A stretch of DNA of 57,713 nucleotides from a virus (IMGVR_UViG_3300023184_003134:1-57713); one strand, 5' to 3'. Counted from the stretch's first letter, positions 1-57,713 are shown. Numbers and translations are program-made. The notes: a model not told the origin generated them from the sequence alone.

Positions 1-619
1 TATATAAATCTTGATACAACTCCGGCCACCATTTCCAAAATGCTTCTACATATGGATTATATTCACTTTGAGGAATTGGTATTCTACCACTACTTACAAA
101 ATGTTCTAATCCATTAAAATTATCGGAAGTTGGATATCCCCCATGTTGTTCAATTTCTTCCATCCATTTTGTTGAGAATGGTGGTGCACAATACGAACAT
201 TTAAAATTACACGCATTACTGAATGAAACCTCTACATACGAAGGATTAATGTTATCTCTCCAATTACTTTCTTTAATTTTTTCTAAATGTGGAAATGCCC
301 ATGGTTCAGATGATTTAAATGTTCTATCACTAAATTGATTTGAACTATCCTCTACACCCCAACAATAATCACATTCTGCTGGCTTCCCACCTTCTAGCAT
401 TTCTCTTCTTTTTTGTTTTTTGAAACGTGTATTATGAAGTGCGGAAGGGTCTCTATTTAATTCAGTTGTTGATATTTGATGTGTCATTGGATGGTGACAA
501 CTATGATTATGTCCAATATGTAAATGCATCGTTACTTGCATCCATTTTGCTAAACAAAATCCTACTCCCACTGCATTTAATTGTTCTCTTACATTTTCAA
601 ATTTTTCGTAACTAGCCAT
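1..619 (-). CDS. Radical SAM protein, 3' end beyond the window
   Basis: Reading leftwards from the ATG at 619 gives 206 codons without a stop up to the window edge, so the C-terminus is missing. Residues 137-144 read CNFKCSYC, the CxxxCxxC motif that binds the catalytic 4Fe-4S cluster of radical SAM enzymes, preceded by VEVSFSNA as in that family. Before it lie a His-rich stretch (residues 32-43) and a CxxC pair (83 and 86) that may bind metal. The start overlaps the stop of the upstream glycosyltransferase gene as TAATG, so the two are probably translationally coupled. Phage radical SAM proteins of this short type are known, but the substrate cannot be told from sequence. The radical SAM call is firm; the reaction is unknown. 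Confidence 0.85.
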   Translation of the reverse strand, partial: MASYEKFENVREQLNAVGVGFCLAKWMQVTMHLHIGHNHSCHHPMTHQISTTELNRDPSALHNTRFKKQKRREMLEGGKPAECDYCWGVEDSSNQFSDRTFKSSEPWAFPHLEKIKESNWRDNINPSYVEVSFSNACNFKCSYCAPPFSTKWMEEIEQHGGYPTSDNFNGLEHFVSSGRIPIPQSEYNPYVEAFWKWWPELYQDLY

Positions 620-2061
620 TATGCTTTACAATTTATTATTACAGAATTATTACCTATTTCATCTATTGATATGAGTTCGTATTCTAAACTATTCATACCA
701 TCGTTTTTCCAATTATATTTACCTTGCTGCATTTCTAATATATATCTTCTTTCGTTTCTTGCAGTAGTTTCACCCTTTGCCCATTTATCTACTCCGGCAA
801 TTGTTATTAGGCCTTCGGTTTGGTGTGGTAAACATTCAAACTTACCGTCTCTACGAAATGGTAAGATAGTATTATGAACTTTTAAAATATCTTCTTCTTT
901 TATTTCAACATCATTTATTTCACCATGGTTTCCATTATCACTTAAATCATTTAATACGTTTCCATTTATTGAATTAAAATCATAATGTGCAACCATATCA
1001 TCCGGAAATTCCATTATTTCATTTTCCGATAAACATCTGTCCCACATCATAACTTTTGCAATATCACCTTTAAACCATCTATTAACTTCATCTACTCCTA
1101 CCGATGGTGTTGTTCCAATATAATATGGTTCTGTTCCATATCTTTTTAAATAACCACTATATTCTAATGGTGATGTTGCACCTGTTCCAAATCTTGCATC
1201 ACTTTTTCTGCCATTGATGTGAAGTGAAATTAATTTATTATCATCATCAACTGTCAACGTTACCCAACTCCATTGTTGTTCGTATCTCTTTGCCCATAAG
1301 TATAAAAACTCTCTTTCATTATTCCATAACATAGAAGTAAATGCTCTACTATTGTTGTACGATATACCCCAATCATGTCCTGGTCTACGAAGAATTGGAT
1401 ATTCACAAAATCTTCTATCCTCATCACCAATTAAATAAATAGGAACTTTCTCCTCTTGTTGATGTGCTCTTACTAATATTGAAACCGTATGTGAACGCGA
1501 ACATAAATTTCTAATTGAACGAGATGGTTCTATTTTAACATATGATTTTAATCCATCAAAATATCCATACTTTTGGTTTACTATATCTGGTAAATAATGT
1601 TGTTCTGCATTACCTGTTAATACACATCTCCAAAATAGGTCATCATCTTCCATACCCCAATCCCAATAATCATTTGAGTAACCATTTGTAGCTTCTACTT
1701 GTTCTTTTGTGAATAGTACTGCACCACCAAAATACTCCTCATATTTGAGGTTATAATCTGTTTGAGATATTCTTACAGCTAAGTGCTTAGGGTTCTCAGG
1801 ATTGAAGCTATAATCACAAGAACTATCTTCTGGTACCATATCTATATCGTGCCATACAATATAATCACACCCGTCATCAAATGCGTGCTTAGCGGCGATG
1901 TTTTTCATCTTACCTCTATTAAATAACTTATCATCACATTGGTGAGCAAAATATATTTTATGTTCAATACCTTGTTCAGTTAAAAACTTATGAACTCTTG
2001 GTGCAAATTCTGCTAAATGTGCTTCTCTATTTCTATATGGTACACAAACTCCTAACTTCAT
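619..2061 (-). CDS. GT7 galactosyltransferase-like protein with inserted LamG domain (copy A)
   Basis: 480 residues. The N-terminal part carries the beta-1,4-galactosyltransferase (GT7) signature: VPYRNR (8-13), FNRGKMKN (47-54), the metal-binding HDIDMVP (71-77), YFGGA (110-114) and WDWGMEDDDLFWRC (133-146). Residues of about 165-400 then form a LamG/concanavalin-like sandwich (YFDGLKSYVKIE, later WFKGDIAKVMMWDR and HYDFN). After this the GT7 fold resumes: FECLPH (408-413) supplies the histidine matching the third metal ligand of animal enzymes, and DGMNSLEYEL (454-463) matches their DGLNSL segment. So LamG is inserted within the catalytic domain rather than appended. The product probably transfers a sugar from a nucleotide donor, and LamG may hold a glycan or protein acceptor. 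The start overlaps the end of copy B as ATGA. Confidence 0.85.
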   Translation of the reverse strand: MKLGVCVPYRNREAHLAEFAPRVHKFLTEQGIEHKIYFAHQCDDKLFNRGKMKNIAAKHAFDDGCDYIVWHDIDMVPEDSSCDYSFNPENPKHLAVRISQTDYNLKYEEYFGGAVLFTKEQVEATNGYSNDYWDWGMEDDDLFWRCVLTGNAEQHYLPDIVNQKYGYFDGLKSYVKIEPSRSIRNLCSRSHTVSILVRAHQQEEKVPIYLIGDEDRRFCEYPILRRPGHDWGISYNNSRAFTSMLWNNEREFLYLWAKRYEQQWSWVTLTVDDDNKLISLHINGRKSDARFGTGATSPLEYSGYLKRYGTEPYYIGTTPSVGVDEVNRWFKGDIAKVMMWDRCLSENEIMEFPDDMVAHYDFNSINGNVLNDLSDNGNHGEINDVEIKEEDILKVHNTILPFRRDGKFECLPHQTEGLITIAGVDKWAKGETTARNERRYILEMQQGKYNWKNDGMNSLEYELISIDEIGNNSVIINCKA

Positions 2062-3470
2062 AGTTTAACTGAAATTTTAATTGCCTTATCTGAAAGTTTA
2101 TTACTTTCTATTTCTTTGTAAATACAGGTGTTTAATCCATCTATTGATAAATCTACTATATTACCTTTCATTTCGTTATAAAATCTTTCTTGATTTTTTC
2201 TTGTTTCTGAATGTATCCAATTATTACCAATTGTTGAATTAGAACTATGCTTTAATGTTTTAAATTTTCCTTCTCGTCTGATTGGAACTATAATTTCTGT
2301 TTCAAATTTATCTACTAATATGTTATCTTCACAATTGTAAATAAATCCATTATTTTTATTACCACTTAAATCTTGTATAATATCACCTTTAAAATTTTTA
2401 AAATCATAATAACATTTTAAGTATTTTGATTTATCATATTTTCTATAATCATTAATTATAGATTTGTATAATGAATTTTCATATACTTCTTTTATGTTAT
2501 CGAATTCTAATGCAATATTCCAAATAGCAAACTCAGCAATTAATCCTTTAAAATAAAATTGTTTAATATCTAATGTTGGATTACCTACTCCAATATAAAA
2601 ATAATCATTATCATATTCATATATTTGGTCTTTTAGTTCTTTGGTATCAATTAATTCACCATTCATATAAAAAGAAAATGTATCATCTTCTTTTGTAATT
2701 ACTAAATGTGACCACACTTCACCAATGATATCACTTTGAATAGATGTTGAAATATCATCTTTAGTCCAAATCTCACCTTTGTATCGTTTGAATGATGTGT
2801 ATGATATACCTGTGTTTCTACCTGGTATTGATGTAATCTGATATTCATCGAACTCTTCTTTTAATGAGGTCTTACTATCTTCCGGTTTTACTTTGATTGA
2901 TATTGTAAAATCACCATTAAAAATAGATGATAAATTTTTGTAAGGAATTTTAATATAAGATTGTTTACCATCAAATTTAAAATAATTTATTAAATAGTTT
3001 TTATCAGGTATACCAACTGATATTTTATCTAATGGTATATTTCTCTGAATACATCTATATAATAAATCGTCATCTTCAAATCCCCAACCCCAATACTCAT
3101 TCGAATAGCCATTTACTAATTTATAATCATGTACATTAAATAAAGTAACTCCACCAAAATAATCGATGAATGGTATATCTTTATTAATTTTAGATACTAA
3201 ATGAATTGGTGTATCAGGATAAGAATAATCTACTCCCTTTAAAGGTAACATATCTACATCATGTAATGCAAAATAATCAAAACCTTCTTTAATTGCAATC
3301 CTAGCTCCTACATTTAAAAGTTTACCTCTATTAAAAGGCTTATCATCACTCTGTTCTATGACAAAGATTTTGTAATCGTAATCCTTTAAATACTCTTGCA
3401 TATAAGGAACGAATACTTCTAAATGAGATGTTCTATCTCTATATGGAACTATTATTGCTAATTTTTTCAT
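2058..3470 (-). CDS. GT7 galactosyltransferase-like protein with inserted LamG domain (copy B)
   Basis: 470 residues, a divergent paralogue of the downstream gene. GT7 motifs: VPYRDR (8-13), FNRGKLLNVG (46-55), HDVDMLP (70-76), YFGGV (104-108) and WGWGFEDDDLLYRC (127-140), all with catalytic acids intact. The LamG segment begins near FKFDGKQSYIKIP (about 164) and runs to about 390. The second GT7 half follows with FKTLKH (403-408), whose His matches the metal-ligand histidine, and DGLNTCIY (442-449 region). No signal peptide, so it acts in the infected cytoplasm or on virion material. Its start overlaps the stop of the small upstream gene as TAATG. Donor and acceptor are unknown; of the three copies this one looks closest to a canonical active site. 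Confidence 0.85.
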   Translation of the reverse strand: MKKLAIIVPYRDRTSHLEVFVPYMQEYLKDYDYKIFVIEQSDDKPFNRGKLLNVGARIAIKEGFDYFALHDVDMLPLKGVDYSYPDTPIHLVSKINKDIPFIDYFGGVTLFNVHDYKLVNGYSNEYWGWGFEDDDLLYRCIQRNIPLDKISVGIPDKNYLINYFKFDGKQSYIKIPYKNLSSIFNGDFTISIKVKPEDSKTSLKEEFDEYQITSIPGRNTGISYTSFKRYKGEIWTKDDISTSIQSDIIGEVWSHLVITKEDDTFSFYMNGELIDTKELKDQIYEYDNDYFYIGVGNPTLDIKQFYFKGLIAEFAIWNIALEFDNIKEVYENSLYKSIINDYRKYDKSKYLKCYYDFKNFKGDIIQDLSGNKNNGFIYNCEDNILVDKFETEIIVPIRREGKFKTLKHSSNSTIGNNWIHSETRKNQERFYNEMKGNIVDLSIDGLNTCIYKEIESNKLSDKAIKISVKL

Positions 3471-3691
3471 TAAGCTTCTCTTTCGGACTCTTTATCTGGT
3501 CTTGTTGATGTTCCAACTGCTTTGGTTTTAGCAATATTGTAAAACTCATTTAAATACCATTCTAATCTTGTAGACCATCCTTTGGTATCTAAATCGTATA
3601 ACCAATCACTAATGTCTTGTGCTGAGTGTGCGATACTTTCTAATGCTTTTACACCTCTTTCTTCGGTTGTTAGTTCTTTTTTTTCTGCCAT
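3470..3691 (-). CDS. Small helical protein of unknown function
   Basis: 73 residues, strongly charged, with no recognisable domain. It begins MAEKKELTTEERGVKALES and is predicted mostly helical, with a Trp-rich middle (SDWLYDLDTKGWSTRLEW). It lies between two GT7-LamG genes, 12 bases after the preceding gene and overlapping the next start by one base (TAATG), so it belongs to the same transcript. The tight overlap and clean ATG support a real gene. Nothing in the sequence points to a function; a structural accessory of the glycosyltransferases is only a guess from position. Confidence 0.65.
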   Translation of the reverse strand: MAEKKELTTEERGVKALESIAHSAQDISDWLYDLDTKGWSTRLEWYLNEFYNIAKTKAVGTSTRPDKESEREA

Positions 3692-3703
3692 TTTATTTTG
3701 TTT

Positions 3704-4099
3704 TTATTTTAAGAATTTTTTTACTGTTTCAAATGCAATTGCTTCGTGTCCTTCTTTCCACACTTTCCATTCTGGAGTTGTTATATGTGTTTCTATTTCT
3801 AATAATCTTGCATCAACTTCACCTAGTCTTGTATATAATTGTTCTAATCCTTTACCAACATTTTCTCTTTCTTGTTGTAAAGAAACTTTTTCATCTTTTG
3901 TATCTAAAAAATTTATTGCGTAATCAAATGTATTAGAACCATTAAAATGATACATTTTTAATAATGCTTCTATATTAATAATAAGTTTAGGTAAGAAAAA
4001 AGAAAAATCTCCTTTACTTTCTTTCATTACTTCTAATTCTTCAGCAATTGCTTCTAATTGTTTTACAACTAATTCGTTGTTTAATAATTGTTTTATCAT
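3704..4099 (-). CDS. Coiled-coil-like protein of unknown function
   Basis: 131 residues, rich in Glu, Leu and Lys. The first 30 residues (KQLEAIAEELEVMKES region) and a later segment (QQERENVGKGLEQLYTRLGE, about 78-97) look like coiled-coil helices; no signal peptide or membrane segment. The start shares ATGA with the stop of GT7-LamG copy C, and the next gene follows after 12 bases, so it is part of the glycosyltransferase operon. I do not recognise the family. Reality as a gene is well supported by length and overlap; function is unknown. Confidence 0.7.
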   Translation of the reverse strand: MIKQLLNNELVVKQLEAIAEELEVMKESKGDFSFFLPKLIINIEALLKMYHFNGSNTFDYAINFLDTKDEKVSLQQERENVGKGLEQLYTRLGEVDARLLEIETHITTPEWKVWKEGHEAIAFETVKKFLK

Positions 4100-5577
4100 A
4101 AAATTATTTTATACCATTCTGTATTTTTATCAAAGGTTTCTTGTTTAATTAATTTAAATTTTAAATTATTTAATCCTATTTTAGTAGTAGAAAATTTTTC
4201 AGTTAATATATCATTAAAAAATATTAACCCATTCTCAATAATATCAGGATCAAATGATTTAAATCTATTAACAATATCCGTATCATTATCGTGCGGTAGT
4301 GATTGAAAATTTGCTTCAATTCTCTTTGGTAGTTTTATTTTAGATGTTTTTATTATTTCATCCTTTAAAAGATATTCTGAATAATTACTACCATGTGTAT
4401 TATACAATGTGGCGTGGTTGTGATGTTTACTACCATCCATTACAAAGTTTTTATAAAAATTATTAAATTGATATTTTAATGTTGGTTCAAATTGTGTTTG
4501 TAATTTCCTATTATTAATCAATCCATTTAAATACAAATTTTTGATTTCCGAATCACTTAATGTATAATCAAATATATAAAGATTAGCTAGTTTACCTCTA
4601 AACATATTTTTACCATGTGAACCACATCCAATATAAATTTTATCTTTGGTATAATCCCACAATGGTAATTCAAATTGTGTTAGTGTATCTATTTTTTTAT
4701 TTTCTTCAAATGTATCTACAAATAATCTTAATTTATTTGAATCAAAATCAACATTACATATAATATGATGCCATTGATTTGGTTTTAATTTTCTATAATT
4801 AAAATAATATTTATTATCCTTTCCCCAAAAATTAAATCTTAATGTGTTATCCGGTTGAATTGAAATACCACTATTGAATCCAGGAAATGAAATTACATAT
4901 TGCTCCTCTTTAACAAAATCATCAAAGTTAATCCAAGCCGATATTGTAAATGAATCTGTTGTAATTCCTTTTAAGAATTTATTTGGTAATATTTCCATTT
5001 GAGTTTCACCATCAAATTTTAAATACGATACTTTTTCTTTTTTGATTGAATCGGTAATTCTTAATCTATCTATTTCGTATTCGGTATCTACTCTTGGGTA
5101 AATATATTCTGAATCTAATTTAACACCGGCTTTCTCCATTCTAAATAATAAATCTAAATCTGCATATCCCCATCCATAATATTCATTAGAATAACCATTA
5201 ACTTTTTCAAAATCTTCTTTTGAAATTATTAATACTCCACCTAAATATTGTAAATAAGGTAAAGTATTTTCATGCACTTGTACTCGAGTTGCTAAATGGG
5301 TAGGATGTTCTTTGTAAGAATAATCTGCTTTATCTGATGCTGGTAACATATCTACATCGTGGAAACAAAAATAATCATATTCATCTTTTAGTAAGTGAAA
5401 TGCAGAATTACATAACTTACCATAATTAAACGGTTTATTATCGGATTGTTCAATTACAAATATTTTATAATCAATATCTTTACCTTTTAAAAACGATTGT
5501 ATGTGTGGCAAGAAAATATCGAGATGTTCTCTCCTATCTCTATATGGAACTACAATAGCTAATTTATGATTACTCAT
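4096..5577 (-). CDS. GT7 galactosyltransferase-like protein with inserted LamG domain (copy C, altered active site)
   Basis: 493 residues from the ATG at 5577; a TTG five codons earlier is less likely. GT7 features: VPYRDRREHL (10-19), HDVDMLPA (73-80), YLGGV (111-115) and NGYSNEYYGWGYADLDLL (127-144). Here the usual EDDD reads ADLD, so the invariant Glu and one Asp are lost while one potential catalytic Asp remains; FNRGK is also FNYGK. A LamG-like segment (YLKFDGETQMEILP to YQFNNFYKNF, about 185-405) is inserted before the second GT7 half, FQSLPH (424-429) and IGLNNLKF (467-474). This copy may be weak, have another specificity, or serve as a binding partner of copies A and B. A host-type promoter lies immediately upstream. 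Confidence 0.82.
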   Translation of the reverse strand: MSNHKLAIVVPYRDRREHLDIFLPHIQSFLKGKDIDYKIFVIEQSDNKPFNYGKLCNSAFHLLKDEYDYFCFHDVDMLPASDKADYSYKEHPTHLATRVQVHENTLPYLQYLGGVLIISKEDFEKVNGYSNEYYGWGYADLDLLFRMEKAGVKLDSEYIYPRVDTEYEIDRLRITDSIKKEKVSYLKFDGETQMEILPNKFLKGITTDSFTISAWINFDDFVKEEQYVISFPGFNSGISIQPDNTLRFNFWGKDNKYYFNYRKLKPNQWHHIICNVDFDSNKLRLFVDTFEENKKIDTLTQFELPLWDYTKDKIYIGCGSHGKNMFRGKLANLYIFDYTLSDSEIKNLYLNGLINNRKLQTQFEPTLKYQFNNFYKNFVMDGSKHHNHATLYNTHGSNYSEYLLKDEIIKTSKIKLPKRIEANFQSLPHDNDTDIVNRFKSFDPDIIENGLIFFNDILTEKFSTTKIGLNNLKFKLIKQETFDKNTEWYKIIL

Positions 5578-5580
5578 ATC

Positions 5581-5612
5581 TAAATGTAACAAATTTTATT
5601 TATATAACCAAA
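5581..5612 (-). promoter_or_regulatory. Bacteroidota-type promoter before GT7-LamG copy C
   Basis: On the minus strand TTTGG (5612-5608) is followed, 20 bases after the TTG, by TACATTTA (5588-5581). This fits the known Bacteroidota pattern of a TTG at -33 and TAnnTTTG at -7, with the last base off. Transcription would begin within a few bases of the ATG at 5577, giving almost no leader. Confidence 0.55.
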
Positions 5613-6452
5613 TTAAACGGACTGAATTATTTTGAAGAGTACTCGCCATAAACTATAACCTAATACACCGGCATCTTCAATCATAAATCTCTCATCATAA
5701 ATATCAATTTTAAAATTATTTAGTTTTAATGCATCATACATTATTTGATATTCTTTTGAATACGCATAATCTTGTTTGATATCTGCTACTGCTTTAATTC
5801 TATCTATACAAGTTGAATCCCATTTAAAATGATGAACCTGAACATTATATTGATTAGTTGGTGCAATCAATGGATGATTCCAGCCTTGCCATTTCCAAGT
5901 AGTTTGTCCATCTATTTTTGCATAATGTTGTCCTGGTGTAAGTTCTACCCAACCTTTCATTATACACATTTTATTTGGACATGCATTACTTAATGGATAA
6001 CGAAAACAACCTGCTAATGGAAATTGTTCAAATATGTTTACATCTTCTTTTAGTTCTACAAATTCACCATCTCTACCGATTCTGTCTACAAATCCACCTC
6101 TAACCATTGCCCACCCATTAGATTCACAATCTTCTATAATTGTATTTAAATCTTTTGAATATACATGAAACTCATCATCATCCGATACTATCCACCAATC
6201 ATCAGGATACATCATTTTTATTTCATTGTATAATTTAGTTACATATTCCCAATTAAATTTTTCTTTATAAACTCTTTTTACTATTTTTGCTGTTGGAAAT
6301 TGTGAAACAATATGATTTACTGATTCGTATAAACTTTTTCCTTCCCATTCATATACTACCACATACATTTCATCTACTAAATCTTTGTAGTGATTTAGCA
6401 TATGTTTTAATGTTGATGTTCTACTACCTGTAACTGTAACTAATCTTTTCAT
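5613..6452 (-). CDS. GT-A glycosyltransferase-like protein
   Basis: 279 residues. The start resembles family 2 style glycosyltransferases (MKRLVTVTGSRTSTLKHML), and residues 88-96 read IVSDDDEFH, a DxD-type metal and nucleotide-sugar site after DDWW. A later block (CFRYPLSNACPNKMCIMKGW) and HHFKWD are conserved-looking. There is no signal peptide or membrane helix, so the enzyme should be soluble. It starts at ATG 6452, overlapping the stop of the methyltransferase gene upstream. It sits in a run of sugar-modifying genes. The fold is fairly clear; donor and acceptor are unknown. Confidence 0.7.
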   Translation of the reverse strand: MKRLVTVTGSRTSTLKHMLNHYKDLVDEMYVVVYEWEGKSLYESVNHIVSQFPTAKIVKRVYKEKFNWEYVTKLYNEIKMMYPDDWWIVSDDDEFHVYSKDLNTIIEDCESNGWAMVRGGFVDRIGRDGEFVELKEDVNIFEQFPLAGCFRYPLSNACPNKMCIMKGWVELTPGQHYAKIDGQTTWKWQGWNHPLIAPTNQYNVQVHHFKWDSTCIDRIKAVADIKQDYAYSKEYQIMYDALKLNNFKIDIYDERFMIEDAGVLGYSLWRVLFKIIQSV

Positions 6453-7207
6453 TATTTTTTTCTTACTAATGTTAATCCGGTTGATGCCGGCTTATTTTTT
6501 TGAATACCAAAATTAAACAAATCAAACACTTGCCACTTAGTAGTATCTATTTCTTTTGCTAATTGTATAGGGCCTTTCCAATCATCAAAATCACCTCTAT
6601 CTTTCACCTCATTTGTCACTATGTATTTATCTGCATAATTAGGGTCAGTATCGTGAATTGATATAATACCATTCTCACTCATTAACTGAGAATACAATTC
6701 AAAATCTTCTTTTACATTTTCATACGAATGACCCGCATCAATATGTAAGTAATCAATTTTAATATCGTTTAATACAAAATAATTATGAAATGCATTTGCA
6801 GTTGTATCGTTTATAATTCTTGGTGAAAATAATCTTCTAAAAAATGATTCTTCTTTTAACCAATTCACATTACCACCAATTCCATTTGCCGCATCTACAA
6901 TGTAAGTAGTTCCAATATCACCCCAACTTTTATCCTCATTTCCTTCAAATATATTTTGTGAATGCAAATCCATCTTAGCCTGTGTCATTATTCTTGGTAT
7001 AAATCCTCCACCACTACCTAAACAAACACATACCTTTGCTCTCATATATTGAATCAAAGAGTATATAATTAATCCATCCCCCAAATGGTCATCGGTTGCA
7101 CCATGAGACCAACGATATGGTACATTAATTAAAACCTGGTCCCCATACTCATCTATTTCTTGATTATTAGAAATAAATTCTTTTATGTAATCTTTATTTG
7201 TTATCAT
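6452..7207 (-). CDS. Class I SAM-dependent methyltransferase-like protein
   Basis: 251 residues. Residues 59-74 contain VCVCLGSGGGFIPRIM, a Gly-rich motif I for S-adenosylmethionine. Later IDYLHIDAGHSYENVKED and IISIHDTDP match the FkbM/Methyltransf_24-like group, in which the HIDxxHxY segment is typical. Such enzymes commonly O-methylate sugars or small metabolites. The start lies 14 bases inside the preceding SGNH gene, and the stop abuts the glycosyltransferase. In this context sugar methylation is plausible but not proven. Confidence 0.75.
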   Translation of the reverse strand: MITNKDYIKEFISNNQEIDEYGDQVLINVPYRWSHGATDDHLGDGLIIYSLIQYMRAKVCVCLGSGGGFIPRIMTQAKMDLHSQNIFEGNEDKSWGDIGTTYIVDAANGIGGNVNWLKEESFFRRLFSPRIINDTTANAFHNYFVLNDIKIDYLHIDAGHSYENVKEDFELYSQLMSENGIISIHDTDPNYADKYIVTNEVKDRGDFDDWKGPIQLAKEIDTTKWQVFDLFNFGIQKNKPASTGLTLVRKK

Positions 7208-7982
7208 TTAATAACTTATTTTTATGATATAAATGTGCATTATGTAATGTATCTTCGTTTATTTTATAAAATGTATTTGGTATTAATATTGGTTTTATTT
7301 TATCAATATACCAGTGATAATATACAATTGGATTAAAATGTAAATCGGTTTTTGAAATATAAGCAGAATATAAGTTATCTGATTCTTTGTTTAAATAATT
7401 TTCCAATACTCCATCTAATTTAAAATTATTATTAGTTAAAAAATATTCTTTTATTTTAGTTATTTCTAATTCGAAATTTATTTCCTTTAACCCATAGTGT
7501 TTGAATATATCCTGTTGAAAGAAAAAATTAAATAAAATATTTTTTTCTTTTATAAAATCTGCTAAATCATTTATATCATTCAATGTTTTTTTAATATATT
7601 CAAATTTGTTTAAAATTGGTTTATTTAAATCAAAATAATCATCTTGTAATTCTTTTGTTATCATTTTAGTTTTATCCATTGATAACACATTTCTAAAAAA
7701 ATAAGTAAATTGAATACCACAATATATTGAATTTGCATCAATTCCTTTTTGTAATAATTCTTCAATTTTATTTTTTGTTCTGTTTATTATATAATGATTT
7801 CCAGCAGATGGTCTTCCTAAATAATAAAATTTGTATTCTATATTATTTTCTTTATAGTCATCTTCTAAAAAATGAAACCAATTGCCATTATCAATATTAA
7901 TAATTTGTTCTGGTGTTTTGGTATTTTTTAATTCATTTGTATAATAACTAAATGAATCCCCTGCTACTATTATGTGTTTCAT
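7194..7982 (-). CDS. SGNH/GDSL hydrolase-like protein
   Basis: 262 residues. The N-terminus IIVAGDSFSYYTNE (residues 4-17) has the GDS block whose serine is the nucleophile in SGNH esterases. LGRPSAGNHYIINR supplies a possible Gly/Asn oxyanion block, and TDLHFNPIVYYHW near the C-terminus a D-x-H pair. No signal peptide is visible. The family deacetylates sugars or transfers acyl groups, which would fit the surrounding sugar genes. The gene overlaps its neighbours on both sides (4 and 14 bases). It is one of three divergent SGNH-like proteins in the window. Confidence 0.6.
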   Translation of the reverse strand: MKHIIVAGDSFSYYTNELKNTKTPEQIINIDNGNWFHFLEDDYKENNIEYKFYYLGRPSAGNHYIINRTKNKIEELLQKGIDANSIYCGIQFTYFFRNVLSMDKTKMITKELQDDYFDLNKPILNKFEYIKKTLNDINDLADFIKEKNILFNFFFQQDIFKHYGLKEINFELEITKIKEYFLTNNNFKLDGVLENYLNKESDNLYSAYISKTDLHFNPIVYYHWYIDKIKPILIPNTFYKINEDTLHNAHLYHKNKLLNDNK

Positions 7983-8992
7983 TTATTTAAAATATTTGTG
8001 ATTTCATATACCCATTCCTCTTTACTACTATATTGTTGTAATGCTTCTTTTAATTTAAAAAAGTTATATTGTCTTTCTAATTCAAAATCATTACACATTA
8101 TTTCATACATCTTATTAAATTCTTCTTTTGTATTTGCTCTATATTTGTAATCTATTTTAGGTAACCAAAACTTATTTAGAATTGGAAGTTTACCATAATC
8201 AATTGCGTTAAATATAGAATACCCAAATGGTTCATTTACATAACATCCGTGAAATATTGTAAAGTCTAAGTTAAAGAAATTTCTGTGGTTTTCCAAATTA
8301 TATGGGTAGAATCTTACTTTTTTTAAATCTAAGTTTAATCCTTCTTTTAAATTTTCATATCCCATCCAATCGGTAATAGCATATCCTTTGTGTTTATCTA
8401 AAAAATGAAAACACTTTCTTGTCTCACTTCTTGCTGCATATCCTATCTTATCCGTATTCCATCTATATTCTATATTTTGATTAAACTCATAATAATTTGG
8501 TATCTGAATTGTTTTCTTTTTAAAATCTTTTTGTACTAATCCATCGTTACAGCCAATCCAAACTATTTGTTTACATTTTTCTAATACATTCTGTTCCCAT
8601 TGTAAATCCATTGTAGTAGGTAAATAAACTCTGTCTAATCCTAAATCTATATTGGTGTTTATAATTTCTTTGATATAAGCGTGACAAAATATTGTATGGA
8701 ATTTATATTTGTATTCCCACAATTCATCTCTACGATAATAGTTGTTGTGTAAAAAATGTATTCTTCTACAATTTCTTAAAAGTGGTGGTATTAATAGTGG
8801 TGTTTCCTTTGAAAATACAAATTGACAAGGAATAGATGTTGGTTCAAATCCATTAGGTTTTCTACCATCAATTAATAATACAATTGGATATTTTAAATAT
8901 GGAACTACATTTTCTATGAAATTGTTTACCCATATATCACTACCACCCATTGGAACATTACCTGCGCCAGTTGTAACTAATAAATCAAACAT
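7979..8992 (-). CDS. GT-B type glycosyltransferase-like protein
   Basis: 337 residues. The N-terminus (LLVTTGAGNVPMGGSDIWV) has the Gly-rich loop usual in family 4 glycosyltransferases. The C-terminal half has HGCYVNEPFGYSIFNAIDYG, which corresponds to the nucleotide-sugar binding E-x-F-G-x-x-x-x-E/D region, followed by GKLPILNKFW. The two halves fit a GT-B Rossmann pair. No membrane anchor is visible. The ORF begins 12 bases after a small unknown gene and overlaps the SGNH gene at its end. Specificity is unknown. Confidence 0.65.
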   Translation of the reverse strand: MFDLLVTTGAGNVPMGGSDIWVNNFIENVVPYLKYPIVLLIDGRKPNGFEPTSIPCQFVFSKETPLLIPPLLRNCRRIHFLHNNYYRRDELWEYKYKFHTIFCHAYIKEIINTNIDLGLDRVYLPTTMDLQWEQNVLEKCKQIVWIGCNDGLVQKDFKKKTIQIPNYYEFNQNIEYRWNTDKIGYAARSETRKCFHFLDKHKGYAITDWMGYENLKEGLNLDLKKVRFYPYNLENHRNFFNLDFTIFHGCYVNEPFGYSIFNAIDYGKLPILNKFWLPKIDYKYRANTKEEFNKMYEIMCNDFELERQYNFFKLKEALQQYSSKEEWVYEITNILNK

Positions 8993-9003
8993 TTATTTTA
9001 TTT

Positions 9004-9267
9004 TTATATATTGGGGTCAAACGAACATACCAATTTATCATCGTATTTTAAGCATCCATATGTAGTAACTCCATTAGATAAAATAGATGGTTCTATATTA
9101 AATTTTGTTCCAATTGGTATTTGTCCATATCTAAATGATAATCCAAATGAATCAGATTTTATTATAATTTGTTCTAATCCATCCATATCTGGTGTAAAGG
9201 TATTTACATAATGAATTTCTATATCCCAATTAATACCATCTTCACCTGTGTATTGTAAACTTTTCAT
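9004..9267 (-). CDS. Small unknown protein downstream of the tail fibre
   Basis: 87 residues, beta-rich in appearance (MKSLQYTGEDGINWDIEIHY, then SFGLSFRYGQIPIGTKFNI). No domain recognised and no export signal. It starts only 5 bases after the tail-fibre stop and is therefore probably co-transcribed with the fibre. A role in fibre assembly or as a minor tip protein is possible from position alone. Moderate confidence that it is expressed. Confidence 0.6.
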   Translation of the reverse strand: MKSLQYTGEDGINWDIEIHYVNTFTPDMDGLEQIIIKSDSFGLSFRYGQIPIGTKFNIEPSILSNGVTTYGCLKYDDKLVCSFDPNI

Positions 9268-9272
9268 AACTT

Positions 9273-12200
9273 TTATTTATTTTTTAATTGTGTTTCTAAA
9301 TCTTCTACTTTTTGTAATAATTCTTGCATACCTTTCCATAAAATTGATGTTACTTTTTCATAATCAATACCAGCAACTGTTTTTTCTGTATAAATTGCTT
9401 TATTATTTTTATCTGCATCATATATGACTGATTGCCAAAAGTCATTATTATGTAAATCTTCAGCAATTAAACCAAATGTTTCAACCTCATCATCTGCCCA
9501 ATTTTTATACTTAAATCTTTTAACTGGAACTTTTTTTATATTTTCTAATACACCACCTATTTTCCAATTTCCATAAATATTTTTGGTTTTACGACTTGAT
9601 GAACTTTGAAATAGTTTACCATTAGTAAGGGTATCAGCTTTTATAGTATAGTTTGTACCAGCTCCACTTGGATTTAATGCCAATCCTCTTAAATATACAT
9701 CCGATAATGCAAAAAATGGATTTGCAATTTGAGTAGTTTTACCCGCACCACCTAAATAATTGTGGCCATCGGTAATAATTGCAAATCCTTGATTTATAGC
9801 GTCACTCGCACCTGGTGTTGTAGTATTCCTAGCAATTATACCACCTACAAACTCTCCAGCTGCCACACCACTACTTACACCACTTGCATTTTCGAAAATT
9901 CTAGCATATACTGGTGTATATTGGTTTATGGTATAATCTATTGTACTATATGTCGATACGGCTACCCCTGTGTTTGAATTTGCGGTATCATTATACCCAG
10001 CTATTGATGCTCTCAAACCAAATCCACCGGTAGATATAATACCACCCATTTCAAAACCTGATTGATTTATTTCAGTAAATGGATGGAATGGTTGGCTTTG
10101 AAAAGTAGTACCAGCTCCAATTCTTACTTTATAATAATTTAAGTTATTCGGGTCCATTACTGCAAATTCTTTGTTAGTACTATCTAATCTAGTTACCGAA
10201 TCGGTTGATTTTAATCTAGTAGCTGCAAGTTCCCAACCACCAATCGCACCTGCATTAGCAGTAATTGTTCCTCCCACTGCTAATGTACCTGCACCATCGA
10301 ATGTTACATAATTACTTGCTGAATTTCCAATTGAAAATTTATATGCAGAATCATGATAACCTAAAAAGAAGCCGGTACCGGTATTATAATCTGTCTGTCC
10401 ACCTTTAATATATCCACCACCATTCATTCTAATACCACCTGACCCAATATCAATTGTGGATTCAATACCATATTTTGCCTGATTTGCCGGCGAATAGTTA
10501 CTAACATTACCTAAACCTACGGCCGAACTCGCTAATGTAAATCCACTTAATGTTAATGAGGTTGCTGTTATTGCACCGGTAATAGTTGCCGATGTTGCTG
10601 TTAATGCACCCGCCGATGTTACTTTAAATGTAGAACTTCCACCTAATGCAATTCCATCAGTACCCACATATACTCCGGCATTTGCATCGGTTAAAGTTGC
10701 TTTTCCATTTCCAATATATGAACTATTAATTGCAAAACCAGCAGCTGCTGTGCCTATATATCCCGTTGTTGCAGTTATTGCACCATTTATAGCTAATACT
10801 CCACTTGACCAACTTAATGAATCACTACCAGCTCCACTTAAAAAGAAATTACCGGTATTACTCATATAAGTTTTCCAATCACTTCCATTATAATATCCTA
10901 AGAAAGTTGAACCCAAATATAAACCTGATGTACTTACCGATGGTGTTTTATTTATTAAACCAGTTGTTGATGTGAATACCTTATTATCTACACCGGTTAT
11001 ATTACCTTGTAATGCTGATGCTGATGTATTTAAATTACCTTGTAAAACCGATGAAGATGTATTTAAATTACCTTGTAAAACCGATGAAGATGTATTTAAT
11101 CTTGTAGTTGCGGTTGTTAACGAACCACTAGCTGTACTTCCTGCATAATCTTGGGTTGCACCATTACCACCCGTAATATCAATTGCACCTGCTATTGTTA
11201 ATCCGCCTGCACCATCCCATACTAAATAATTTGAAAATGGAGTTGTAGAAGAACCAGTAAGATAAAATTTACCTTGGTTATCCATATAGGTTTTCCAAGT
11301 ACCACTACCATCATAAAATCCTAAATGCGTATTACCTAAAAACAAACCGGCTACTGATGCGGTTGGTGCTTTTACTACTCTACCATTTGCATCCGTAAAA
11401 ATTCTACCATCTAATAATGCTGTTGTTGCTGCTGTTGATGCTGATATAGATGCTGAGTATGCTAATGATGCGGCATTTGATGCTGATATAGAGGTTGCCG
11501 TAGAACCACTATTTGTAGTTATGGTAGTTGCTAAACTTCCACTATATGAACTTGCCGATAAATATGCTCTATATGCTGATGCTGATATTGATGATGAAAT
11601 TGTATTTATTTCAGTTTGTGTATATATGTTTGAGTTTGAACCTACTATATTAATAGTACCTGCTACTGTTAATCCTCCTGCACCGTCCCATACTAAATAA
11701 TTAGGAAAATGATCATTTGCTGAACCAGTAAGGTAGAATTTACCTTGATTATCCATATACGTTTTCCAATCACTACCACTATAAAATCCTAAATAGTTTG
11801 AACCCAAATATAATCCATTAGATACATTTACTCTTACATTTGGTGGTTTATTAATATTACCACTAACATCCGTAAAAATTCTACCATCTAATAAATTAGT
11901 TGTAAATGCGGTTGATGATGATATTGCTTCTGCTCTTGCCGATAAAGCACCGGAATAAAATAAAGATGATGATGCCAATGAAGCGGACCATAATGTTGCG
12001 TTATACGATGAACCGGATATTCCACTATTTAATGATGCACTTATATACAAAGATGAACTCATTAAACTAGCACTATAAGCGGCTGCTGCTGCATTTGATG
12101 CACTAATTGAAGTATATGCCGAACTACTATATGCACTTGCCGATGAATATACATCTGCTACAGATTTAGTAGTTGCTGCATTTGTTATACCACCTTCTTG

Positions 12201-14048
12201 AATATTAATTTGTCCTTGAATTTGTAATGTACCTAATGAACTTGCCCAAGCTAAAAATTGTCCATTTGAACCAGTTAGATAAAAATCACCCTGGTTATCC
12301 ATATACGTTTTCCATCCACTTGTTGATGCAGTTGCACTTGAACTATAAAATCCTAAATAGTTTGAACCTAAAAACAAACCTGTGCCACTTGCTGTTGGTG
12401 GTTGGTTTAGTTTCCCATTTTCATCTGTAAAAATAAATTTATCTAAAAATGCTGATGCAGAATAAACTTGATATAAAGATTGCGATGCTTGAGAAATTGC
12501 TGAATTACTAATTGATGCTAATGATGAACTTACTGATTGACTAAGTGTATATTGACTTCCACTAACTACATTAATAGAACTACTCAATGAACCACTTACT
12601 AATATAATAAAATTTGCAGATGATGCACTTGTTTCACTTGCTGATTTAGAAATACTACTACTTAAAGATGCACTTGTTGTTGATATTGTTCCACTTACCG
12701 ATTGTGATAATGCGGTTAATGATGCCGATGTATATAATGAACCTGATTGTAATGTATTAAAATTTGTACCACCAACAAAAACTGCACTTTGTGTTACTGC
12801 AACCGGTACATAGTTATTGTTTACATCATAAAATTCAAACTTAAAATTAAATGTTTCATTTGTCAATACAGTTGGCATTGATGTAACAAAACTAATTTCA
12901 TTTGGAGAAAATGCCGTATCTTGTGAAACATTTAAACCTATATTACCAACATGCCATTTACCAATTGATTGTGATAAATATAAACTTGCGGTTGGATAAT
13001 CAAATGGTATAGTGAATGGGAATGTTTGTATTCCAAATTTTTTAGTAGGTGTTAAACCATTTAATATTGCAATTGTTGTAGTTGATGTATATGCTTGACC
13101 TAATGTAGATTGAGTTGGGTAACTTAAATATATACCCAAATTATCTGCAGTAGAACCGGTAAAAAAACTATCTAATTGTAATTCATATGTATTTGAACTA
13201 AGTAAATTTAATGATGCAGAATAAGTAAGGGTCCCACTACCTGTTAATTGTAATCCATTTTCAATATAAGTAGCATCTAATGTCGCATTTAATGAACCGG
13301 TAAGCCATAATTTAGAAAGAGAATCATTTGTAAATAATCCACCATCACCAACTACACTTCCACTTAATTCATATGTGGTTAAAAGATTTTTTGATTCTAC
13401 TAATATATCTTGTATTAAATCATAATCAGATATATCACCTTGTGCGGTTCTATATACTTTTATTCTTTTTACATCACCCGCAAATGTTTCTAATTGATTT
13501 ACTTTAATTGATGCAAATGAACCTTGTATTAATGAAGCTGTTTTACTACCACTTACTATTGTATATAATGGTTCTACTATTTCTGTAATTGAAACTAGTG
13601 GTCTTTTATAAAATCTTACTCTTGTTGTATTGGCTAATGCAGGATTTATGTTAACTTGCTTAGTCCACTTTACACTATATAAACCATTCCATTCTTGTGG
13701 TACATCTTTTAATTGACCTAATATTGTAATTGTTGCCGGGCCAAATGAGGTTATAGTAGGATATACATAAACTGCTGCTACTTTAGAATTACCTTCATAA
13801 TATTCGGGTGAACCATTTGAGTATTCTACATAACATACATTACCTGCTGCATCTCTAATTTGAATTTTGATTTCAGTATTAGCTAATAGTTTATCCGAAC
13901 CCGCTATTAGGAATGCGTTTTTACCTCCCGTAAAAGTATCAGGTAGTTCACTTATATTAAAATAATCTGAATTTAAATTAGTATCTGTAATGTAGGTTTG
14001 TACTAATTCTAACTTTTCATCGGGTGCAACTTTTATATCAACGGCCAT
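9273..14048 (-). CDS. Long tail fibre with C-terminal S74 intramolecular chaperone
   Basis: 1591 residues. The first 470 or so look like beta-sandwich adhesin modules. The centre alternates Ser/Ala-rich segments (SSSISKSASETSASS type) with four copies of an 80-90 residue unit containing GLYLGSNYLGFY and WKTYMDNQGKFYLTGS, encoded near 12430-12190, 11890-11650, 11405-11170 and 10975-10780. The C-terminus (about 1480-1591) is an S74 endosialidase-type chaperone: SSRKTK with Ser1484 and Lys1489 as the likely self-cleavage pair, VKRFKYK, TFGLIAEDL and a final coiled coil (SILWKGMQELLQKVEDLE). Such domains trimerise the fibre and then cut themselves off. This is probably the host-recognition fibre. 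A candidate late promoter lies upstream. Confidence 0.9.
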   Translation of the reverse strand: MAVDIKVAPDEKLELVQTYITDTNLNSDYFNISELPDTFTGGKNAFLIAGSDKLLANTEIKIQIRDAAGNVCYVEYSNGSPEYYEGNSKVAAVYVYPTITSFGPATITILGQLKDVPQEWNGLYSVKWTKQVNINPALANTTRVRFYKRPLVSITEIVEPLYTIVSGSKTASLIQGSFASIKVNQLETFAGDVKRIKVYRTAQGDISDYDLIQDILVESKNLLTTYELSGSVVGDGGLFTNDSLSKLWLTGSLNATLDATYIENGLQLTGSGTLTYSASLNLLSSNTYELQLDSFFTGSTADNLGIYLSYPTQSTLGQAYTSTTTIAILNGLTPTKKFGIQTFPFTIPFDYPTASLYLSQSIGKWHVGNIGLNVSQDTAFSPNEISFVTSMPTVLTNETFNFKFEFYDVNNNYVPVAVTQSAVFVGGTNFNTLQSGSLYTSASLTALSQSVSGTISTTSASLSSSISKSASETSASSANFIILVSGSLSSSINVVSGSQYTLSQSVSSSLASISNSAISQASQSLYQVYSASAFLDKFIFTDENGKLNQPPTASGTGLFLGSNYLGFYSSSATASTSGWKTYMDNQGDFYLTGSNGQFLAWASSLGTLQIQGQINIQEGGITNAATTKSVADVYSSASAYSSSAYTSISASNAAAAAYSASLMSSSLYISASLNSGISGSSYNATLWSASLASSSLFYSGALSARAEAISSSTAFTTNLLDGRIFTDVSGNINKPPNVRVNVSNGLYLGSNYLGFYSGSDWKTYMDNQGKFYLTGSANDHFPNYLVWDGAGGLTVAGTINIVGSNSNIYTQTEINTISSSISASAYRAYLSASSYSGSLATTITTNSGSTATSISASNAASLAYSASISASTAATTALLDGRIFTDANGRVVKAPTASVAGLFLGNTHLGFYDGSGTWKTYMDNQGKFYLTGSSTTPFSNYLVWDGAGGLTIAGAIDITGGNGATQDYAGSTASGSLTTATTRLNTSSSVLQGNLNTSSSVLQGNLNTSASALQGNITGVDNKVFTSTTGLINKTPSVSTSGLYLGSTFLGYYNGSDWKTYMSNTGNFFLSGAGSDSLSWSSGVLAINGAITATTGYIGTAAAGFAINSSYIGNGKATLTDANAGVYVGTDGIALGGSSTFKVTSAGALTATSATITGAITATSLTLSGFTLASSAVGLGNVSNYSPANQAKYGIESTIDIGSGGIRMNGGGYIKGGQTDYNTGTGFFLGYHDSAYKFSIGNSASNYVTFDGAGTLAVGGTITANAGAIGGWELAATRLKSTDSVTRLDSTNKEFAVMDPNNLNYYKVRIGAGTTFQSQPFHPFTEINQSGFEMGGIISTGGFGLRASIAGYNDTANSNTGVAVSTYSTIDYTINQYTPVYARIFENASGVSSGVAAGEFVGGIIARNTTTPGASDAINQGFAIITDGHNYLGGAGKTTQIANPFFALSDVYLRGLALNPSGAGTNYTIKADTLTNGKLFQSSSSRKTKNIYGNWKIGGVLENIKKVPVKRFKYKNWADDEVETFGLIAEDLHNNDFWQSVIYDADKNNKAIYTEKTVAGIDYEKVTSILWKGMQELLQKVEDLETQLKNK
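11001..11099 (-). repeat. Three tandem 33-bp repeats inside the tail fibre gene
   Basis: Copies at 11001-11033, 11034-11066 and 11067-11099. The last two are identical and the first differs at a few bases. They keep the reading frame and encode an 11-residue unit (NTSSSVLQGNL), apparently a heptad-like shaft element. Identical neighbours suggest a recent slippage or recombination event that changes shaft length. Confidence 0.9.
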
Positions 14049-14064
14049 TATAGAATATTCTTTT

Positions 14065-14074
14065 TTATAAATAT
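14065..14074 (-). promoter_or_regulatory. ATATTTATAA element, candidate late promoter of the tail fibre
   Basis: The minus strand reads ATATTTATAA between the oxygenase stop (14080) and the fibre ATG (14048), leaving 16 bases before the start. The same 10-mer occurs at six other gene starts in the window. It may be the -10-like site for the phage late sigma factor; this is inferred from recurrence only. Confidence 0.45.
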
Positions 14075-14079
14075 TCTAT

Positions 14080-14721
14080 TTATTTATTATTATATATAAA
14101 TGAAGTTAAAATAGCGAATCGTTTAAAGTTATCATCTAAAACTTCGGTTACTTCATGCATTGGATTTGCTGTTGTAAAATCTAATACTGCTAATGTACCA
14201 AACTCTGGTTTAATTACTATATTACCATTTATAACTAATTCGCCACCATATCCATCTTTATAATCTTCGTTTAAATAAAGTAAAATATTACATATCTTAT
14301 AAGGACTTAATCCGTCTTGATGTTTATTAATATAACATTGTTTATTATACATTGTATATGTTAAATGACAAGAATCTAAATTATATAATTCAGACGGATA
14401 ACATTGTTTAAGTAAATCTCTAAAAATTTCATCGTTTAAATATTCTATATCATAAACGGATAAATATTTATTTAAATTTTGTTCTGCGTACCAAAATTGC
14501 CATTTCTTTAATGGTGCATATTCTTTTTTTAATTCTTCTAATATTTCAAAATCAGTGTCATGTGTATATCCCGTTTCTCCACATGTAGTATGTGTTGCAT
14601 CTCTAAATTCTATATCTTTTATTTTACTAAAAATTTGTTTTAGTTTTTCAGTTATAGTAGGATTTATTGTTGTTGTATAATATCCTTTACTTGTTAATTG
14701 ATTGTGTATTTTTTCATTCAT
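14080..14721 (-). CDS. 2-oxoglutarate/Fe(II) dioxygenase, prolyl-hydroxylase type
   Basis: 213 residues. The Fe(II) triad is visible as HQD (H134, D136) and H189 in NPMHEVTEV, with R201 about 12 residues later as the 2-oxoglutarate anchor. YGGELVING between them is the usual double-stranded beta-helix strand. These enzymes hydroxylate protein side chains or small molecules using O2. It lies between the recombination nuclease and the tail fibre, with no signal peptide. A target among the adjacent virion proteins is possible but not shown. Confidence 0.85.
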   Translation of the reverse strand: MNEKIHNQLTSKGYYTTTINPTITEKLKQIFSKIKDIEFRDATHTTCGETGYTHDTDFEILEELKKEYAPLKKWQFWYAEQNLNKYLSVYDIEYLNDEIFRDLLKQCYPSELYNLDSCHLTYTMYNKQCYINKHQDGLSPYKICNILLYLNEDYKDGYGGELVINGNIVIKPEFGTLAVLDFTTANPMHEVTEVLDDNFKRFAILTSFIYNNK

Positions 14722-14733
14722 ATAAATAAATAT

Positions 14734-17700
14734 TTATTTATATTGAATTTGAGAAAATCCATCTACTTTTTTAATCTCAACCAATGTATCTACAATATCT
14801 CGCATTGCATCCAAGTGAGAAATAATATTAATAAAATCAAATTGTGTTTTAAGGTAATCAAACATCATAAAGATAGATTGTAAATTATCACTATCTAATG
14901 TACCAAATCCTTCATCAATAACTAAAAAGTTTGGACGAGGTAAGTTACATACATTGATAAGTGCAACTCTAATAGCAAGTCCACTAACGAACTTCTCCAT
15001 ACCACTACACATCTCTAGCGGCCAATGTTGGTCCTCATAAACAATCCTAGCGTTCACATTCTTACCACTCATATCAAATACGATACCAAACTCTACAATT
15101 TGCTGTAAGATGTTATTAACCTCGCCTTCTATCACCGGTAGAGCCTTTGCAATTAATTCATATGAAACACCATCTCTCTTTACTGCATCTAAGTAGTATT
15201 CATAAATTTGGAATTTTTCTTCTAAATCTTTTGCTTCTGTCATCTTATCGGTAACTGATGTAATATAAGATTGTGTTTGAACTATTTGTCCATTCATATC
15301 TAACAATCTTGCTGCTATCTCTCTTAGGTCTTTACTAACTCCCGCTAACTCTTGTTTCTTAATATCAATTTGTTCCTCTAAAGAATCATTGTTTTGAATA
15401 GTAGTTTCGTTTGCGTGATATTTTTCTATATCCAATTCTACCGCTGTTAATTGTGCCTCATACAATTCTTTTTGAGTAAGTAATCCACTCAATTCTAATG
15501 TTCTAGTTTTATAAAGTGTTTTGCCTTTTTCTAATTTAGATTTTAAATCATTCCATTGCACATATTGTTCTTCAATACCTTCCCATGAATCTAACGTTTG
15601 TTGAATACCTGTACATTGGATAGTTGCCTGTTTAACTTCTTCTTTCAATTGAGGTAACAATTCTTTTACTCTCATTGCATCTTTTACAAAAGTATTATCA
15701 CAACAAAACTTACAATTTGGGTCATATTTATGATTATCCAATCGTTCAATCGTTTCTTCTGCAGAACTCAAATGTAATTTTGCAATATCATAAATTTTTG
15801 TAGCTTCGATTAAACTTGTTTGTTCTCGTTGATAATTAGAATATACAACTTCTATATCAATATCATTAAATTGTTGTTTACTTAATATTGCGTTTGTTAA
15901 ATCATCTATTGCATCTGTTATCTTAACACAATGTGTTGCTTTAGAATCTGCATCTACAATTGAACCTGTGATTTGAGATTGTAACGTTGATTGTTTACTT
16001 TCTAAATCATCAATATCTAAGTTACCATCAATAGGAACTAATTGAGTGGATAGATTAGTTATTTCTTCATTCAAATCATCTTGTCTATCTTCGTAACCTT
16101 CTTTCTCAATTTCAAATTCTTCATACTCATCCTTTAATATTTCCAATTTATTTTCAGCGGTTGCTAATTCAGATGTAAAATCCGTTCTCTTAAAGTTTCT
16201 TAATAAGACTTGAACTTCTTTAATATCTTCACTCGCTAAATCATATAACTTATCGAATACATTAATACCCATAAATTGAGCTAATAAATCTTTTCTTTCT
16301 GATTGTGATTTATCAATGAATAACGAATTGTTTCCTTGTAAAGATAACGCAGTTAATACAAAATCTTCATACTTTCCTAAATAAGATTCAATTACTTTAT
16401 CCGTTCCTCTACGCTCATCACCATTTAAGTTTACTATTTCACCACCCTCTATTTTCCAAAAGTTTACATCACACTTAACCGCATCACCCTTCTTTGTAGT
16501 TTTAGCAGTTCTCTCAATGAAAAATCTCTCATCATTAATATCAAACTCTAACTTACAACTAAATGATGTTTTACGATTGTTTAGAATGTTAGCTGCCTTA
16601 AATGCTCTACTACTCTTATCAAATATACAAAATGAAAGAGCATCGAATAGAGAGGATTTACCACTAGCGTTTGGAGCGAACACACCCATTAACCCTTTCA
16701 TATTCTCAAAGTTAACGATATTATCCTCACCATAAGAGAACATATTATCAAACTCAAAACGAATTGGTTTCCAAGCTATGTTCTTAACTAAATCATCATC
16801 GTTTAATCGTTTGTTTAGTTTATTGTTCAAATCCTCAATCTTACCTAATGTTTCATTATCCAACATATAGTTTCTACCTAAGTAATCTTTAATAAGACCG
16901 GCTTGGTATTGAGGGTCATTCACATTACCTACATTCACCTTACCATCTTTGTTACCCGTCCTTAAACGAGCTAAAGTGTCGGTACGAGTAATAGTGAACT
17001 CATCTACTTTATATTTCTTTTTAATCTCCGTAGTAACTCTCTTAATATCTGCTGCATCGGTTTTAGATACAAACACTCTAAGACGAGGTTTCACAGGCAT
17101 ATCGGTTACATCAGGTACAATACCATTCTCAACGTGCAAAGTATAATAACCATAATCATTTTGAACATCTACATATTCAACTGATAAATCATCCATATTC
17201 CAAATAGCATAACCATGTTTATCTAATGCCTCACCATGATTCTGTTGTATTAAAGAACCTGGATAAACTACCTTACAACCTTTTGGAGAAATCATAGTTT
17301 GTCTTCTATGTATATCACCTAATAGGGCTAAATCATATCCATCAAACATTTCTGATGTAAAATGACGAGAGGAAATTGTATAACCAACATCCGTAGTTGC
17401 ATCTAATACAGGTCCATGAAATAATGCAATATTTTTAGTATCTGATGTTAATGGTTCAAACACCCAATTCTCTTTATCATCAAATATAGAGAACGTATCA
17501 AATCTTACACCCCCATAGGTATAACTTTGAGTATTTCTTAAATAAGTTAAATTAGGTAAATCTAATGCTTCTACAATTGGAGTTAATACATCCAATCTAC
17601 CCGCATTATTTAAGTTACAATCGTGGTTTCCAGCTATTAATATGGTAGGACATAATTCACAACACTTCTTAAGAAAATAATTTATTTCATTAAGAAGCTC

Positions 17701-17880
17701 CGGTGACATTTCTAATTTTGCGTGAGCTAAGTCTCCCGCTAAATAAATAAGAGAGTCATCAACTCCCTTACTTTTTATATCATCAAACAATCTATCAAAT
17801 ACCTCTCTATATTCCTGGTGTCTTTTTAGATTTCTAATGTGAATGTCCGCAATGTGATAAATTTTCTTTAATTTACTCAT
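14734..17880 (-). CDS. Single-chain Mre11-Rad50 (gp47-gp46 type) recombination nuclease
   Basis: 1048 residues. Residues 1-350 are an Mre11/SbcD-like calcineurin phosphoesterase: D12 and H14 (ADIH), D50 (AGDLAH), N85-H86-D87 (GNHD), H155, and D189/H191 (GDIHRRQ). From about 370 a Rad50/SbcC-like ATPase follows: Walker A APNASGKS (402-409), Q-loop SLQG (513-516), two long coiled-coil arms, zinc hook CKFC (723-726), a signature region CSGMEKFVSGLA (958-969), Walker B FLVIDE (985-990) and D-loop GTLD (993-996). T4 and most bacteria encode the two subunits as separate genes; here they form one uninterrupted chain. The product should process DNA ends during recombination-dependent replication. It starts 3 bases after the primase stop. 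Confidence 0.93.
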   Translation of the reverse strand: MSKLKKIYHIADIHIRNLKRHQEYREVFDRLFDDIKSKGVDDSLIYLAGDLAHAKLEMSPELLNEINYFLKKCCELCPTILIAGNHDCNLNNAGRLDVLTPIVEALDLPNLTYLRNTQSYTYGGVRFDTFSIFDDKENWVFEPLTSDTKNIALFHGPVLDATTDVGYTISSRHFTSEMFDGYDLALLGDIHRRQTMISPKGCKVVYPGSLIQQNHGEALDKHGYAIWNMDDLSVEYVDVQNDYGYYTLHVENGIVPDVTDMPVKPRLRVFVSKTDAADIKRVTTEIKKKYKVDEFTITRTDTLARLRTGNKDGKVNVGNVNDPQYQAGLIKDYLGRNYMLDNETLGKIEDLNNKLNKRLNDDDLVKNIAWKPIRFEFDNMFSYGEDNIVNFENMKGLMGVFAPNASGKSSLFDALSFCIFDKSSRAFKAANILNNRKTSFSCKLEFDINDERFFIERTAKTTKKGDAVKCDVNFWKIEGGEIVNLNGDERRGTDKVIESYLGKYEDFVLTALSLQGNNSLFIDKSQSERKDLLAQFMGINVFDKLYDLASEDIKEVQVLLRNFKRTDFTSELATAENKLEILKDEYEEFEIEKEGYEDRQDDLNEEITNLSTQLVPIDGNLDIDDLESKQSTLQSQITGSIVDADSKATHCVKITDAIDDLTNAILSKQQFNDIDIEVVYSNYQREQTSLIEATKIYDIAKLHLSSAEETIERLDNHKYDPNCKFCCDNTFVKDAMRVKELLPQLKEEVKQATIQCTGIQQTLDSWEGIEEQYVQWNDLKSKLEKGKTLYKTRTLELSGLLTQKELYEAQLTAVELDIEKYHANETTIQNNDSLEEQIDIKKQELAGVSKDLREIAARLLDMNGQIVQTQSYITSVTDKMTEAKDLEEKFQIYEYYLDAVKRDGVSYELIAKALPVIEGEVNNILQQIVEFGIVFDMSGKNVNARIVYEDQHWPLEMCSGMEKFVSGLAIRVALINVCNLPRPNFLVIDEGFGTLDSDNLQSIFMMFDYLKTQFDFINIISHLDAMRDIVDTLVEIKKVDGFSQIQYK

Positions 17881-17883
17881 ATT

Positions 17884-18885
17884 TTATTTTAATATACTAC
17901 TACTGAAATTAGATAGCTTTTCTTTTAATACGCTTTCCCAACTTAAAGTTACGGAATTTTTCTGATATTTCAAAATATTTTGGAAGTTATTTTCGCCCGC
18001 ATCCTTACCATCTAACTTAATGTTCCTCACCACCTTTACATATGATTTAATTTTGTTATATAATACCAATGCATCCTCTTGAGCATCGGAATCTAAACAA
18101 ATATAGACCTCAGGATTGGTATTCTTTATAGCCCCCATTAGTGTATTTTGAACGAATTTACCTAATAATGGAATAGCATTTCTTTTTAGAGCAATTGCAT
18201 CAAATACACCCTCACATAAAGTAATAGGTTGTTTCCAATTGATTTGATTAGAAAATACTATAACATCTTTAGATACAGGAGGATTTTTATATTTTTGCTT
18301 CTCGTCAGGAAAGATGCTTCTTGCTATGAAATAATTCAATTGATTTCTACTATCATACGATGGAACGATAATTCTACCACCATATAATCCTTTTGGACAA
18401 AATCCTATGTTATACCTAATAATATGTTTTTTAGTAATACCCCTTTGTTTAAGGTATGCAATTGCGTTTCTTTCTAATGGATTTGATATACTACTCGATA
18501 ATTCTAATGCTGATTTAAACTCGGGTGGTAAAAATAATTGTGATGTATTTTCGGTTTCTTGTTCTCCCGCTTCTGCTGTAATGTTATCTAATAATTCTTT
18601 AATAGAACCACCCCAATCATCTTTTAGTTTCTTTCTTATTTCTGCACTAATACCACAACTTCCTATTAAATCATTTATATCTAAATCATTCATCCCAATT
18701 CTCTTACCTAAATAAATAAGATTACCACCAGCATTACAAGTCCAACAATGAAATTTAAAAGTCTTATCGTTTATTTGTAGTTTTGGTTTGGCGTGATGGC
18801 AGAAAGGACAATGATATGCATACTCATTTTTCTTTAGAGGTTTACTTGGTCCTATGTATTTATCAAAAAGTTGTATTATCTCCAT
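17884..18885 (-). CDS. DnaG-type DNA primase
   Basis: 333 residues. A CHC2-like zinc ribbon sits at the N-terminus, with C26-x2-C29 and C47-x2-C50 (YHCPFCHHAK and FHCWTCNAGG). A TOPRIM catalytic core follows, with LCEGVFDA (E225) and YICLDSDAQE (D265, D267). GGRIIVPSYDSRNQLNYFIARS is the conserved strand ahead of TOPRIM. The protein is shorter than DnaG (about 580) and ends after TOPRIM, so the helicase-binding C-terminal domain is absent, as in many phage primases. It makes RNA primers for lagging-strand synthesis. It has its own host-type promoter and is followed directly by the recombination nuclease. Confidence 0.9.
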   Translation of the reverse strand: MEIIQLFDKYIGPSKPLKKNEYAYHCPFCHHAKPKLQINDKTFKFHCWTCNAGGNLIYLGKRIGMNDLDINDLIGSCGISAEIRKKLKDDWGGSIKELLDNITAEAGEQETENTSQLFLPPEFKSALELSSSISNPLERNAIAYLKQRGITKKHIIRYNIGFCPKGLYGGRIIVPSYDSRNQLNYFIARSIFPDEKQKYKNPPVSKDVIVFSNQINWKQPITLCEGVFDAIALKRNAIPLLGKFVQNTLMGAIKNTNPEVYICLDSDAQEDALVLYNKIKSYVKVVRNIKLDGKDAGENNFQNILKYQKNSVTLSWESVLKEKLSNFSSSILK

Positions 18886-18889
18886 ATAT

Positions 18890-18921
18890 CAAAGATATGG
18901 AAAATAGTTTAAATTACCAAA
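18890..18921 (-). promoter_or_regulatory. Bacteroidota-type promoter before the primase
   Basis: The minus strand has TTTGG (18921-18917) and, 20 bases after TTG, a perfect TATCTTTG (18897-18890), matching TAnnTTTG. It fills the 36-base gap between endonuclease I and primase. The ATG at 18885 begins only four bases after the element, so the mRNA would be nearly leaderless. Confidence 0.65.
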
Positions 18922-19329
18922 TTATTCTGAGAACCATTCTTCGGGTATCAGTTTATCGGCATACTTAAATCCATACTTATCACACCAATCTGCGTAAGTT
19001 GTTTTGGATTTTTTATTGATTTTGTTCTTTGAACTGGTAAATACGAAACGAATATCTATTGTAGGATTTTGTTCTTTAACTAATAGATGTTTTTTTCTAT
19101 CGGCTAATACAAACCTACCTTTTGTTTCTACCCTAATGTTATTAGGTAATTTAAAATCTGGACTATATGTGTGAGGTGATGAAGGTATAATATAATTAAC
19201 CTTTTCGGTTTCATATTCTACTTTAATACCCATTGATTCGATTTGTTGGGAAACCATATCTTCTAATCCACTTTTATAACCATTCTTCTTTGCTACCCAA
19301 CCTTTTTTTGTAACATTTTTTTTACTCAT
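18922..19329 (-). CDS. T7-type endonuclease I (Holliday junction resolvase)
   Basis: 135 residues that align along nearly the whole length with T7 gp3. The catalytic residues keep the T7 spacing: E23 (SGLEDMVSQQ), D58 (TYSPDFKLP), E68 and K70 (RVETKG), equal to T7 E20, D55, E65 and K67. DRKKHLLVKEQ, IRFVFTSSKNK and YADKLIPEEW are further family blocks. It cuts branched DNA and Holliday junctions to clear replication intermediates before packaging. A podovirus-type resolvase here, beside T4-like recombination genes, shows mosaic ancestry. The start overlaps the stop of a virion-associated gene. Confidence 0.93.
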   Translation of the reverse strand: MSKKNVTKKGWVAKKNGYKSGLEDMVSQQIESMGIKVEYETEKVNYIIPSSPHTYSPDFKLPNNIRVETKGRFVLADRKKHLLVKEQNPTIDIRFVFTSSKNKINKKSKTTYADWCDKYGFKYADKLIPEEWFSE

Positions 19330-19664
19330 TATCCGTTTGGATTTGTCAATGCCCCACCATTAAATAGTTTAGTAGGATTATATCCGGTTACTTTTGTTGT
19401 ACCAACATAATAATCATTATTTATATCTAATGGATTAAAATCTTTTACAACTATTTCGTTTTTACTATCTAACATATTAAAATCAGACTTGTTTTTATCT
19501 GCGGCTGTTCTATTTGCAACAAATCCAGTTGCCGCATCGGCTTTTGTGGTTAATGTAAATTGTTGTGGAGTTATACCTTTGATAACATCCGTAGTCGCTG
19601 GTGTTTTTCCACCGGCTTTTGTATAATTTTGTGTACTATTGTTGTATAAATCTAATATTCCCAT
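19329..19664 (-). CDS. Putative small virion protein
   Basis: 111 residues, Asn-, Thr- and Ala-rich with low complexity (ADAATGFVANRTAADKNKSD), typical of minor structural proteins but not matched to a family. It follows the paralogous structural pair and precedes endonuclease I with a one-base overlap. An AAAGGA stretch 9 bases before the ATG is one of the few Shine-Dalgarno-like sequences in the window. A structural role is inferred from position and composition. Confidence 0.6.
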   Translation of the reverse strand: MGILDLYNNSTQNYTKAGGKTPATTDVIKGITPQQFTLTTKADAATGFVANRTAADKNKSDFNMLDSKNEIVVKDFNPLDINNDYYVGTTKVTGYNPTKLFNGGALTNPNG

Positions 19665-19685
19665 TTTAAAATTCCTTTTTGTTTA

Positions 19686-19695
19686 ATATAAATAT
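19686..19695 (-). promoter_or_regulatory. ATATTTATAT, variant of the candidate late element
   Basis: One mismatch from ATATTTATAA, located in the 34-base gap upstream of the 111-residue gene and 21 bases before its ATG. Listed because of its position; weaker than the exact copies in such AT-rich DNA. Confidence 0.3.
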
Positions 19696-19698
19696 ATG

Positions 19699-20793
19699 TT
19701 AACTGTCAAATCGAACTAAAAAGTTTACAGGAAGGTCAGGCATTGATTTTACAGGCTTTGCTAATTTAGCTACTGCTACCATATCCATATTATCATCATA
19801 TAAACCAATTGTTGTAATGTAAGGTGCTATATAAGAACCGGTTGTATCAATTGATGAACTATATTCATAATCTGCAAAAATTGCTTTTTGGTATTTATCA
19901 CTATGTTGATATTTAATATTACCTTCATATGTTGTAGTAATAGAACCGGTTATAACATTTAATTCACTATATGCTGTTGTATTAGTTGATACATTAAATT
20001 CATCTTCACCCACTACTAATAAGAATTCATTTTCATAAATAGTGTTTGTAGATTTGTATTCTAAATCATAATTATCAAAATAATCATGTCTACTTCCAGT
20101 TATACTTCCAGAAATAACATCGTTTGTAATTGCTATAATACCATGTTCATATATAACATTTCCCACAATTTCTTGAAGTATGGTTGGTATTGTTACAATA
20201 ATACCTTCAAATTGAATTACATCATTTTCTATATTTGCGCTAAAATTAGTAAAATCACTTGTTTCACCCACTATTGTAATTGTACCATTACCATTAAAAT
20301 TAGCAGTTGTAAATTCAAGTTGGCCTTCGTTGTTATAACCATCCTTAAATTTAATTATGCCATTTTCAACATCTAACAAAACTAAATAAATTTCATTAGT
20401 AGTTGTGCGTAAATTACCATAAAAATCATCATATATATTATCATCTATTGATGTATTTATTTTAACTGATCCTGGTTTAATTCCCTCACCAAACATTTTT
20501 TGTGGTATAGATAATACTAATGCACCATCTCCTAATGTTCGTTGTGGATTCTTAGGCACTTTTGGCATTATTGTACCATATGATGTAAATGGATTATAAC
20601 CATCTCTATAATACATTGTATATAATTGATGCCATAAACCATTTTCTTGTAATTCAGAATCGGTTAATACATCGGTACTACCAGTATGATTATATGCAAA
20701 TGATGCACTAAGTAAATCTTCAGCTACTGAAAACGTTTTGTAAACCTTAAATGGTCTTAAATTAATATCTGATTTTGGGATGTGTTTTAACAT
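19699..20793 (-). CDS. Putative virion structural protein, paralogue of the upstream gene
   Basis: 364 residues, beta-rich, with many Asn, Thr and Tyr. The last 40 residues (YITTIGLYDDNMDMVAVAKL, then a strand ending VRFDS) closely parallel the end of the upstream 406-residue protein (YITTVGLFNDANEMIAVAK), so the two share at least a C-terminal domain. No export signal. It lies in the run of baseplate and tail genes, after a strong terminator and an exact ATATTTATAA element, suggesting separate control from its paralogue. The exact role is unknown. Confidence 0.75.
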   Translation of the reverse strand: MLKHIPKSDINLRPFKVYKTFSVAEDLLSASFAYNHTGSTDVLTDSELQENGLWHQLYTMYYRDGYNPFTSYGTIMPKVPKNPQRTLGDGALVLSIPQKMFGEGIKPGSVKINTSIDDNIYDDFYGNLRTTTNEIYLVLLDVENGIIKFKDGYNNEGQLEFTTANFNGNGTITIVGETSDFTNFSANIENDVIQFEGIIVTIPTILQEIVGNVIYEHGIIAITNDVISGSITGSRHDYFDNYDLEYKSTNTIYENEFLLVVGEDEFNVSTNTTAYSELNVITGSITTTYEGNIKYQHSDKYQKAIFADYEYSSSIDTTGSYIAPYITTIGLYDDNMDMVAVAKLAKPVKSMPDLPVNFLVRFDS

Positions 20794-20799
20794 AATCTA

Positions 20800-20809
20800 T
20801 TATAAATAT
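20800..20809 (-). promoter_or_regulatory. ATATTTATAA element before the 364-residue structural gene
   Basis: Exact copy of the 10-mer, six bases before the ATG at 20793 and just downstream of the terminator at 20823-20847. A promoter at this place would explain how transcription restarts after termination. Confidence 0.5.
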
Positions 20810-20822
20810 CTTATTAAACAAA

Positions 20823-20847
20823 AACCCAACTTTTTTAGGGTTGGGTT
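20823..20847 (-). terminator. Intrinsic terminator between the structural paralogues
   Basis: The minus strand forms an 8-bp perfect stem AACCCAAC/GTTGGGTT with a 9-base loop, followed by TTTTG. It lies 55 bases after the stop at 20902. A second weaker pair TGTTTGG (20859-20865) and CCAAACA (20885-20891) lies just ahead of it in the same gap. Confidence 0.8.
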
Positions 20848-20901
20848 CTTAAGTTATGTGTTTGGTTTTTGTCCTACGATACTCCCAAACAAATCTTTTT
20901 A

Positions 20902-22122
20902 TTAGAAATCTAACTTAACTTTCAATAATAATTCTTTACTGAAAGATTTAGCAATTGGTTGAGATGTTTTAGCTACTGCAATCATTTCGTTTGCATCGTT
21001 AAATAAACCAACTGTTGTAATATAAGTTAAAGGGTCTGTTTGGAATGTAGGTTGTGTCATTGAACCAGTTGTATCTACATAAGTAGGATTATTAGAAAAA
21101 TTAAATTCTCTATTATTAACTCTTACAAAATAATGTGCTGTTGATATGTTTTCAATTCTGCGTGCTTGAAAATCACCACCAGCCTTAATTACATTAAACA
21201 TTTTTTTGTGATTGAATTCATCCGAAATATAAGAACCAGATGGTAAAATAGATTGTGCACCAATAGTAGCCGATAAAGCCGTTGGATTAAATATAAAAAT
21301 ACCATAATCAGGATAGAATTTACCAAAACCATATCCATTAGATGCGGTTGTAGTTTGAACTGTAGCCGCATTGTTAGTACCTAAATTTAATGTACCACTT
21401 ACAATATTATATTCATTAGTACCACTATTTGTAGTATTGAATTTTTCAGCACTATTATCTATGAAAGTAAATGAACCACTTGAACCACTCAATGTTAATT
21501 CCCAATTACCTGGGTCTACTCTTTCTCTATAATTTGCTCTACTAATATTAACAGCGTAAAAATCAGCAGATGAATAGCCATCTTCTGTTGTTCCATTATA
21601 AAAACGGAAATGAGTCTCAGCTGTATCGGTTAATAATGCTCTATATTGAAAATATGTAGCTTTTGTTGGTAAAGTTGCATCATCATAATTTGCTAATGTT
21701 CTTGCACCCGCACCACTAATATGTCCATATGCTACCGCAAATTCAGAAGTTGTAGAACTAGTTGTTGCATATACATTATAATAATATTCATCCGTTGCAC
21801 TACCACTATGTCCTGCCATAGTTATAGTTGAACCCGTAGCTATTGTATTACTCAAGCTACCACTACCATTACTCCATAATCCAGTTGTTACTATTTCATT
21901 TTTAGCAGGAACTACATCTGTTGTATTAAATTGCTTATATACTGAATTAGTAGTTACCCCCGATTCTAAAACTAACTTCTCACCGGTAGTAAGATAGTTG
22001 TTGATAATAGCTGCTAATTGCGTTGTATCTAATGTTCCATTAGCGTTTTGCTTTTGTTGATTAAGATATGTTGCTAAATCATTTGTTAATTGTGTTCCGG
22101 TATTTGTACCCAATGTTGCCAT
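20902..22122 (-). CDS. Putative virion structural protein (406 residues)
   Basis: 406 residues. The N-terminus (TGTQLTNDLATYLNQQKQNA) is helical and the rest beta-rich and Ser/Thr-rich. The C-terminus is shared with the 364-residue protein downstream (TVGLFNDANEMIAVAKTSQP). No membrane or signal segment. It lies 17 bases after the 207-residue structural gene and ends before a clear terminator, so it closes one transcription unit. Proteins of this sort in T4-like phages are baseplate- or tail-associated, but I cannot name it. Confidence 0.75.
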   Translation of the reverse strand: MATLGTNTGTQLTNDLATYLNQQKQNANGTLDTTQLAAIINNYLTTGEKLVLESGVTTNSVYKQFNTTDVVPAKNEIVTTGLWSNGSGSLSNTIATGSTITMAGHSGSATDEYYYNVYATTSSTTSEFAVAYGHISGAGARTLANYDDATLPTKATYFQYRALLTDTAETHFRFYNGTTEDGYSSADFYAVNISRANYRERVDPGNWELTLSGSSGSFTFIDNSAEKFNTTNSGTNEYNIVSGTLNLGTNNAATVQTTTASNGYGFGKFYPDYGIFIFNPTALSATIGAQSILPSGSYISDEFNHKKMFNVIKAGGDFQARRIENISTAHYFVRVNNREFNFSNNPTYVDTTGSMTQPTFQTDPLTYITTVGLFNDANEMIAVAKTSQPIAKSFSKELLLKVKLDF

Positions 22123-22139
22123 ATTCGTTGTTTATTATT

Positions 22140-22763
22140 TTATCCAGCTACATAAGTAACAGTTACAGGAATAGTAATACTACCACCTGTTTCGTTACCA
22201 AATATAGTTAAAGTTGTTGTTATGTTTGAAGTTAATGAACCATTAGGAATGAAAGTAAATGTCATACCTTTAACTACTTCTGCAGTTGCAGTTACACTAT
22301 TTGTGAACGTAGTTGAAGTTGTTGTTACATTTGCCAATCCTTCACCAACAATAGTACCGGCGTTTTTATTACCCAATACTGCTGTATATCCACCATTTTT
22401 ATTTCCTGATGGAGATGTTGATGGATTAATTGGATATTGACCACCGGTTGTTTTTGCTGCAATAGTTGATACATTAATAGAAACTACCGGTAATTTTGTT
22501 GTACCTTTTGGTAATGTTACTAATTTATATTTCAATGCTTGTGTTTCATCAGGAGATGCTTCTAAAATAGGAGTTTTTAAAATTGAATTATCGTAAAAAG
22601 CCGAACCCTTTGGGTGTCCTGCATCATATAATGTGTAATCAATTTCATCATCACCCAATGCAAATTGAGAAATGTTTAATGGTTGTCCAGCTGCTAATTT
22701 CTCTCTACCTTTTTTGGTAAGGATAGCATCGACTGTAATTGTTGTGTTATCTAAGTATGCCAT
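22140..22763 (-). CDS. Putative tail or baseplate structural protein
   Basis: 207 residues. The N-terminus has a pattern I associate with a widespread phage structural family: ILTKKGREKLAAGQ (14-27), then ISQFALGDDEIDYTLYD. The remainder is Thr- and Gly-rich with an Ig-like beta end (TTTLTIFGNETGGSITIPV). An exact ATATTTATAA element precedes it by 18 bases. It is placed between the giant 1621-residue protein and the paralogous pair. The assignment rests on N-terminal motif memory and context; the precise location in the virion is unknown. Confidence 0.7.
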   Translation of the reverse strand: MAYLDNTTITVDAILTKKGREKLAAGQPLNISQFALGDDEIDYTLYDAGHPKGSAFYDNSILKTPILEASPDETQALKYKLVTLPKGTTKLPVVSINVSTIAAKTTGGQYPINPSTSPSGNKNGGYTAVLGNKNAGTIVGEGLANVTTTSTTFTNSVTATAEVVKGMTFTFIPNGSLTSNITTTLTIFGNETGGSITIPVTVTYVAG

Positions 22764-22781
22764 AGTTTGTTTATTATTCTT

Positions 22782-22791
22782 TTATAAATAT
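22782..22791 (-). promoter_or_regulatory. ATATTTATAA element before the 207-residue structural gene
   Basis: Exact 10-mer in the 55-base gap between the 1621-residue gene and this one, 18 bases before the ATG at 22763. Confidence 0.5.
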
Positions 22792-22818
22792 ATAAAATAT
22801 TTTTTTGTTACATTATTT

Positions 22819-25800
22819 TTAATCTACTTCTAATATTGGTTCATTATTACTTCTACCTTGTGCCGTTACTCTTAATGTAGTTGGGTTAGTTGTAAATGTT
22901 TCTACCGCTGCTTTACCATCTATTGTTGTATCTATTGTTTGTTTACATCCTTTATAAAATAAATTTTCAATACCGGTGTGTTTGTCACCTTTATAAATAT
23001 AATGTGATGGTAAATATCCATTTACTGCAACTGCACTAAGTATTGTTTTATTATCAACCAAACTAGCCGTTGCAAATAATCCAGTTTTAGGACTATATTC
23101 TTGCACAATTAATTCTGTGCTTAGTGAAGAACTATCTACATAAGTATATTCACTACCTAGCACACCAACTGAACCACTTCTTACTAAATTGGTACTTAAG
23201 TTATTATTTACTTTTGTAACTAAAAATGCTTTAACTGCCTTTGATTTGAATGCACCATTTTCCTCATAAAAATATTTACCATATCCACTATTAAAATATG
23301 TTCCATATCCATAATCACTATATCTATCAAATCCAATAATAGATTTTCCATAATTTAAATCTAACTCTGTTAATATAGTAGGGTCTTTTAATCTAAAATC
23401 AATCTCACCTTCGTATGTTATGTAAGAACCATCTGCTACATTTGCTAAATCAGTATCAATTATAGTAGTAAATGAATCTGCTTCTGCACTAAAATTATAT
23501 ACATCTGATGCAATTAATGTTCCATCTAATCTTTCGTTTATAGCACTAATGTTTTCGATGGAAGCTGTTAAATTTAAATTTGCTTCTTTGTAATCAAAGG
23601 TAGAACTTAAATCTATAATTTGTGTTTCGGTTACTACACCCTCTAAACTTTCGGCCGTTGCTTCAGGTCTATTTATTTTAATTCTATTTCTTTCTAATAA
23701 GTGTGGTGCGATTAAAAGGCCCGTTGTTGCTACTGCTCTTGCTGGTAGCATTTCTTTTAAATTAACAAATAATGATTTATCGTAAAATTTAATTAAACGA
23801 ATAAACTCATATAAGTTTCTTTCACCGACTCTTTGGAAATAATAATTTCTTAATTCATCTAATTTAGGATAATTTATAGTATTGTATTCATATTGAGGGT
23901 CACCGATAAATGTATCAAACGAGTCACCACCCAATGATTTTGCAATATCTAAATCTAAATCTTTATTAGGTGAAAAAAATAATCCCACTCTATTAGAATC
24001 TTGTGGTGCTGTTTCAAATGCTTTCTTAGTTGAACGATGTACGGGTGATAAGTTAGATGTTAATTCTTGTGATTCTAATCTTACTTTGTTTGTATAATAT
24101 CTACTTGCTCCACTATTTGGGATTGTTAATGCTACTTCTCTTTCTAATGCTTCGTAGTTATATGGATATGAACTTGCACTTATAAATCCACTTGCACTAA
24201 CCGCTGCCACATATTCTAAATTAGGTGCTATATTATTAATAGTTCGATTAGATGCTAAGTTTTGAGGTCTTTCAAAATCTAATCTTAATAATAAATCGGT
24301 TGTGGATGCTGATATATGATTACCATTAATGGCTTCCGGCATTATAACGTGATTATTAAATACACTTTCACTTAAATTAGTTTCCCATAATCTAATTTCT
24401 TCTAAATGCCCTTTAAATCCTTTAACCATTAAACTAGTTGCCGTTTCATAGTTAGCATCTACAATTGAACCACTCCATTCACCACTTTGTATAATTCTAT
24501 CTTTATCATTTGTTTTAACATATAAATCAACAATACTACCTGTTTTGTTAACCAATATACTATGATAGTTTCCATCATAAAATGGATATGAACTGCCACT
24601 AACCTGAGAACCATTTATTGTAAAATTACCAAATTTATTAGAACCATGCCCATTAACACTAATACCCAATCTAAACCCACTGCCACTTAATAAGGTGTAG
24701 TTAGCAAATTCAGCTGGTTTTAATTTTAGTTCAATTGCCTGCGGTCTTATTGCTCCGGTAAATGGTATATCTAAACTTGCAGTTATATTATCAAATACTA
24801 AATTATGTGTTAAACTATTATATATAAATTTAGGATAATCTTCTACTGAATCTAAATTAGGTCCACCAAATTCCATTATAGAAAGATTTGATGCTGCTAT
24901 ACCATAACAAGTCAATAAAGCATTAATACCTCGTTGAGAACCTTTATGTTTTAGTAAATAAGGTAAGTTATTTGCAATTCTACGCCATATTTGATGAGTA
25001 GCTTTTTCAGGAGTTATAAGCTCAGTATCTGTTGGTAAATATTGAATGTTGTTAGATGTAAAAGAACCAGTTTGTGCATTATTATTTAAACCAAATGTAT
25101 AATCCCAAAGTTGTTTATTTGAATTAAGATTTTTAGCATTCCAACCAAATGATTGTAAATATTGATATAAAAATTTATCTTCAATACCATCCATATTAGT
25201 TTCCGATATTTTCTTTTGGTCACTCATACCTTTGATATATGCCCAAATAATATCAAAATAGTTACCAATCATATCTAAAAATAAAAGATAATCTATATTT
25301 CCATTATCTTCTATAATATGAAGTGGTATGTTATTTTTTAATGCATTATTATTATTTCTATCAAATGTAGTTGCACTATCTAAATAATCTGTGTATATAG
25401 TTAAACTTGCTGGTTCACTAAATGATCCTGTAAATACACTTTGTGTTAAATAGGTTTCCCAACCATCAAACCCAGTTATTAAATTTGATTTTTTTGTTTG
25501 ATAGTTTACAATATCTAAATTTAAAGTAATTGTAGTAGCGGAAGCACTTACTGATTGTGATACTATTTTATCATCATACCATTCTGCTAATTCTTTTTTA
25601 TATCTAAAGTTTGCTAATCTTTCAACTGCACTACTATATTTTACAAAGTTAGAAAGATTCGTATAATCAATGTTAATACCTTTAACATCTATAAAGTTTT
25701 CCGTTAAATATTTATCAACTATTTGCTGTGAAGTTGTAGAACCACTTAATATTAAATTATCATATGATTCAAATCCAGTTGATTGCTCTTTAACAAAATC

Positions 25801-27684
25801 TATTTCTACACCAAAATTAGGTGCTCGCAATGGAACACACATATCCTCCGATATACCTGTTAAAATGACAGATTGTAATATAGGTAATGCACTTAATTGA
25901 GAAACCCAAAGTGTATCATTTTTGTTAATATTACTAGGTAATGGTTCATATAATTTTAATACTATACTTTTATTTATTTCACCATCTGGTATCTGATTAC
26001 CTAACTCATCTGTTTTAAATTTAGTAAATGTGGTAGTATCAATATCCCAATTTGAAATAATAATTTGTTTATCATCAACATCAAAAGATGCAATATGGTT
26101 TAAATAATTTGGTTTAGTTAAATCAAATTTTAATTCAGATGAAATTGCATTAAATAATTCATCCTTTAAGTTTTGAGTGGAAATATAAAATCCAGGATCA
26201 TCAAATGAAATACTTATTCTTTCTATTTCACCTTTAATATTTTTATTATATGGAACTAATAATAAATCCAGTGTTCCCTTATTTAAAAATGATTTTATTG
26301 TATTGTATATTCCATTATAGCTAGTGTTTGGTACACCACTTGCTAATATGTAATTATCATCTTCTTTGGTATGATATATTAATACTTTTGTTGCTAATTT
26401 AGATTCATATTCAATTTTAAATGAAACATTTCCAAAACTATAAATTGGTATATTAATTTTTGTTGGATATTCTATTTTATCTATAATAGGAATATCTGGT
26501 ATTTTATTAATATTAACAATTATTGTTTGGGCTGTTCCATCTCCGTAAAAATTAGAATATGGCACTAATATAATTTTAAAAGTACCTGTATTGTTTTGAA
26601 AATCCTTTTTTAAATCTAATTTTTGTTCTAATGAAGTAAACGAATTAGCAGTTAAATTTGAATTAAATTGTTTATATGGTGTAATAACTTTTAAAACATC
26701 GGTATTGCTTAATTGAAATCCAATTGAAATTTCTTGAGTATCCGTTGTAGAGGCAAAAATAGATTCTAGAATATTAGCATTAATTATTGTATTATCTAAT
26801 ACTAATTTAGGAAAATTTGCAGTATTTGGTTCAACTTCTATTACTACAATTATATTATTATTAAAAACATTAGCAGGAATAGTTGCTTCACCTGCTGTTC
26901 CAATAATATTAAAATCATTTACATCAAATGTACTATTATCATTAAATTTATTAGCATATTGCCATCTAATATTTTTTGGAGAAAATTTATTTAATCCGGA
27001 AATATCTATTTTTAAATCATCGAATGAAACAGCTGTTATATCTATATCATTTTTTACCCCTAAATTGTTTAAACTATATATTAGGCCATTGGTAGTTAAT
27101 GTAATTTTTAATTCATTTAATAAATCTAAATTTATATAATTACATACAAACGATACATTTTGTGTTTTTGATGGTTTGGGTTTTATAATAACATTTGATT
27201 TTAAATCAAACTCTAATGGAATTGATTGTGGTAGTGAGTAATCACGACTCCCTTGTTTAACACCATCCTCATTGTAAGTAATTATATTAATACCAGTACT
27301 ATGTATTATTTCATATACACCATTTATTAATATTGCATCTGATACAACTGCTTTTTCTATTTCAAACCAATTTTTTAATGTAAATTCATCATTAACAATT
27401 GGTTTTATTATTAAAGTATCATTTATTGTATTTGCATCAATTACAATTGTAGATGTTTCATCATAATTTTGACCTTGTACATTAAAGGTCATTTTATTTT
27501 TAAAAGTACTTATATTTTTTAAAAATATTTTAATAATTGGATTTTCTATTTTGCCGCCGCCACCAGTACTTCCACCGCCACCACCATTACTACCACCACT
27601 AAAATCATCTAATGGATTGTATAAATCATCTAAAGGATCAACCGGTGCTGCTATTTTATATTGTTTTGTATATCGTATTGCCAT
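22819..27684 (-). CDS. Giant virion protein with a LamG-like module, probably baseplate
   Basis: 1621 residues. A short N-terminal segment (PVDPLDDLYNPLDDF) is followed by a Gly/Ser linker (about residues 30-45), then a series of beta-sandwich-like modules up to about 550. Residues of about 960-1140 look like a LamG/concanavalin domain (IPFTGAIRPQAIELKLKP, later HSILVNKTGSIVDLYVK and KGHLEEIRLWETNLSE). The C-terminal third is beta-rich and unassigned. Position after the gp6-like protein and size suggest a large baseplate wedge or periphery protein comparable in place to T4 gp7, but I see no gp7 sequence signature. An exact late-type element sits directly before the ATG. Confidence 0.8.
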   Translation of the reverse strand: MAIRYTKQYKIAAPVDPLDDLYNPLDDFSGGSNGGGGGSTGGGGKIENPIIKIFLKNISTFKNKMTFNVQGQNYDETSTIVIDANTINDTLIIKPIVNDEFTLKNWFEIEKAVVSDAILINGVYEIIHSTGINIITYNEDGVKQGSRDYSLPQSIPLEFDLKSNVIIKPKPSKTQNVSFVCNYINLDLLNELKITLTTNGLIYSLNNLGVKNDIDITAVSFDDLKIDISGLNKFSPKNIRWQYANKFNDNSTFDVNDFNIIGTAGEATIPANVFNNNIIVVIEVEPNTANFPKLVLDNTIINANILESIFASTTDTQEISIGFQLSNTDVLKVITPYKQFNSNLTANSFTSLEQKLDLKKDFQNNTGTFKIILVPYSNFYGDGTAQTIIVNINKIPDIPIIDKIEYPTKINIPIYSFGNVSFKIEYESKLATKVLIYHTKEDDNYILASGVPNTSYNGIYNTIKSFLNKGTLDLLLVPYNKNIKGEIERISISFDDPGFYISTQNLKDELFNAISSELKFDLTKPNYLNHIASFDVDDKQIIISNWDIDTTTFTKFKTDELGNQIPDGEINKSIVLKLYEPLPSNINKNDTLWVSQLSALPILQSVILTGISEDMCVPLRAPNFGVEIDFVKEQSTGFESYDNLILSGSTTSQQIVDKYLTENFIDVKGINIDYTNLSNFVKYSSAVERLANFRYKKELAEWYDDKIVSQSVSASATTITLNLDIVNYQTKKSNLITGFDGWETYLTQSVFTGSFSEPASLTIYTDYLDSATTFDRNNNNALKNNIPLHIIEDNGNIDYLLFLDMIGNYFDIIWAYIKGMSDQKKISETNMDGIEDKFLYQYLQSFGWNAKNLNSNKQLWDYTFGLNNNAQTGSFTSNNIQYLPTDTELITPEKATHQIWRRIANNLPYLLKHKGSQRGINALLTCYGIAASNLSIMEFGGPNLDSVEDYPKFIYNSLTHNLVFDNITASLDIPFTGAIRPQAIELKLKPAEFANYTLLSGSGFRLGISVNGHGSNKFGNFTINGSQVSGSSYPFYDGNYHSILVNKTGSIVDLYVKTNDKDRIIQSGEWSGSIVDANYETATSLMVKGFKGHLEEIRLWETNLSESVFNNHVIMPEAINGNHISASTTDLLLRLDFERPQNLASNRTINNIAPNLEYVAAVSASGFISASSYPYNYEALEREVALTIPNSGASRYYTNKVRLESQELTSNLSPVHRSTKKAFETAPQDSNRVGLFFSPNKDLDLDIAKSLGGDSFDTFIGDPQYEYNTINYPKLDELRNYYFQRVGERNLYEFIRLIKFYDKSLFVNLKEMLPARAVATTGLLIAPHLLERNRIKINRPEATAESLEGVVTETQIIDLSSTFDYKEANLNLTASIENISAINERLDGTLIASDVYNFSAEADSFTTIIDTDLANVADGSYITYEGEIDFRLKDPTILTELDLNYGKSIIGFDRYSDYGYGTYFNSGYGKYFYEENGAFKSKAVKAFLVTKVNNNLSTNLVRSGSVGVLGSEYTYVDSSSLSTELIVQEYSPKTGLFATASLVDNKTILSAVAVNGYLPSHYIYKGDKHTGIENLFYKGCKQTIDTTIDGKAAVETFTTNPTTLRVTAQGRSNNEPILEVD

Positions 27685-27687
27685 TGA

Positions 27688-27697
27688 TTATAAATAT
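27688..27697 (-). promoter_or_regulatory. ATATTTATAA element before the giant virion protein
   Basis: Exact 10-mer, three bases before the ATG at 27684 and inside the 16-base intergenic gap. At this distance a start site a few bases downstream would give a leaderless mRNA, so a role in translation instead of transcription is also possible. Confidence 0.4.
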
Positions 27698-27700
27698 CTT

Positions 27701-28858
27701 TTATTTAAAGTTATTAAATTCATATTGAACTGCACTATTCATATTTTGTGAATATATTGCCGTTCTATATGAATTTTCACCACCACTAACACCAATTATA
27801 GGAGTAGGTTGGGGTTCGGTTACATATTCAACAGGCGGCACCAATTCCGCTGTTACAATTGGTGTTGTATTAATAATCGCATTTGGTTTAACTTTACCTA
27901 ATTTATCATTTTGCGTTAACTTAGATTTTGTTATATAATTTGTATTTAATAATGATTGCAATATTTGAGAATCATTTTTTGTTTTAGTACTATCTTTTAG
28001 TATTTGTGGTATATCATATTGTGCAATTGTCTTTGCATTCAACTCAATTGCCTCCGCTAATTTATTATTTAACAATGTATCTATTTGTGTTTTTTCATAA
28101 AATTCATATTTGTTAAATAAATTACTATCAATTGTGGTATAAACTAATTTTTTAAAATCAGAATATATTTTTTGTTTAAATGTAGTGTATTTTAAATTAT
28201 TAAATTTATAATCTGAAACTATTTTATCTAACCAAAGTTGTCCATTTTTTGATACAAAATAGTTATCAATCAAATCACTAATATTTGTTTCAATTAAATC
28301 TATTGTATTTTTAATAATATTAATTATTTCAACAAACTCACCCGTATTATCTGCAAATGCATTATATCTATTTATTATTGTTTGATTTGAAATTGCATCG
28401 TTGCTTAACAATGGCATTATTCTTATTTCAGTTCTACTAGGTGAAACTTCATGTATCCAAAGTTGTGGAGTATTTTTATTATTAGTTCCCACATAATTTT
28501 TTAAAAAATTAAAAGAAACTTTAAATTCACCATTACCATATCCAGATTCTCTAATTAATTTTTCAACATCAATATCAAATATTTTTTCTTGTGTTATTCT
28601 ATCAATATCACTTTTAAGATATTTTGGTAAATCGTTTTTTTGAATATATCTTACTTTAATACCATCGGTTTGTTCTAATAAATTATTTGAAATATCATAT
28701 ACCCTAAATTCAATAACATCATTATCTGACATTCCAAAATCAGTAATATTTTTAACACCCGTTTTGAATATTGTTAAATCTTTTGAATCAACTAATTGTG
28801 CAGTTGAATCTAAGTTAAGATTAATGTTTTCAATATTTTTAAAATCATTTATTGCCAT
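27701..28858 (-). CDS. Putative baseplate-associated structural protein
   Basis: 385 residues, Asn/Ile/Lys-rich with no recognised domain. A beta-type N-terminal region (about 1-170) is followed by long helical segments (NKYEFYEKTQIDTLLNNKLA region) and a Pro-rich C-terminal stretch (VTAELVPPVEYVTEPQPTPI). No export signal. It is 10 bases downstream of the 401-residue gene and 16 bases upstream of the giant protein, inside the baseplate operon. A connector role is possible from position. Function unknown. Confidence 0.7.
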   Translation of the reverse strand: MAINDFKNIENINLNLDSTAQLVDSKDLTIFKTGVKNITDFGMSDNDVIEFRVYDISNNLLEQTDGIKVRYIQKNDLPKYLKSDIDRITQEKIFDIDVEKLIRESGYGNGEFKVSFNFLKNYVGTNNKNTPQLWIHEVSPSRTEIRIMPLLSNDAISNQTIINRYNAFADNTGEFVEIINIIKNTIDLIETNISDLIDNYFVSKNGQLWLDKIVSDYKFNNLKYTTFKQKIYSDFKKLVYTTIDSNLFNKYEFYEKTQIDTLLNNKLAEAIELNAKTIAQYDIPQILKDSTKTKNDSQILQSLLNTNYITKSKLTQNDKLGKVKPNAIINTTPIVTAELVPPVEYVTEPQPTPIIGVSGGENSYRTAIYSQNMNSAVQYEFNNFK

Positions 28859-28868
28859 AATCTATTAA

Positions 28869-30074
28869 TTAGTTATATGAATGAACTTTTGTTTTGAAAG
28901 TTTTATTTTCTATTTTACCACCGCCATCTATATCACTTACAATAATATTCAAATCCTCAGTATAATCTGTATATTTTTTTTGAGTCGAACCAAATATAAC
29001 AGAACCAATTGCTATAACTCCAATAGCCGCCCATCCGATTGGCCCTATTGCTGCTAACCCAATACCAACTGCACCTAATACCGAAGCTGCCGCACCGGTT
29101 GCTACTATTGCAAAATTTGCCGCCGCTGATACTGCTGCAATTGCTGCAACCGCATTTGCTGTGTTTTTTAATCCCTTATTTTTTGGCGATGGCACCGCGT
29201 ATATGTTTGGTTTATCAAATGTAATTCTTTTTGTTTCATTTGCTTTTAGCGTAAGTGTAGATGGAATTAAAAAGAATAATTGATTTACATCTACTTTTAT
29301 ATCTTTAGGTCCTGCTACTATATCAACATAATTAGAACTCCACCCAGTTGCATAAGATGCCGGTCCTTTTACTTTTTTTCCACCATCACTTAAATCCATA
29401 TCATATGCATATCCTTGACTTGCATTTTTAGAAGGGTCACCTTTTTCCCAAACTAATGTTGATAATTGACCTGTTGAAACCCCACCCGCTGCTACTGCTT
29501 GTACTTTAGCACTTAATTGTTGTTGGGCTACTTGTAAACTTGCATTTGCCTGTGCTAATAAATTGTTTAATGTATCTATTTGTTTAATCAATGCATTCTT
29601 TTGTGCGGTCAAACCACTATTCTCTGCTTCTAATGTAGTTCTTTCTGTTGCTTCATTAATTGCTTTAGTTAATGATGTTGTTAAGTTAGTTCTTAATTCT
29701 AATGTTGTTTGTTGTACTGAACTTATTGTATTTTCTAATTTAGCATTTGTAACTCTTAAATTATCATTTGATATATACAACGAACTACTATCCGATGTTA
29801 ATGTTTGTACTTTTGCTGTTAAATCGGTTACCTCTTGTTGTAATGTATTTATTTCATTTTGTAATATTACACTTTGTGATACTTCTGCATCATATACTGG
29901 TTTAGGAACTAAATCTAAATTAACATCCGGCATTCCATTTATTAATTCAGTAACTTTAATATCTACTGCTTTTTCTAATTGAGAAGCATTATATTGGTCA
30001 ATGTATAATTTAGTAGAAACAGTTTTATCTGGTTGCAAATCACTTAATGTAATGTATGTTTTATCTATTGCCAT
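28869..30074 (-). CDS. Coiled-coil protein with a long hydrophobic Ala/Gly region
   Basis: 401 residues. Residues of about 55-190 form a long coiled coil (LQNEINTLQQEVTDLTAKVQ and repeats). Residues of about 300-365 are a continuous hydrophobic, small-residue stretch (AAIAAVSAAANFAIVATGAA, then GPIGWAAIGVIAIGSVIFGS) that could cross or fuse with a membrane two or three times. The final 35 residues are polar. A virion protein with buried hydrophobic helices may help the tail pass the host membrane, but this is inference. The start overlaps the stop of the preceding gene as TAATG. Confidence 0.75.
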   Translation of the reverse strand: MAIDKTYITLSDLQPDKTVSTKLYIDQYNASQLEKAVDIKVTELINGMPDVNLDLVPKPVYDAEVSQSVILQNEINTLQQEVTDLTAKVQTLTSDSSSLYISNDNLRVTNAKLENTISSVQQTTLELRTNLTTSLTKAINEATERTTLEAENSGLTAQKNALIKQIDTLNNLLAQANASLQVAQQQLSAKVQAVAAGGVSTGQLSTLVWEKGDPSKNASQGYAYDMDLSDGGKKVKGPASYATGWSSNYVDIVAGPKDIKVDVNQLFFLIPSTLTLKANETKRITFDKPNIYAVPSPKNKGLKNTANAVAAIAAVSAAANFAIVATGAAASVLGAVGIGLAAIGPIGWAAIGVIAIGSVIFGSTQKKYTDYTEDLNIIVSDIDGGGKIENKTFKTKVHSYN

Positions 30075-31186
30075 TATTTGTAAATATCAAATGTACCTAT
30101 TTCAAAAATTTCGTCATTATCACTAGTAATTGATTTTACTAATAATGTATAATTTCTACCAACTGGCCAATTTTGAAAATTTAATTTTATTAAACTATTA
30201 AATTGACCTTTTATAACTTTACTATTATCTGAATATCCTATAATTGTTTCTTTTGTTAATGTATCAATCACACTATAATATGCGGTGGTTGGTAAATAAT
30301 ATTTTACTTGGTATGCAAATGTAGAATTAAATTGTTTTATTGGATATAATTCTCTTGCCTCAATTTTAAGTGTTACTTTTTGTGCTTCTTGATACGCTGT
30401 TTTCAAATTTGGTGAATAACATCTATAAGAAACATCATAACTACTACTATTAATAAAATCAGTAATTGTTGTTAAACTACCGGTAACACCTACACTATCT
30501 ACATATGATATTACTAATTTAGGTTGATATATTGTATTAGTTTCTGTTGAGAACATTTTAATACTACCATAATCAACCGAATCATTTTCTTTATCAGTTG
30601 GAAATTTAAGTATAATACCATTATTTGTTATACTACCACTATTCCATTTTCTAACAAATGCAGTTACATCTAAATTAATATCTTCTATTGTGTATTGGAA
30701 CGATTGTGAGGATACCGAAGATGTAAACCATGTTCCACCAAGGCCAGTTTGAGAACCGGTTGTAAAGGCGTTAAAACTAGCTCCTTGACCTGCTACATAT
30801 GTATTGTTCCAAATACTAGAAGTATTATCTCCATTTTTATAATACCAAGTAGCACCATTGGTTGTAATGTTATCAAAACGAGTACCAGTACCATTCTCCC
30901 AACTTTGAGAAATTGGATATGCTTCTATATTAAATCTAGCAGCAATTTCGTCTGCCTTAGTTATTTTTAATTGTAATGATGCAGTAAATGAACCACTTGG
31001 TATTGTACCATTTGCTAAACTTTTAGATATTTCGGTAGTATTAAACTGAATTAAAACTCTACTCATATCTTGTGTATCGCCATAATATACTTTTGATAAT
31101 TCCAACATTTCGTCTATACCGGTGTTTTGGTAAGGTTGTTGTAAGTATATAGTTGCATCTTGTGATGCTGTATAAAATAATATCAT
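30074..31186 (-). CDS. DNRLRE-like virion protein
   Basis: 370 residues. The N-terminal 200 residues resemble DNRLRE-type beta domains: SQDATIYLQQPYQNTGIDEM, then MSRVLIQFNTTEI, SFTASLQLKITKA and a matching strand set ending in TNTIYQPKLVISY. The last 130 residues are a separate beta module. No signal peptide. It overlaps the gp6-like gene (TAATG type junction) and the coiled-coil gene. DNRLRE domains are found in surface and carbohydrate-related proteins; here it probably decorates the baseplate. Confidence 0.7.
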   Translation of the reverse strand: MILFYTASQDATIYLQQPYQNTGIDEMLELSKVYYGDTQDMSRVLIQFNTTEISKSLANGTIPSGSFTASLQLKITKADEIAARFNIEAYPISQSWENGTGTRFDNITTNGATWYYKNGDNTSSIWNNTYVAGQGASFNAFTTGSQTGLGGTWFTSSVSSQSFQYTIEDINLDVTAFVRKWNSGSITNNGIILKFPTDKENDSVDYGSIKMFSTETNTIYQPKLVISYVDSVGVTGSLTTITDFINSSSYDVSYRCYSPNLKTAYQEAQKVTLKIEARELYPIKQFNSTFAYQVKYYLPTTAYYSVIDTLTKETIIGYSDNSKVIKGQFNSLIKLNFQNWPVGRNYTLLVKSITSDNDEIFEIGTFDIYK

Positions 31187-33042
31187 TATAATGCTCTCCC
31201 TTTAATATCAGTATTAGGAAACTTCAATTCAAAAATAGAAGGGTCTAATGATGGATATACAATTTTATTCTTTGTTGCTGTTTTAATATCATACTCATTT
31301 AAAGAATGTGTTTCATCACATATATTATAAATTTCTAATTTAGGAATTGTTGAAACCCCATCTACATTTGCTAATTCTAATTCTAACTCACCTAAATTAA
31401 TTGGTTGGTTAATTTTTCTATTGTAGATATTAAAATAATTTGTTATTGATTGAATACAATTTAATACAACTTCTCTTTTGTTATAATTTGAAAATGTTGT
31501 TATTTCAAAGTTTACTCCAATGTTAATAATATAACCATCTAATATATTAACTGCATCGGTAATCAATCTATAATCGTTTAAATACGTTTTAAGGTTGTTT
31601 TTAGTTGCTGTATTTAATTGGGTAAGGTTTCCATTAGCATCATATCCTAATGTGAACATATTGATTGCAAATGGGTTATTATTGGTATCTTGTTCTACAT
31701 ATACTTTAGCAATACTACCAAACGATGCATCCATTGATAACGCTCTAACCTCATAATCCTGTTTTGTTACTGCTCTATTTTGTGATGCGAAATTTGCAAT
31801 TGCATTTTCTCTAATCTCATCTAATGTTTCTAATCCTCTACCACCCGTTGCAGCAACTAAATTATCTACTGCTATTGATGCTTTTGCATTTTCATATAAA
31901 GTTGCATTAACCGATGAAAATGATAATAAATCTTCATCAAATTCTATTGAAGTAATTGTTCTTAATTCATTTGATGCTACATTGGATGAAATACCACCAC
32001 CACTTAAATATTTTATAGTAACATCTCCAACCGGTGCAATACCATAGGTAGATGTTTTTAAGAAATTAGATGGGTCAAATGATTCTTCTAATCTACTTAT
32101 TGAATTGTTTAATCCTAATCCTACATTTTTAGTATTAGGTACAATCATTTCGTTAGCTGTATCTTCACTTGCACCACCAAATCTTAATTGAATATTATCT
32201 AAATCAGTTACTCTAGTTGTAAATCTATGTGGAGTTTTTATTAACTTTAAATTATATGGTGTATCACTACTATCAGATGCCAATGTTTGGTCAAATATAG
32301 ATGCGTTTGCTTCTTTTATATAAACCATTTCTTGTGCTAAATAAGGAACTTCATAATAAGTAGTTTCATTTACTTTTACTGATTGTATTTTTATAAATTG
32401 TGAATCAGTAATGTTTATGGTTGGGTTTGCTTTAAATGAATTTATACTCGTATCTAATGTAATTGTAGTTGCACTTATTACCTTAACTTGTTTTGTTAAT
32501 AAATAGAATTCAGGGTTACCCGCGTTTTGTGTTAGTACTGATATTGTTCTATTTGTTGCATCGGTAAAATCAACCATATCCATTGTTATAAATGTAATAT
32601 CATTTGTTTTTGATTTAACTTGCATTCCTTCTTTTATCTTAACACAATAATCATAATCGGGCTCAAACCCAGCACCACCTGCTATTGTTTTGGAAGGTAC
32701 TTGTTGATATATCGTTAAAGTAGTTATGGATGGTCTACTAATTTTAGGAACATATCCAAAGTTTTGAGCGTGAGTAAGAATGTTTTTATAATTACTAGCT
32801 ACATTGATAAACGATTCTTTTAATTGAGCATCCGTATAATAAGAAAGAACATCACCTACATATGCGGCCTGTTCCATAAACATCATACCAGGAGAGGCAT
32901 CCGTAAAATCAGAATTAGTGTTTGGGAAATAAGTTTTAGTAAATTCAATTAATGCTTGTCTTAAAGAAGCAAAATCTCTATTTACATATTTAATGTCTTT
33001 TTTATTTGTAGACCAACTCTTATCTATTGGATTAAGTGCCAT
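31186..33042 (-). CDS. Baseplate wedge protein, gp6-like (baseplate J family)
   Basis: 618 residues. The N-terminus closely follows T4-type gp6: DIKYVNRDFASLRQALIEFT, then PNTNSDFTDASPGMMFMEQA and YVGDVLSYYTDAQLKESF, with FGYVPKISRPS next. The C-terminal half has TGGRGLETLDEIRENA and NRAVTKQDYEVRA, the J-type block. gp6 dimers form the wedge ring that transmits the sheath contraction signal. It lies directly after the gp25-like gene, the same order as in many contractile phages. Identification is firm. Confidence 0.93.
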   Translation of the reverse strand: MALNPIDKSWSTNKKDIKYVNRDFASLRQALIEFTKTYFPNTNSDFTDASPGMMFMEQAAYVGDVLSYYTDAQLKESFINVASNYKNILTHAQNFGYVPKISRPSITTLTIYQQVPSKTIAGGAGFEPDYDYCVKIKEGMQVKSKTNDITFITMDMVDFTDATNRTISVLTQNAGNPEFYLLTKQVKVISATTITLDTSINSFKANPTINITDSQFIKIQSVKVNETTYYEVPYLAQEMVYIKEANASIFDQTLASDSSDTPYNLKLIKTPHRFTTRVTDLDNIQLRFGGASEDTANEMIVPNTKNVGLGLNNSISRLEESFDPSNFLKTSTYGIAPVGDVTIKYLSGGGISSNVASNELRTITSIEFDEDLLSFSSVNATLYENAKASIAVDNLVAATGGRGLETLDEIRENAIANFASQNRAVTKQDYEVRALSMDASFGSIAKVYVEQDTNNNPFAINMFTLGYDANGNLTQLNTATKNNLKTYLNDYRLITDAVNILDGYIINIGVNFEITTFSNYNKREVVLNCIQSITNYFNIYNRKINQPINLGELELELANVDGVSTIPKLEIYNICDETHSLNEYDIKTATKNKIVYPSLDPSIFELKFPNTDIKGRAL

Positions 33043-33043
33043 A

Positions 33044-33469
33044 TTATATTGTTACTGTTAATACATCAACAGTTGGTACTGCTGAAAAATTGATTGAATA
33101 TTTTAATTCTAAGTTTACTAAATGTTTATCTTTATTATCATTATTATTATCAAAAATTATTGATTCTATTGTAACATATGGTAAATAGGCTGATACCGCG
33201 TTTGTGATTGCAGTTTCTATTCCAATTTCAAAATCACCTTCCATATATGGTTCAAATATGAATTTTCTTAATGGTGTTCCAAATTTAGGATTAGCTAATC
33301 TTTCACCGGGCTCAGTTAGTATCAAATTTTTTAAGTTTGATTTAATTTGATTTTTTGTAGTATAGTTTACTGCAAAATAACCATTGTTAGCACCACCAAT
33401 AGGTAATGATACTCCAACACTTTTATCTTGTGTATCTATTACAAATGTTTTCTCTAACTGATATGCCAC
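33044..33469 (-). CDS. Baseplate wedge protein, gp25-like (GPW_gp25 family)
   Basis: 141 residues, about the size of T4 gp25 (132). The family block LILTEPGERLANPKFG is followed by TPLRKFIFEPY, which includes the conserved EPGER segment. The N-terminus (SVGVSLPIGGANNGYFAVNY) and final strands also fit. gp25 is a core wedge component that nucleates sheath assembly. It starts 5 bases after the preceding gene and ends one base before the gp6-like gene. Confidence 0.92.
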   Translation of the reverse strand: MAYQLEKTFVIDTQDKSVGVSLPIGGANNGYFAVNYTTKNQIKSNLKNLILTEPGERLANPKFGTPLRKFIFEPYMEGDFEIGIETAITNAVSAYLPYVTIESIIFDNNNDNKDKHLVNLELKYSINFSAVPTVDVLTVTI

Positions 33470-33474
33470 CTGTG

Positions 33475-33936
33475 TTACCCCTTATTGAATTTTTTTACCA
33501 ATTGTGAATAATCTCTTGTCATCGCTTTCATAACTGATTGTGCTGCTTCTGGATTTCTTCTTGCTGCCATTGCCATCTTATGTTCTAATGGAATACCACT
33601 TTCTTCTTGTCCTTGTAAATAAGAACCATATTCAGATTGAGTTCCACCTATTGCTGCTTCGGGTTGTGAGTATTCTCTAAAATTATCTCCATATCCTAAA
33701 TCGGCAGGTGAAATCATAGGTCTTGCTGCTTGTGGTTTTTGTCCATATTGGATTGTGCCATAGCTACCATCATCTTTTGATTTAAATTCGTAACTTTCGT
33801 TCACTTGTTTCTTAGGTGTTTCAATTTGTTCATTTAACACTTCGTGAACAGCATTTCGTATTTCTTCTTTAAGAGTTTTTTTAATATCCTCTCTTAATAC
33901 TTTTACTAATGCTTTGATTAATTGTGTTTGGTCCAT
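33475..33936 (-). CDS. Helical N-terminus protein of unknown function in the baseplate operon
   Basis: 153 residues. The first 40 residues form an amphipathic helix (IKALVKVLREDIKKTLKEEI), the middle is Gly/Gln/Pro-rich and probably disordered, and the end is again helical (AARRNPEAAQSVMKAMTRDY). No known family. It precedes the gp25-like gene by five bases. A 39-base gap upstream contains only AT-rich sequence with no element I trust. It may be a minor tail or assembly protein. Confidence 0.65.
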   Translation of the reverse strand: MDQTQLIKALVKVLREDIKKTLKEEIRNAVHEVLNEQIETPKKQVNESYEFKSKDDGSYGTIQYGQKPQAARPMISPADLGYGDNFREYSQPEAAIGGTQSEYGSYLQGQEESGIPLEHKMAMAARRNPEAAQSVMKAMTRDYSQLVKKFNKG

Positions 33937-33975
33937 AAAATTGTTTTTTCTATATATAATTATTGTTTTTTCTAA

Positions 33976-34728
33976 TTATGGTTTCTTATCTGTAATAAAT
34001 TCTTTTTTGATAAACCCACCATTATTATTATTATCTTTAGCAAACACCCAATCTGTATCTATTTTAGTAATTGATACTTCTATACCCGCCTCAAATGTAG
34101 TTTTTAAAGTCAATTTGGTTTCATTTGGTACTGAATATACCTTTGTACTTTTGGCTATATATTTGGCTTTTGGTTCAACTACTTTAAATCCTTGCCATTG
34201 AATCATTCCTGGTCCTGGTGTTCCTAATGGTGGATATAATGATATAGTACTACATAATCCTTGAATTGTAGCTAAATGAATTTTTGCAAATGATGTAAAT
34301 GTTTTAGCAAATATTCTAACATTTTTCATTGGTGGAATTTTTGTCTTTACCCAAATTCCAGGATTAACTACACTATTATCTGTTACACCGATATTTGTAG
34401 TAGTTCCTGGTGCGGGTATCATTGGTATAAAAAATGTTGTAAGTTTTGCACCACTCCAATATGCAACAACAGCATCTCCTAACATATTAAAATATAAATC
34501 GTAAAGTGCCGGTGTTAAAGCTGCTGCCGAAGTTAAGTTTGCAATTTGTACCATTGAATACATAAAATCTTTATTACCATTTAATATTGTGTTAAATGTA
34601 ACTACATCCACTCCACGTTTAATACATTCATCATATTTGTTTGTAAAAAATTTAGCAAAGGTATCGGGACTTTTAAATCCAATTTCCATTTGCTCTACAA
34701 TTTCATTTTCAAATTGTTTCCAAGACAT
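33976..34728 (-). CDS. Tail-associated protein with SH3-like C-terminus
   Basis: 250 residues. The N-terminal 190 residues are unassigned, with a Pro/Gly-rich middle (IPPMKNVRIFAKTFTSFAKI, PPLGTPGPGM). The last 55 residues read as an SH3b-like fold: TKVYSVPNETKLTLKTTFEA and KIDTDWVFAKDNNNNGGFI. SH3b domains often bind peptidoglycan or polymers. It directly follows the spike gene with a one-base overlap, a place where T4-like phages keep hub or spike partners. No hydrolase motif is visible. Confidence 0.65.
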   Translation of the reverse strand: MSWKQFENEIVEQMEIGFKSPDTFAKFFTNKYDECIKRGVDVVTFNTILNGNKDFMYSMVQIANLTSAAALTPALYDLYFNMLGDAVVAYWSGAKLTTFFIPMIPAPGTTTNIGVTDNSVVNPGIWVKTKIPPMKNVRIFAKTFTSFAKIHLATIQGLCSTISLYPPLGTPGPGMIQWQGFKVVEPKAKYIAKSTKVYSVPNETKLTLKTTFEAGIEVSITKIDTDWVFAKDNNNNGGFIKKEFITDKKP

Positions 34729-36035
34729 TAGATTAAGTAATTATTTTTAGAAAGAGTTGATTTTAATTGTGCTTTAATAGTAGTTAATTGTGTTCTATAT
34801 TGTGGTAAAATTCCACCAGCAATACTTGGTCCCATATACGTTTGATATTGTACATTATTAATAACATCTATTAATTGTCCTAATAAATCTATTAATTTGT
34901 TACCCAATATAGCCTGTTGGTCTGCATTATCTTTACCATGAAATACTTTACCACCACTACTAACCGATAATATAACATTTTTATTATTTTTAGCATTTAT
35001 TTCAATATTTCCATTTTGAGAAATAAGTTTATACCCCTTTTCAGTATCTATCGTAACAATATCATCGGTAAAGATACTAAATGTTTTTTTACTAAATAAA
35101 AATGTTTCAGCCGTTTTTGAGGAAAGAATTACTCTACCACTATTAACAACTAATTGGTCACCTATTAATTGGTCAGATGATGGATATGTATTATTTGCTT
35201 CTTTACTAACTTTTATTGTTGCTGTAAATAATGTTTTATATTTCCCTGATGTTATTTGAATTGAAGTTCCATCTTTATTTATATCTTCACTTACTACATC
35301 ATAAACTTTTTTATTTTGATTATCCGAGTTCTCACCATTACGAATTAGAATAGCAGGATATTGTGTTCCATTTTCTTTATCATCATGTAGGTAACCACTA
35401 AAACGAATTGAATGACCAAATCTACCCTGTAAAAGAGTATCTCCTTCATTTAATTGTAATTGGTGTGTTTTTAAATTACGTTTAAAATATTTACCTGCAA
35501 ACCCATTTTTAATAGTGGTGTTTGTACCTTTATTTTGATTACTATCTGAAATACCTACTGAACTAATTTCATTTAAATTATCTACACCATTATCGCCATT
35601 ACTATCTTCATTTGATTGTTTTGTATTTATTGCAGTTAATGCAACATTTGTATTAAAATTTGGTGAATTTTCTGTTGTAATTTTTTCGTAATAAGTGTTA
35701 TCTGCTAATTTATGTAATTTAACAATTTCACCAATAACGGGTAATGATAAAAATTGTCTACTAATTGGAAAAGCATGGGGTAAATTGTCTTCATTTGTTT
35801 CTGCTCCTATTCCAATATTTCTATAATAAATGGCACCATAATACAAACCATCTTTATCTATGTAGTTGTTTTTATCTATTTCTGCATACAATTTATTTTG
35901 TTCAGGTAATTTTGGTTTAATATCTGTCATATTCAATATAACAGAATGTACAATTGCTATATCAAATAAATCTGCTCTTGAATTTGGTAGTAACGCTGGT
36001 CCTTGCTGTACCGATGTAAAATAATTTTCTGGCAT
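34728..36035 (-). CDS. Baseplate central spike protein, gp5-like without lysozyme
   Basis: 435 residues. The N-terminal half is an OB-like beta domain (ISRQFLSLPVIGEIVKLHKL; then GDTLLQGRFGHSIRFSGYLH). The C-terminal half carries short beta-prism style repeats (KGYKLISQNGNIEINAKNNK, NVILSVSSGGKVFHG), as in phage spikes, and ends with a helical segment. T4 gp5 also has a lysozyme domain, which I cannot find here. It is the likely trimeric needle under the tail tube. It follows a small gene with a one-base overlap. Confidence 0.75.
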   Translation of the reverse strand: MPENYFTSVQQGPALLPNSRADLFDIAIVHSVILNMTDIKPKLPEQNKLYAEIDKNNYIDKDGLYYGAIYYRNIGIGAETNEDNLPHAFPISRQFLSLPVIGEIVKLHKLADNTYYEKITTENSPNFNTNVALTAINTKQSNEDSNGDNGVDNLNEISSVGISDSNQNKGTNTTIKNGFAGKYFKRNLKTHQLQLNEGDTLLQGRFGHSIRFSGYLHDDKENGTQYPAILIRNGENSDNQNKKVYDVVSEDINKDGTSIQITSGKYKTLFTATIKVSKEANNTYPSSDQLIGDQLVVNSGRVILSSKTAETFLFSKKTFSIFTDDIVTIDTEKGYKLISQNGNIEINAKNNKNVILSVSSGGKVFHGKDNADQQAILGNKLIDLLGQLIDVINNVQYQTYMGPSIAGGILPQYRTQLTTIKAQLKSTLSKNNYLI

Positions 36036-36457
36036 TACTTATTTCCTAATGTTTCTTTCAATGATTCAATTTCAAATTCTAAATCTTCAATCTTATCATC
36101 CGTATTACTTTCTATGCTCCTAGCCGTAATCTCTATTTCATTTAACAATTGTTTCTTATCATCTTCACTTAACCAACCTTCATCACCCACTTTCTTAGTG
36201 TTTGCCAATACTAACTTTTGTGCTATATTTGCAATTTTAATTAGATGGTCATCGTTGGTTATACTTGCTTCAATTAATTGTGTAATGATAGGACCGATAG
36301 TAATTACATCGGTTGGTTTTGTAACTAACTTTCTCATTTCTTCTATTAATGATGAAATGTTTTTCTTTTTGCTTTGTTGATTTTCGTAAATATCACCTAA
36401 GATATCACTAAATGTTTTTCCCTTAAATAAAGGAAAATTCATGTCTATATTTGCCAT
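36035..36457 (-). CDS. Small helical protein heading the baseplate operon
   Basis: 140 residues, almost entirely helical. It has an N-terminal segment PLFKGKTFSDILGDIYENQQ, a central helix (TIGPIITQLIEASITNDDHL) and a C-terminal coiled coil (DKIEDLEFEIESLKETLG). No family recognised. It overlaps the spike gene by one base and has an exact ATATTTATAA element 10 bases upstream, so it appears to be the first gene of a late transcript containing spike, gp25-like and gp6-like genes. Confidence 0.7.
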   Translation of the reverse strand: MANIDMNFPLFKGKTFSDILGDIYENQQSKKKNISSLIEEMRKLVTKPTDVITIGPIITQLIEASITNDDHLIKIANIAQKLVLANTKKVGDEGWLSEDDKKQLLNEIEITARSIESNTDDKIEDLEFEIESLKETLGNK

Positions 36458-36467
36458 AAAGTCTTTT

Positions 36468-36477
36468 TTATAAATAT
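36468..36477 (-). promoter_or_regulatory. ATATTTATAA element at the head of the baseplate operon
   Basis: Exact 10-mer in the 35-base gap after the carbamoyltransferase stop (36493), 10 bases before the ATG at 36457. This is the best placed candidate for a late promoter, since it separates the host-promoter unit encoding the late sigma factor from the baseplate genes. Confidence 0.55.
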
Positions 36478-36492
36478 TGTATATTTAAAAAC

Positions 36493-38190
36493 TTACTTAC
36501 TAATCAAATAGTTACCCAATACTAAGTAATCCATTTCACAATCGTAAAAGGTTTTAATAGCTGTTGTAGGGTCTAATACCATTGTTTGACCTCTAAGATT
36601 GAATGAGGTATTGAGTAGGATAGGATAACCACTTAGTTTTTCAAATTTCTTAAGTAGTGTAAAAATATGTGGATTGAAAGTAGAACGAACTGTCTGAACT
36701 CTTGCGGTTTCATCGGCGTGGGTAATAGATGGTAATCCTGCAATAAATTTATCTTTAACTTTAAATACTTGATTCATATACGGAACTTCTTGTCCTAACA
36801 TCTCAAAGTATTTACTTGCATCTTCTGCCGTAACCATTGGTGCGAAAGGTCTAAATCCTTCTCTCTTTTTAATTACTCTATTTACCTTTGGTTTAATATC
36901 TTTAATTGTTGGGTTGGCTAATATAGAACGATGTCCTAATGCTCGTTGTCCAAACTCACTACCATCTTGAAACCATCCTATAATTGCACCATCATTGATT
37001 AAACCAGCTACCTTTTCTATTAATGGATTATAATTTTCAAATCTTTTTACTTTTTCTTTTGGAACTAATTTAGCAATCGCAGATATAAAATCTGCTGCCC
37101 CATATGAAGGTCCTAAAAATGGTGTTGAATTTTCTACTCTTTTTTGTGTAGGATTAGATTGATAATACACAAATAATGCACACCCAATAGCAGAACCTGC
37201 GTCAGAGGGTGCTGGTGGAACATATACGTTCTTATAAGGAGTTTCTATTGTTATCTTACCATTTGCTAATCCATTATATGCACACCCACCACTCAAACAT
37301 AAATTGTCTTGTGGGTAATGTTTATAAAAGTTATTTAACATTTGGAAAAATAATCTTTCGTAATGTGCTTGTAATGAAAATGCAATATCCATATAAGCCG
37401 GCTCTAATTCACTTTCGGGAACTCGCGGTGCTATATTAAATAGTTCTGCCAACTTAGAAGTAAACATCCCTTTTTCTGAATAATGGAATGAAAAATACTT
37501 CATATCCAATTCTAACTTATTACCATTTAGTTTAGCAATCTTTTCAAATTGTTCTCTATATAAATCGTTTTGATTACCATACGCCACTAATCCCATTACT
37601 TTGTATTCACCACTATTTGGTTTGAATCCTAAAAATGAAGTAACACTTGCATATAATAATCCTAATGAATGTGGAAAGTAATTTCTCTCCAATGGTTGTA
37701 TGTATCTACCTTTTAAACCTAATCCTAATATTGCTGTTTCGTTTTCACCCACACCATCTACGGAAAATAAATGTGCTTCGTTAAATGGTGATGTGTAGAA
37801 CGAATATGCTAAATGTGATATGTGATGTTCTACATATTCTATTGAACCTTTATATCCTAATTGTGTACGAATAATATCTTCAATGTTATTATTCTTTCTC
37901 CAAAATATAAGTTTCTTAGTTAAAAGGATTGTTTTAGGAAAATATCTAAACCACTGTTCTTTAAATCTTTCGTATTTTTTCTTAGGGTCTTCGTACCAAA
38001 CAATTTTATCTATTTGCTTAATCTTTAATTTGTTTTGTTTTAGAATCCACTTAATGGAATTGATAGGAAATCTTTGGTCGTGCTTTTCACCTGTAAATCG
38101 TTCTTCTTCTTGTGCCGATACAACTTTGCCATCTACAATCAATGCAGCTGCTGAGTCGTGGTAAAATGCTGATATCCCTAATATTCTCAT
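36493..38190 (-). CDS. O-carbamoyltransferase, NodU/CmcH/TobZ family
   Basis: 565 residues from the ATG at 38190, which forms ATGA with the sigma-factor stop; a TTG seven codons upstream is rejected. The N-terminal domain has MRILGISAFYHDSAAALI and AQEEERFTGEKHDQRFP, with conserved His and Asp residues. The middle has LSGGCAYNGLANGK and PPAPSDAGSAIGCALF. The C-terminal YrdC-like part has QDGSEFGQRALGHRS, REGFRPFAPMV and LLNTSFN. The family moves a carbamoyl group from carbamoyl phosphate, through carbamoyl-AMP, to a hydroxyl on a sugar or antibiotic. The target here may be a glycan or modified nucleobase. Length and motifs are complete. Confidence 0.92.
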   Translation of the reverse strand: MRILGISAFYHDSAAALIVDGKVVSAQEEERFTGEKHDQRFPINSIKWILKQNKLKIKQIDKIVWYEDPKKKYERFKEQWFRYFPKTILLTKKLIFWRKNNNIEDIIRTQLGYKGSIEYVEHHISHLAYSFYTSPFNEAHLFSVDGVGENETAILGLGLKGRYIQPLERNYFPHSLGLLYASVTSFLGFKPNSGEYKVMGLVAYGNQNDLYREQFEKIAKLNGNKLELDMKYFSFHYSEKGMFTSKLAELFNIAPRVPESELEPAYMDIAFSLQAHYERLFFQMLNNFYKHYPQDNLCLSGGCAYNGLANGKITIETPYKNVYVPPAPSDAGSAIGCALFVYYQSNPTQKRVENSTPFLGPSYGAADFISAIAKLVPKEKVKRFENYNPLIEKVAGLINDGAIIGWFQDGSEFGQRALGHRSILANPTIKDIKPKVNRVIKKREGFRPFAPMVTAEDASKYFEMLGQEVPYMNQVFKVKDKFIAGLPSITHADETARVQTVRSTFNPHIFTLLKKFEKLSGYPILLNTSFNLRGQTMVLDPTTAIKTFYDCEMDYLVLGNYLISK

Positions 38191-38915
38191 CTTGTAATTG
38201 TTCGTTTCCAAAACGGGTCTTTTGATTCTTGTGTTATATCACCTTCATCTAAGAATTGATAGTATAACTTCATTTGGGTTTCTTTCATCTTTGAAACAAC
38301 TTTAGTTATATAATGTGTTTTATAACCTGTCATTTCTCTAACCAATAAGTATAACGATTTTTTATTAAATGATTCTATAAATTCAGCCCGTCTAAATAAT
38401 TCTAAAACAGCATCTGCAATTTGAATATCTCGTTTCTTTGTAAATTCTTTATTCAAATTTAAATCCCAAAATTGTAACATTCTATCATTAAATGTTTTAA
38501 ATTCTTCGTTATGTGATGTTTGTTTAAAATCATTTTCCAAATCCCAAGTAACCGGCATTGTACTTAATTGTGATGTTGCTTTAAATCTTTTGTAGTTAGA
38601 ATTATTATTTAGGATAAGATAATTACGAGCTGCAATTGTAAAGTAACTAAATGCTTTACCTTTACCTTCTTCAAACTTATGTATTTTTTCTAATAAAAAA
38701 GAAACTACTTCATGTTTGATATCTTCTTTATCATCATCAAAGTAAGTAAATCCCCAAGTGTTTAATACGTTTTCGGATAATTTATAAAATGAATAATGGA
38801 TGTGTTCGGTGTATAATTTATTTCTCTCTCTATTATCATCCGATTTGTTGTATGCGATAATAGCTGCTTCAGTTTGTTCGGTGAAGTATCTGGTATCTTT
38901 TTTCTTTCTACCCAT
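38187..38915 (-). CDS. gp55-like late transcription sigma factor
   Basis: 242 residues. The core KEDIKHEVVSFLLEKIHKFE followed by GKAFSYFTIAARNYLI matches sigma region 2 as shortened in T4 gp55-type factors. The C-terminal part (REMTGYKTHYITKVVSKMKE) is a helix-turn-helix-like segment. gp55 redirects host RNA polymerase to late promoters, usually with a sliding clamp. The gene lies in a unit that starts at a host-type promoter (39806-39837), as expected for a regulator made before late genes. It overlaps the membrane-protein gene upstream and the carbamoyltransferase downstream. Confidence 0.82.
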   Translation of the reverse strand: MGRKKKDTRYFTEQTEAAIIAYNKSDDNRERNKLYTEHIHYSFYKLSENVLNTWGFTYFDDDKEDIKHEVVSFLLEKIHKFEEGKGKAFSYFTIAARNYLILNNNSNYKRFKATSQLSTMPVTWDLENDFKQTSHNEEFKTFNDRMLQFWDLNLNKEFTKKRDIQIADAVLELFRRAEFIESFNKKSLYLLVREMTGYKTHYITKVVSKMKETQMKLYYQFLDEGDITQESKDPFWKRTITR

Positions 38916-39168
38916 TATCGCTTCCGTTTAATATTTTTTGGTTATTGGCTATAAGATTCTTTAAGTCTTGAAATGTTGAACCAACCTCATCATCACTTTC
39001 AAATGCTCCGGTTGAATCAATTTCTTTCATAGCATTTAAAATTTGAATATAAGATTCTGTGTTAGCTGCGATTGTATCTTCGTATCTTTCTAATTTATTT
39101 AAAAGATTGTATATTCCATAGCCGGCTGCGGCTAAGAATATAGTTAAAATTATTATTATAAATTCCAT
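38908..39168 (-). CDS. Small single-pass membrane protein
   Basis: 86 residues. Residues 1-23 (MEFIIIILTIFLAAAGYGIY) form one transmembrane helix with little preceding it. The remainder is a polar helical tail (LLNKLERYEDTIAANTESYI, later STFQDLKNLIANNQKILNG). It sits one base after the deformylase and overlaps the sigma-factor gene by 8 bases. Spanin or holin-associated roles would fit the topology but nothing else supports them; function unknown. Confidence 0.65.
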   Translation of the reverse strand: MEFIIIILTIFLAAAGYGIYNLLNKLERYEDTIAANTESYIQILNAMKEIDSTGAFESDDEVGSTFQDLKNLIANNQKILNGSDNG

Positions 39169-39169
39169 A

Positions 39170-39787
39170 TTATGCTACCTCCCATCCTTGTTCTAAATAA
39201 GTTGATAAATTCTTTTTCTTAACTGATAATGTTTCGTTATCTTTTTTTAGGATAAATCTTTCGTTTCTACCCATTTTAGCAAAGGTAGTTAATCTAACTG
39301 TTTCAGTATATTGTCTATCTCTAATTGTTAATCCATTCAAATGGTCAATTTCATGTTGAACACAAACCGATTCTAATAAATCTACATCACCAAATAATGC
39401 ATTAATATCTTCGTGCTTTCTTTCTTTTGTAGAAAAATCTAATACATCAGGAAAGTTATCTGCTTTTACTTTAACACCATAAGAACGTACTGTCTTAATT
39501 GGTTTTTTCATTGTTTTAGGTAAAGATAAACATCCTTCAAAATACATTATCTTTTCTTCACTTTCTTCTACGATTGTAGGATTAACTAATACTAAAGGTT
39601 GTTCTTTAACATTGATTACGCAAATTCTTTTATTTAATCCAATTTGATTTGCACTCATACCTAACCCTTGATGTTCGGTTACTGCGGTTAATAAAGCAGC
39701 TGTTGCTAAATCTTGTTCTTCTTTTGTAAATGTTGTAGTAGGAATTGGCTTTCTTAGCGCCAAGGTGTCTGTTACTATTTTTATCAT
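39170..39787 (-). CDS. def: Peptide deformylase
   Basis: 205 residues from the ATG at 39787; an upstream TTG is rejected because it lies inside the leader of a good promoter. The three family motifs are intact: GLGMSANQIG (41-50), EGCLSLP (84-90, metal ligand C86) and QHEIDHLNG (144-152, two His ligands and catalytic Glu). The enzyme removes the formyl group from the first methionine of new proteins. Phage deformylases are known, notably in marine myoviruses. The C-terminal 40 residues extend beyond the core. It is the first gene after a host-type promoter, followed by the membrane protein, sigma factor and carbamoyltransferase. Confidence 0.95.
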   Translation of the reverse strand: MIKIVTDTLALRKPIPTTTFTKEEQDLATAALLTAVTEHQGLGMSANQIGLNKRICVINVKEQPLVLVNPTIVEESEEKIMYFEGCLSLPKTMKKPIKTVRSYGVKVKADNFPDVLDFSTKERKHEDINALFGDVDLLESVCVQHEIDHLNGLTIRDRQYTETVRLTTFAKMGRNERFILKKDNETLSVKKKNLSTYLEQGWEVA

Positions 39788-39805
39788 ATGTAATTGTTTA
39801 TTATT

Positions 39806-39837
39806 CAAATATACATTAAATAAGTATACTTTCCAAA
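39806..39837 (-). promoter_or_regulatory. Bacteroidota-type promoter of the deformylase/late-sigma unit
   Basis: The minus strand has TTTGG (39837-39833), 20 bases after TTG a perfect TATATTTG (39813-39806), and the ATG at 39787 about 16 bases beyond the expected start site. It is the cleanest of the six such sites and drives the gene of the late sigma factor. Confidence 0.7.
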
Positions 39838-39850
39838 TAATAATCGGAAT

Positions 39851-40174
39851 TTATAATGCAAATGATTCACCACACCCACACGTACGGGATGCGTTAGGAT
39901 TGATAAACTGAAAACCTTTACCATTCAATCCATCGGAAAAATCTAATTCAGTTCCATAAAGATATAGTAATGATTTCATATCTATTAGTATTTGTACTCC
40001 TTTATCTTCTGCTAAGGTATCACCTGTTTGTTGTTCGGTATCAAATGAAAGGTCATAGGATAATCCACTACATCCACCACCTTTAACCGCTACTCTAACA
40101 AAGGGAGTTTTGAACCCACTTTCTTCAATAAGTGAATTTAGTTTTTTTGCTGCACCTTCTGATATTGTTACCAT
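39851..40174 (-). CDS. A-type iron-sulfur cluster carrier (IscA/ErpA family)
   Basis: 107 residues, full family length. The three cluster-binding cysteines are present: C35 in GGGCSGLSY and C99/C101 in RTCGCGESF. FVRVAVKG, TELDFSDGLNGKGFQFINPN and the N-terminal ISEGAAKKLNSLI also fit. A-type proteins receive a 4Fe-4S cluster from the IscU scaffold and hand it to apo-enzymes. It lies 2.2 kb downstream of IscU and ferredoxin with three modification genes between. Nothing suggests decay. It would let the phage deliver clusters to its own radical SAM proteins. Confidence 0.93.
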   Translation of the reverse strand: MVTISEGAAKKLNSLIEESGFKTPFVRVAVKGGGCSGLSYDLSFDTEQQTGDTLAEDKGVQILIDMKSLLYLYGTELDFSDGLNGKGFQFINPNASRTCGCGESFAL

Positions 40175-40185
40175 ACTAATAAATA

Positions 40186-40842
40186 TTATAATTTTTCAAA
40201 GTACCCACCAACCTCAAATTTAGCTTTCATGTTAATTGAACCTGCTTCGTTTGGTATAAATTTTGATGGTTCTACTAATCGGAAATCAACCGATACTCTG
40301 GTTTCATTACTATTGTTGTTTTTATTACCATGTAATAAATTGGCACCACTAAATACTAAGATTTCACCATAATTTACTTTATATGGTCTATAATCTCCTT
40401 TATCCTCAATAGATTCCATCCATATAGTATTTTGTTCGTTGGTATTTACAAATGGCATCCAAAAATTTACTTCCGATGTTCCATGATTGTAAGTGCTATC
40501 TTTATGCCATTCACCAACTCCTAAATTACCTTCCGCTAATTGAACTCTAAATGTTGGTATAATTTGATAAATAATTTCATTATATCCAAATCTTTCTTTA
40601 AGTTCTTTTACTAATTTTAAGTAAGTAGGTAGGAATTGTTCTTTATATTTTTCATAGTATCTTTTATGCCAAATAGTAGATTGGTCTTTTTCTCTAACCA
40701 ATAAATCATAATGTTCCAATTTATGTAAATCTTCCAATGGAATAGTATCACCATCCCATACTTCTAACATTTCTAAAACTATTTTTCTAAAATCGTATTC
40801 TTTAGTATCGTAACTAATTTTGTAAGGTGTTTGTAAATACAT
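40186..40842 (-). CDS. 2-oxoglutarate/Fe(II) dioxygenase, StrG/phytanoyl-like
   Basis: 218 residues. The metal triad appears as HKD (H113, D115 in GEWHKDSTY) and H171 (GANLLHGN), with R182 in NETRVSVDFRL as a likely 2-oxoglutarate ligand. FRVQLAEGNLGVGEWHKD and NFWMPFVNTN resemble the group that includes the streptomycin-pathway protein StrG. It would hydroxylate or oxidise a small molecule or sugar. It is placed between the Fe-S carrier and a glycosyltransferase (3-base gap). It differs from the short prolyl-hydroxylase-like set at 49-53 kb. Confidence 0.8.
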   Translation of the reverse strand: MYLQTPYKISYDTKEYDFRKIVLEMLEVWDGDTIPLEDLHKLEHYDLLVREKDQSTIWHKRYYEKYKEQFLPTYLKLVKELKERFGYNEIIYQIIPTFRVQLAEGNLGVGEWHKDSTYNHGTSEVNFWMPFVNTNEQNTIWMESIEDKGDYRPYKVNYGEILVFSGANLLHGNKNNNSNETRVSVDFRLVEPSKFIPNEAGSINMKAKFEVGGYFEKL

Positions 40843-40844
40843 AA

Positions 40845-41477
40845 CTAAAATAAATTGTATTGTTGTTTTAATCGTAAATCGTTTTCTCTTATTGCATGGA
40901 TTTCACTATCTGCATCTAAAATATTATTTGTTACTGATAATTCACCATCTATTCTATATCCTACTAATTTGTAATTTTGTTTTCTTCTATTTCTTGCTTT
41001 TACAAATAACCAATCATCTTGTCCCCATACTTTCATTTCTTCTGGTATTGGAGTATAGTTTTGTTTATGTACAAATATTGCACAACCCCATCCACCATGT
41101 CTATGTTCAATTGGCTCTAATCCAACTTCTTTATTTGGCTGAATATTATATGCAATCTCATCTAAACCTATTAAACCAATTTGTTCCGTAAGGTGTGGTT
41201 CTAATATATTTAGAATATTCCAATCCATCCAAATGTCATCATTTAAAATTAAAAGTTTATCATACTTAGCCATTTTAGCTCCTTTATTCCAAGGGGCCGT
41301 AACATATGTATTTTTCCCTTCTAATATATGAATTAATTTTGGTAATTCTATCTTTAAATCATTTGAGGTGTTATCTATTAGGATAATTTCTCCAACTAAT
41401 TCATGTGAACTTAATTCCCTAAGTGTCTGTTGAAATCTATCACATTTCCACATTGTAGGTATAATAATTGAATACAT
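40845..41477 (-). CDS. Family 2-like glycosyltransferase
   Basis: 210 residues. It begins MYSIIIPTMWKCDRFQQTL, with the usual GT2 opening, and has EIILIDNTSND (30-40) and LLILNDDIWMDW (75-86) with a DxD-like NDD. A later block GGWGCAIFVHKQN matches the acceptor-side region. No membrane segment. Its start overlaps the stop of the methyltransferase-like gene upstream. Sugar and acceptor unknown. Confidence 0.75.
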   Translation of the reverse strand: MYSIIIPTMWKCDRFQQTLRELSSHELVGEIILIDNTSNDLKIELPKLIHILEGKNTYVTAPWNKGAKMAKYDKLLILNDDIWMDWNILNILEPHLTEQIGLIGLDEIAYNIQPNKEVGLEPIEHRHGGWGCAIFVHKQNYTPIPEEMKVWGQDDWLFVKARNRRKQNYKLVGYRIDGELSVTNNILDADSEIHAIRENDLRLKQQYNLF

Positions 41478-42013
41478 TATTTTCTTTTTAAGATAGTTAA
41501 ACCATTGTTATTGGTAAATCTTTCATGCAATTCCCAATTAGAATTTGCTTCTAAAAATTCTTCAATTGCCGGCCATAATCCTATTTCATCTACTTTGCCA
41601 TTATACGATTCACCAATCCATTCAAACGAGGTAGTATCATGAAATGCTATATATTTTCTAGCTTTATTACCATGTAATTTTAATTCACCCTTTAATTGGT
41701 TGTAATTATGTAAAGTATCAATAAAAAGTAAATCGGTTTCTTCTATTTCCAAATCTAATGTATTAGCTACTTTAAATTCAAAGTTAGTATCGTTTTTAAC
41801 CATTTCTGCAATTGATTCCCATTGAATACCATTAATATCATATGAAATCATTGTTTTTGGTTTACCCATAAGTAATGCATAGGTTGATACTATCCATCTA
41901 ACACCCATTTCAGTAATATGCTCACATTCTTCTGCATATTTTTTTAATGTAGGTAAGTGCTCGTTAATATCCGAAGGTCTTGCACATAGTTCATCGTAAG
42001 TTTGTTGTAACAT
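41477..42013 (-). CDS. SAM methyltransferase-like protein (CmcI/Methyltransf_24 group)
   Basis: 178 residues. The pattern ITEMGVRWIVSTYALL is a weak motif I, lacking the usual GxGxG. LLFIDTLHNYNQLKGEL and KYIAFHDTTSFEW give the strand and HD elements of the cephalosporin-hydroxylase-like methyltransferase group. It is short for the family (usually over 200). It is co-transcribed with the glycosyltransferase (one-base overlap) and follows the ferredoxin by 11 bases. Likely a sugar or metabolite methylase; moderate certainty. Confidence 0.65.
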   Translation of the reverse strand: MLQQTYDELCARPSDINEHLPTLKKYAEECEHITEMGVRWIVSTYALLMGKPKTMISYDINGIQWESIAEMVKNDTNFEFKVANTLDLEIEETDLLFIDTLHNYNQLKGELKLHGNKARKYIAFHDTTSFEWIGESYNGKVDEIGLWPAIEEFLEANSNWELHERFTNNNGLTILKRK

Positions 42014-42024
42014 ATTTTTTTATT

Positions 42025-42333
42025 TTAATTGTATTTTAATCCGAAAAATTCGTAGTTTTTATGAACCGATACTTCATCATCGGCACTAATTGCAATATCT
42101 TCATCTTCATATATTGCAGAAACGGGACACTCAGGTACACATGCTCCACAATTAATACATAAATCTGGATTGATATACATTTGACCACCAGGAAATGCTT
42201 CTCTACCATCTCTTTCAATTTCACCACCCGAACCTTCCATATCAATAGGTCCGTGAATACAATCTACCGGACATGCACTTGCACATGCGGTATCCATACA
42301 ATCAACACAACTTTTTCCAATAATAAAGCTCAT
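42025..42333 (-). CDS. Ferredoxin with two clusters (7Fe/8Fe type)
   Basis: 102 residues from the ATG at 42333; an upstream ATG at 42366 would run back into the end of iscU and is rejected. First cluster: C9-x2-C12-x4-C17-x3-C21-P with C25 next (SCVDCMDTACASACPVDC). Second: CINCGACVPECP (C59, C62, C65, C69). A 30-residue Gly/Glu-rich insert separates them. Such ferredoxins donate electrons, including to Fe-S assembly and radical SAM activation. The gene begins 16 bases after iscU, an arrangement that argues for a joint role. Confidence 0.9.
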   Translation of the reverse strand: MSFIIGKSCVDCMDTACASACPVDCIHGPIDMEGSGGEIERDGREAFPGGQMYINPDLCINCGACVPECPVSAIYEDEDIAISADDEVSVHKNYEFFGLKYN

Positions 42334-42349
42334 AATTTGTTTTTTGTTT

Positions 42350-42760
42350 TTATATATGTGATTCATCAAAGATTAATTGTTCTAATCCTTGCTTTTGTCT
42401 ATAATCGTTTATTGCAGATTTAATAGCATCTTCTGCTAATACTGAACAATGTATTTTAACAGGAGGTAGGTTTAATTCCTCTACCAACTCCATATTATCT
42501 AATTTAACCGCTTCTTCCAATGTCATACCCTTTAACCACTCTGTTGCTAAGGATGATGCTGCTATTGCACTTCCACAACCAAATGTTTTGAATTTTGCAT
42601 CAATAATTCTATTATCTTCAACTTCTATTTGTAATCTCATTACATCACCACATTCCGGGGCGCCTACTAGACCTGTACCTACATTGGATTTACTTTTATC
42701 TAATGTACCTACGTTTTTTGGGTTTTGGTAATGGTCAATTACCTTTTCTGAATATGCCAT
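42350..42760 (-). CDS. iscU: IscU iron-sulfur cluster scaffold
   Basis: 136 residues with a complete, unusually conservative IscU sequence. The cluster ligands are C37 with D39 (GAPECGDVMRLQI), C62 (FKTFGCGSAIAASS) and H104-C105. The chaperone-recognition motif LPPVK (98-102) is intact. IscU assembles 2Fe-2S and 4Fe-4S clusters on sulfur supplied by cysteine desulfurase. No IscS, HscA or HscB is encoded in this window, so the host must supply them. It is followed by ferredoxin and, further on, an A-type carrier. High similarity to bacterial sequences suggests acquisition from a host. Confidence 0.96.
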   Translation of the reverse strand: MAYSEKVIDHYQNPKNVGTLDKSKSNVGTGLVGAPECGDVMRLQIEVEDNRIIDAKFKTFGCGSAIAASSLATEWLKGMTLEEAVKLDNMELVEELNLPPVKIHCSVLAEDAIKSAINDYRQKQGLEQLIFDESHI

Positions 42761-42770
42761 TGTTTATTTT

Positions 42771-43853
42771 TTAATATGTTTTTGTTAAATTAGTATTATC
42801 TAATTCATCTAAATGTTGTTTGTACAATTTTTTGAAATTATTGATAGAATTACCACTATTCATCCAATATTTCACTGCAGCTGGATTATTTATCCACAAA
42901 TGTTTATTATCCCAATCAAATGTAGGTTCTTCGTAGTACGCAAGTGGTGTGGGTTCTATGGGTTCATTTTGAGGAATATTTTCCACTATAACTTCATTTT
43001 TATCCTTTTTTGTAGAATATTTTCCACTATCTCCGTATATTTGGTAATTTTTGTAGTTTTCGTGCATCAAATCATCTAAATCGTTATAATCCGGTGTATT
43101 TTCCTTTTTATCACCAATCATACCATTGAACGCGATAATAAGTGCGATTGCTAACGGGTCAAATACCACTACAATCAAAAATATGAAGAATTTTACAACT
43201 TTTTTCAACTCAACACCAAACATCTCTGCAACAAACCTAAAACCACCCACCTCTCTTTCGGTTTCTATGTTGTTATTTTTGATTTTATTGATTTGTTCGT
43301 AGTTTTTGTTGTTTTTTTCTGTTAGAGTGTTGATTTTGACTGATATAGCACTAATTTCCTTATCAGCGTTTCTAACCATAGTACTTAAACGAGATGTTGA
43401 CCCATTCCTTTCAATTATTTTCGATATATTTGCTTCTTGTGAGTTACGAATTTGTTGTAAATTGGTTATTTGAGCAGTAAAACGATTAATTTCACTTTTG
43501 TTTGTTGTAATTTGAGTTTGAAATACAGAAATCTCTCTTTCAATTTGACCTAACTTTAAATTTTGTTGTTGGAATGCATTAGAAAGGTAACCAAAGATGC
43601 CTGCAGATGTAATAAGCATAATAACTCCGACTGCGGTCACTAAATACCACTTATTGAAACCCCTAATGTCATCCCATTTTTGTTTTAGGTAGGTTGCTGC
43701 TACTAATTTAGCAAACTCTAATGAACCTGCCATTATCATTACTGCCGTTGATGCTCCACTAAATAGGACACCCAATCCGGTAACGGAAAAGAATGCAGCA
43801 CAACCAGCTATGATTAATGCAGATAACCCTACTAACCATTTTAACCAATTCAT
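42771..43853 (-). CDS. Multi-pass membrane protein with cytoplasmic coiled coil (DUF4407-like)
   Basis: 360 residues. Hydrophobic segments occur near 5-25, 28-47, 72-93 and 218-243 (FFIFLIVVVFDPLAIALIIA). Between the third and fourth lies a long coiled coil (about 97-200, GQIEREISVFQTQITTNKSE and on). The C-terminal 115 residues are soluble, acidic and Trp/Asn-containing. Phage-wide membrane proteins with this layout exist but have no proven function; holin, membrane remodelling or superinfection roles are all possible. It starts next to a 60-residue gene and ends 10 bases before iscU. Confidence 0.75.
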   Translation of the reverse strand: MNWLKWLVGLSALIIAGCAAFFSVTGLGVLFSGASTAVMIMAGSLEFAKLVAATYLKQKWDDIRGFNKWYLVTAVGVIMLITSAGIFGYLSNAFQQQNLKLGQIEREISVFQTQITTNKSEINRFTAQITNLQQIRNSQEANISKIIERNGSTSRLSTMVRNADKEISAISVKINTLTEKNNKNYEQINKIKNNNIETEREVGGFRFVAEMFGVELKKVVKFFIFLIVVVFDPLAIALIIAFNGMIGDKKENTPDYNDLDDLMHENYKNYQIYGDSGKYSTKKDKNEVIVENIPQNEPIEPTPLAYYEEPTFDWDNKHLWINNPAAVKYWMNSGNSINNFKKLYKQHLDELDNTNLTKTY

Positions 43854-44035
43854 TATCCCTCTCTTTCTAAATCAATTAAATCATTAACCTTGCCTAATGC
43901 AAACAATACTTCATCAAACATTTTTACTGCATCTACGTTTGTGATTTGTTTACTACCTTCTGCTGCTTGTTTTAAGAAGTTTGTTCTAATTTCAATTGCT
44001 TCTAAACTTTTTCTGATTTGTTCTTTGTATCTCAT
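43853..44035 (-). CDS. Small helical protein (60 residues)
   Basis: 60 residues, nearly all helical (KEQIRKSLEAIEIRTNFLKQ; VDAVKMFDEVLFALGKVNDL). No known domain. It shares its last base with the start of the membrane-protein gene and has an exact ATATTTATAA element 12 bases upstream. Possibly a partner of the membrane protein. Expression is likely from the tight spacing; function is unknown. Confidence 0.65.
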   Translation of the reverse strand: MRYKEQIRKSLEAIEIRTNFLKQAAEGSKQITNVDAVKMFDEVLFALGKVNDLIDLEREG

Positions 44036-44047
44036 ATACTTTATTTT

Positions 44048-44057
44048 TTATAAATAT
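44048..44057 (-). promoter_or_regulatory. ATATTTATAA element before the 60-residue gene
   Basis: Exact 10-mer whose final TAA is also the stop codon of the SGNH-like gene; 12 bases before the ATG at 44035. The coding overlap means that part of the sequence is constrained for another reason. Confidence 0.4.
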
Positions 44058-44884
44058 TTGTTATTTAAAAATTCTACCATTCCATTCGCCCATAGTTGGT
44101 GAGCTTGAAATCCAGGGTGTCCATCATTTATTACATCAACCCCAATTTCATCTAAAATTCTTGTTTTAGTTTTTTCACTTAATGTAACAATATTATTTTC
44201 AATGTCACCATTAATCTGTAATTTTAAAATTCTATCATTCCTAAAATTTGGAATAAATTTATTAAAATCAATTTGGTTAATAAAGTAAGTATAATTGCCG
44301 GATATATAATATTCTATATTATGTAATTCAAAAAATGAACATAATCCTAAATATTTTTTAGCAGTTTCTAACTCCCATTGAATTGGATTTATAAAACTAT
44401 TAGAATATTGTTTAATTATAGTAATAATAGTATCTTTATATAATTCATCTTTTATATAACCCTCATTAATCCAATTGAATGTTGTGTGTACACTTTCTAC
44501 TTTTCCATTACTATCATAATTAGTATTTGCTACCAAATATTTGTTATACTTGTTTGAAAATACATCTAATCTATTTATAGCATCCGGTAATTCTAGTATG
44601 AATAGTGTTTTCTTAATTTCATCTAATTTATTTTTTAGAATGTAATCATACACTTTTCTAATAATTCTATCTGTACCACCACCACTCTTTGCATCATTTA
44701 TTATTTTAATTCCCATTTGTTTTCCAACTAATGTAGGATAGCAAACATCTACTTGTGATTTATATTCAAATCCATATTGTTTTTTATATGCTTCTCTAAC
44801 GTGTTCTTTCTTTGTTTCAAATCCACCACCTTCGGTAAACGAGCAACCATTAAAATATATTTGATTAAATTTATCTTGTATCAT
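44048..44884 (-). CDS. SGNH hydrolase-like protein
   Basis: 278 residues. Blocks of the SGNH fold: FNGCSFTEGGGFE (11-23, nucleophile Ser in GCS), NDAKSGGGTDRIIRKV (block II/III Gly-rich) and INDGHPGFQAHQLW near the C-terminus with the Asp/His pair. No signal peptide, so it acts in the cytoplasm. Its stop forms part of the next regulatory element and its start overlaps the methyltransferase stop. Likely an esterase or acyl transferase on a sugar; the substrate is unknown. Confidence 0.7.
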   Translation of the reverse strand: MIQDKFNQIYFNGCSFTEGGGFETKKEHVREAYKKQYGFEYKSQVDVCYPTLVGKQMGIKIINDAKSGGGTDRIIRKVYDYILKNKLDEIKKTLFILELPDAINRLDVFSNKYNKYLVANTNYDSNGKVESVHTTFNWINEGYIKDELYKDTIITIIKQYSNSFINPIQWELETAKKYLGLCSFFELHNIEYYISGNYTYFINQIDFNKFIPNFRNDRILKLQINGDIENNIVTLSEKTKTRILDEIGVDVINDGHPGFQAHQLWANGMVEFLNNKYL

Positions 44885-45774
44885 TACTTAAAAAATTCTG
44901 CTAATTTTGTTTCTTGTTCTAATTCATCCGGTGTAACATAATCTGGAATTTCATATGTTCCTGGTTTTCTAAACACCAATAAGTATTCATGTACCTTTGA
45001 TGTGTATCTATTTGCTGCCGTTTTACCAATTTGTAATGCTGCGAATGGTGAAATGTTTTCTAGTATAACTATATCGTGCTGATTAAATCCGTTCTTTTTG
45101 AAAGAATTGATAACATCACCGTGAAAGTTTAAGAATTTACCTTTACTTCTAATATCACCTACAACCCAACAAGCAAACCCACCAGTCTTCAATACTCTAA
45201 AACAATTACCAATACATAAATCAATTTTGTTCATAAACATTTCATAGTTAGGCTCATCTGCTAATTGATTAGGTACTGATTCGTATCTTTCTAAATCAAA
45301 GTAAGGTGGACAGGTCATAATCAAATCTGCATACTTATCTTCAATTTCTTCCATTAGTGTTCCATCACCATTTATAACAGGTGTTTTCATACCCATACCA
45401 GTAAAGTGGTCATGTATTCGTTCATGTGTTTTAGGAGAAATTTCAAACCCTGTATACTCTCTACCTAACTTTGTTGCAACATAAGCGCGGGTCACTCTAC
45501 CTGCAAATGGGTCTACTACCTTACTACCTTTTAAACTCCAAAATTTATATATTTGTTCTGCTAATCCGGCGTGAAATTCAGAGAAAGTGTAACCGGGTAA
45601 ATATTCCGATGTGTCACTTCGTCTTTGTTCATCTAAACCATCATTTAAATAGGCATCGTGCCACTTTAGCTTAGATTCTTTGGTAGGTCTATTAATTGAT
45701 AGAGGTAGGAATCCAAATTGGTCTACAACCTTTATATCGGTTCTAAGAGGTAATATTTGTGAGTATTCTGCCAT
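44884..45774 (-). CDS. DNA amino-methyltransferase-like protein
   Basis: 296 residues. Motif I is VVDPFAGRVTRAYVA (86-100) and motif IV is LIMTCPPYFD (151-160), where TCPPY stands in for the N/D/SPPY of amino-methylating DNA methyltransferases. Motif I precedes motif IV, with FRVLKTGGFACWVVGDIRSK as the next strand. It would methylate adenine or cytosine in a short sequence to protect phage DNA. No restriction partner is nearby. The ATG stands directly after the T-run of a hairpin, and a host-type promoter lies just ahead of that hairpin. Confidence 0.8.
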   Translation of the reverse strand: MAEYSQILPLRTDIKVVDQFGFLPLSINRPTKESKLKWHDAYLNDGLDEQRRSDTSEYLPGYTFSEFHAGLAEQIYKFWSLKGSKVVDPFAGRVTRAYVATKLGREYTGFEISPKTHERIHDHFTGMGMKTPVINGDGTLMEEIEDKYADLIMTCPPYFDLERYESVPNQLADEPNYEMFMNKIDLCIGNCFRVLKTGGFACWVVGDIRSKGKFLNFHGDVINSFKKNGFNQHDIVILENISPFAALQIGKTAANRYTSKVHEYLLVFRKPGTYEIPDYVTPDELEQETKLAEFFK

Positions 45775-45781
45775 AATAAAA

Positions 45782-45807
45782 AAGGGTAGTCTTTTGTGAC
45801 TACCCTT
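45782..45807 (-). terminator. Strong hairpin after hsp20, also the leader of the methyltransferase mRNA
   Basis: A perfect 10-bp stem AAGGGTAGTC/GACTACCCTT with a 6-base loop. On the minus strand it is followed by TTTT and ATTATGG, so it is a good intrinsic terminator for hsp20. The promoter at 45807-45838 would start transcription at the base of the same stem, making the hairpin the 5' end of the next mRNA. Confidence 0.85.
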
Positions 45808-45838
45808 AAAGATACGAAATATAACTTAATTATCCAAC
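45807..45838 (-). promoter_or_regulatory. Bacteroidota-type promoter of the DNA methyltransferase
   Basis: GTTGG (45838-45834), 20 bases after TTG, then TATCTTTA (45814-45807). Together with the promoter at 48603 it shares the 16-mer ATTTCGTATCTTTAAG. The -33 part lies in the last codons of hsp20. Confidence 0.6.
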
Positions 45839-46219
45839 TTTAATGGATAGTTTCTTTGGCTTTCTTTCCTCAAACTTTGGAATAGATATATAAAGAACGC
45901 CGTTTGTAATTGTGGCTTCCGCCTTTGCACCATCCCAATCTTTACCAATGCTTAGTGTTTCATCAATGTTCTGCACTAATTCACTTTCAATTTTAGAAGG
46001 AGTATTATCGTTTACTTTAGATTTAACTCTAATCTTATCAGAGTCATAATCCAATGTTAATGTTTCTACTGAATGACCTGGAACTAATAATCCAATTTGT
46101 AATGTGTCATCCGTAATGTCAATTGCTAATCTTTGTGCTGTTTCTTTGTAACGTCTTGTTGCTGGTTTAGAAACTTCAAAGAAATCTTCAAATAATTTGT
46201 TGTAATCTACTAAATACAT
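45830..46219 (-). CDS. Hsp20 small heat-shock protein
   Basis: 129 residues with an alpha-crystallin domain covering about 28-118. The family signature A-x-x-x-N-G-x-L appears as ATITNGVLYISIPK (102-115), and LSIKV near the end is an IxI-like tail. The N-terminal arm is short. Small heat-shock proteins hold unfolding proteins in a refoldable state; they are common in T4-like phages of aquatic bacteria. It has a 77-base upstream gap without a convincing promoter and ends in a strong terminator, so it may be its own small unit or the end of a longer one. Confidence 0.9.
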   Translation of the reverse strand: MYLVDYNKLFEDFFEVSKPATRRYKETAQRLAIDITDDTLQIGLLVPGHSVETLTLDYDSDKIRVKSKVNDNTPSKIESELVQNIDETLSIGKDWDGAKAEATITNGVLYISIPKFEERKPKKLSIKVG

Positions 46220-46296
46220 AATTTAATGTTTTTGTTTTGTTAATAATATTCTATATAGTTCAAATACCATACCATTAAGGTTAAACTGACACTTTG

Positions 46297-47004
46297 TTAG
46301 AATTGTCCAACGTTTAATGAAAATTTGTCATTTTTTTGTGACTTATCTTGTAATTTTAATTCTTCTTGTCTTTCTATGATTGTACTCATAAAATCTCCCC
46401 AATGTAAAATATATTGAATAGAAGAACGTAATGTATTTTTAACATTAAATGTTTTTAAATACTTTTCATTATCTTCATCATATAATCCATCGGTAAGTTT
46501 AATGCCAAAATATTCATTTTCAGTATATTGAATACCATAGTAGTTCAATGTAAAGAATGTTCTATCGGTAATTGTCATAAATGGTATTTCATCATTTCTT
46601 TTATAGTAATCCATTCTATTATCTATTTCCCATTTATTTGTATTATGCACATAATGTACTTGTCCTTTAATACCTAATTTACCTAAATCATGATGTAATG
46701 CTGCAAACATTAATTCTTCATCTTCAAAATCAATAGTACCACCCTGTGCAACAAATAAATCTTTCATTTTTAATGCATTCTTACACACATTAAAAATATG
46801 GTCAATATATCCCCCATCGTAACAATTGTGATATAATAATCTACCACTTGCCGGAGACATTGCTAAATTCATACCTAATTCGTTTTCAGAATACATATGA
46901 AGTAATTTTTCAAGTCTATCACCGGTGAAATACTTTTTAATAATAGCAATAAACTTATCGTAATTTGCTTTAATTTCCTCTGCTGTCTTTTTTCTTTGTG
47001 TCAT
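46297..47004 (-). CDS. HD-domain phosphohydrolase-like protein
   Basis: 235 residues. The metal site follows the HD pattern: YDGGYIDHIFNV supplies an early His, FAALHHDLGKLG the central HD pair (about 107-108) and ILHWGDFMST a final Asp. HD enzymes cleave phosphate esters, often in nucleotides or cyclic nucleotides. The substrate could be dNTPs or a host defence signal, but the sequence does not tell. It follows a methyltransferase by three bases. No membrane segment. Confidence 0.75.
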   Translation of the reverse strand: MTQRKKTAEEIKANYDKFIAIIKKYFTGDRLEKLLHMYSENELGMNLAMSPASGRLLYHNCYDGGYIDHIFNVCKNALKMKDLFVAQGGTIDFEDEELMFAALHHDLGKLGIKGQVHYVHNTNKWEIDNRMDYYKRNDEIPFMTITDRTFFTLNYYGIQYTENEYFGIKLTDGLYDEDNEKYLKTFNVKNTLRSSIQYILHWGDFMSTIIERQEELKLQDKSQKNDKFSLNVGQF

Positions 47005-47007
47005 AAT

Positions 47008-47646
47008 TTATAGTTTAAAAAATTTATCTGCGTTATTTATTTTATTTATTCTATTTTCTGCAATCTTACACGTAACTTCATGTATTTCACTACCTATGTA
47101 CTTTCTATTATTTTCAATACATACCACTGCCGTAGTACCACTACCTATAAATGGGTCAAATACTATTTCATTTTTCTTTGTATATCCATTGATAAATTCT
47201 TTTACAATATTAGCCGAAAAATTGTAGGTATATTCCGGTGTTGCTGGTACAAATACTTCATACCAAACATCCGGTAAATTTACTACTTTTGAAACATCTT
47301 TTTTAAATGTTAAAATAAAAGTATAACCTGGTCTATATAAATCAATTTTATATGTTTTAACCCATATTTTCTGTGATATTAATCTCCATCCTAATTCATT
47401 CATTAGGGTACACATAATAGTATGTTTCGGAATAATAGTACCTTCTGCTTTTCTATCGGAAACAAATATAGTGACGGTATCATTCTTTGGATTAAATTTT
47501 TCAAACCTTTCTTTTAAGAAATGAATATAAGGTTGTATATTTTTAGTATCTACTCCAATTTCATCAAAATCTGGTGGAGATGTAATAATGTAATCATAAT
47601 CTAAGTTACGATTAAGTGTATCTAAACAATCTTCGTTGTAAATCAT
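47008..47646 (-). CDS. DNA methyltransferase-like protein, beta class, with SPPD motif
   Basis: 212 residues. Motif IV comes first (YIITSPPDFDEIG, 19-31) and motif I last (IVFDPFIGSGTTAVVC, 161-176), the circular order of beta-class N4/N6 DNA methyltransferases. Motif IV reads SPPD where the usual aromatic residue is Asp, which may change or abolish base flipping. KYIGSEIHEVTCKIAENRI follows as motif III-like. The target recognition region is short. It overlaps the 100-residue gene upstream. Likely protects or marks phage DNA; activity is uncertain. Confidence 0.75.
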   Translation of the reverse strand: MIYNEDCLDTLNRNLDYDYIITSPPDFDEIGVDTKNIQPYIHFLKERFEKFNPKNDTVTIFVSDRKAEGTIIPKHTIMCTLMNELGWRLISQKIWVKTYKIDLYRPGYTFILTFKKDVSKVVNLPDVWYEVFVPATPEYTYNFSANIVKEFINGYTKKNEIVFDPFIGSGTTAVVCIENNRKYIGSEIHEVTCKIAENRINKINNADKFFKL

Positions 47647-47945
47647 TTTGTTAAGTTTTCTTTTGTTAATATTTTATATAATAGTTCAATTTCTTCTTCG
47701 GTTTCTAACATTGGTAAATTATCAAATAAGGTTACCAAATATTCACCCTCATTTAAATCCATATTTTTCCACTCATCACTTGCTATCGATATCAATGTAG
47801 GTCTATCATGTATATCATAATCATCTAATGGTAAAGGTAATATCCAATAATAATATTCTGAATCCTCATCGTTTTCTTCTATCTTTATTGCTCCCCATTT
47901 TTTAAAAGAATGGTCGGTAATTGGTGTTTGTGGCATTGTTATCAT
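47643..47945 (-). CDS. Small acidic protein of unknown function
   Basis: 100 residues (or 97 from ATG 47936). Acidic and aromatic, with KWGAIKIEENDEDSEYYYWI near the start and NMDLNEGEYLVTLFDNLP later. No domain recognised. It overlaps the methyltransferase start by four bases and has a host-type promoter directly upstream. The promoter would begin the mRNA almost at the first ATG, so the second ATG may be the real start. Confidence 0.6.
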   Translation of the reverse strand: MITMPQTPITDHSFKKWGAIKIEENDEDSEYYYWILPLPLDDYDIHDRPTLISIASDEWKNMDLNEGEYLVTLFDNLPMLETEEEIELLYKILTKENLTK

Positions 47946-47949
47946 AACT

Positions 47950-47980
47950 CAAATATACAACTTTTTTTCCTAATCACAAA
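47950..47980 (-). promoter_or_regulatory. Bacteroidota-type promoter before the 100-residue gene
   Basis: TTTGTG (47980-47975), 19 bases after TTG, then a perfect TATATTTG (47957-47950). It spans the gap after the lipoprotein stop (47970). It would drive the 100-residue gene, the beta-class methyltransferase and the HD gene. Confidence 0.6.
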
Positions 47981-48578
47981 TTATTCTAATAGATTTTAGT
48001 ATTGAATCTACTCTAATCTTTGAAAATAAATTATCTACGGGTATCTCAATTGTATAGATTGCTTTACCTATAATCGTAAGTGTATCACCACGCATCGGGT
48101 ATACAGGTGCGGCAATAGTATTAATATTACCATCATCAAATCCTAATTGTGATGTTCCATTTACAATAGGAATAATTTGGTCTTTTTGTGAAATTAAATT
48201 CGGTAATTGTGATATTTGTAATTGACCGGTGTATGGATTGAAATATGTTTTGACAATTGTACCAACCGATTCACCTGCTTTTAAAATCCAATAATGTGAA
48301 CCTGTCCATTCTATTCTACCTTGTACGGGTGAGGGAATTTGATTTGGTTTACCATCAACTAAAAGTGTACCTGTTATTCTGCTAAATGTTTGTGTTCTTG
48401 TTGTAGATAGTGTTAAATGATAAAATCCATTGATATCTTTTGGTAAACTTTGCTTACCATCCGAACTTAATGCCGAATCAATTGTAAATGAAATTGTGTG
48501 TTGGGGTAGTATTGGTTTTGTGATTTCTTTTTCACATGCACATAATAGTACAATACCAATAAGAGGTAAAATCTTCAT
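47970..48578 (-). CDS. Putative phage lipoprotein
   Basis: 202 residues. A signal peptide with lipobox is visible: MKILPLIGIVLLCACEKE, cleaved before C15 (LLCAC). The following residues after Cys are EKE, an acidic start that fits lipoprotein signals of Bacteroidota. The rest is a beta-rich soluble domain of unknown family. A phage-encoded envelope lipoprotein could block adsorption of competing phages or act in lysis; both are inference. It has its own host-type promoter with a 22-base leader, so it is likely made early. Confidence 0.7.
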   Translation of the reverse strand: MKILPLIGIVLLCACEKEITKPILPQHTISFTIDSALSSDGKQSLPKDINGFYHLTLSTTRTQTFSRITGTLLVDGKPNQIPSPVQGRIEWTGSHYWILKAGESVGTIVKTYFNPYTGQLQISQLPNLISQKDQIIPIVNGTSQLGFDDGNINTIAAPVYPMRGDTLTIIGKAIYTIEIPVDNLFSKIRVDSILKSIRIICD

Positions 48579-48602
48579 ATCTTAGAGTTTAATGTTTATA
48601 CT

Positions 48603-48634
48603 TAAAGATACGAAATTATTAGGACTTTTCCAAT
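48603..48634 (-). promoter_or_regulatory. Bacteroidota-type promoter of the lipoprotein gene
   Basis: ATTGG (48634-48630), 20 bases after TTG, then TATCTTTA (48610-48603). The expected start is near 48600, about 22 bases before the ATG at 48578. Contains the 16-mer shared with the methyltransferase promoter. Confidence 0.65.
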
Positions 48635-49413
48635 TATTTTAGAATATTTGTTGTAATTAATTGATTATTAACAAGATATGTATATAATTTTTTTGAATAT
48701 TTTTTATTATGTATGTATCCTGGATGTGCTCCATCAACTCCATTATCAACAAATGGTGCTGAATAATCTCCATCAAATCTATTATTATCATTATAATCAT
48801 TAGTTGCATACCATCCATTCCAAACCCAATTACATTTTTTTGATTCTAAAAATAATTTTATTAACGTATGGTTTTTATACCAATTTATAAAATTGTTTGA
48901 TTTATTTAATAAAGTAAGATGTGCATTATGTTCATTTACACCATTTTCGGTTTCTTTAAAATACCCCCAACTTTTATGGTGGAATGGTTCTATACCACCT
49001 TCATTGGTATAAAATTCTCGTCTATGTGATTCGGTATACATAATTAAAACTAAATCAGGTTTTACTAAATCGTAATATGTCATCAAACAACGGGTGATAT
49101 AATCATTACTTCTACCACCACATCCGAAATTTAAATCAACTCCATTTGGTATTAATTTACACAATTGATGTGACCATGTTTCGTTATCATTTACACCAAC
49201 TCCCTCAGTAATAGAACAACCTAATGACATTACCTTAAACCCTTCTTTTTTTATACTAGCTCCTCTAAACCCCAATTCATTATAAGTGTAAGTGCAATTT
49301 CCTGTAATATCTGAACCCGAACCTTTATATGTTTGATTAACTCTTTCACTTAAATTGTTTCTAAACGATGAAATTTCAAATCCCGCAGGATTCCAATATT
49401 CTAATGCCTTCAT
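48634..49413 (-). CDS. SGNH hydrolase-like protein
   Basis: 259 residues. SGNH blocks: VMSLGCSITEGVGV (Ser in GCS), LNFGCGGRSNDYITR, and DGAHPGYIHNKKYSKKLY with the Asp and His of the catalytic pair. NELGFRG before block I is typical of a subset of bacterial SGNH proteins. No signal peptide. It is the last gene of the oxygenase/sulfotransferase cassette, overlapping the oxygenase by the ATGA junction. It may esterify or de-esterify the same target. Confidence 0.75.
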   Translation of the reverse strand: MKALEYWNPAGFEISSFRNNLSERVNQTYKGSGSDITGNCTYTYNELGFRGASIKKEGFKVMSLGCSITEGVGVNDNETWSHQLCKLIPNGVDLNFGCGGRSNDYITRCLMTYYDLVKPDLVLIMYTESHRREFYTNEGGIEPFHHKSWGYFKETENGVNEHNAHLTLLNKSNNFINWYKNHTLIKLFLESKKCNWVWNGWYATNDYNDNNRFDGDYSAPFVDNGVDGAHPGYIHNKKYSKKLYTYLVNNQLITTNILK

Positions 49414-49913
49414 ATTAATTTATTTCTTTCTATTTTTATATGTTCGTTTTCTAAAAACCATAATAAAGAATACCTTTCACCTTCTAAAATTGGTGTTATT
49501 TCGTGGTCTATTCTTACATCAAATAAATATGTATTCCCAATAACTTTATCTAATATAATTTCATTTGGGTTGTATAATTTAAAATCACCTCCTATAAAAT
49601 TATCGTTTAATAATACACCAATTGCGTATAATCTTTCATCTCTAACATCATTATGCTTACCAAACCAATTACCTTTTGCAAATTTATGAAAATGTATTTC
49701 TTCTTTATTTTTTATAATTTGTAAACCAGTTTCGGATTCAAAAAAATATTTTAATTTATCAAATAACCATTTATTTTGTAATGAATAATCAATTGGTTGG
49801 GAATGGTATTTTCTATTTTCCATATTAAAGTTTGCAATATTTTCATTTGCATTCCATACAATAGATTCACATTCTACTTTATTAAATAATACTCTTTGGC
49901 TTAATAATTTCAT
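49410..49913 (-). CDS. 2-oxoglutarate/Fe(II) oxygenase, prolyl-hydroxylase type (cassette member 5)
   Basis: 167 residues. Metal ligands H87 and D89 (FGKHNDVRDE) and H137 (DVRIDHEITP), with R147 in GERYSLLWFL for 2-oxoglutarate. IGGDFKLY is the shared core strand. It starts 32 bases inside the preceding oxygenase gene, an unusually long overlap for this window. The family hydroxylates proline, lysine or aspartate side chains, or free molecules. The C-terminus ends NKLI like most proteins of the cassette. Substrate unknown. Confidence 0.85.
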   Translation of the reverse strand: MKLLSQRVLFNKVECESIVWNANENIANFNMENRKYHSQPIDYSLQNKWLFDKLKYFFESETGLQIIKNKEEIHFHKFAKGNWFGKHNDVRDERLYAIGVLLNDNFIGGDFKLYNPNEIILDKVIGNTYLFDVRIDHEITPILEGERYSLLWFLENEHIKIERNKLI

Positions 49914-50439
49914 TACTTAAGTTTTGTTTTTCAACAAATAACATTAATGTTATTCTATTTCCTTTGGTTATCATATCAACTGAATGTGGTGATGACGATT
50001 CAAAAATATAAACTTTTCCAGTTTCAAAATTTATTATAGTTTCATTATTACTACTATATATTTTAAAATCACCACCTATAAAATCTTCTTTTGAATTTAA
50101 TTGAACTCCAATTGTATATATTCTTTCTGCACCATTTTTTATGTGGTCATCATGTTTTATAAAATAATCACCTTCTTTGTAATTTCTATATGCTGTAAAT
50201 ATATTATTGTTAATTATTTTTTTAATATTTGGTATGCCATTTACCCAATTGACTATTCTTTCCGCAAACCATATATTTTCATTGTTCCAAATTAAAGTAT
50301 TTGATAACATTTTACCTCCTATTTTAGTTTCTTTAGTATTATAATCAACAGATATTTCTCTATTGTGCCATTGATTTGCGTATGATATAATTTTATCACA
50401 TTCTTCTTTTGTGAATAAAATTTCTTCTTTTAATAACAT
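49882..50439 (-). CDS. 2-oxoglutarate/Fe(II) oxygenase, prolyl-hydroxylase type (cassette member 4)
   Basis: 185 residues. H96 and D98 (FIKHDDHIKN), H152 (SSSPHSVDMI) and R162 (KGNRITLML) make a complete site. IGGDFKIYSS is nearly identical to the matching strand in the downstream enzyme, so the two are close paralogues. The coding region overlaps the next gene by 32 bases and follows the 38-residue micro-gene by five. No export signal. Substrate unknown. Confidence 0.85.
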   Translation of the reverse strand: MLLKEEILFTKEECDKIISYANQWHNREISVDYNTKETKIGGKMLSNTLIWNNENIWFAERIVNWVNGIPNIKKIINNNIFTAYRNYKEGDYFIKHDDHIKNGAERIYTIGVQLNSKEDFIGGDFKIYSSNNETIINFETGKVYIFESSSPHSVDMITKGNRITLMLFVEKQNLSNEIIKPKSII

Positions 50440-50444
50440 TTTTT

Positions 50445-50561
50445 CTAAATTAATTTATTAACTTTCGTATTAACCCTATATTTTTGCCCAACGGGAAAGT
50501 TTTTATTTTCTAAATCAGTTATGTCCAAATAATCTAATATTTTTTGAAATTCATTAATCAT
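50445..50561 (-). CDS. 38-residue micro-gene
   Basis: An ATG at 50561 opens 38 codons ending in TAG at 50447. The peptide begins MINEFQKILDYLDITDLENK, continues NFPVGQKYRVNT and ends KVNKLI. It exactly fills the space between the sulfotransferase stop (one base away) and the next oxygenase (five bases), and it ends in the same KLI-type tail as its neighbours. The fit argues for a translated gene. Too short to classify; no membrane segment, and no Cys. It could be a substrate or regulator of the cassette. Confidence 0.6.
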   Translation of the reverse strand: MINEFQKILDYLDITDLENKNFPVGQKYRVNTKVNKLI

Positions 50562-50562
50562 A

Positions 50563-51147
50563 TTATATTAATTTTTTTTCGTTTGTTATTGGGTTATTTT
50601 GTCTTTGTTTATGTTTTGGGTGTAAAATTTCATAATCCAAAGAAATTGATTTATCAATTAAACCCGTACCATAGTATATGTTTTCGTAGGTGTCAATTGG
50701 GACATTTAATAAATTTGATAATTTAATCATATATTCGTTTACCATTTTAATTTTAATCTCCAACTTGTCGGCAAGATTATCATATAAGTGATTGTGGTAA
50801 AGATATTTAGCTCTTTCATCCATTCCCGAATTTTGTACCGATAATGATTCTGCATTTTCTTTTGTGTTTTCTCTTATGATTAATATAACTTTATCAAATT
50901 GTTTACTAAAATCTACATAAAAATCAACACAATTTTGCAAATGCTCTTCTGTAACCGTTTCAGTTTTGAATTTATCGTCAATTTGACTTAATTGAGTTTT
51001 AAACACTATATTTTCAATTTCAAACTCAGTTATTCCCCTTCTAAATGGTTCATATATATAAGAAAGATTATTAGCAGCTGCTATCGATTTCATCAATGAA
51101 CTTGTTCCAGACCTTGGTATTCCAATTATTAAAAAATTATTTTTCAT
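50563..51147 (-). CDS. Sulfotransferase-like protein
   Basis: 194 residues from the ATG at 51147; a GTG ten codons upstream is less likely. The P-loop for the 5'-phosphosulfate of PAPS is FLIIGIPRSGTSSLMK (5-20). VILIIRENTKENAESL is the equivalent of the 3'-phosphate strand, in which the usual R-x-P is RENT. YEPFRR is further typical. Such enzymes move sulfate to a hydroxyl of a sugar, tyrosine or lipid. It lies between two oxygenase genes, so sulfation of a newly made hydroxyl is a natural idea, but unproven. Confidence 0.75.
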   Translation of the reverse strand: MKNNFLIIGIPRSGTSSLMKSIAAANNLSYIYEPFRRGITEFEIENIVFKTQLSQIDDKFKTETVTEEHLQNCVDFYVDFSKQFDKVILIIRENTKENAESLSVQNSGMDERAKYLYHNHLYDNLADKLEIKIKMVNEYMIKLSNLLNVPIDTYENIYYGTGLIDKSISLDYEILHPKHKQRQNNPITNEKKLI

Positions 51148-51183
51148 AGTTTTTAAAATTAAGTGTGGTATATCCACATTTGT

Positions 51184-51750
51184 TTATATTAATGTTTTTT
51201 TAAAGTTTTCTATTGGTGTCAACCTAAACCAATTAACCAATGAATATCGTGTTCCTGTTGTTATGGGTTTTACTCTATGTGTTAAATGTGAATAAAATAT
51301 AAATAAATTACCCAATCCTTTTTCTAAAGTTATTTCATTATTATCTTTGTCTTTTATTTGTAATTCTCCACCGGTATACTCATCATTTAATTGTATTACC
51401 ATTGAGCAATACCTTTTAGAAAAAACTTCGTCCTCATTCCCACTATCCTCATGCCAATTATAATAACCGTCTTTTGTATATTCTGTAAATTGAAACATAT
51501 TATTTGTAAAATCAATAACGTATCCTTTCACATTCACCTCTTTTTTAAAAATATTAATTAATTTTTCATTTAAATTTGGAAAATTTAAACTATAATCATA
51601 GAAAAAAACATTTGATTTTCTACTTTTTAAATCCAACATGTTAGGTCCACCCACCCCTGCTGGCTTTAATTCTTTAGTTAATGAAAATTGTAATAAATCT
51701 TCACATTCTTTTTTTGATAGAAGATTTGGTATAGTAGTATAGTTTATCAT
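51184..51750 (-). CDS. 2-oxoglutarate/Fe(II) oxygenase, PKHD-like (cassette member 3)
   Basis: 188 residues. The triad is H100, D102 (YNWHEDSGNED) and H158 (SHLTHRVKP), with R168 (GTRYSLVNWF). YTGGELQIKDK is the core strand. The sequence resembles the PiuC/PKHD-type hydroxylases, which act in iron metabolism or on peptides, although it is shorter than PiuC (about 225). Ends KKTLI. Stands between a sulfotransferase and another oxygenase. Confidence 0.85.
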   Translation of the reverse strand: MINYTTIPNLLSKKECEDLLQFSLTKELKPAGVGGPNMLDLKSRKSNVFFYDYSLNFPNLNEKLINIFKKEVNVKGYVIDFTNNMFQFTEYTKDGYYNWHEDSGNEDEVFSKRYCSMVIQLNDEYTGGELQIKDKDNNEITLEKGLGNLFIFYSHLTHRVKPITTGTRYSLVNWFRLTPIENFKKTLI

Positions 51751-51759
51751 TTATTAAAA

Positions 51760-52287
51760 TTATATTAAAGATTTTTTATTTATTGAAATTTCTTTCCAAT
51801 GTAAAAATAATTGAATAACAGATTCGTTGTCGGCACATATTAATTCATCTCTCCAATGTGTAATTTTATCCGAATTTATTATAAGTACACCATCTCCAAT
51901 ATTTGGTGTGTGTGAAATTTCAATATTGTTATATTCGGCATTAAGTGACCATCCTTGTTTAATGTTTGAAAATAAACAAATGCTTAATGTAATACCAATA
52001 TCGTCCCTATCTACGTGTTTTTTTAAAACTGAACCATTTTTATATTCTCTAACAAATGAATTAACATTTTTAATTTCTTTATTATGATTTAACTCAGTAA
52101 TAATTGGTTTTATAGTATTTAATAATTTATCAAATTCACCATAACCTCTGAAACCATACGTTGTTTTATAATTAAGTAATGTATCATATTTATCCGAATT
52201 TATTTTTATTTTTTGTAGTCTACGAAAATCAGAAACTAACAGTTCACAATCTTCAGCTGAAACTAAATTATTTAATAAATGTATCAT
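51760..52287 (-). CDS. 2-oxoglutarate/Fe(II) oxygenase-like protein lacking the usual Arg (cassette member 2)
   Basis: 175 residues. Metal ligands H91, D93 (LKKHVDRDDIG) and H144 (DKITHWRDEL) are present. At the place of the 2-oxoglutarate-binding Arg, the sequence reads NESVIQLFLHW with no basic residue. The core strand GGDF/GGEL is also absent. So it may use a different anchor, another cosubstrate, or be non-catalytic. The ORF overlaps the sulfotransferase gene by four bases and ends KKSLI. Family assignment is fair; activity is open. Confidence 0.7.
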   Translation of the reverse strand: MIHLLNNLVSAEDCELLVSDFRRLQKIKINSDKYDTLLNYKTTYGFRGYGEFDKLLNTIKPIITELNHNKEIKNVNSFVREYKNGSVLKKHVDRDDIGITLSICLFSNIKQGWSLNAEYNNIEISHTPNIGDGVLIINSDKITHWRDELICADNESVIQLFLHWKEISINKKSLI

Positions 52288-52985
52288 ATGATATTATTTG
52301 ATTTGATAAATCTTTTTTCGAATAATTCCCAATACCAGTTCCTTAATTCATCATCTATTATAATTTTATTTTCTTGTTTTACGAAATTATTATGTAACAT
52401 ATTATTTGGATTTATATTTGATATGAGTATGTTTTCTTTATATTTTTTATAAAAAAATTCTTCAACTTTATATAATTCATTAATACTAAATTCATATGTA
52501 CATTTTTCATTGTTTTTCCAAAATTGTTGTGAAATCATTAAATTGGATATTAAACCAAAATTTGGCGCTGTTTTAGGTGCACCTTTATAATCTTTTACGA
52601 TTATAAAATTATTTTTTTCTGTTGTTTCATAATAATGCATATTATTTACAAATGTTTTATCAAATGTTTTATACAAAAAATTATTATCAATATCTTTCCA
52701 ATTTATAATTGGTGTATATCCATCTTTATCGATTGATAACCAAATTGTTTGTAATGAACTAATCCATCGTTCCAATGGGTCTCTGGTTATACAAATTGTT
52801 TCTTTTTTTCCAAAATATTCATACAATTCATCAAGTTTAATATGTAAATGATTATATGGGTCTTTGTAATACTGCCTATGTTTTTCAATTTTTAAATTAG
52901 AATTTAATAATGCGTTTTCTATTGAACTACTTGCACATTTTGGAACCGATACCCATATCAAATCATTATTAATCAATAATCCCAT
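52284..52985 (-). CDS. Sulfotransferase (PAPS-dependent) family protein
   Basis: 233 residues. The phosphosulfate loop is WVSVPKCASSSIENAL (11-26) and the 3'-phosphate site is CITRDPLERWISSL (65-78), with the conserved R-D-P-x-x-R. Both are textbook for cytosolic/Golgi-type sulfotransferases. The C-terminal half is Asn-rich and unassigned. No membrane anchor. It overlaps an oxygenase on each side. PAPS must come from the host. Acceptor unknown: glycans, tyrosines or lipids are all possible. Confidence 0.82.
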   Translation of the reverse strand: MGLLINNDLIWVSVPKCASSSIENALLNSNLKIEKHRQYYKDPYNHLHIKLDELYEYFGKKETICITRDPLERWISSLQTIWLSIDKDGYTPIINWKDIDNNFLYKTFDKTFVNNMHYYETTEKNNFIIVKDYKGAPKTAPNFGLISNLMISQQFWKNNEKCTYEFSINELYKVEEFFYKKYKENILISNINPNNMLHNNFVKQENKIIIDDELRNWYWELFEKRFIKSNNII

Positions 52986-53482
52986 TATAATAAACTTTTA
53001 TTTGTTTTTTGTTTTTTTTGTAAAAATGTATATAAACTAAATCTAACTCCGGATATCATAGGTTCAACTTTATGTAATGTTTTACTATGAATTTTAACAC
53101 TTAATCCTGTTTTTGGTGTTATTGAAAATTCTAAATCATTATCGTAATGAATTAATTTTCCACCTTCAAAATTTTCATTTAAATATGTAACAAAACTTAA
53201 ATCACCACTATCTTTATGTTTACTATTGTGTATCTGTCTATCTGGTTTTATTATGTTTATAGCAGTTTCAATTAATTCATATTCACCATTAGATGTTATT
53301 ATTTTATAGTATTCTTTTAATTTGTTGTCATCTACAAATATAGAATCAAACCACAAATTTTCTCCTAAATTATTTTTTTGATTATAGGTTGTACGCCACT
53401 TCCATTTTGTTTCGTCGTATATTAAATTGTTAATATACTTCAATTCTTCCTGTGTCAATAGATTTTGTAATATTTCTACCAT
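52985..53482 (-). CDS. 2-oxoglutarate/Fe(II) oxygenase, prolyl-hydroxylase type (cassette member 1)
   Basis: 165 residues. H89 and D91 (NSKHKDSGDLS), H137 (SKTLHKVEPM) and R147 (SGVRFSLYTFL) complete the site, with FEGGKLIHYDN as core strand. Short for the family but whole. It starts within the stop of the radical SAM gene (TAATG) and ends KSLL. As the first oxygenase after the radical SAM enzyme, it may act on the same target. Confidence 0.85.
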   Translation of the reverse strand: MVEILQNLLTQEELKYINNLIYDETKWKWRTTYNQKNNLGENLWFDSIFVDDNKLKEYYKIITSNGEYELIETAINIIKPDRQIHNSKHKDSGDLSFVTYLNENFEGGKLIHYDNDLEFSITPKTGLSVKIHSKTLHKVEPMISGVRFSLYTFLQKKQKTNKSLL

Positions 53483-54525
53483 TATATTAAAGTTTTATTA
53501 GTATTATCAATAAATTCATATAAGTTATGAAAAACATTTTGGTTTTTCCATATTTTATTAAAATTTATTTTAAACAATTCATGTTCCGGATGTTCCGTAT
53601 CCCATACTTGTTTTAATTTAAACTCCCCTTCTGAAAACGTCCCCCAATTAGTTATTTTACCAAAAAATACATTTACTCGTTTACCAAAAATGGAATACAT
53701 TAAATTATAAAACATTTCCATTTCGGTATAATTCGTATCTTGTACCACAAACGATGTTTTTATTGATGTTAATGTTTGTATTGTATTAATAAATTTTAAA
53801 TTACTTAGTAAATTTTCCCAATTACCACCTAATCTTGTTTTATTTTCATACGTATACTTTGTCCCCGCGTCAATACTTATTTCACAAGTGTGAACATATT
53901 TATGTACGTTTGGCATACTATTCCACATTTCTTTATTCCACATACTTGCGTTTGTGTGTAGGTGTATATTTTGTAATTTGGGATATTTTTCAGGGTTAAA
54001 GTTTCTTAAATAATTTCTAAAGCTAACCGAAACAAATGGGTCACCTGTACCCGTAATATATAAAGTTTTTACATTTTGTGAATAATATGTGTCAATTTCG
54101 TCTATTGTTTTTTCAATACGTTTTAATCCTTCACTACTTTCAACAATTAAATCTACTCTACAAGATGGACATTTGTAATTGCAAGTTCTATCAAAATTCA
54201 TTACCAAATAGTCAGGTGTATTATTATCTATAATTGGAGTTGTGTAGTGTGAATTTATTTTTAAATGTATTGGGCCTGATGGAATCCCATAGTTTACCAA
54301 TTTACTTAAATAGGGACAAAGTTCTTTATCACAATATTTAAATGAACCATCTATTATAGAATTTCTAATATCAATAATTGGTGCACTATTGTATATGTCC
54401 TTTAAAGGAATTTCACCAATCTCTATTTTATTGGGTAACCAAGATGGACAACAAACAAAACAAACATTATTATGTATTTCCAATGAATTAAATGGAACAC
54501 CACATATGTAATTTTTTAAATTCAT
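53482..54525 (-). CDS. Radical SAM enzyme with N-terminal cysteine cluster
   Basis: 347 residues. CxxxCxxC is at C115, C119 and C122 (FDRTCNYKCPSCR). TLYITGTGDPFVS and IHLHTNASMW are the GGEP-like and strand motifs of a TIM-barrel radical SAM domain, and ISIDAGTKYTYE fits the later ribose-binding segment. Before it, five or six cysteines (C8, C22, C25, C26, C65, C70) look like a SPASM-type auxiliary 4Fe-4S site placed N-terminally. Enzymes of this class often modify peptides. The adjacent oxygenases, sulfotransferases and micro-genes make a peptide substrate an attractive but untested idea. Confidence 0.9.
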   Translation of the reverse strand: MNLKNYICGVPFNSLEIHNNVCFVCCPSWLPNKIEIGEIPLKDIYNSAPIIDIRNSIIDGSFKYCDKELCPYLSKLVNYGIPSGPIHLKINSHYTTPIIDNNTPDYLVMNFDRTCNYKCPSCRVDLIVESSEGLKRIEKTIDEIDTYYSQNVKTLYITGTGDPFVSVSFRNYLRNFNPEKYPKLQNIHLHTNASMWNKEMWNSMPNVHKYVHTCEISIDAGTKYTYENKTRLGGNWENLLSNLKFINTIQTLTSIKTSFVVQDTNYTEMEMFYNLMYSIFGKRVNVFFGKITNWGTFSEGEFKLKQVWDTEHPEHELFKINFNKIWKNQNVFHNLYEFIDNTNKTLI

Positions 54526-54540
54526 AGTGTGTTATGTTAA

Positions 54541-54828
54541 TTATAACAATGATTTAATAGATTTAGATTTAAAAGTTTGATATGTGGTATCAACCTCTTC
54601 CCATTTTTTCAATGGACAATCGTTAAAATCATTTGAAAATATCTTTTTAGATATAGGACAACCACATTCACCACATACTACCCCTAATTTTAATTTATTT
54701 GTTAATACTTTTCTAGACGGACAAGATTCACAAATTTCATTTCGTTTTTCTGCGAGTAATTTTTGTGATGGATTGGGGTTATGCGCAATAATCCAGGCAC
54801 TATAAATCTTTTTAAAATTTAAATCCAT
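54541..54828 (-). CDS. Cys-rich small zinc-ribbon-like protein
   Basis: 95 residues. C33/C36 (EICESCPSRK), C52/C55/C57 (VCGECGCPIS) and C71 in NDCPLKKW give six conserved-looking cysteines. This layout (CPxxK-W end) recurs in small proteins of T4-like marine phages (DUF6171-like), often next to radical SAM or oxygenase genes. Probably binds zinc or an Fe-S cluster. It lies 15 bases ahead of the radical SAM gene. Ends KSLL. Function unknown. Confidence 0.7.
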   Translation of the reverse strand: MDLNFKKIYSAWIIAHNPNPSQKLLAEKRNEICESCPSRKVLTNKLKLGVVCGECGCPISKKIFSNDFNDCPLKKWEEVDTTYQTFKSKSIKSLL

Positions 54829-54846
54829 ATAACTTATTTTTTATAA

Positions 54847-54924
54847 TTAAGAATTTGCGGCGATAATCAATGCTCCTATTTGTGTCATTGTAGTATCAAT
54901 TGTTTGTTTTTCTATTAATGTCAT
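54847..54924 (-). CDS. 25-residue micro-gene
   Basis: ATG at 54924 opens 25 codons ending TAA: MTLIEKQTIDTTMTQIGALI then IAANS. It lies in the 116-base gap between the Hint-like protein and the Cys-rich protein, 18 bases before the latter, in a context that otherwise leaves no gap. It has no Cys, Trp or aromatic residue. It may be a short translated gene or chance; its codon content resembles the neighbours. Low confidence. Confidence 0.35.
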   Translation of the reverse strand: MTLIEKQTIDTTMTQIGALIIAANS

Positions 54925-54944
54925 TATATATTATTTTTTAACTT

Positions 54945-56477
54945 TTATTTAGGGGTATATGGAGTACAACCTGGTCTACAAATACAAAGGGGTCTACCTG
55001 CACAAGCTAAGGTAGTATTACCCGGCCCGTCACAATATAATCCTTTTGGACAGGTGGACTGTTCACATGGACCGGTGTTAGAACTACAACCCACGTTGTG
55101 TTCAATTGTTACAAATGATGTATTGTTGGATGTTTGTGTTAAGAACATATGTGCCCTTTCAACACTAATAACCCATCCATCAAATATTTGTTTTGTTGTT
55201 GTTATAGATGCAACTTCTTTAATTATTGGATTGAAATTACCATCCGTTGTGTCTAATAATATTATACTGTCACCAATTTGAATTGTATCTTCGTTGCCGG
55301 TTTCATGTGATAATGACACAAATTTAATGTTATCATTTCTCACAATTAAATAATTTGAAGTATTAGTATCTTCCCAAAAAGTATTATCGGTAAAATCAAT
55401 TCTAACATAATTAACAATTTGACTAACTTTTTGTTTATTAGTGACTGCGTTTGTTGAATATGTTGTACCAGTTAAAAATGTATTATATGATATACCAAAA
55501 TCAGCGATTTCCGATTCCATATCTACTTCATTTGGATTTGGAATGTCTATTGTTTTTATTATATCTCCAACTTGTAATTCTAATGCAGTTTTAAATGAAC
55601 CGTCCGCCATTTCTACTTTATCAGTATCTAACAATTTTGGCGCGACTAATGAGTATTCGTTGCTAATATATCTATTTTTAAATTCGGTATTCAATTCAAA
55701 TGTTATGGTATCATATGTTACATCACTATCTAATCTTCCAGTTGGTAAATATGTATAACCACCCAGAGAAATACTTTCTAAATTTGGAGGGAATAATAGA
55801 TTCATTCCTCTAAATATTTGAATATGGTCTTGATATAATTTATCTATATTCAAATGAAATTCCATTAGAAAATGACCATTGTCTATATTTGATAATATTG
55901 TATTTAATTCCGATTCATTTGATACTTTATAAAATTTAGGATAATTTGTTTTATCATATCCAGGATTAACCGCTTTTAAAATAAAGTTAGGATGAACACC
56001 ATTATCGTTTATAGATGTGATATGATTAACTAAATCACCATTACTATCTTTATATGCAAATTGTGAGGCAAATGTAGAATCTTTTATTAAATTTAAAAAA
56101 TTAACTTTATCTTTACAATATGTGTCATCCACCAATGCGGTAGTATCGTATGCACTTCTAATAATCAAAGTTTCATCGTTGTCCTCAACAAATGGAATTG
56201 TGATTGAAGATGCTCCGGTTTCGTGGTGTTCAAATGAAATGCCTAAAGTAGTGGTTAACGTTTTTAATTTTTTATTAAACTTTAAAACTGAGCCAATGTA
56301 CACTACTTTAGTAAAAGCTTTTTCAGTTATAAAATTAGAAAGTTCCGTAAAATCTAATGCTGTTTCATTATCTTCAACTGTTAGATTTACCCAACCTATA
56401 TTTGTGTTAAGTTCTATTGGTACTAAATTACCATCTTTATTGTATACGAAGTCCGACCCGATTAATACTGTTCTCAT
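54945..56477 (-). CDS. Protein with Hint-like domain and Cys-rich C-terminal tail
   Basis: 510 residues. Residues 1-30 (GNLVPIELNTNIGW) resemble the last strand of ATP-grasp enzymes, and DETLIIRSAYDTTALVDD (101-118) also recalls them. Residues of about 281-461 look like a Hint fold: KVEMADGSFKTALELQVGDI (287-306), then SVERAHMFLTQ and a terminal EHN (459-461). The nucleophile expected at the start of Hint is replaced, and the residue after HN is Val, so protein splicing is unlikely. The last 47 residues carry eight cysteines (464, 471, 476, 482, 492, 498, 500, 504), suggesting a disulfide or metal knot. Function unknown; position ahead of the modification cassette suggests it may be a substrate or surface protein. 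Confidence 0.7.
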   Translation of the reverse strand: MRTVLIGSDFVYNKDGNLVPIELNTNIGWVNLTVEDNETALDFTELSNFITEKAFTKVVYIGSVLKFNKKLKTLTTTLGISFEHHETGASSITIPFVEDNDETLIIRSAYDTTALVDDTYCKDKVNFLNLIKDSTFASQFAYKDSNGDLVNHITSINDNGVHPNFILKAVNPGYDKTNYPKFYKVSNESELNTILSNIDNGHFLMEFHLNIDKLYQDHIQIFRGMNLLFPPNLESISLGGYTYLPTGRLDSDVTYDTITFELNTEFKNRYISNEYSLVAPKLLDTDKVEMADGSFKTALELQVGDIIKTIDIPNPNEVDMESEIADFGISYNTFLTGTTYSTNAVTNKQKVSQIVNYVRIDFTDNTFWEDTNTSNYLIVRNDNIKFVSLSHETGNEDTIQIGDSIILLDTTDGNFNPIIKEVASITTTKQIFDGWVISVERAHMFLTQTSNNTSFVTIEHNVGCSSNTGPCEQSTCPKGLYCDGPGNTTLACAGRPLCICRPGCTPYTPK

Positions 56478-56493
56478 ATTATTTTGTTATTTC

Positions 56494-56503
56494 TTATAAA
56501 TAT
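56494..56503 (-). promoter_or_regulatory. ATATTTATAA element before the Hint-like gene
   Basis: Exact 10-mer 16 bases before the ATG at 56477, with its upstream end just before the stop of the 130-residue gene (56505). Same spacing as at the tail fibre. Confidence 0.5.
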
Positions 56504-56504
56504 A

Positions 56505-56897
56505 CTAACTTTGTAATTTAGTTGTTCTTTTAGTATATTTTCTTTTTGGTTTTGGTAATGGTGGATTATCAATAGATACGATTAAATCTCGTATTGCTCC
56601 ACATTGTTCGTATTGTTCTTTAGATACAAAGTAATCCATCATTTTATTTAGAAGGTCCTTATATTCACTCTTATCTATTGTAGCAAACATTTTACTATCG
56701 GTGAACTTAATGATAGCAACCTCTTCTAAATTTTCTTCAATCGCACCTTTTAATATTTGTAAAATCCAAGGGTATAACTTATCACCATTCATAGAGATAT
56801 AGTTTGAAACTGCCGGAGATGCATCTTCATCAAAATATTTTCTCCAATTGGTTTTTGCGTACATATTGGTAATTTTTAATAATTTGTTAATATCCAT
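56505..56897 (-). CDS. Small protein with UVR-like motif and basic tail
   Basis: 130 residues. Residues 81-108 (LNKMMDYFVSKEQYEQCGAI) resemble the UVR helical hairpin of UvrB/UvrC and related adaptors. The tail PKPKRKYTKRTTK (116-128) is strongly basic and may bind nucleic acid. The N-terminal 75 residues are unassigned. It starts 12 bases after the preceding gene. DNA or protein binding is possible; function unknown. Confidence 0.65.
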   Translation of the reverse strand: MDINKLLKITNMYAKTNWRKYFDEDASPAVSNYISMNGDKLYPWILQILKGAIEENLEEVAIIKFTDSKMFATIDKSEYKDLLNKMMDYFVSKEQYEQCGAIRDLIVSIDNPPLPKPKRKYTKRTTKLQS

Positions 56898-56900
56898 ATA

Positions 56901-56910
56901 ATATAAATAT
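56901..56910 (-). promoter_or_regulatory. ATATTTATAT, variant late element
   Basis: One base from the consensus and three bases before the ATG at 56897, overlapping the stop of the 226-residue gene. Listed with low confidence. Confidence 0.25.
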
Positions 56911-57590
56911 TAAGAACGTTGAACATCTCTTAAATAATCATCTAAATTGGTTACTCTTTGTGATAAAGGTAAAACTACGTCGGTAGAAACAGGTACAAAA
57001 TCAGATGGTAATGTTTGATATGTTCCGCTAATTCTTACATTAGTTTCATCAAATAAAAATAATATTTGTTTGATAATATTTTCTTCATTTAATTGAGTAT
57101 CATCCATATTATTATAAAATTGTAAATCTAATGCAGTGACTCCGGCTAAACCTAATTTACTATTTAATGTTTGTGATGGTGTTGCTGTAACTTGAATTGA
57201 ACCACTTGTTGAACTCCCTATTAGTGTACCGGTATAGGTAATTGAATTGGCTGTAATCTCTGCCCCATATTTACTACCAATGTAATTAATAGTTTTAGAT
57301 AAATCCATTTCTATTGTAATTAAATCTTTTATAGTATAGTATGGATTGTTTTCTTTATATGCTGTAACTAATGTATCAAATAAATGTTGGGGAATATATG
57401 TATTACTCCCCAACTTTACTGCGAAATTAATAGATTGAGATGGACAATTGAATACTTTGTATGTTGCCGTATTAGGGTCAATCGTTTTTAGTTCTCTAAA
57501 GTTTTTATCAAATACTCCTTTAAATAAAATTGTATTAGGATTTACTCTACTATAAGAACCATAATCATTTGTTACTTCTCTACTAAACAT
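56910..57590 (-). CDS. Putative virion or neck protein of unknown family
   Basis: 226 residues. Mixed alpha/beta with a Ser/Thr-rich middle (ITYTGTLIGSSTSGSIQVTA) and a C-terminal SQRVTNLDDYLRDVQRS. The first part (MFSREVTNDYGSYSRVNPN) has no known motif. Composition is like that of structural proteins, and a basic small protein lies just upstream, which resembles head or neck gene clusters. I cannot name it. Start chosen at ATG 57590, two bases after the upstream stop. Confidence 0.6.
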   Translation of the reverse strand: MFSREVTNDYGSYSRVNPNTILFKGVFDKNFRELKTIDPNTATYKVFNCPSQSINFAVKLGSNTYIPQHLFDTLVTAYKENNPYYTIKDLITIEMDLSKTINYIGSKYGAEITANSITYTGTLIGSSTSGSIQVTATPSQTLNSKLGLAGVTALDLQFYNNMDDTQLNEENIIKQILFLFDETNVRISGTYQTLPSDFVPVSTDVVLPLSQRVTNLDDYLRDVQRS

Positions 57591-57592
57591 TG

Positions 57593-57713
57593 TTATCTTC
57601 CTTGTCCTTTATAATCTTTTGGACGTGGACTGTGTTTGTTATATGATTTCTTTGCTGAACCTCTTTTACGAGAACCGAATGAAACCTTTGATGATGTTAA
57701 TGAACCTTTCTTT
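57593..57713 (-). CDS. Basic C-terminal end of a protein, 5' part beyond the window
   Basis: Reading leftwards from the window edge gives 39 codons and a TAA at 57595. The fragment is very basic: KKGSLTSSKVSFGSRKRGSA then KKSYNKHSPRPKDYKGQGR. Such tails suit proteins that touch DNA or the capsid portal. It stops two bases before the next ATG, so it belongs to the same operon. The family cannot be told from the fragment. Confidence 0.6.
   Translation of the reverse strand, partial: KKGSLTSSKVSFGSRKRGSAKKSYNKHSPRPKDYKGQGR

Follow-up and report, generated by a model that had tools for sequence, protein, structure and literature searches.

Three phage proteins in which a permuted LamG-type domain appears to interrupt a GT7 glycosyltransferase fold

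Three genes and their parts

The window analysed here is a stretch of 57,713 nucleotides of viral DNA, and its beginning carries three tightly packed genes on the minus strand: P0001 (619-2061, 480 aa), P0002 (2058-3470, 470 aa) and P0003 (4096-5577, 493 aa). All three proteins match Glyco_transf_7N, Glyco_transf_7C and Laminin_G_3 above the curated Pfam cut-offs. Scores for PF13733 and PF02709 are 59-89 bits against cut-offs of 23-27, and those for Laminin_G_3 are 41 bits (P0001), 65.5 bits (P0002) and 78.6 bits (P0003) against a cut-off of 27.6. We also built an HMM (the C-half HMM) solely on bacterial GT7 proteins without interruption, taking the C-terminal half of each of 17. A sequence-only reading of the window had proposed that a LamG domain lies inside one GT7 domain three times over, and Pfam together with the C-half HMM revealed this layout in each of the three proteins. 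Their parts are as follows.

1606..2061, minus strand: GT7 N-part of P0001 (C-type), residues 1-152; Pfam GT7N/GT7C, with VPYR, FNR, HDID, YFGGA and DWGMEDDD
862..1605, minus strand: LamG-containing insert of P0001, residues ~153-400; Laminin_G_3 at residues 172-349, compact homologues without the insert
916..1002, minus strand: putative permuted LamG first-hairpin element of P0001, residues 354-382, HYDFNSINGNVLNDLSDNGNHGEI; matched after the LamG core by an HMM of the canonical LamG N-terminal element, E 0.073
622..861, minus strand: GT7 C-part of P0001, residues 401-480, with the C-His H413 (823-825) and DGMN; C-half HMM E 6.2e-7
3030..3470, minus strand: GT7 N-part of P0002 (B-type), residues 1-147; phmmer and Foldseek, with VPYR, FNR, HDVD, YFGGV and GWGFEDDD
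2286..3029, minus strand: LamG-containing insert of P0002, residues ~148-395; Laminin_G_3 65.5 bits, DSSP of the AF2 model
2331..2423, minus strand: putative permuted LamG first-hairpin element of P0002, residues ~350-380, LKCYYDFKNFKGDIIQDLSGNKNNGFIYN; after the LamG core, E 3.2 for the single protein and 0.011 for the B-family profile
2061..2285, minus strand: GT7 C-part of P0002, residues 396-470, with the C-His H408 (2247-2249) and DGLN; C-half HMM E 7.2e-6
5116..5577, minus strand: GT7 N-part of P0003 (A-type), residues 1-154, with degenerate FNY and GWGYADLD; Pfam, degeneracy family-wide
4336..5115, minus strand: LamG-containing insert of P0003, residues ~155-414; Laminin_G_3 78.6 bits, AF2 pLDDT 92.3
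4396..4479, minus strand: putative permuted LamG first-hairpin element of P0003, residues ~367-394; A-family hhalign E 0.12, weak alone, position shared with the other families
4099..4335, minus strand: GT7 C-part of P0003, residues 415-493, with the C-His H429 (4291-4293) and IGLN; C-half HMM E 0.017

The histidines assigned by the sequence-only reading to the region after the insert (His413, His408 and His429) are found there, and their numbering is correct. Two of its motifs need correction: P0003 has ADLD rather than EDDD, and P0001 has YFGGA rather than YxGGV. P0003 also has FNY rather than FNR. The sandwich of about 220 residues that it described is indeed a LamG domain; the size differs, as the insert spans ~245-260 residues and the LamG core ~145-180.

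Resumption of the GT7 domain after the insert

The C-half HMM matches the C-terminus in 253 of 267 viral GT7 ORFs and matches 5 of 1733 other ORFs, all 5 of which are fragments of the same GT7 family. That the missing GT7 end resumes after the sandwich, as had been proposed, was thus confirmed by this HMM in P0001 (E 6e-7), P0002 (E 7e-6) and P0003 (E 0.017), the P0003 match being weak taken alone. When the A, B and C family profiles were each compared with the PDB, the B4GalT1 C-terminus was also recovered as a weak second domain, placed in the correct order. Genome searches with a compact profile, made independently with another search tool, gave one continuous match in compact phages (model positions 1-222), whereas split phages gave two matches in one ORF (e.g., 2-152 and 153-222). 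Compact viral and bacterial GT7 homologues are continuous across the insertion site.

AlphaFold models cover P0002 (pLDDT 92.0, pTM 0.88) and P0003 (pLDDT 92.3, pTM 0.87). The lowest-confidence blocks of the P0002 model, 411-420 and 431-440, lie after the C-His, where the lid of B4GalT1 sits. Foldseek searches of the PDB aligned B4GalT1 and B4GalT7 solely over ~150-155 N-terminal residues, with the insert unbridged, and the insert region retrieved LamG or pentraxin folds. Among the 50 matches listed from BFVD, the TM-score over the query was at most 0.42, and none names both domains or covers the whole protein well. From the colinear homology with compact enzymes and the high model confidence, we infer that the C-part closes the GT7 fold.

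Judged by alignment, the insertion opens the beta-hairpin that lies after the catalytic xED helix and ahead of the strand carrying the metal-binding C-His, just before the lid. Alignment on the C-His places it at about residues 330-336 of human B4GalT1, directly ahead of the lid (residues 338-365, PMC6198961), which agrees with the earlier proposal that the boundary is close to the mobile lid. Residues 328-334 of the human enzyme may help to bind the acceptor of the partner subunit (PMC6198961), and the insertion site would correspond to the dimer interface, near the acceptor (PMC6198961). The hypervariable sites of the GT-A core are beta3-alphaC, beta6-beta7 and the tail after beta8 (PMC7185993). 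On an approximate mapping, the xED/C-His site appears to differ from all three.

Circular permutation of the LamG insert

The inserts of the A, B and C families are mutually homologous over nearly their full length (E 1e-41 to 6e-31), and their core is related to Laminin_G_3/LamG-like domains (hhalign E 1e-15 to 9e-19). An intein or a second enzyme was rejected as the identity of the insert because it matches LamG. Single-domain planctomycete proteins served as the canonical LamG reference, and these carry a hairpin of the type 'LVGYWSGD..NDSSGNNLHG' ahead of the core. In the inserts of the split proteins the equivalent element follows the core (LKCYYDFKNFKGDIIQDLSGNKNNGFIYN in P0002). Read at E up to 10, a profile of the canonical element found its match after the core in 98 of 267 split proteins whose core was matched, and never before it; canonical LamG proteins gave 22 matches before the core and 0 after it, and background ORFs gave one match in 502. 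Profile comparison put the permuted element at the same place in the three families, with E values of 0.0003 (C), 0.011 (B) and 0.12 (A), the A-family signal being weak by itself. The canonical LamG strand order is therefore not found in the inserts; on these comparisons the inserted LamG is circularly permuted, with its usual first strands at the C-terminal end. A truncated second LamG in tandem was also considered and rejected, since few residues separate the end of the GT part from the LamG core and no canonical first hairpin lies ahead of it.

The opening created by the permutation would fall between two adjacent strands, and this would let the GT7 hairpin continue into LamG strands. The P0002 model (AF2, assigned with DSSP) has long strands at 148-167 and 381-395, at the entry and exit of the insert, and these fit a GT7 hairpin that runs on into LamG strands. 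Within family B, mean identity is 30% in LamG and 61% in the GT7 N-part. The faster divergence of LamG fits a recognition role, without proving one.

Distribution and origin of the split form

A search of IMG/VR with P0002 found 73 related loci. Scanning with the C family yielded 353 confirmed relatives, 80 of which were retained. Uninterrupted viral GT7 proteins also turned up when the bacterial compact alignment was used; a search of viral contigs with the single compact protein L082 gave no match. Insert length is bimodal among the 305 viral ORFs with both halves: 41 have no insert, 264 have one of ~215-336 residues, and none falls between. The search for the same split architecture elsewhere that the sequence-only reading had suggested thus yielded 264 viral ORFs. 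After loci with identical proteins were merged, 159 viral groups remained, 117 of them split and 41 compact, with none carrying both forms in the stretch fetched. Two copies occur in 73 of the split-gene groups and three in 35, and the split layout is common to more than 100 uncultured phage contigs. When P0002, P0003 and the compact protein L082 were compared by tblastn with 50,697 phage records, nothing matched, and so no isolated phage was found.

In trees built from GT7 columns alone, one branch divides the split from the compact proteins (SH-aLRT 93-94), with one change of state; the trees carry no inferred root and, alone, cannot separate gain from loss. This one-branch division and the mutual homology of the inserts fit one insertion followed by duplication. 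Compact forms are widespread in bacteria and animals, which argues for gain of the insert and not its loss. On this evidence the most likely history is one insertion, after which duplication gave rise to the two- or three-gene cassette that T4-like phages conserve.

A cellular split GT7 was also observed: at locus L081, a single copy lies with GT2, ABC exporter and HlyD-like genes, beside clearly cellular genes.

Gene neighbourhood and phage type

Three further genes of the window lie close to the cassette.

5613..6452, minus strand: Glyco_tranf_2_4-like protein, directly upstream in the operon; weak Pfam match, E 0.004, with relatives in 167/189 split loci
2..619, minus strand: radical-SAM-like protein, directly downstream and cut by the window end; weak Pfam match, E 0.0075, with relatives in 167/189 split loci
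9273-14048: large protein near the cassette, probably a tail fibre; weak S74-chaperone match

These counts are of loci with a split GT7 (n=189), not of contigs. A nearby methyltransferase has relatives in 131 of the 189. The T4-type Gp23 capsid gene was present in 11 of 13 larger records with split genes, which identifies the carriers as T4-like myoviruses. The window itself does not contain this gene; a baseplate wedge protein of T4-like type is encoded there, along with a DnaG-like primase and SbcCD-like recombination domains. For the baseplate protein the nearest relatives come from Microcystis phage Mel-JY01 (43%) and from Flavobacterium phages (39%), which is not decisive for the host.

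Catalytic residues and proposed function

P0001 and P0002 retain the DxD, the catalytic Asp of xED and the C-His, complete and in order. Every one of the 213 B- and C-family proteins scored has the equivalents of DxD, Trp314, Glu317, the base Asp318 and Asp320; at the Asp319 position, 12 B proteins carry Asn or Thr instead. The C-His is kept in every B or C row that could be scored; H408 of P0002 is invariant in 48/48, and the catalytic positions of the P0001 (C) family are fully conserved over 105 members. The A family differs. Arg228 is replaced by Tyr in 36 of its 38 members and Asp319 by Leu or Ile in 33 of 38, Glu317 is gone in 24, and the base Asp318 is gone in 9. P0003 itself keeps the DxD, the base Asp and the C-His, with A-D-L-D in place of E-D-D-D and FNY in place of FNR. 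The sequence-only reading took the keeping of three copies to suggest an active use; the P0003 family is without several catalytic residues, and these losses leave the idea of three active enzymes unsupported. On this pattern the B-type (P0002) and C-type (P0001) proteins would be active metal-dependent inverting sugar transferases, and the A-type (P0003) a diverged partner, which may be a pseudoenzyme or may have changed its specificity.

At the sequence level, each protein is one GT7 domain (GT-A fold) whose hairpin is opened by a permuted LamG. We propose that LamG would sit next to the mobile lid, on the rim of the acceptor site, where it could recognise the acceptor and hold it to the catalytic pocket; such acceptor recognition is plausible. 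The acceptor would be either a host surface glycan intermediate or a virion protein of the phage. The B and C transferases would work in the cytoplasm of the infected cell, with the A-type protein as their diverged partner. Taken jointly, a LamG-split GT7 of single origin with later duplication, active B and C forms, a LamG that recognises the acceptor and a diverged A form make up a reading that we consider moderately likely. Several points count against it. No signal peptide is apparent ahead of the GT7 domain, with which the three proteins begin, so that a lectin role of LamG would be cytoplasmic, which is unusual. The Foldseek alignment to B4GalT1 is limited to the N-part, and in P0003 the C-half match and the permutation signal are each weak alone. 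More speculatively, a permuted ConA-like lectin in the lid-side hairpin might act as a lectin-gated acceptor site, with A as a specificity partner of B and C, loosely like alpha-lactalbumin with B4GalT1. This reading is a tentative one, with a low chance of being right.

LamG might instead be a protein-protein or virion tether, serving oligomerisation or docking to the tail or capsid, with GT7 as an ordinary transferase and no recognition of an acceptor sugar. LamG domains are known in jumbo-phage tail fibres and other virion components (PMC7824862), the insertion hairpin maps to the homodimer interface of B4GalT1 (PMC6198961), and the probable tail-fibre gene (9273-14048) is near the cassette. 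However, a relative of this S74 gene occurs in only 1 of 189 split loci, within the fetched flank, and LamG is the fastest-changing part of the protein, a pattern more in keeping with a variable ligand than with a fixed partner, although this does not decide the matter. We regard a tether as possible but rather unlikely.

It is improbable that the proteins are not active transferases at all but GT7-derived scaffolds or binding proteins. The A family would suit such a role, as it lacks Arg228 and Asp319, often Glu317, and in some members even the base Asp318; the B and C families, in which the DxD, Trp, Glu317 and base Asp are kept in 213/213 and the C-His in all scorable rows, speak against it. 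An ordinary fusion, that is, a truncated GT7 followed by LamG and an unrelated C-terminal tail, is what Pfam alone suggests because the Glyco_transf_7C match stops near the xED helix. This is very improbable. It is contradicted by the C-half HMM, whose matches across the viral ORFs keep the colinear order of compact enzymes, and by the finding of both match parts in one ORF; for P0001 and P0002 the sequence refutes it. Scarcely credible is an assembly chimera or misread frame, in favour of which no evidence was found and which is refuted by intact ORFs with stops overlapping starts and by recurrence of the architecture in ~117 non-identical viral locus groups.

Significance and comparison with known systems

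GT-A enzymes are described as gaining acceptor specificity via expansion of three hypervariable loops (PMC7185993). In the phage proteins, it appears that a whole permuted domain of lectin type came to lie between the catalytic Asp and the metal His. A single event probably accounts for this, and many T4-like phages have retained the arrangement. If LamG sets the acceptor, anyone designing sugar transferases with plug-in recognition modules would have a natural template here, and the glycosylation targets of uncultured phages would become open to testing.

The sequence-only reading suggested that an acceptor-binding module at this spot would be a new enzyme design. Open-access literature on LamG with galactosyltransferases or glycosyltransferases in phages gave no description of the split layout, and no prior family of this kind appeared among the 50 BFVD matches listed. 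The passages of PMC7824862 on phage glycosyltransferase clusters do not contain a LamG-split GT7. The cyanophage and jumbo-phage clusters described in those passages, which serve capsule or surface modification, likewise have paralogous glycosyltransferases among modification genes.

LamG jelly-rolls of the Laminin_G_3 type (planctomycete single-domain proteins, pentraxins, PDB 4dqa) share core homology and Foldseek matches with the inserts. Canonical LamG opens with a 'vayypfD...DsSGNgnhG' hairpin, whereas in the phage inserts that element lies at the C-terminal end. Compact GT7 proteins (e.g., the bacterial Parachlamydiaceae HS-T3 protein L082 of 221 aa, and phage L182, L191 and L214) are up to 54% identical in the N-part, but they are uninterrupted at the same hairpin, lack LamG and lie across one tree branch from the split forms. 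With B4GALT1 (CAZy GT7; PDB 6fwt/6fwu/2ae7), the first ~150 residues share the same fold (rmsd mostly 1.6-1.9 A, 36-39% identity; phmmer 4e-30 for P0002 residues 3-149), and P0002 has the DxD, FNR, GWG-EDDD, C-His and DGLN in the same order. Unlike B4GALT1, the phage proteins have no stem and no membrane anchor, and the pre-lid hairpin is replaced by the ~250-residue LamG insert. In summary, the GT7 enzyme and the LamG lectin-type domain are both known, and what is unusual is how they are combined.

Split GT7 genes in related loci

Some paralogues of the P0003 family (genes in loci L029, L070, L072 and relatives) miss the usual segment with the metal-ligand histidine of the GT7 C-terminal part, and an example of their sequence is '...KILENSNKF...'. 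The absence of this segment suggests that the subset consists of pseudoenzymes.

Split GT7 genes were also found on short contigs of bacterial bins, namely Flavobacteriales/Flavobacteriaceae MAGs (L077, L078, L083) and a Pelagibacterales MAG (L079). These contigs probably come from phage that was binned together with bacterial DNA. Several capsid genes of the T4 type (Gp23) are present in the Flavobacteriales bin as well, and their presence together with split GT7 genes weakly hints at a Bacteroidota host. A bacterial chromosomal locus carries a single copy alongside genes for one GT2 protein, one HlyD-like protein and an ABC exporter:

L081:5944-13413, whole locus with LamG-split GT7, single copy

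Other genes in the window

36493-38211, minus strand, Nol/NodU-like carbamoyltransferase (PHROG 1601, E 1e-121)
44884-45774 and 47008-47646, minus strand, two ORFs, each matching a different part of one N6/N4 DNA methylase profile
14734-17880, minus strand, 1048-aa ORF with calcineurin-type phosphoesterase and SMC/SbcC domains together

The carbamoyltransferase is likely a further gene for glycan or metabolite modification in the phage that carries the split GT7 genes. Of the methylase profile, the N-terminal part (positions 2-114) and the C-terminal part (positions 160-220) match different ORFs; the ORF with the C-terminal part lies upstream in transcription order, and an Hsp20 gene and one more gene separate the two. 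The 1048-aa ORF looks like a fusion of the T4 subunits gp47 and gp46.
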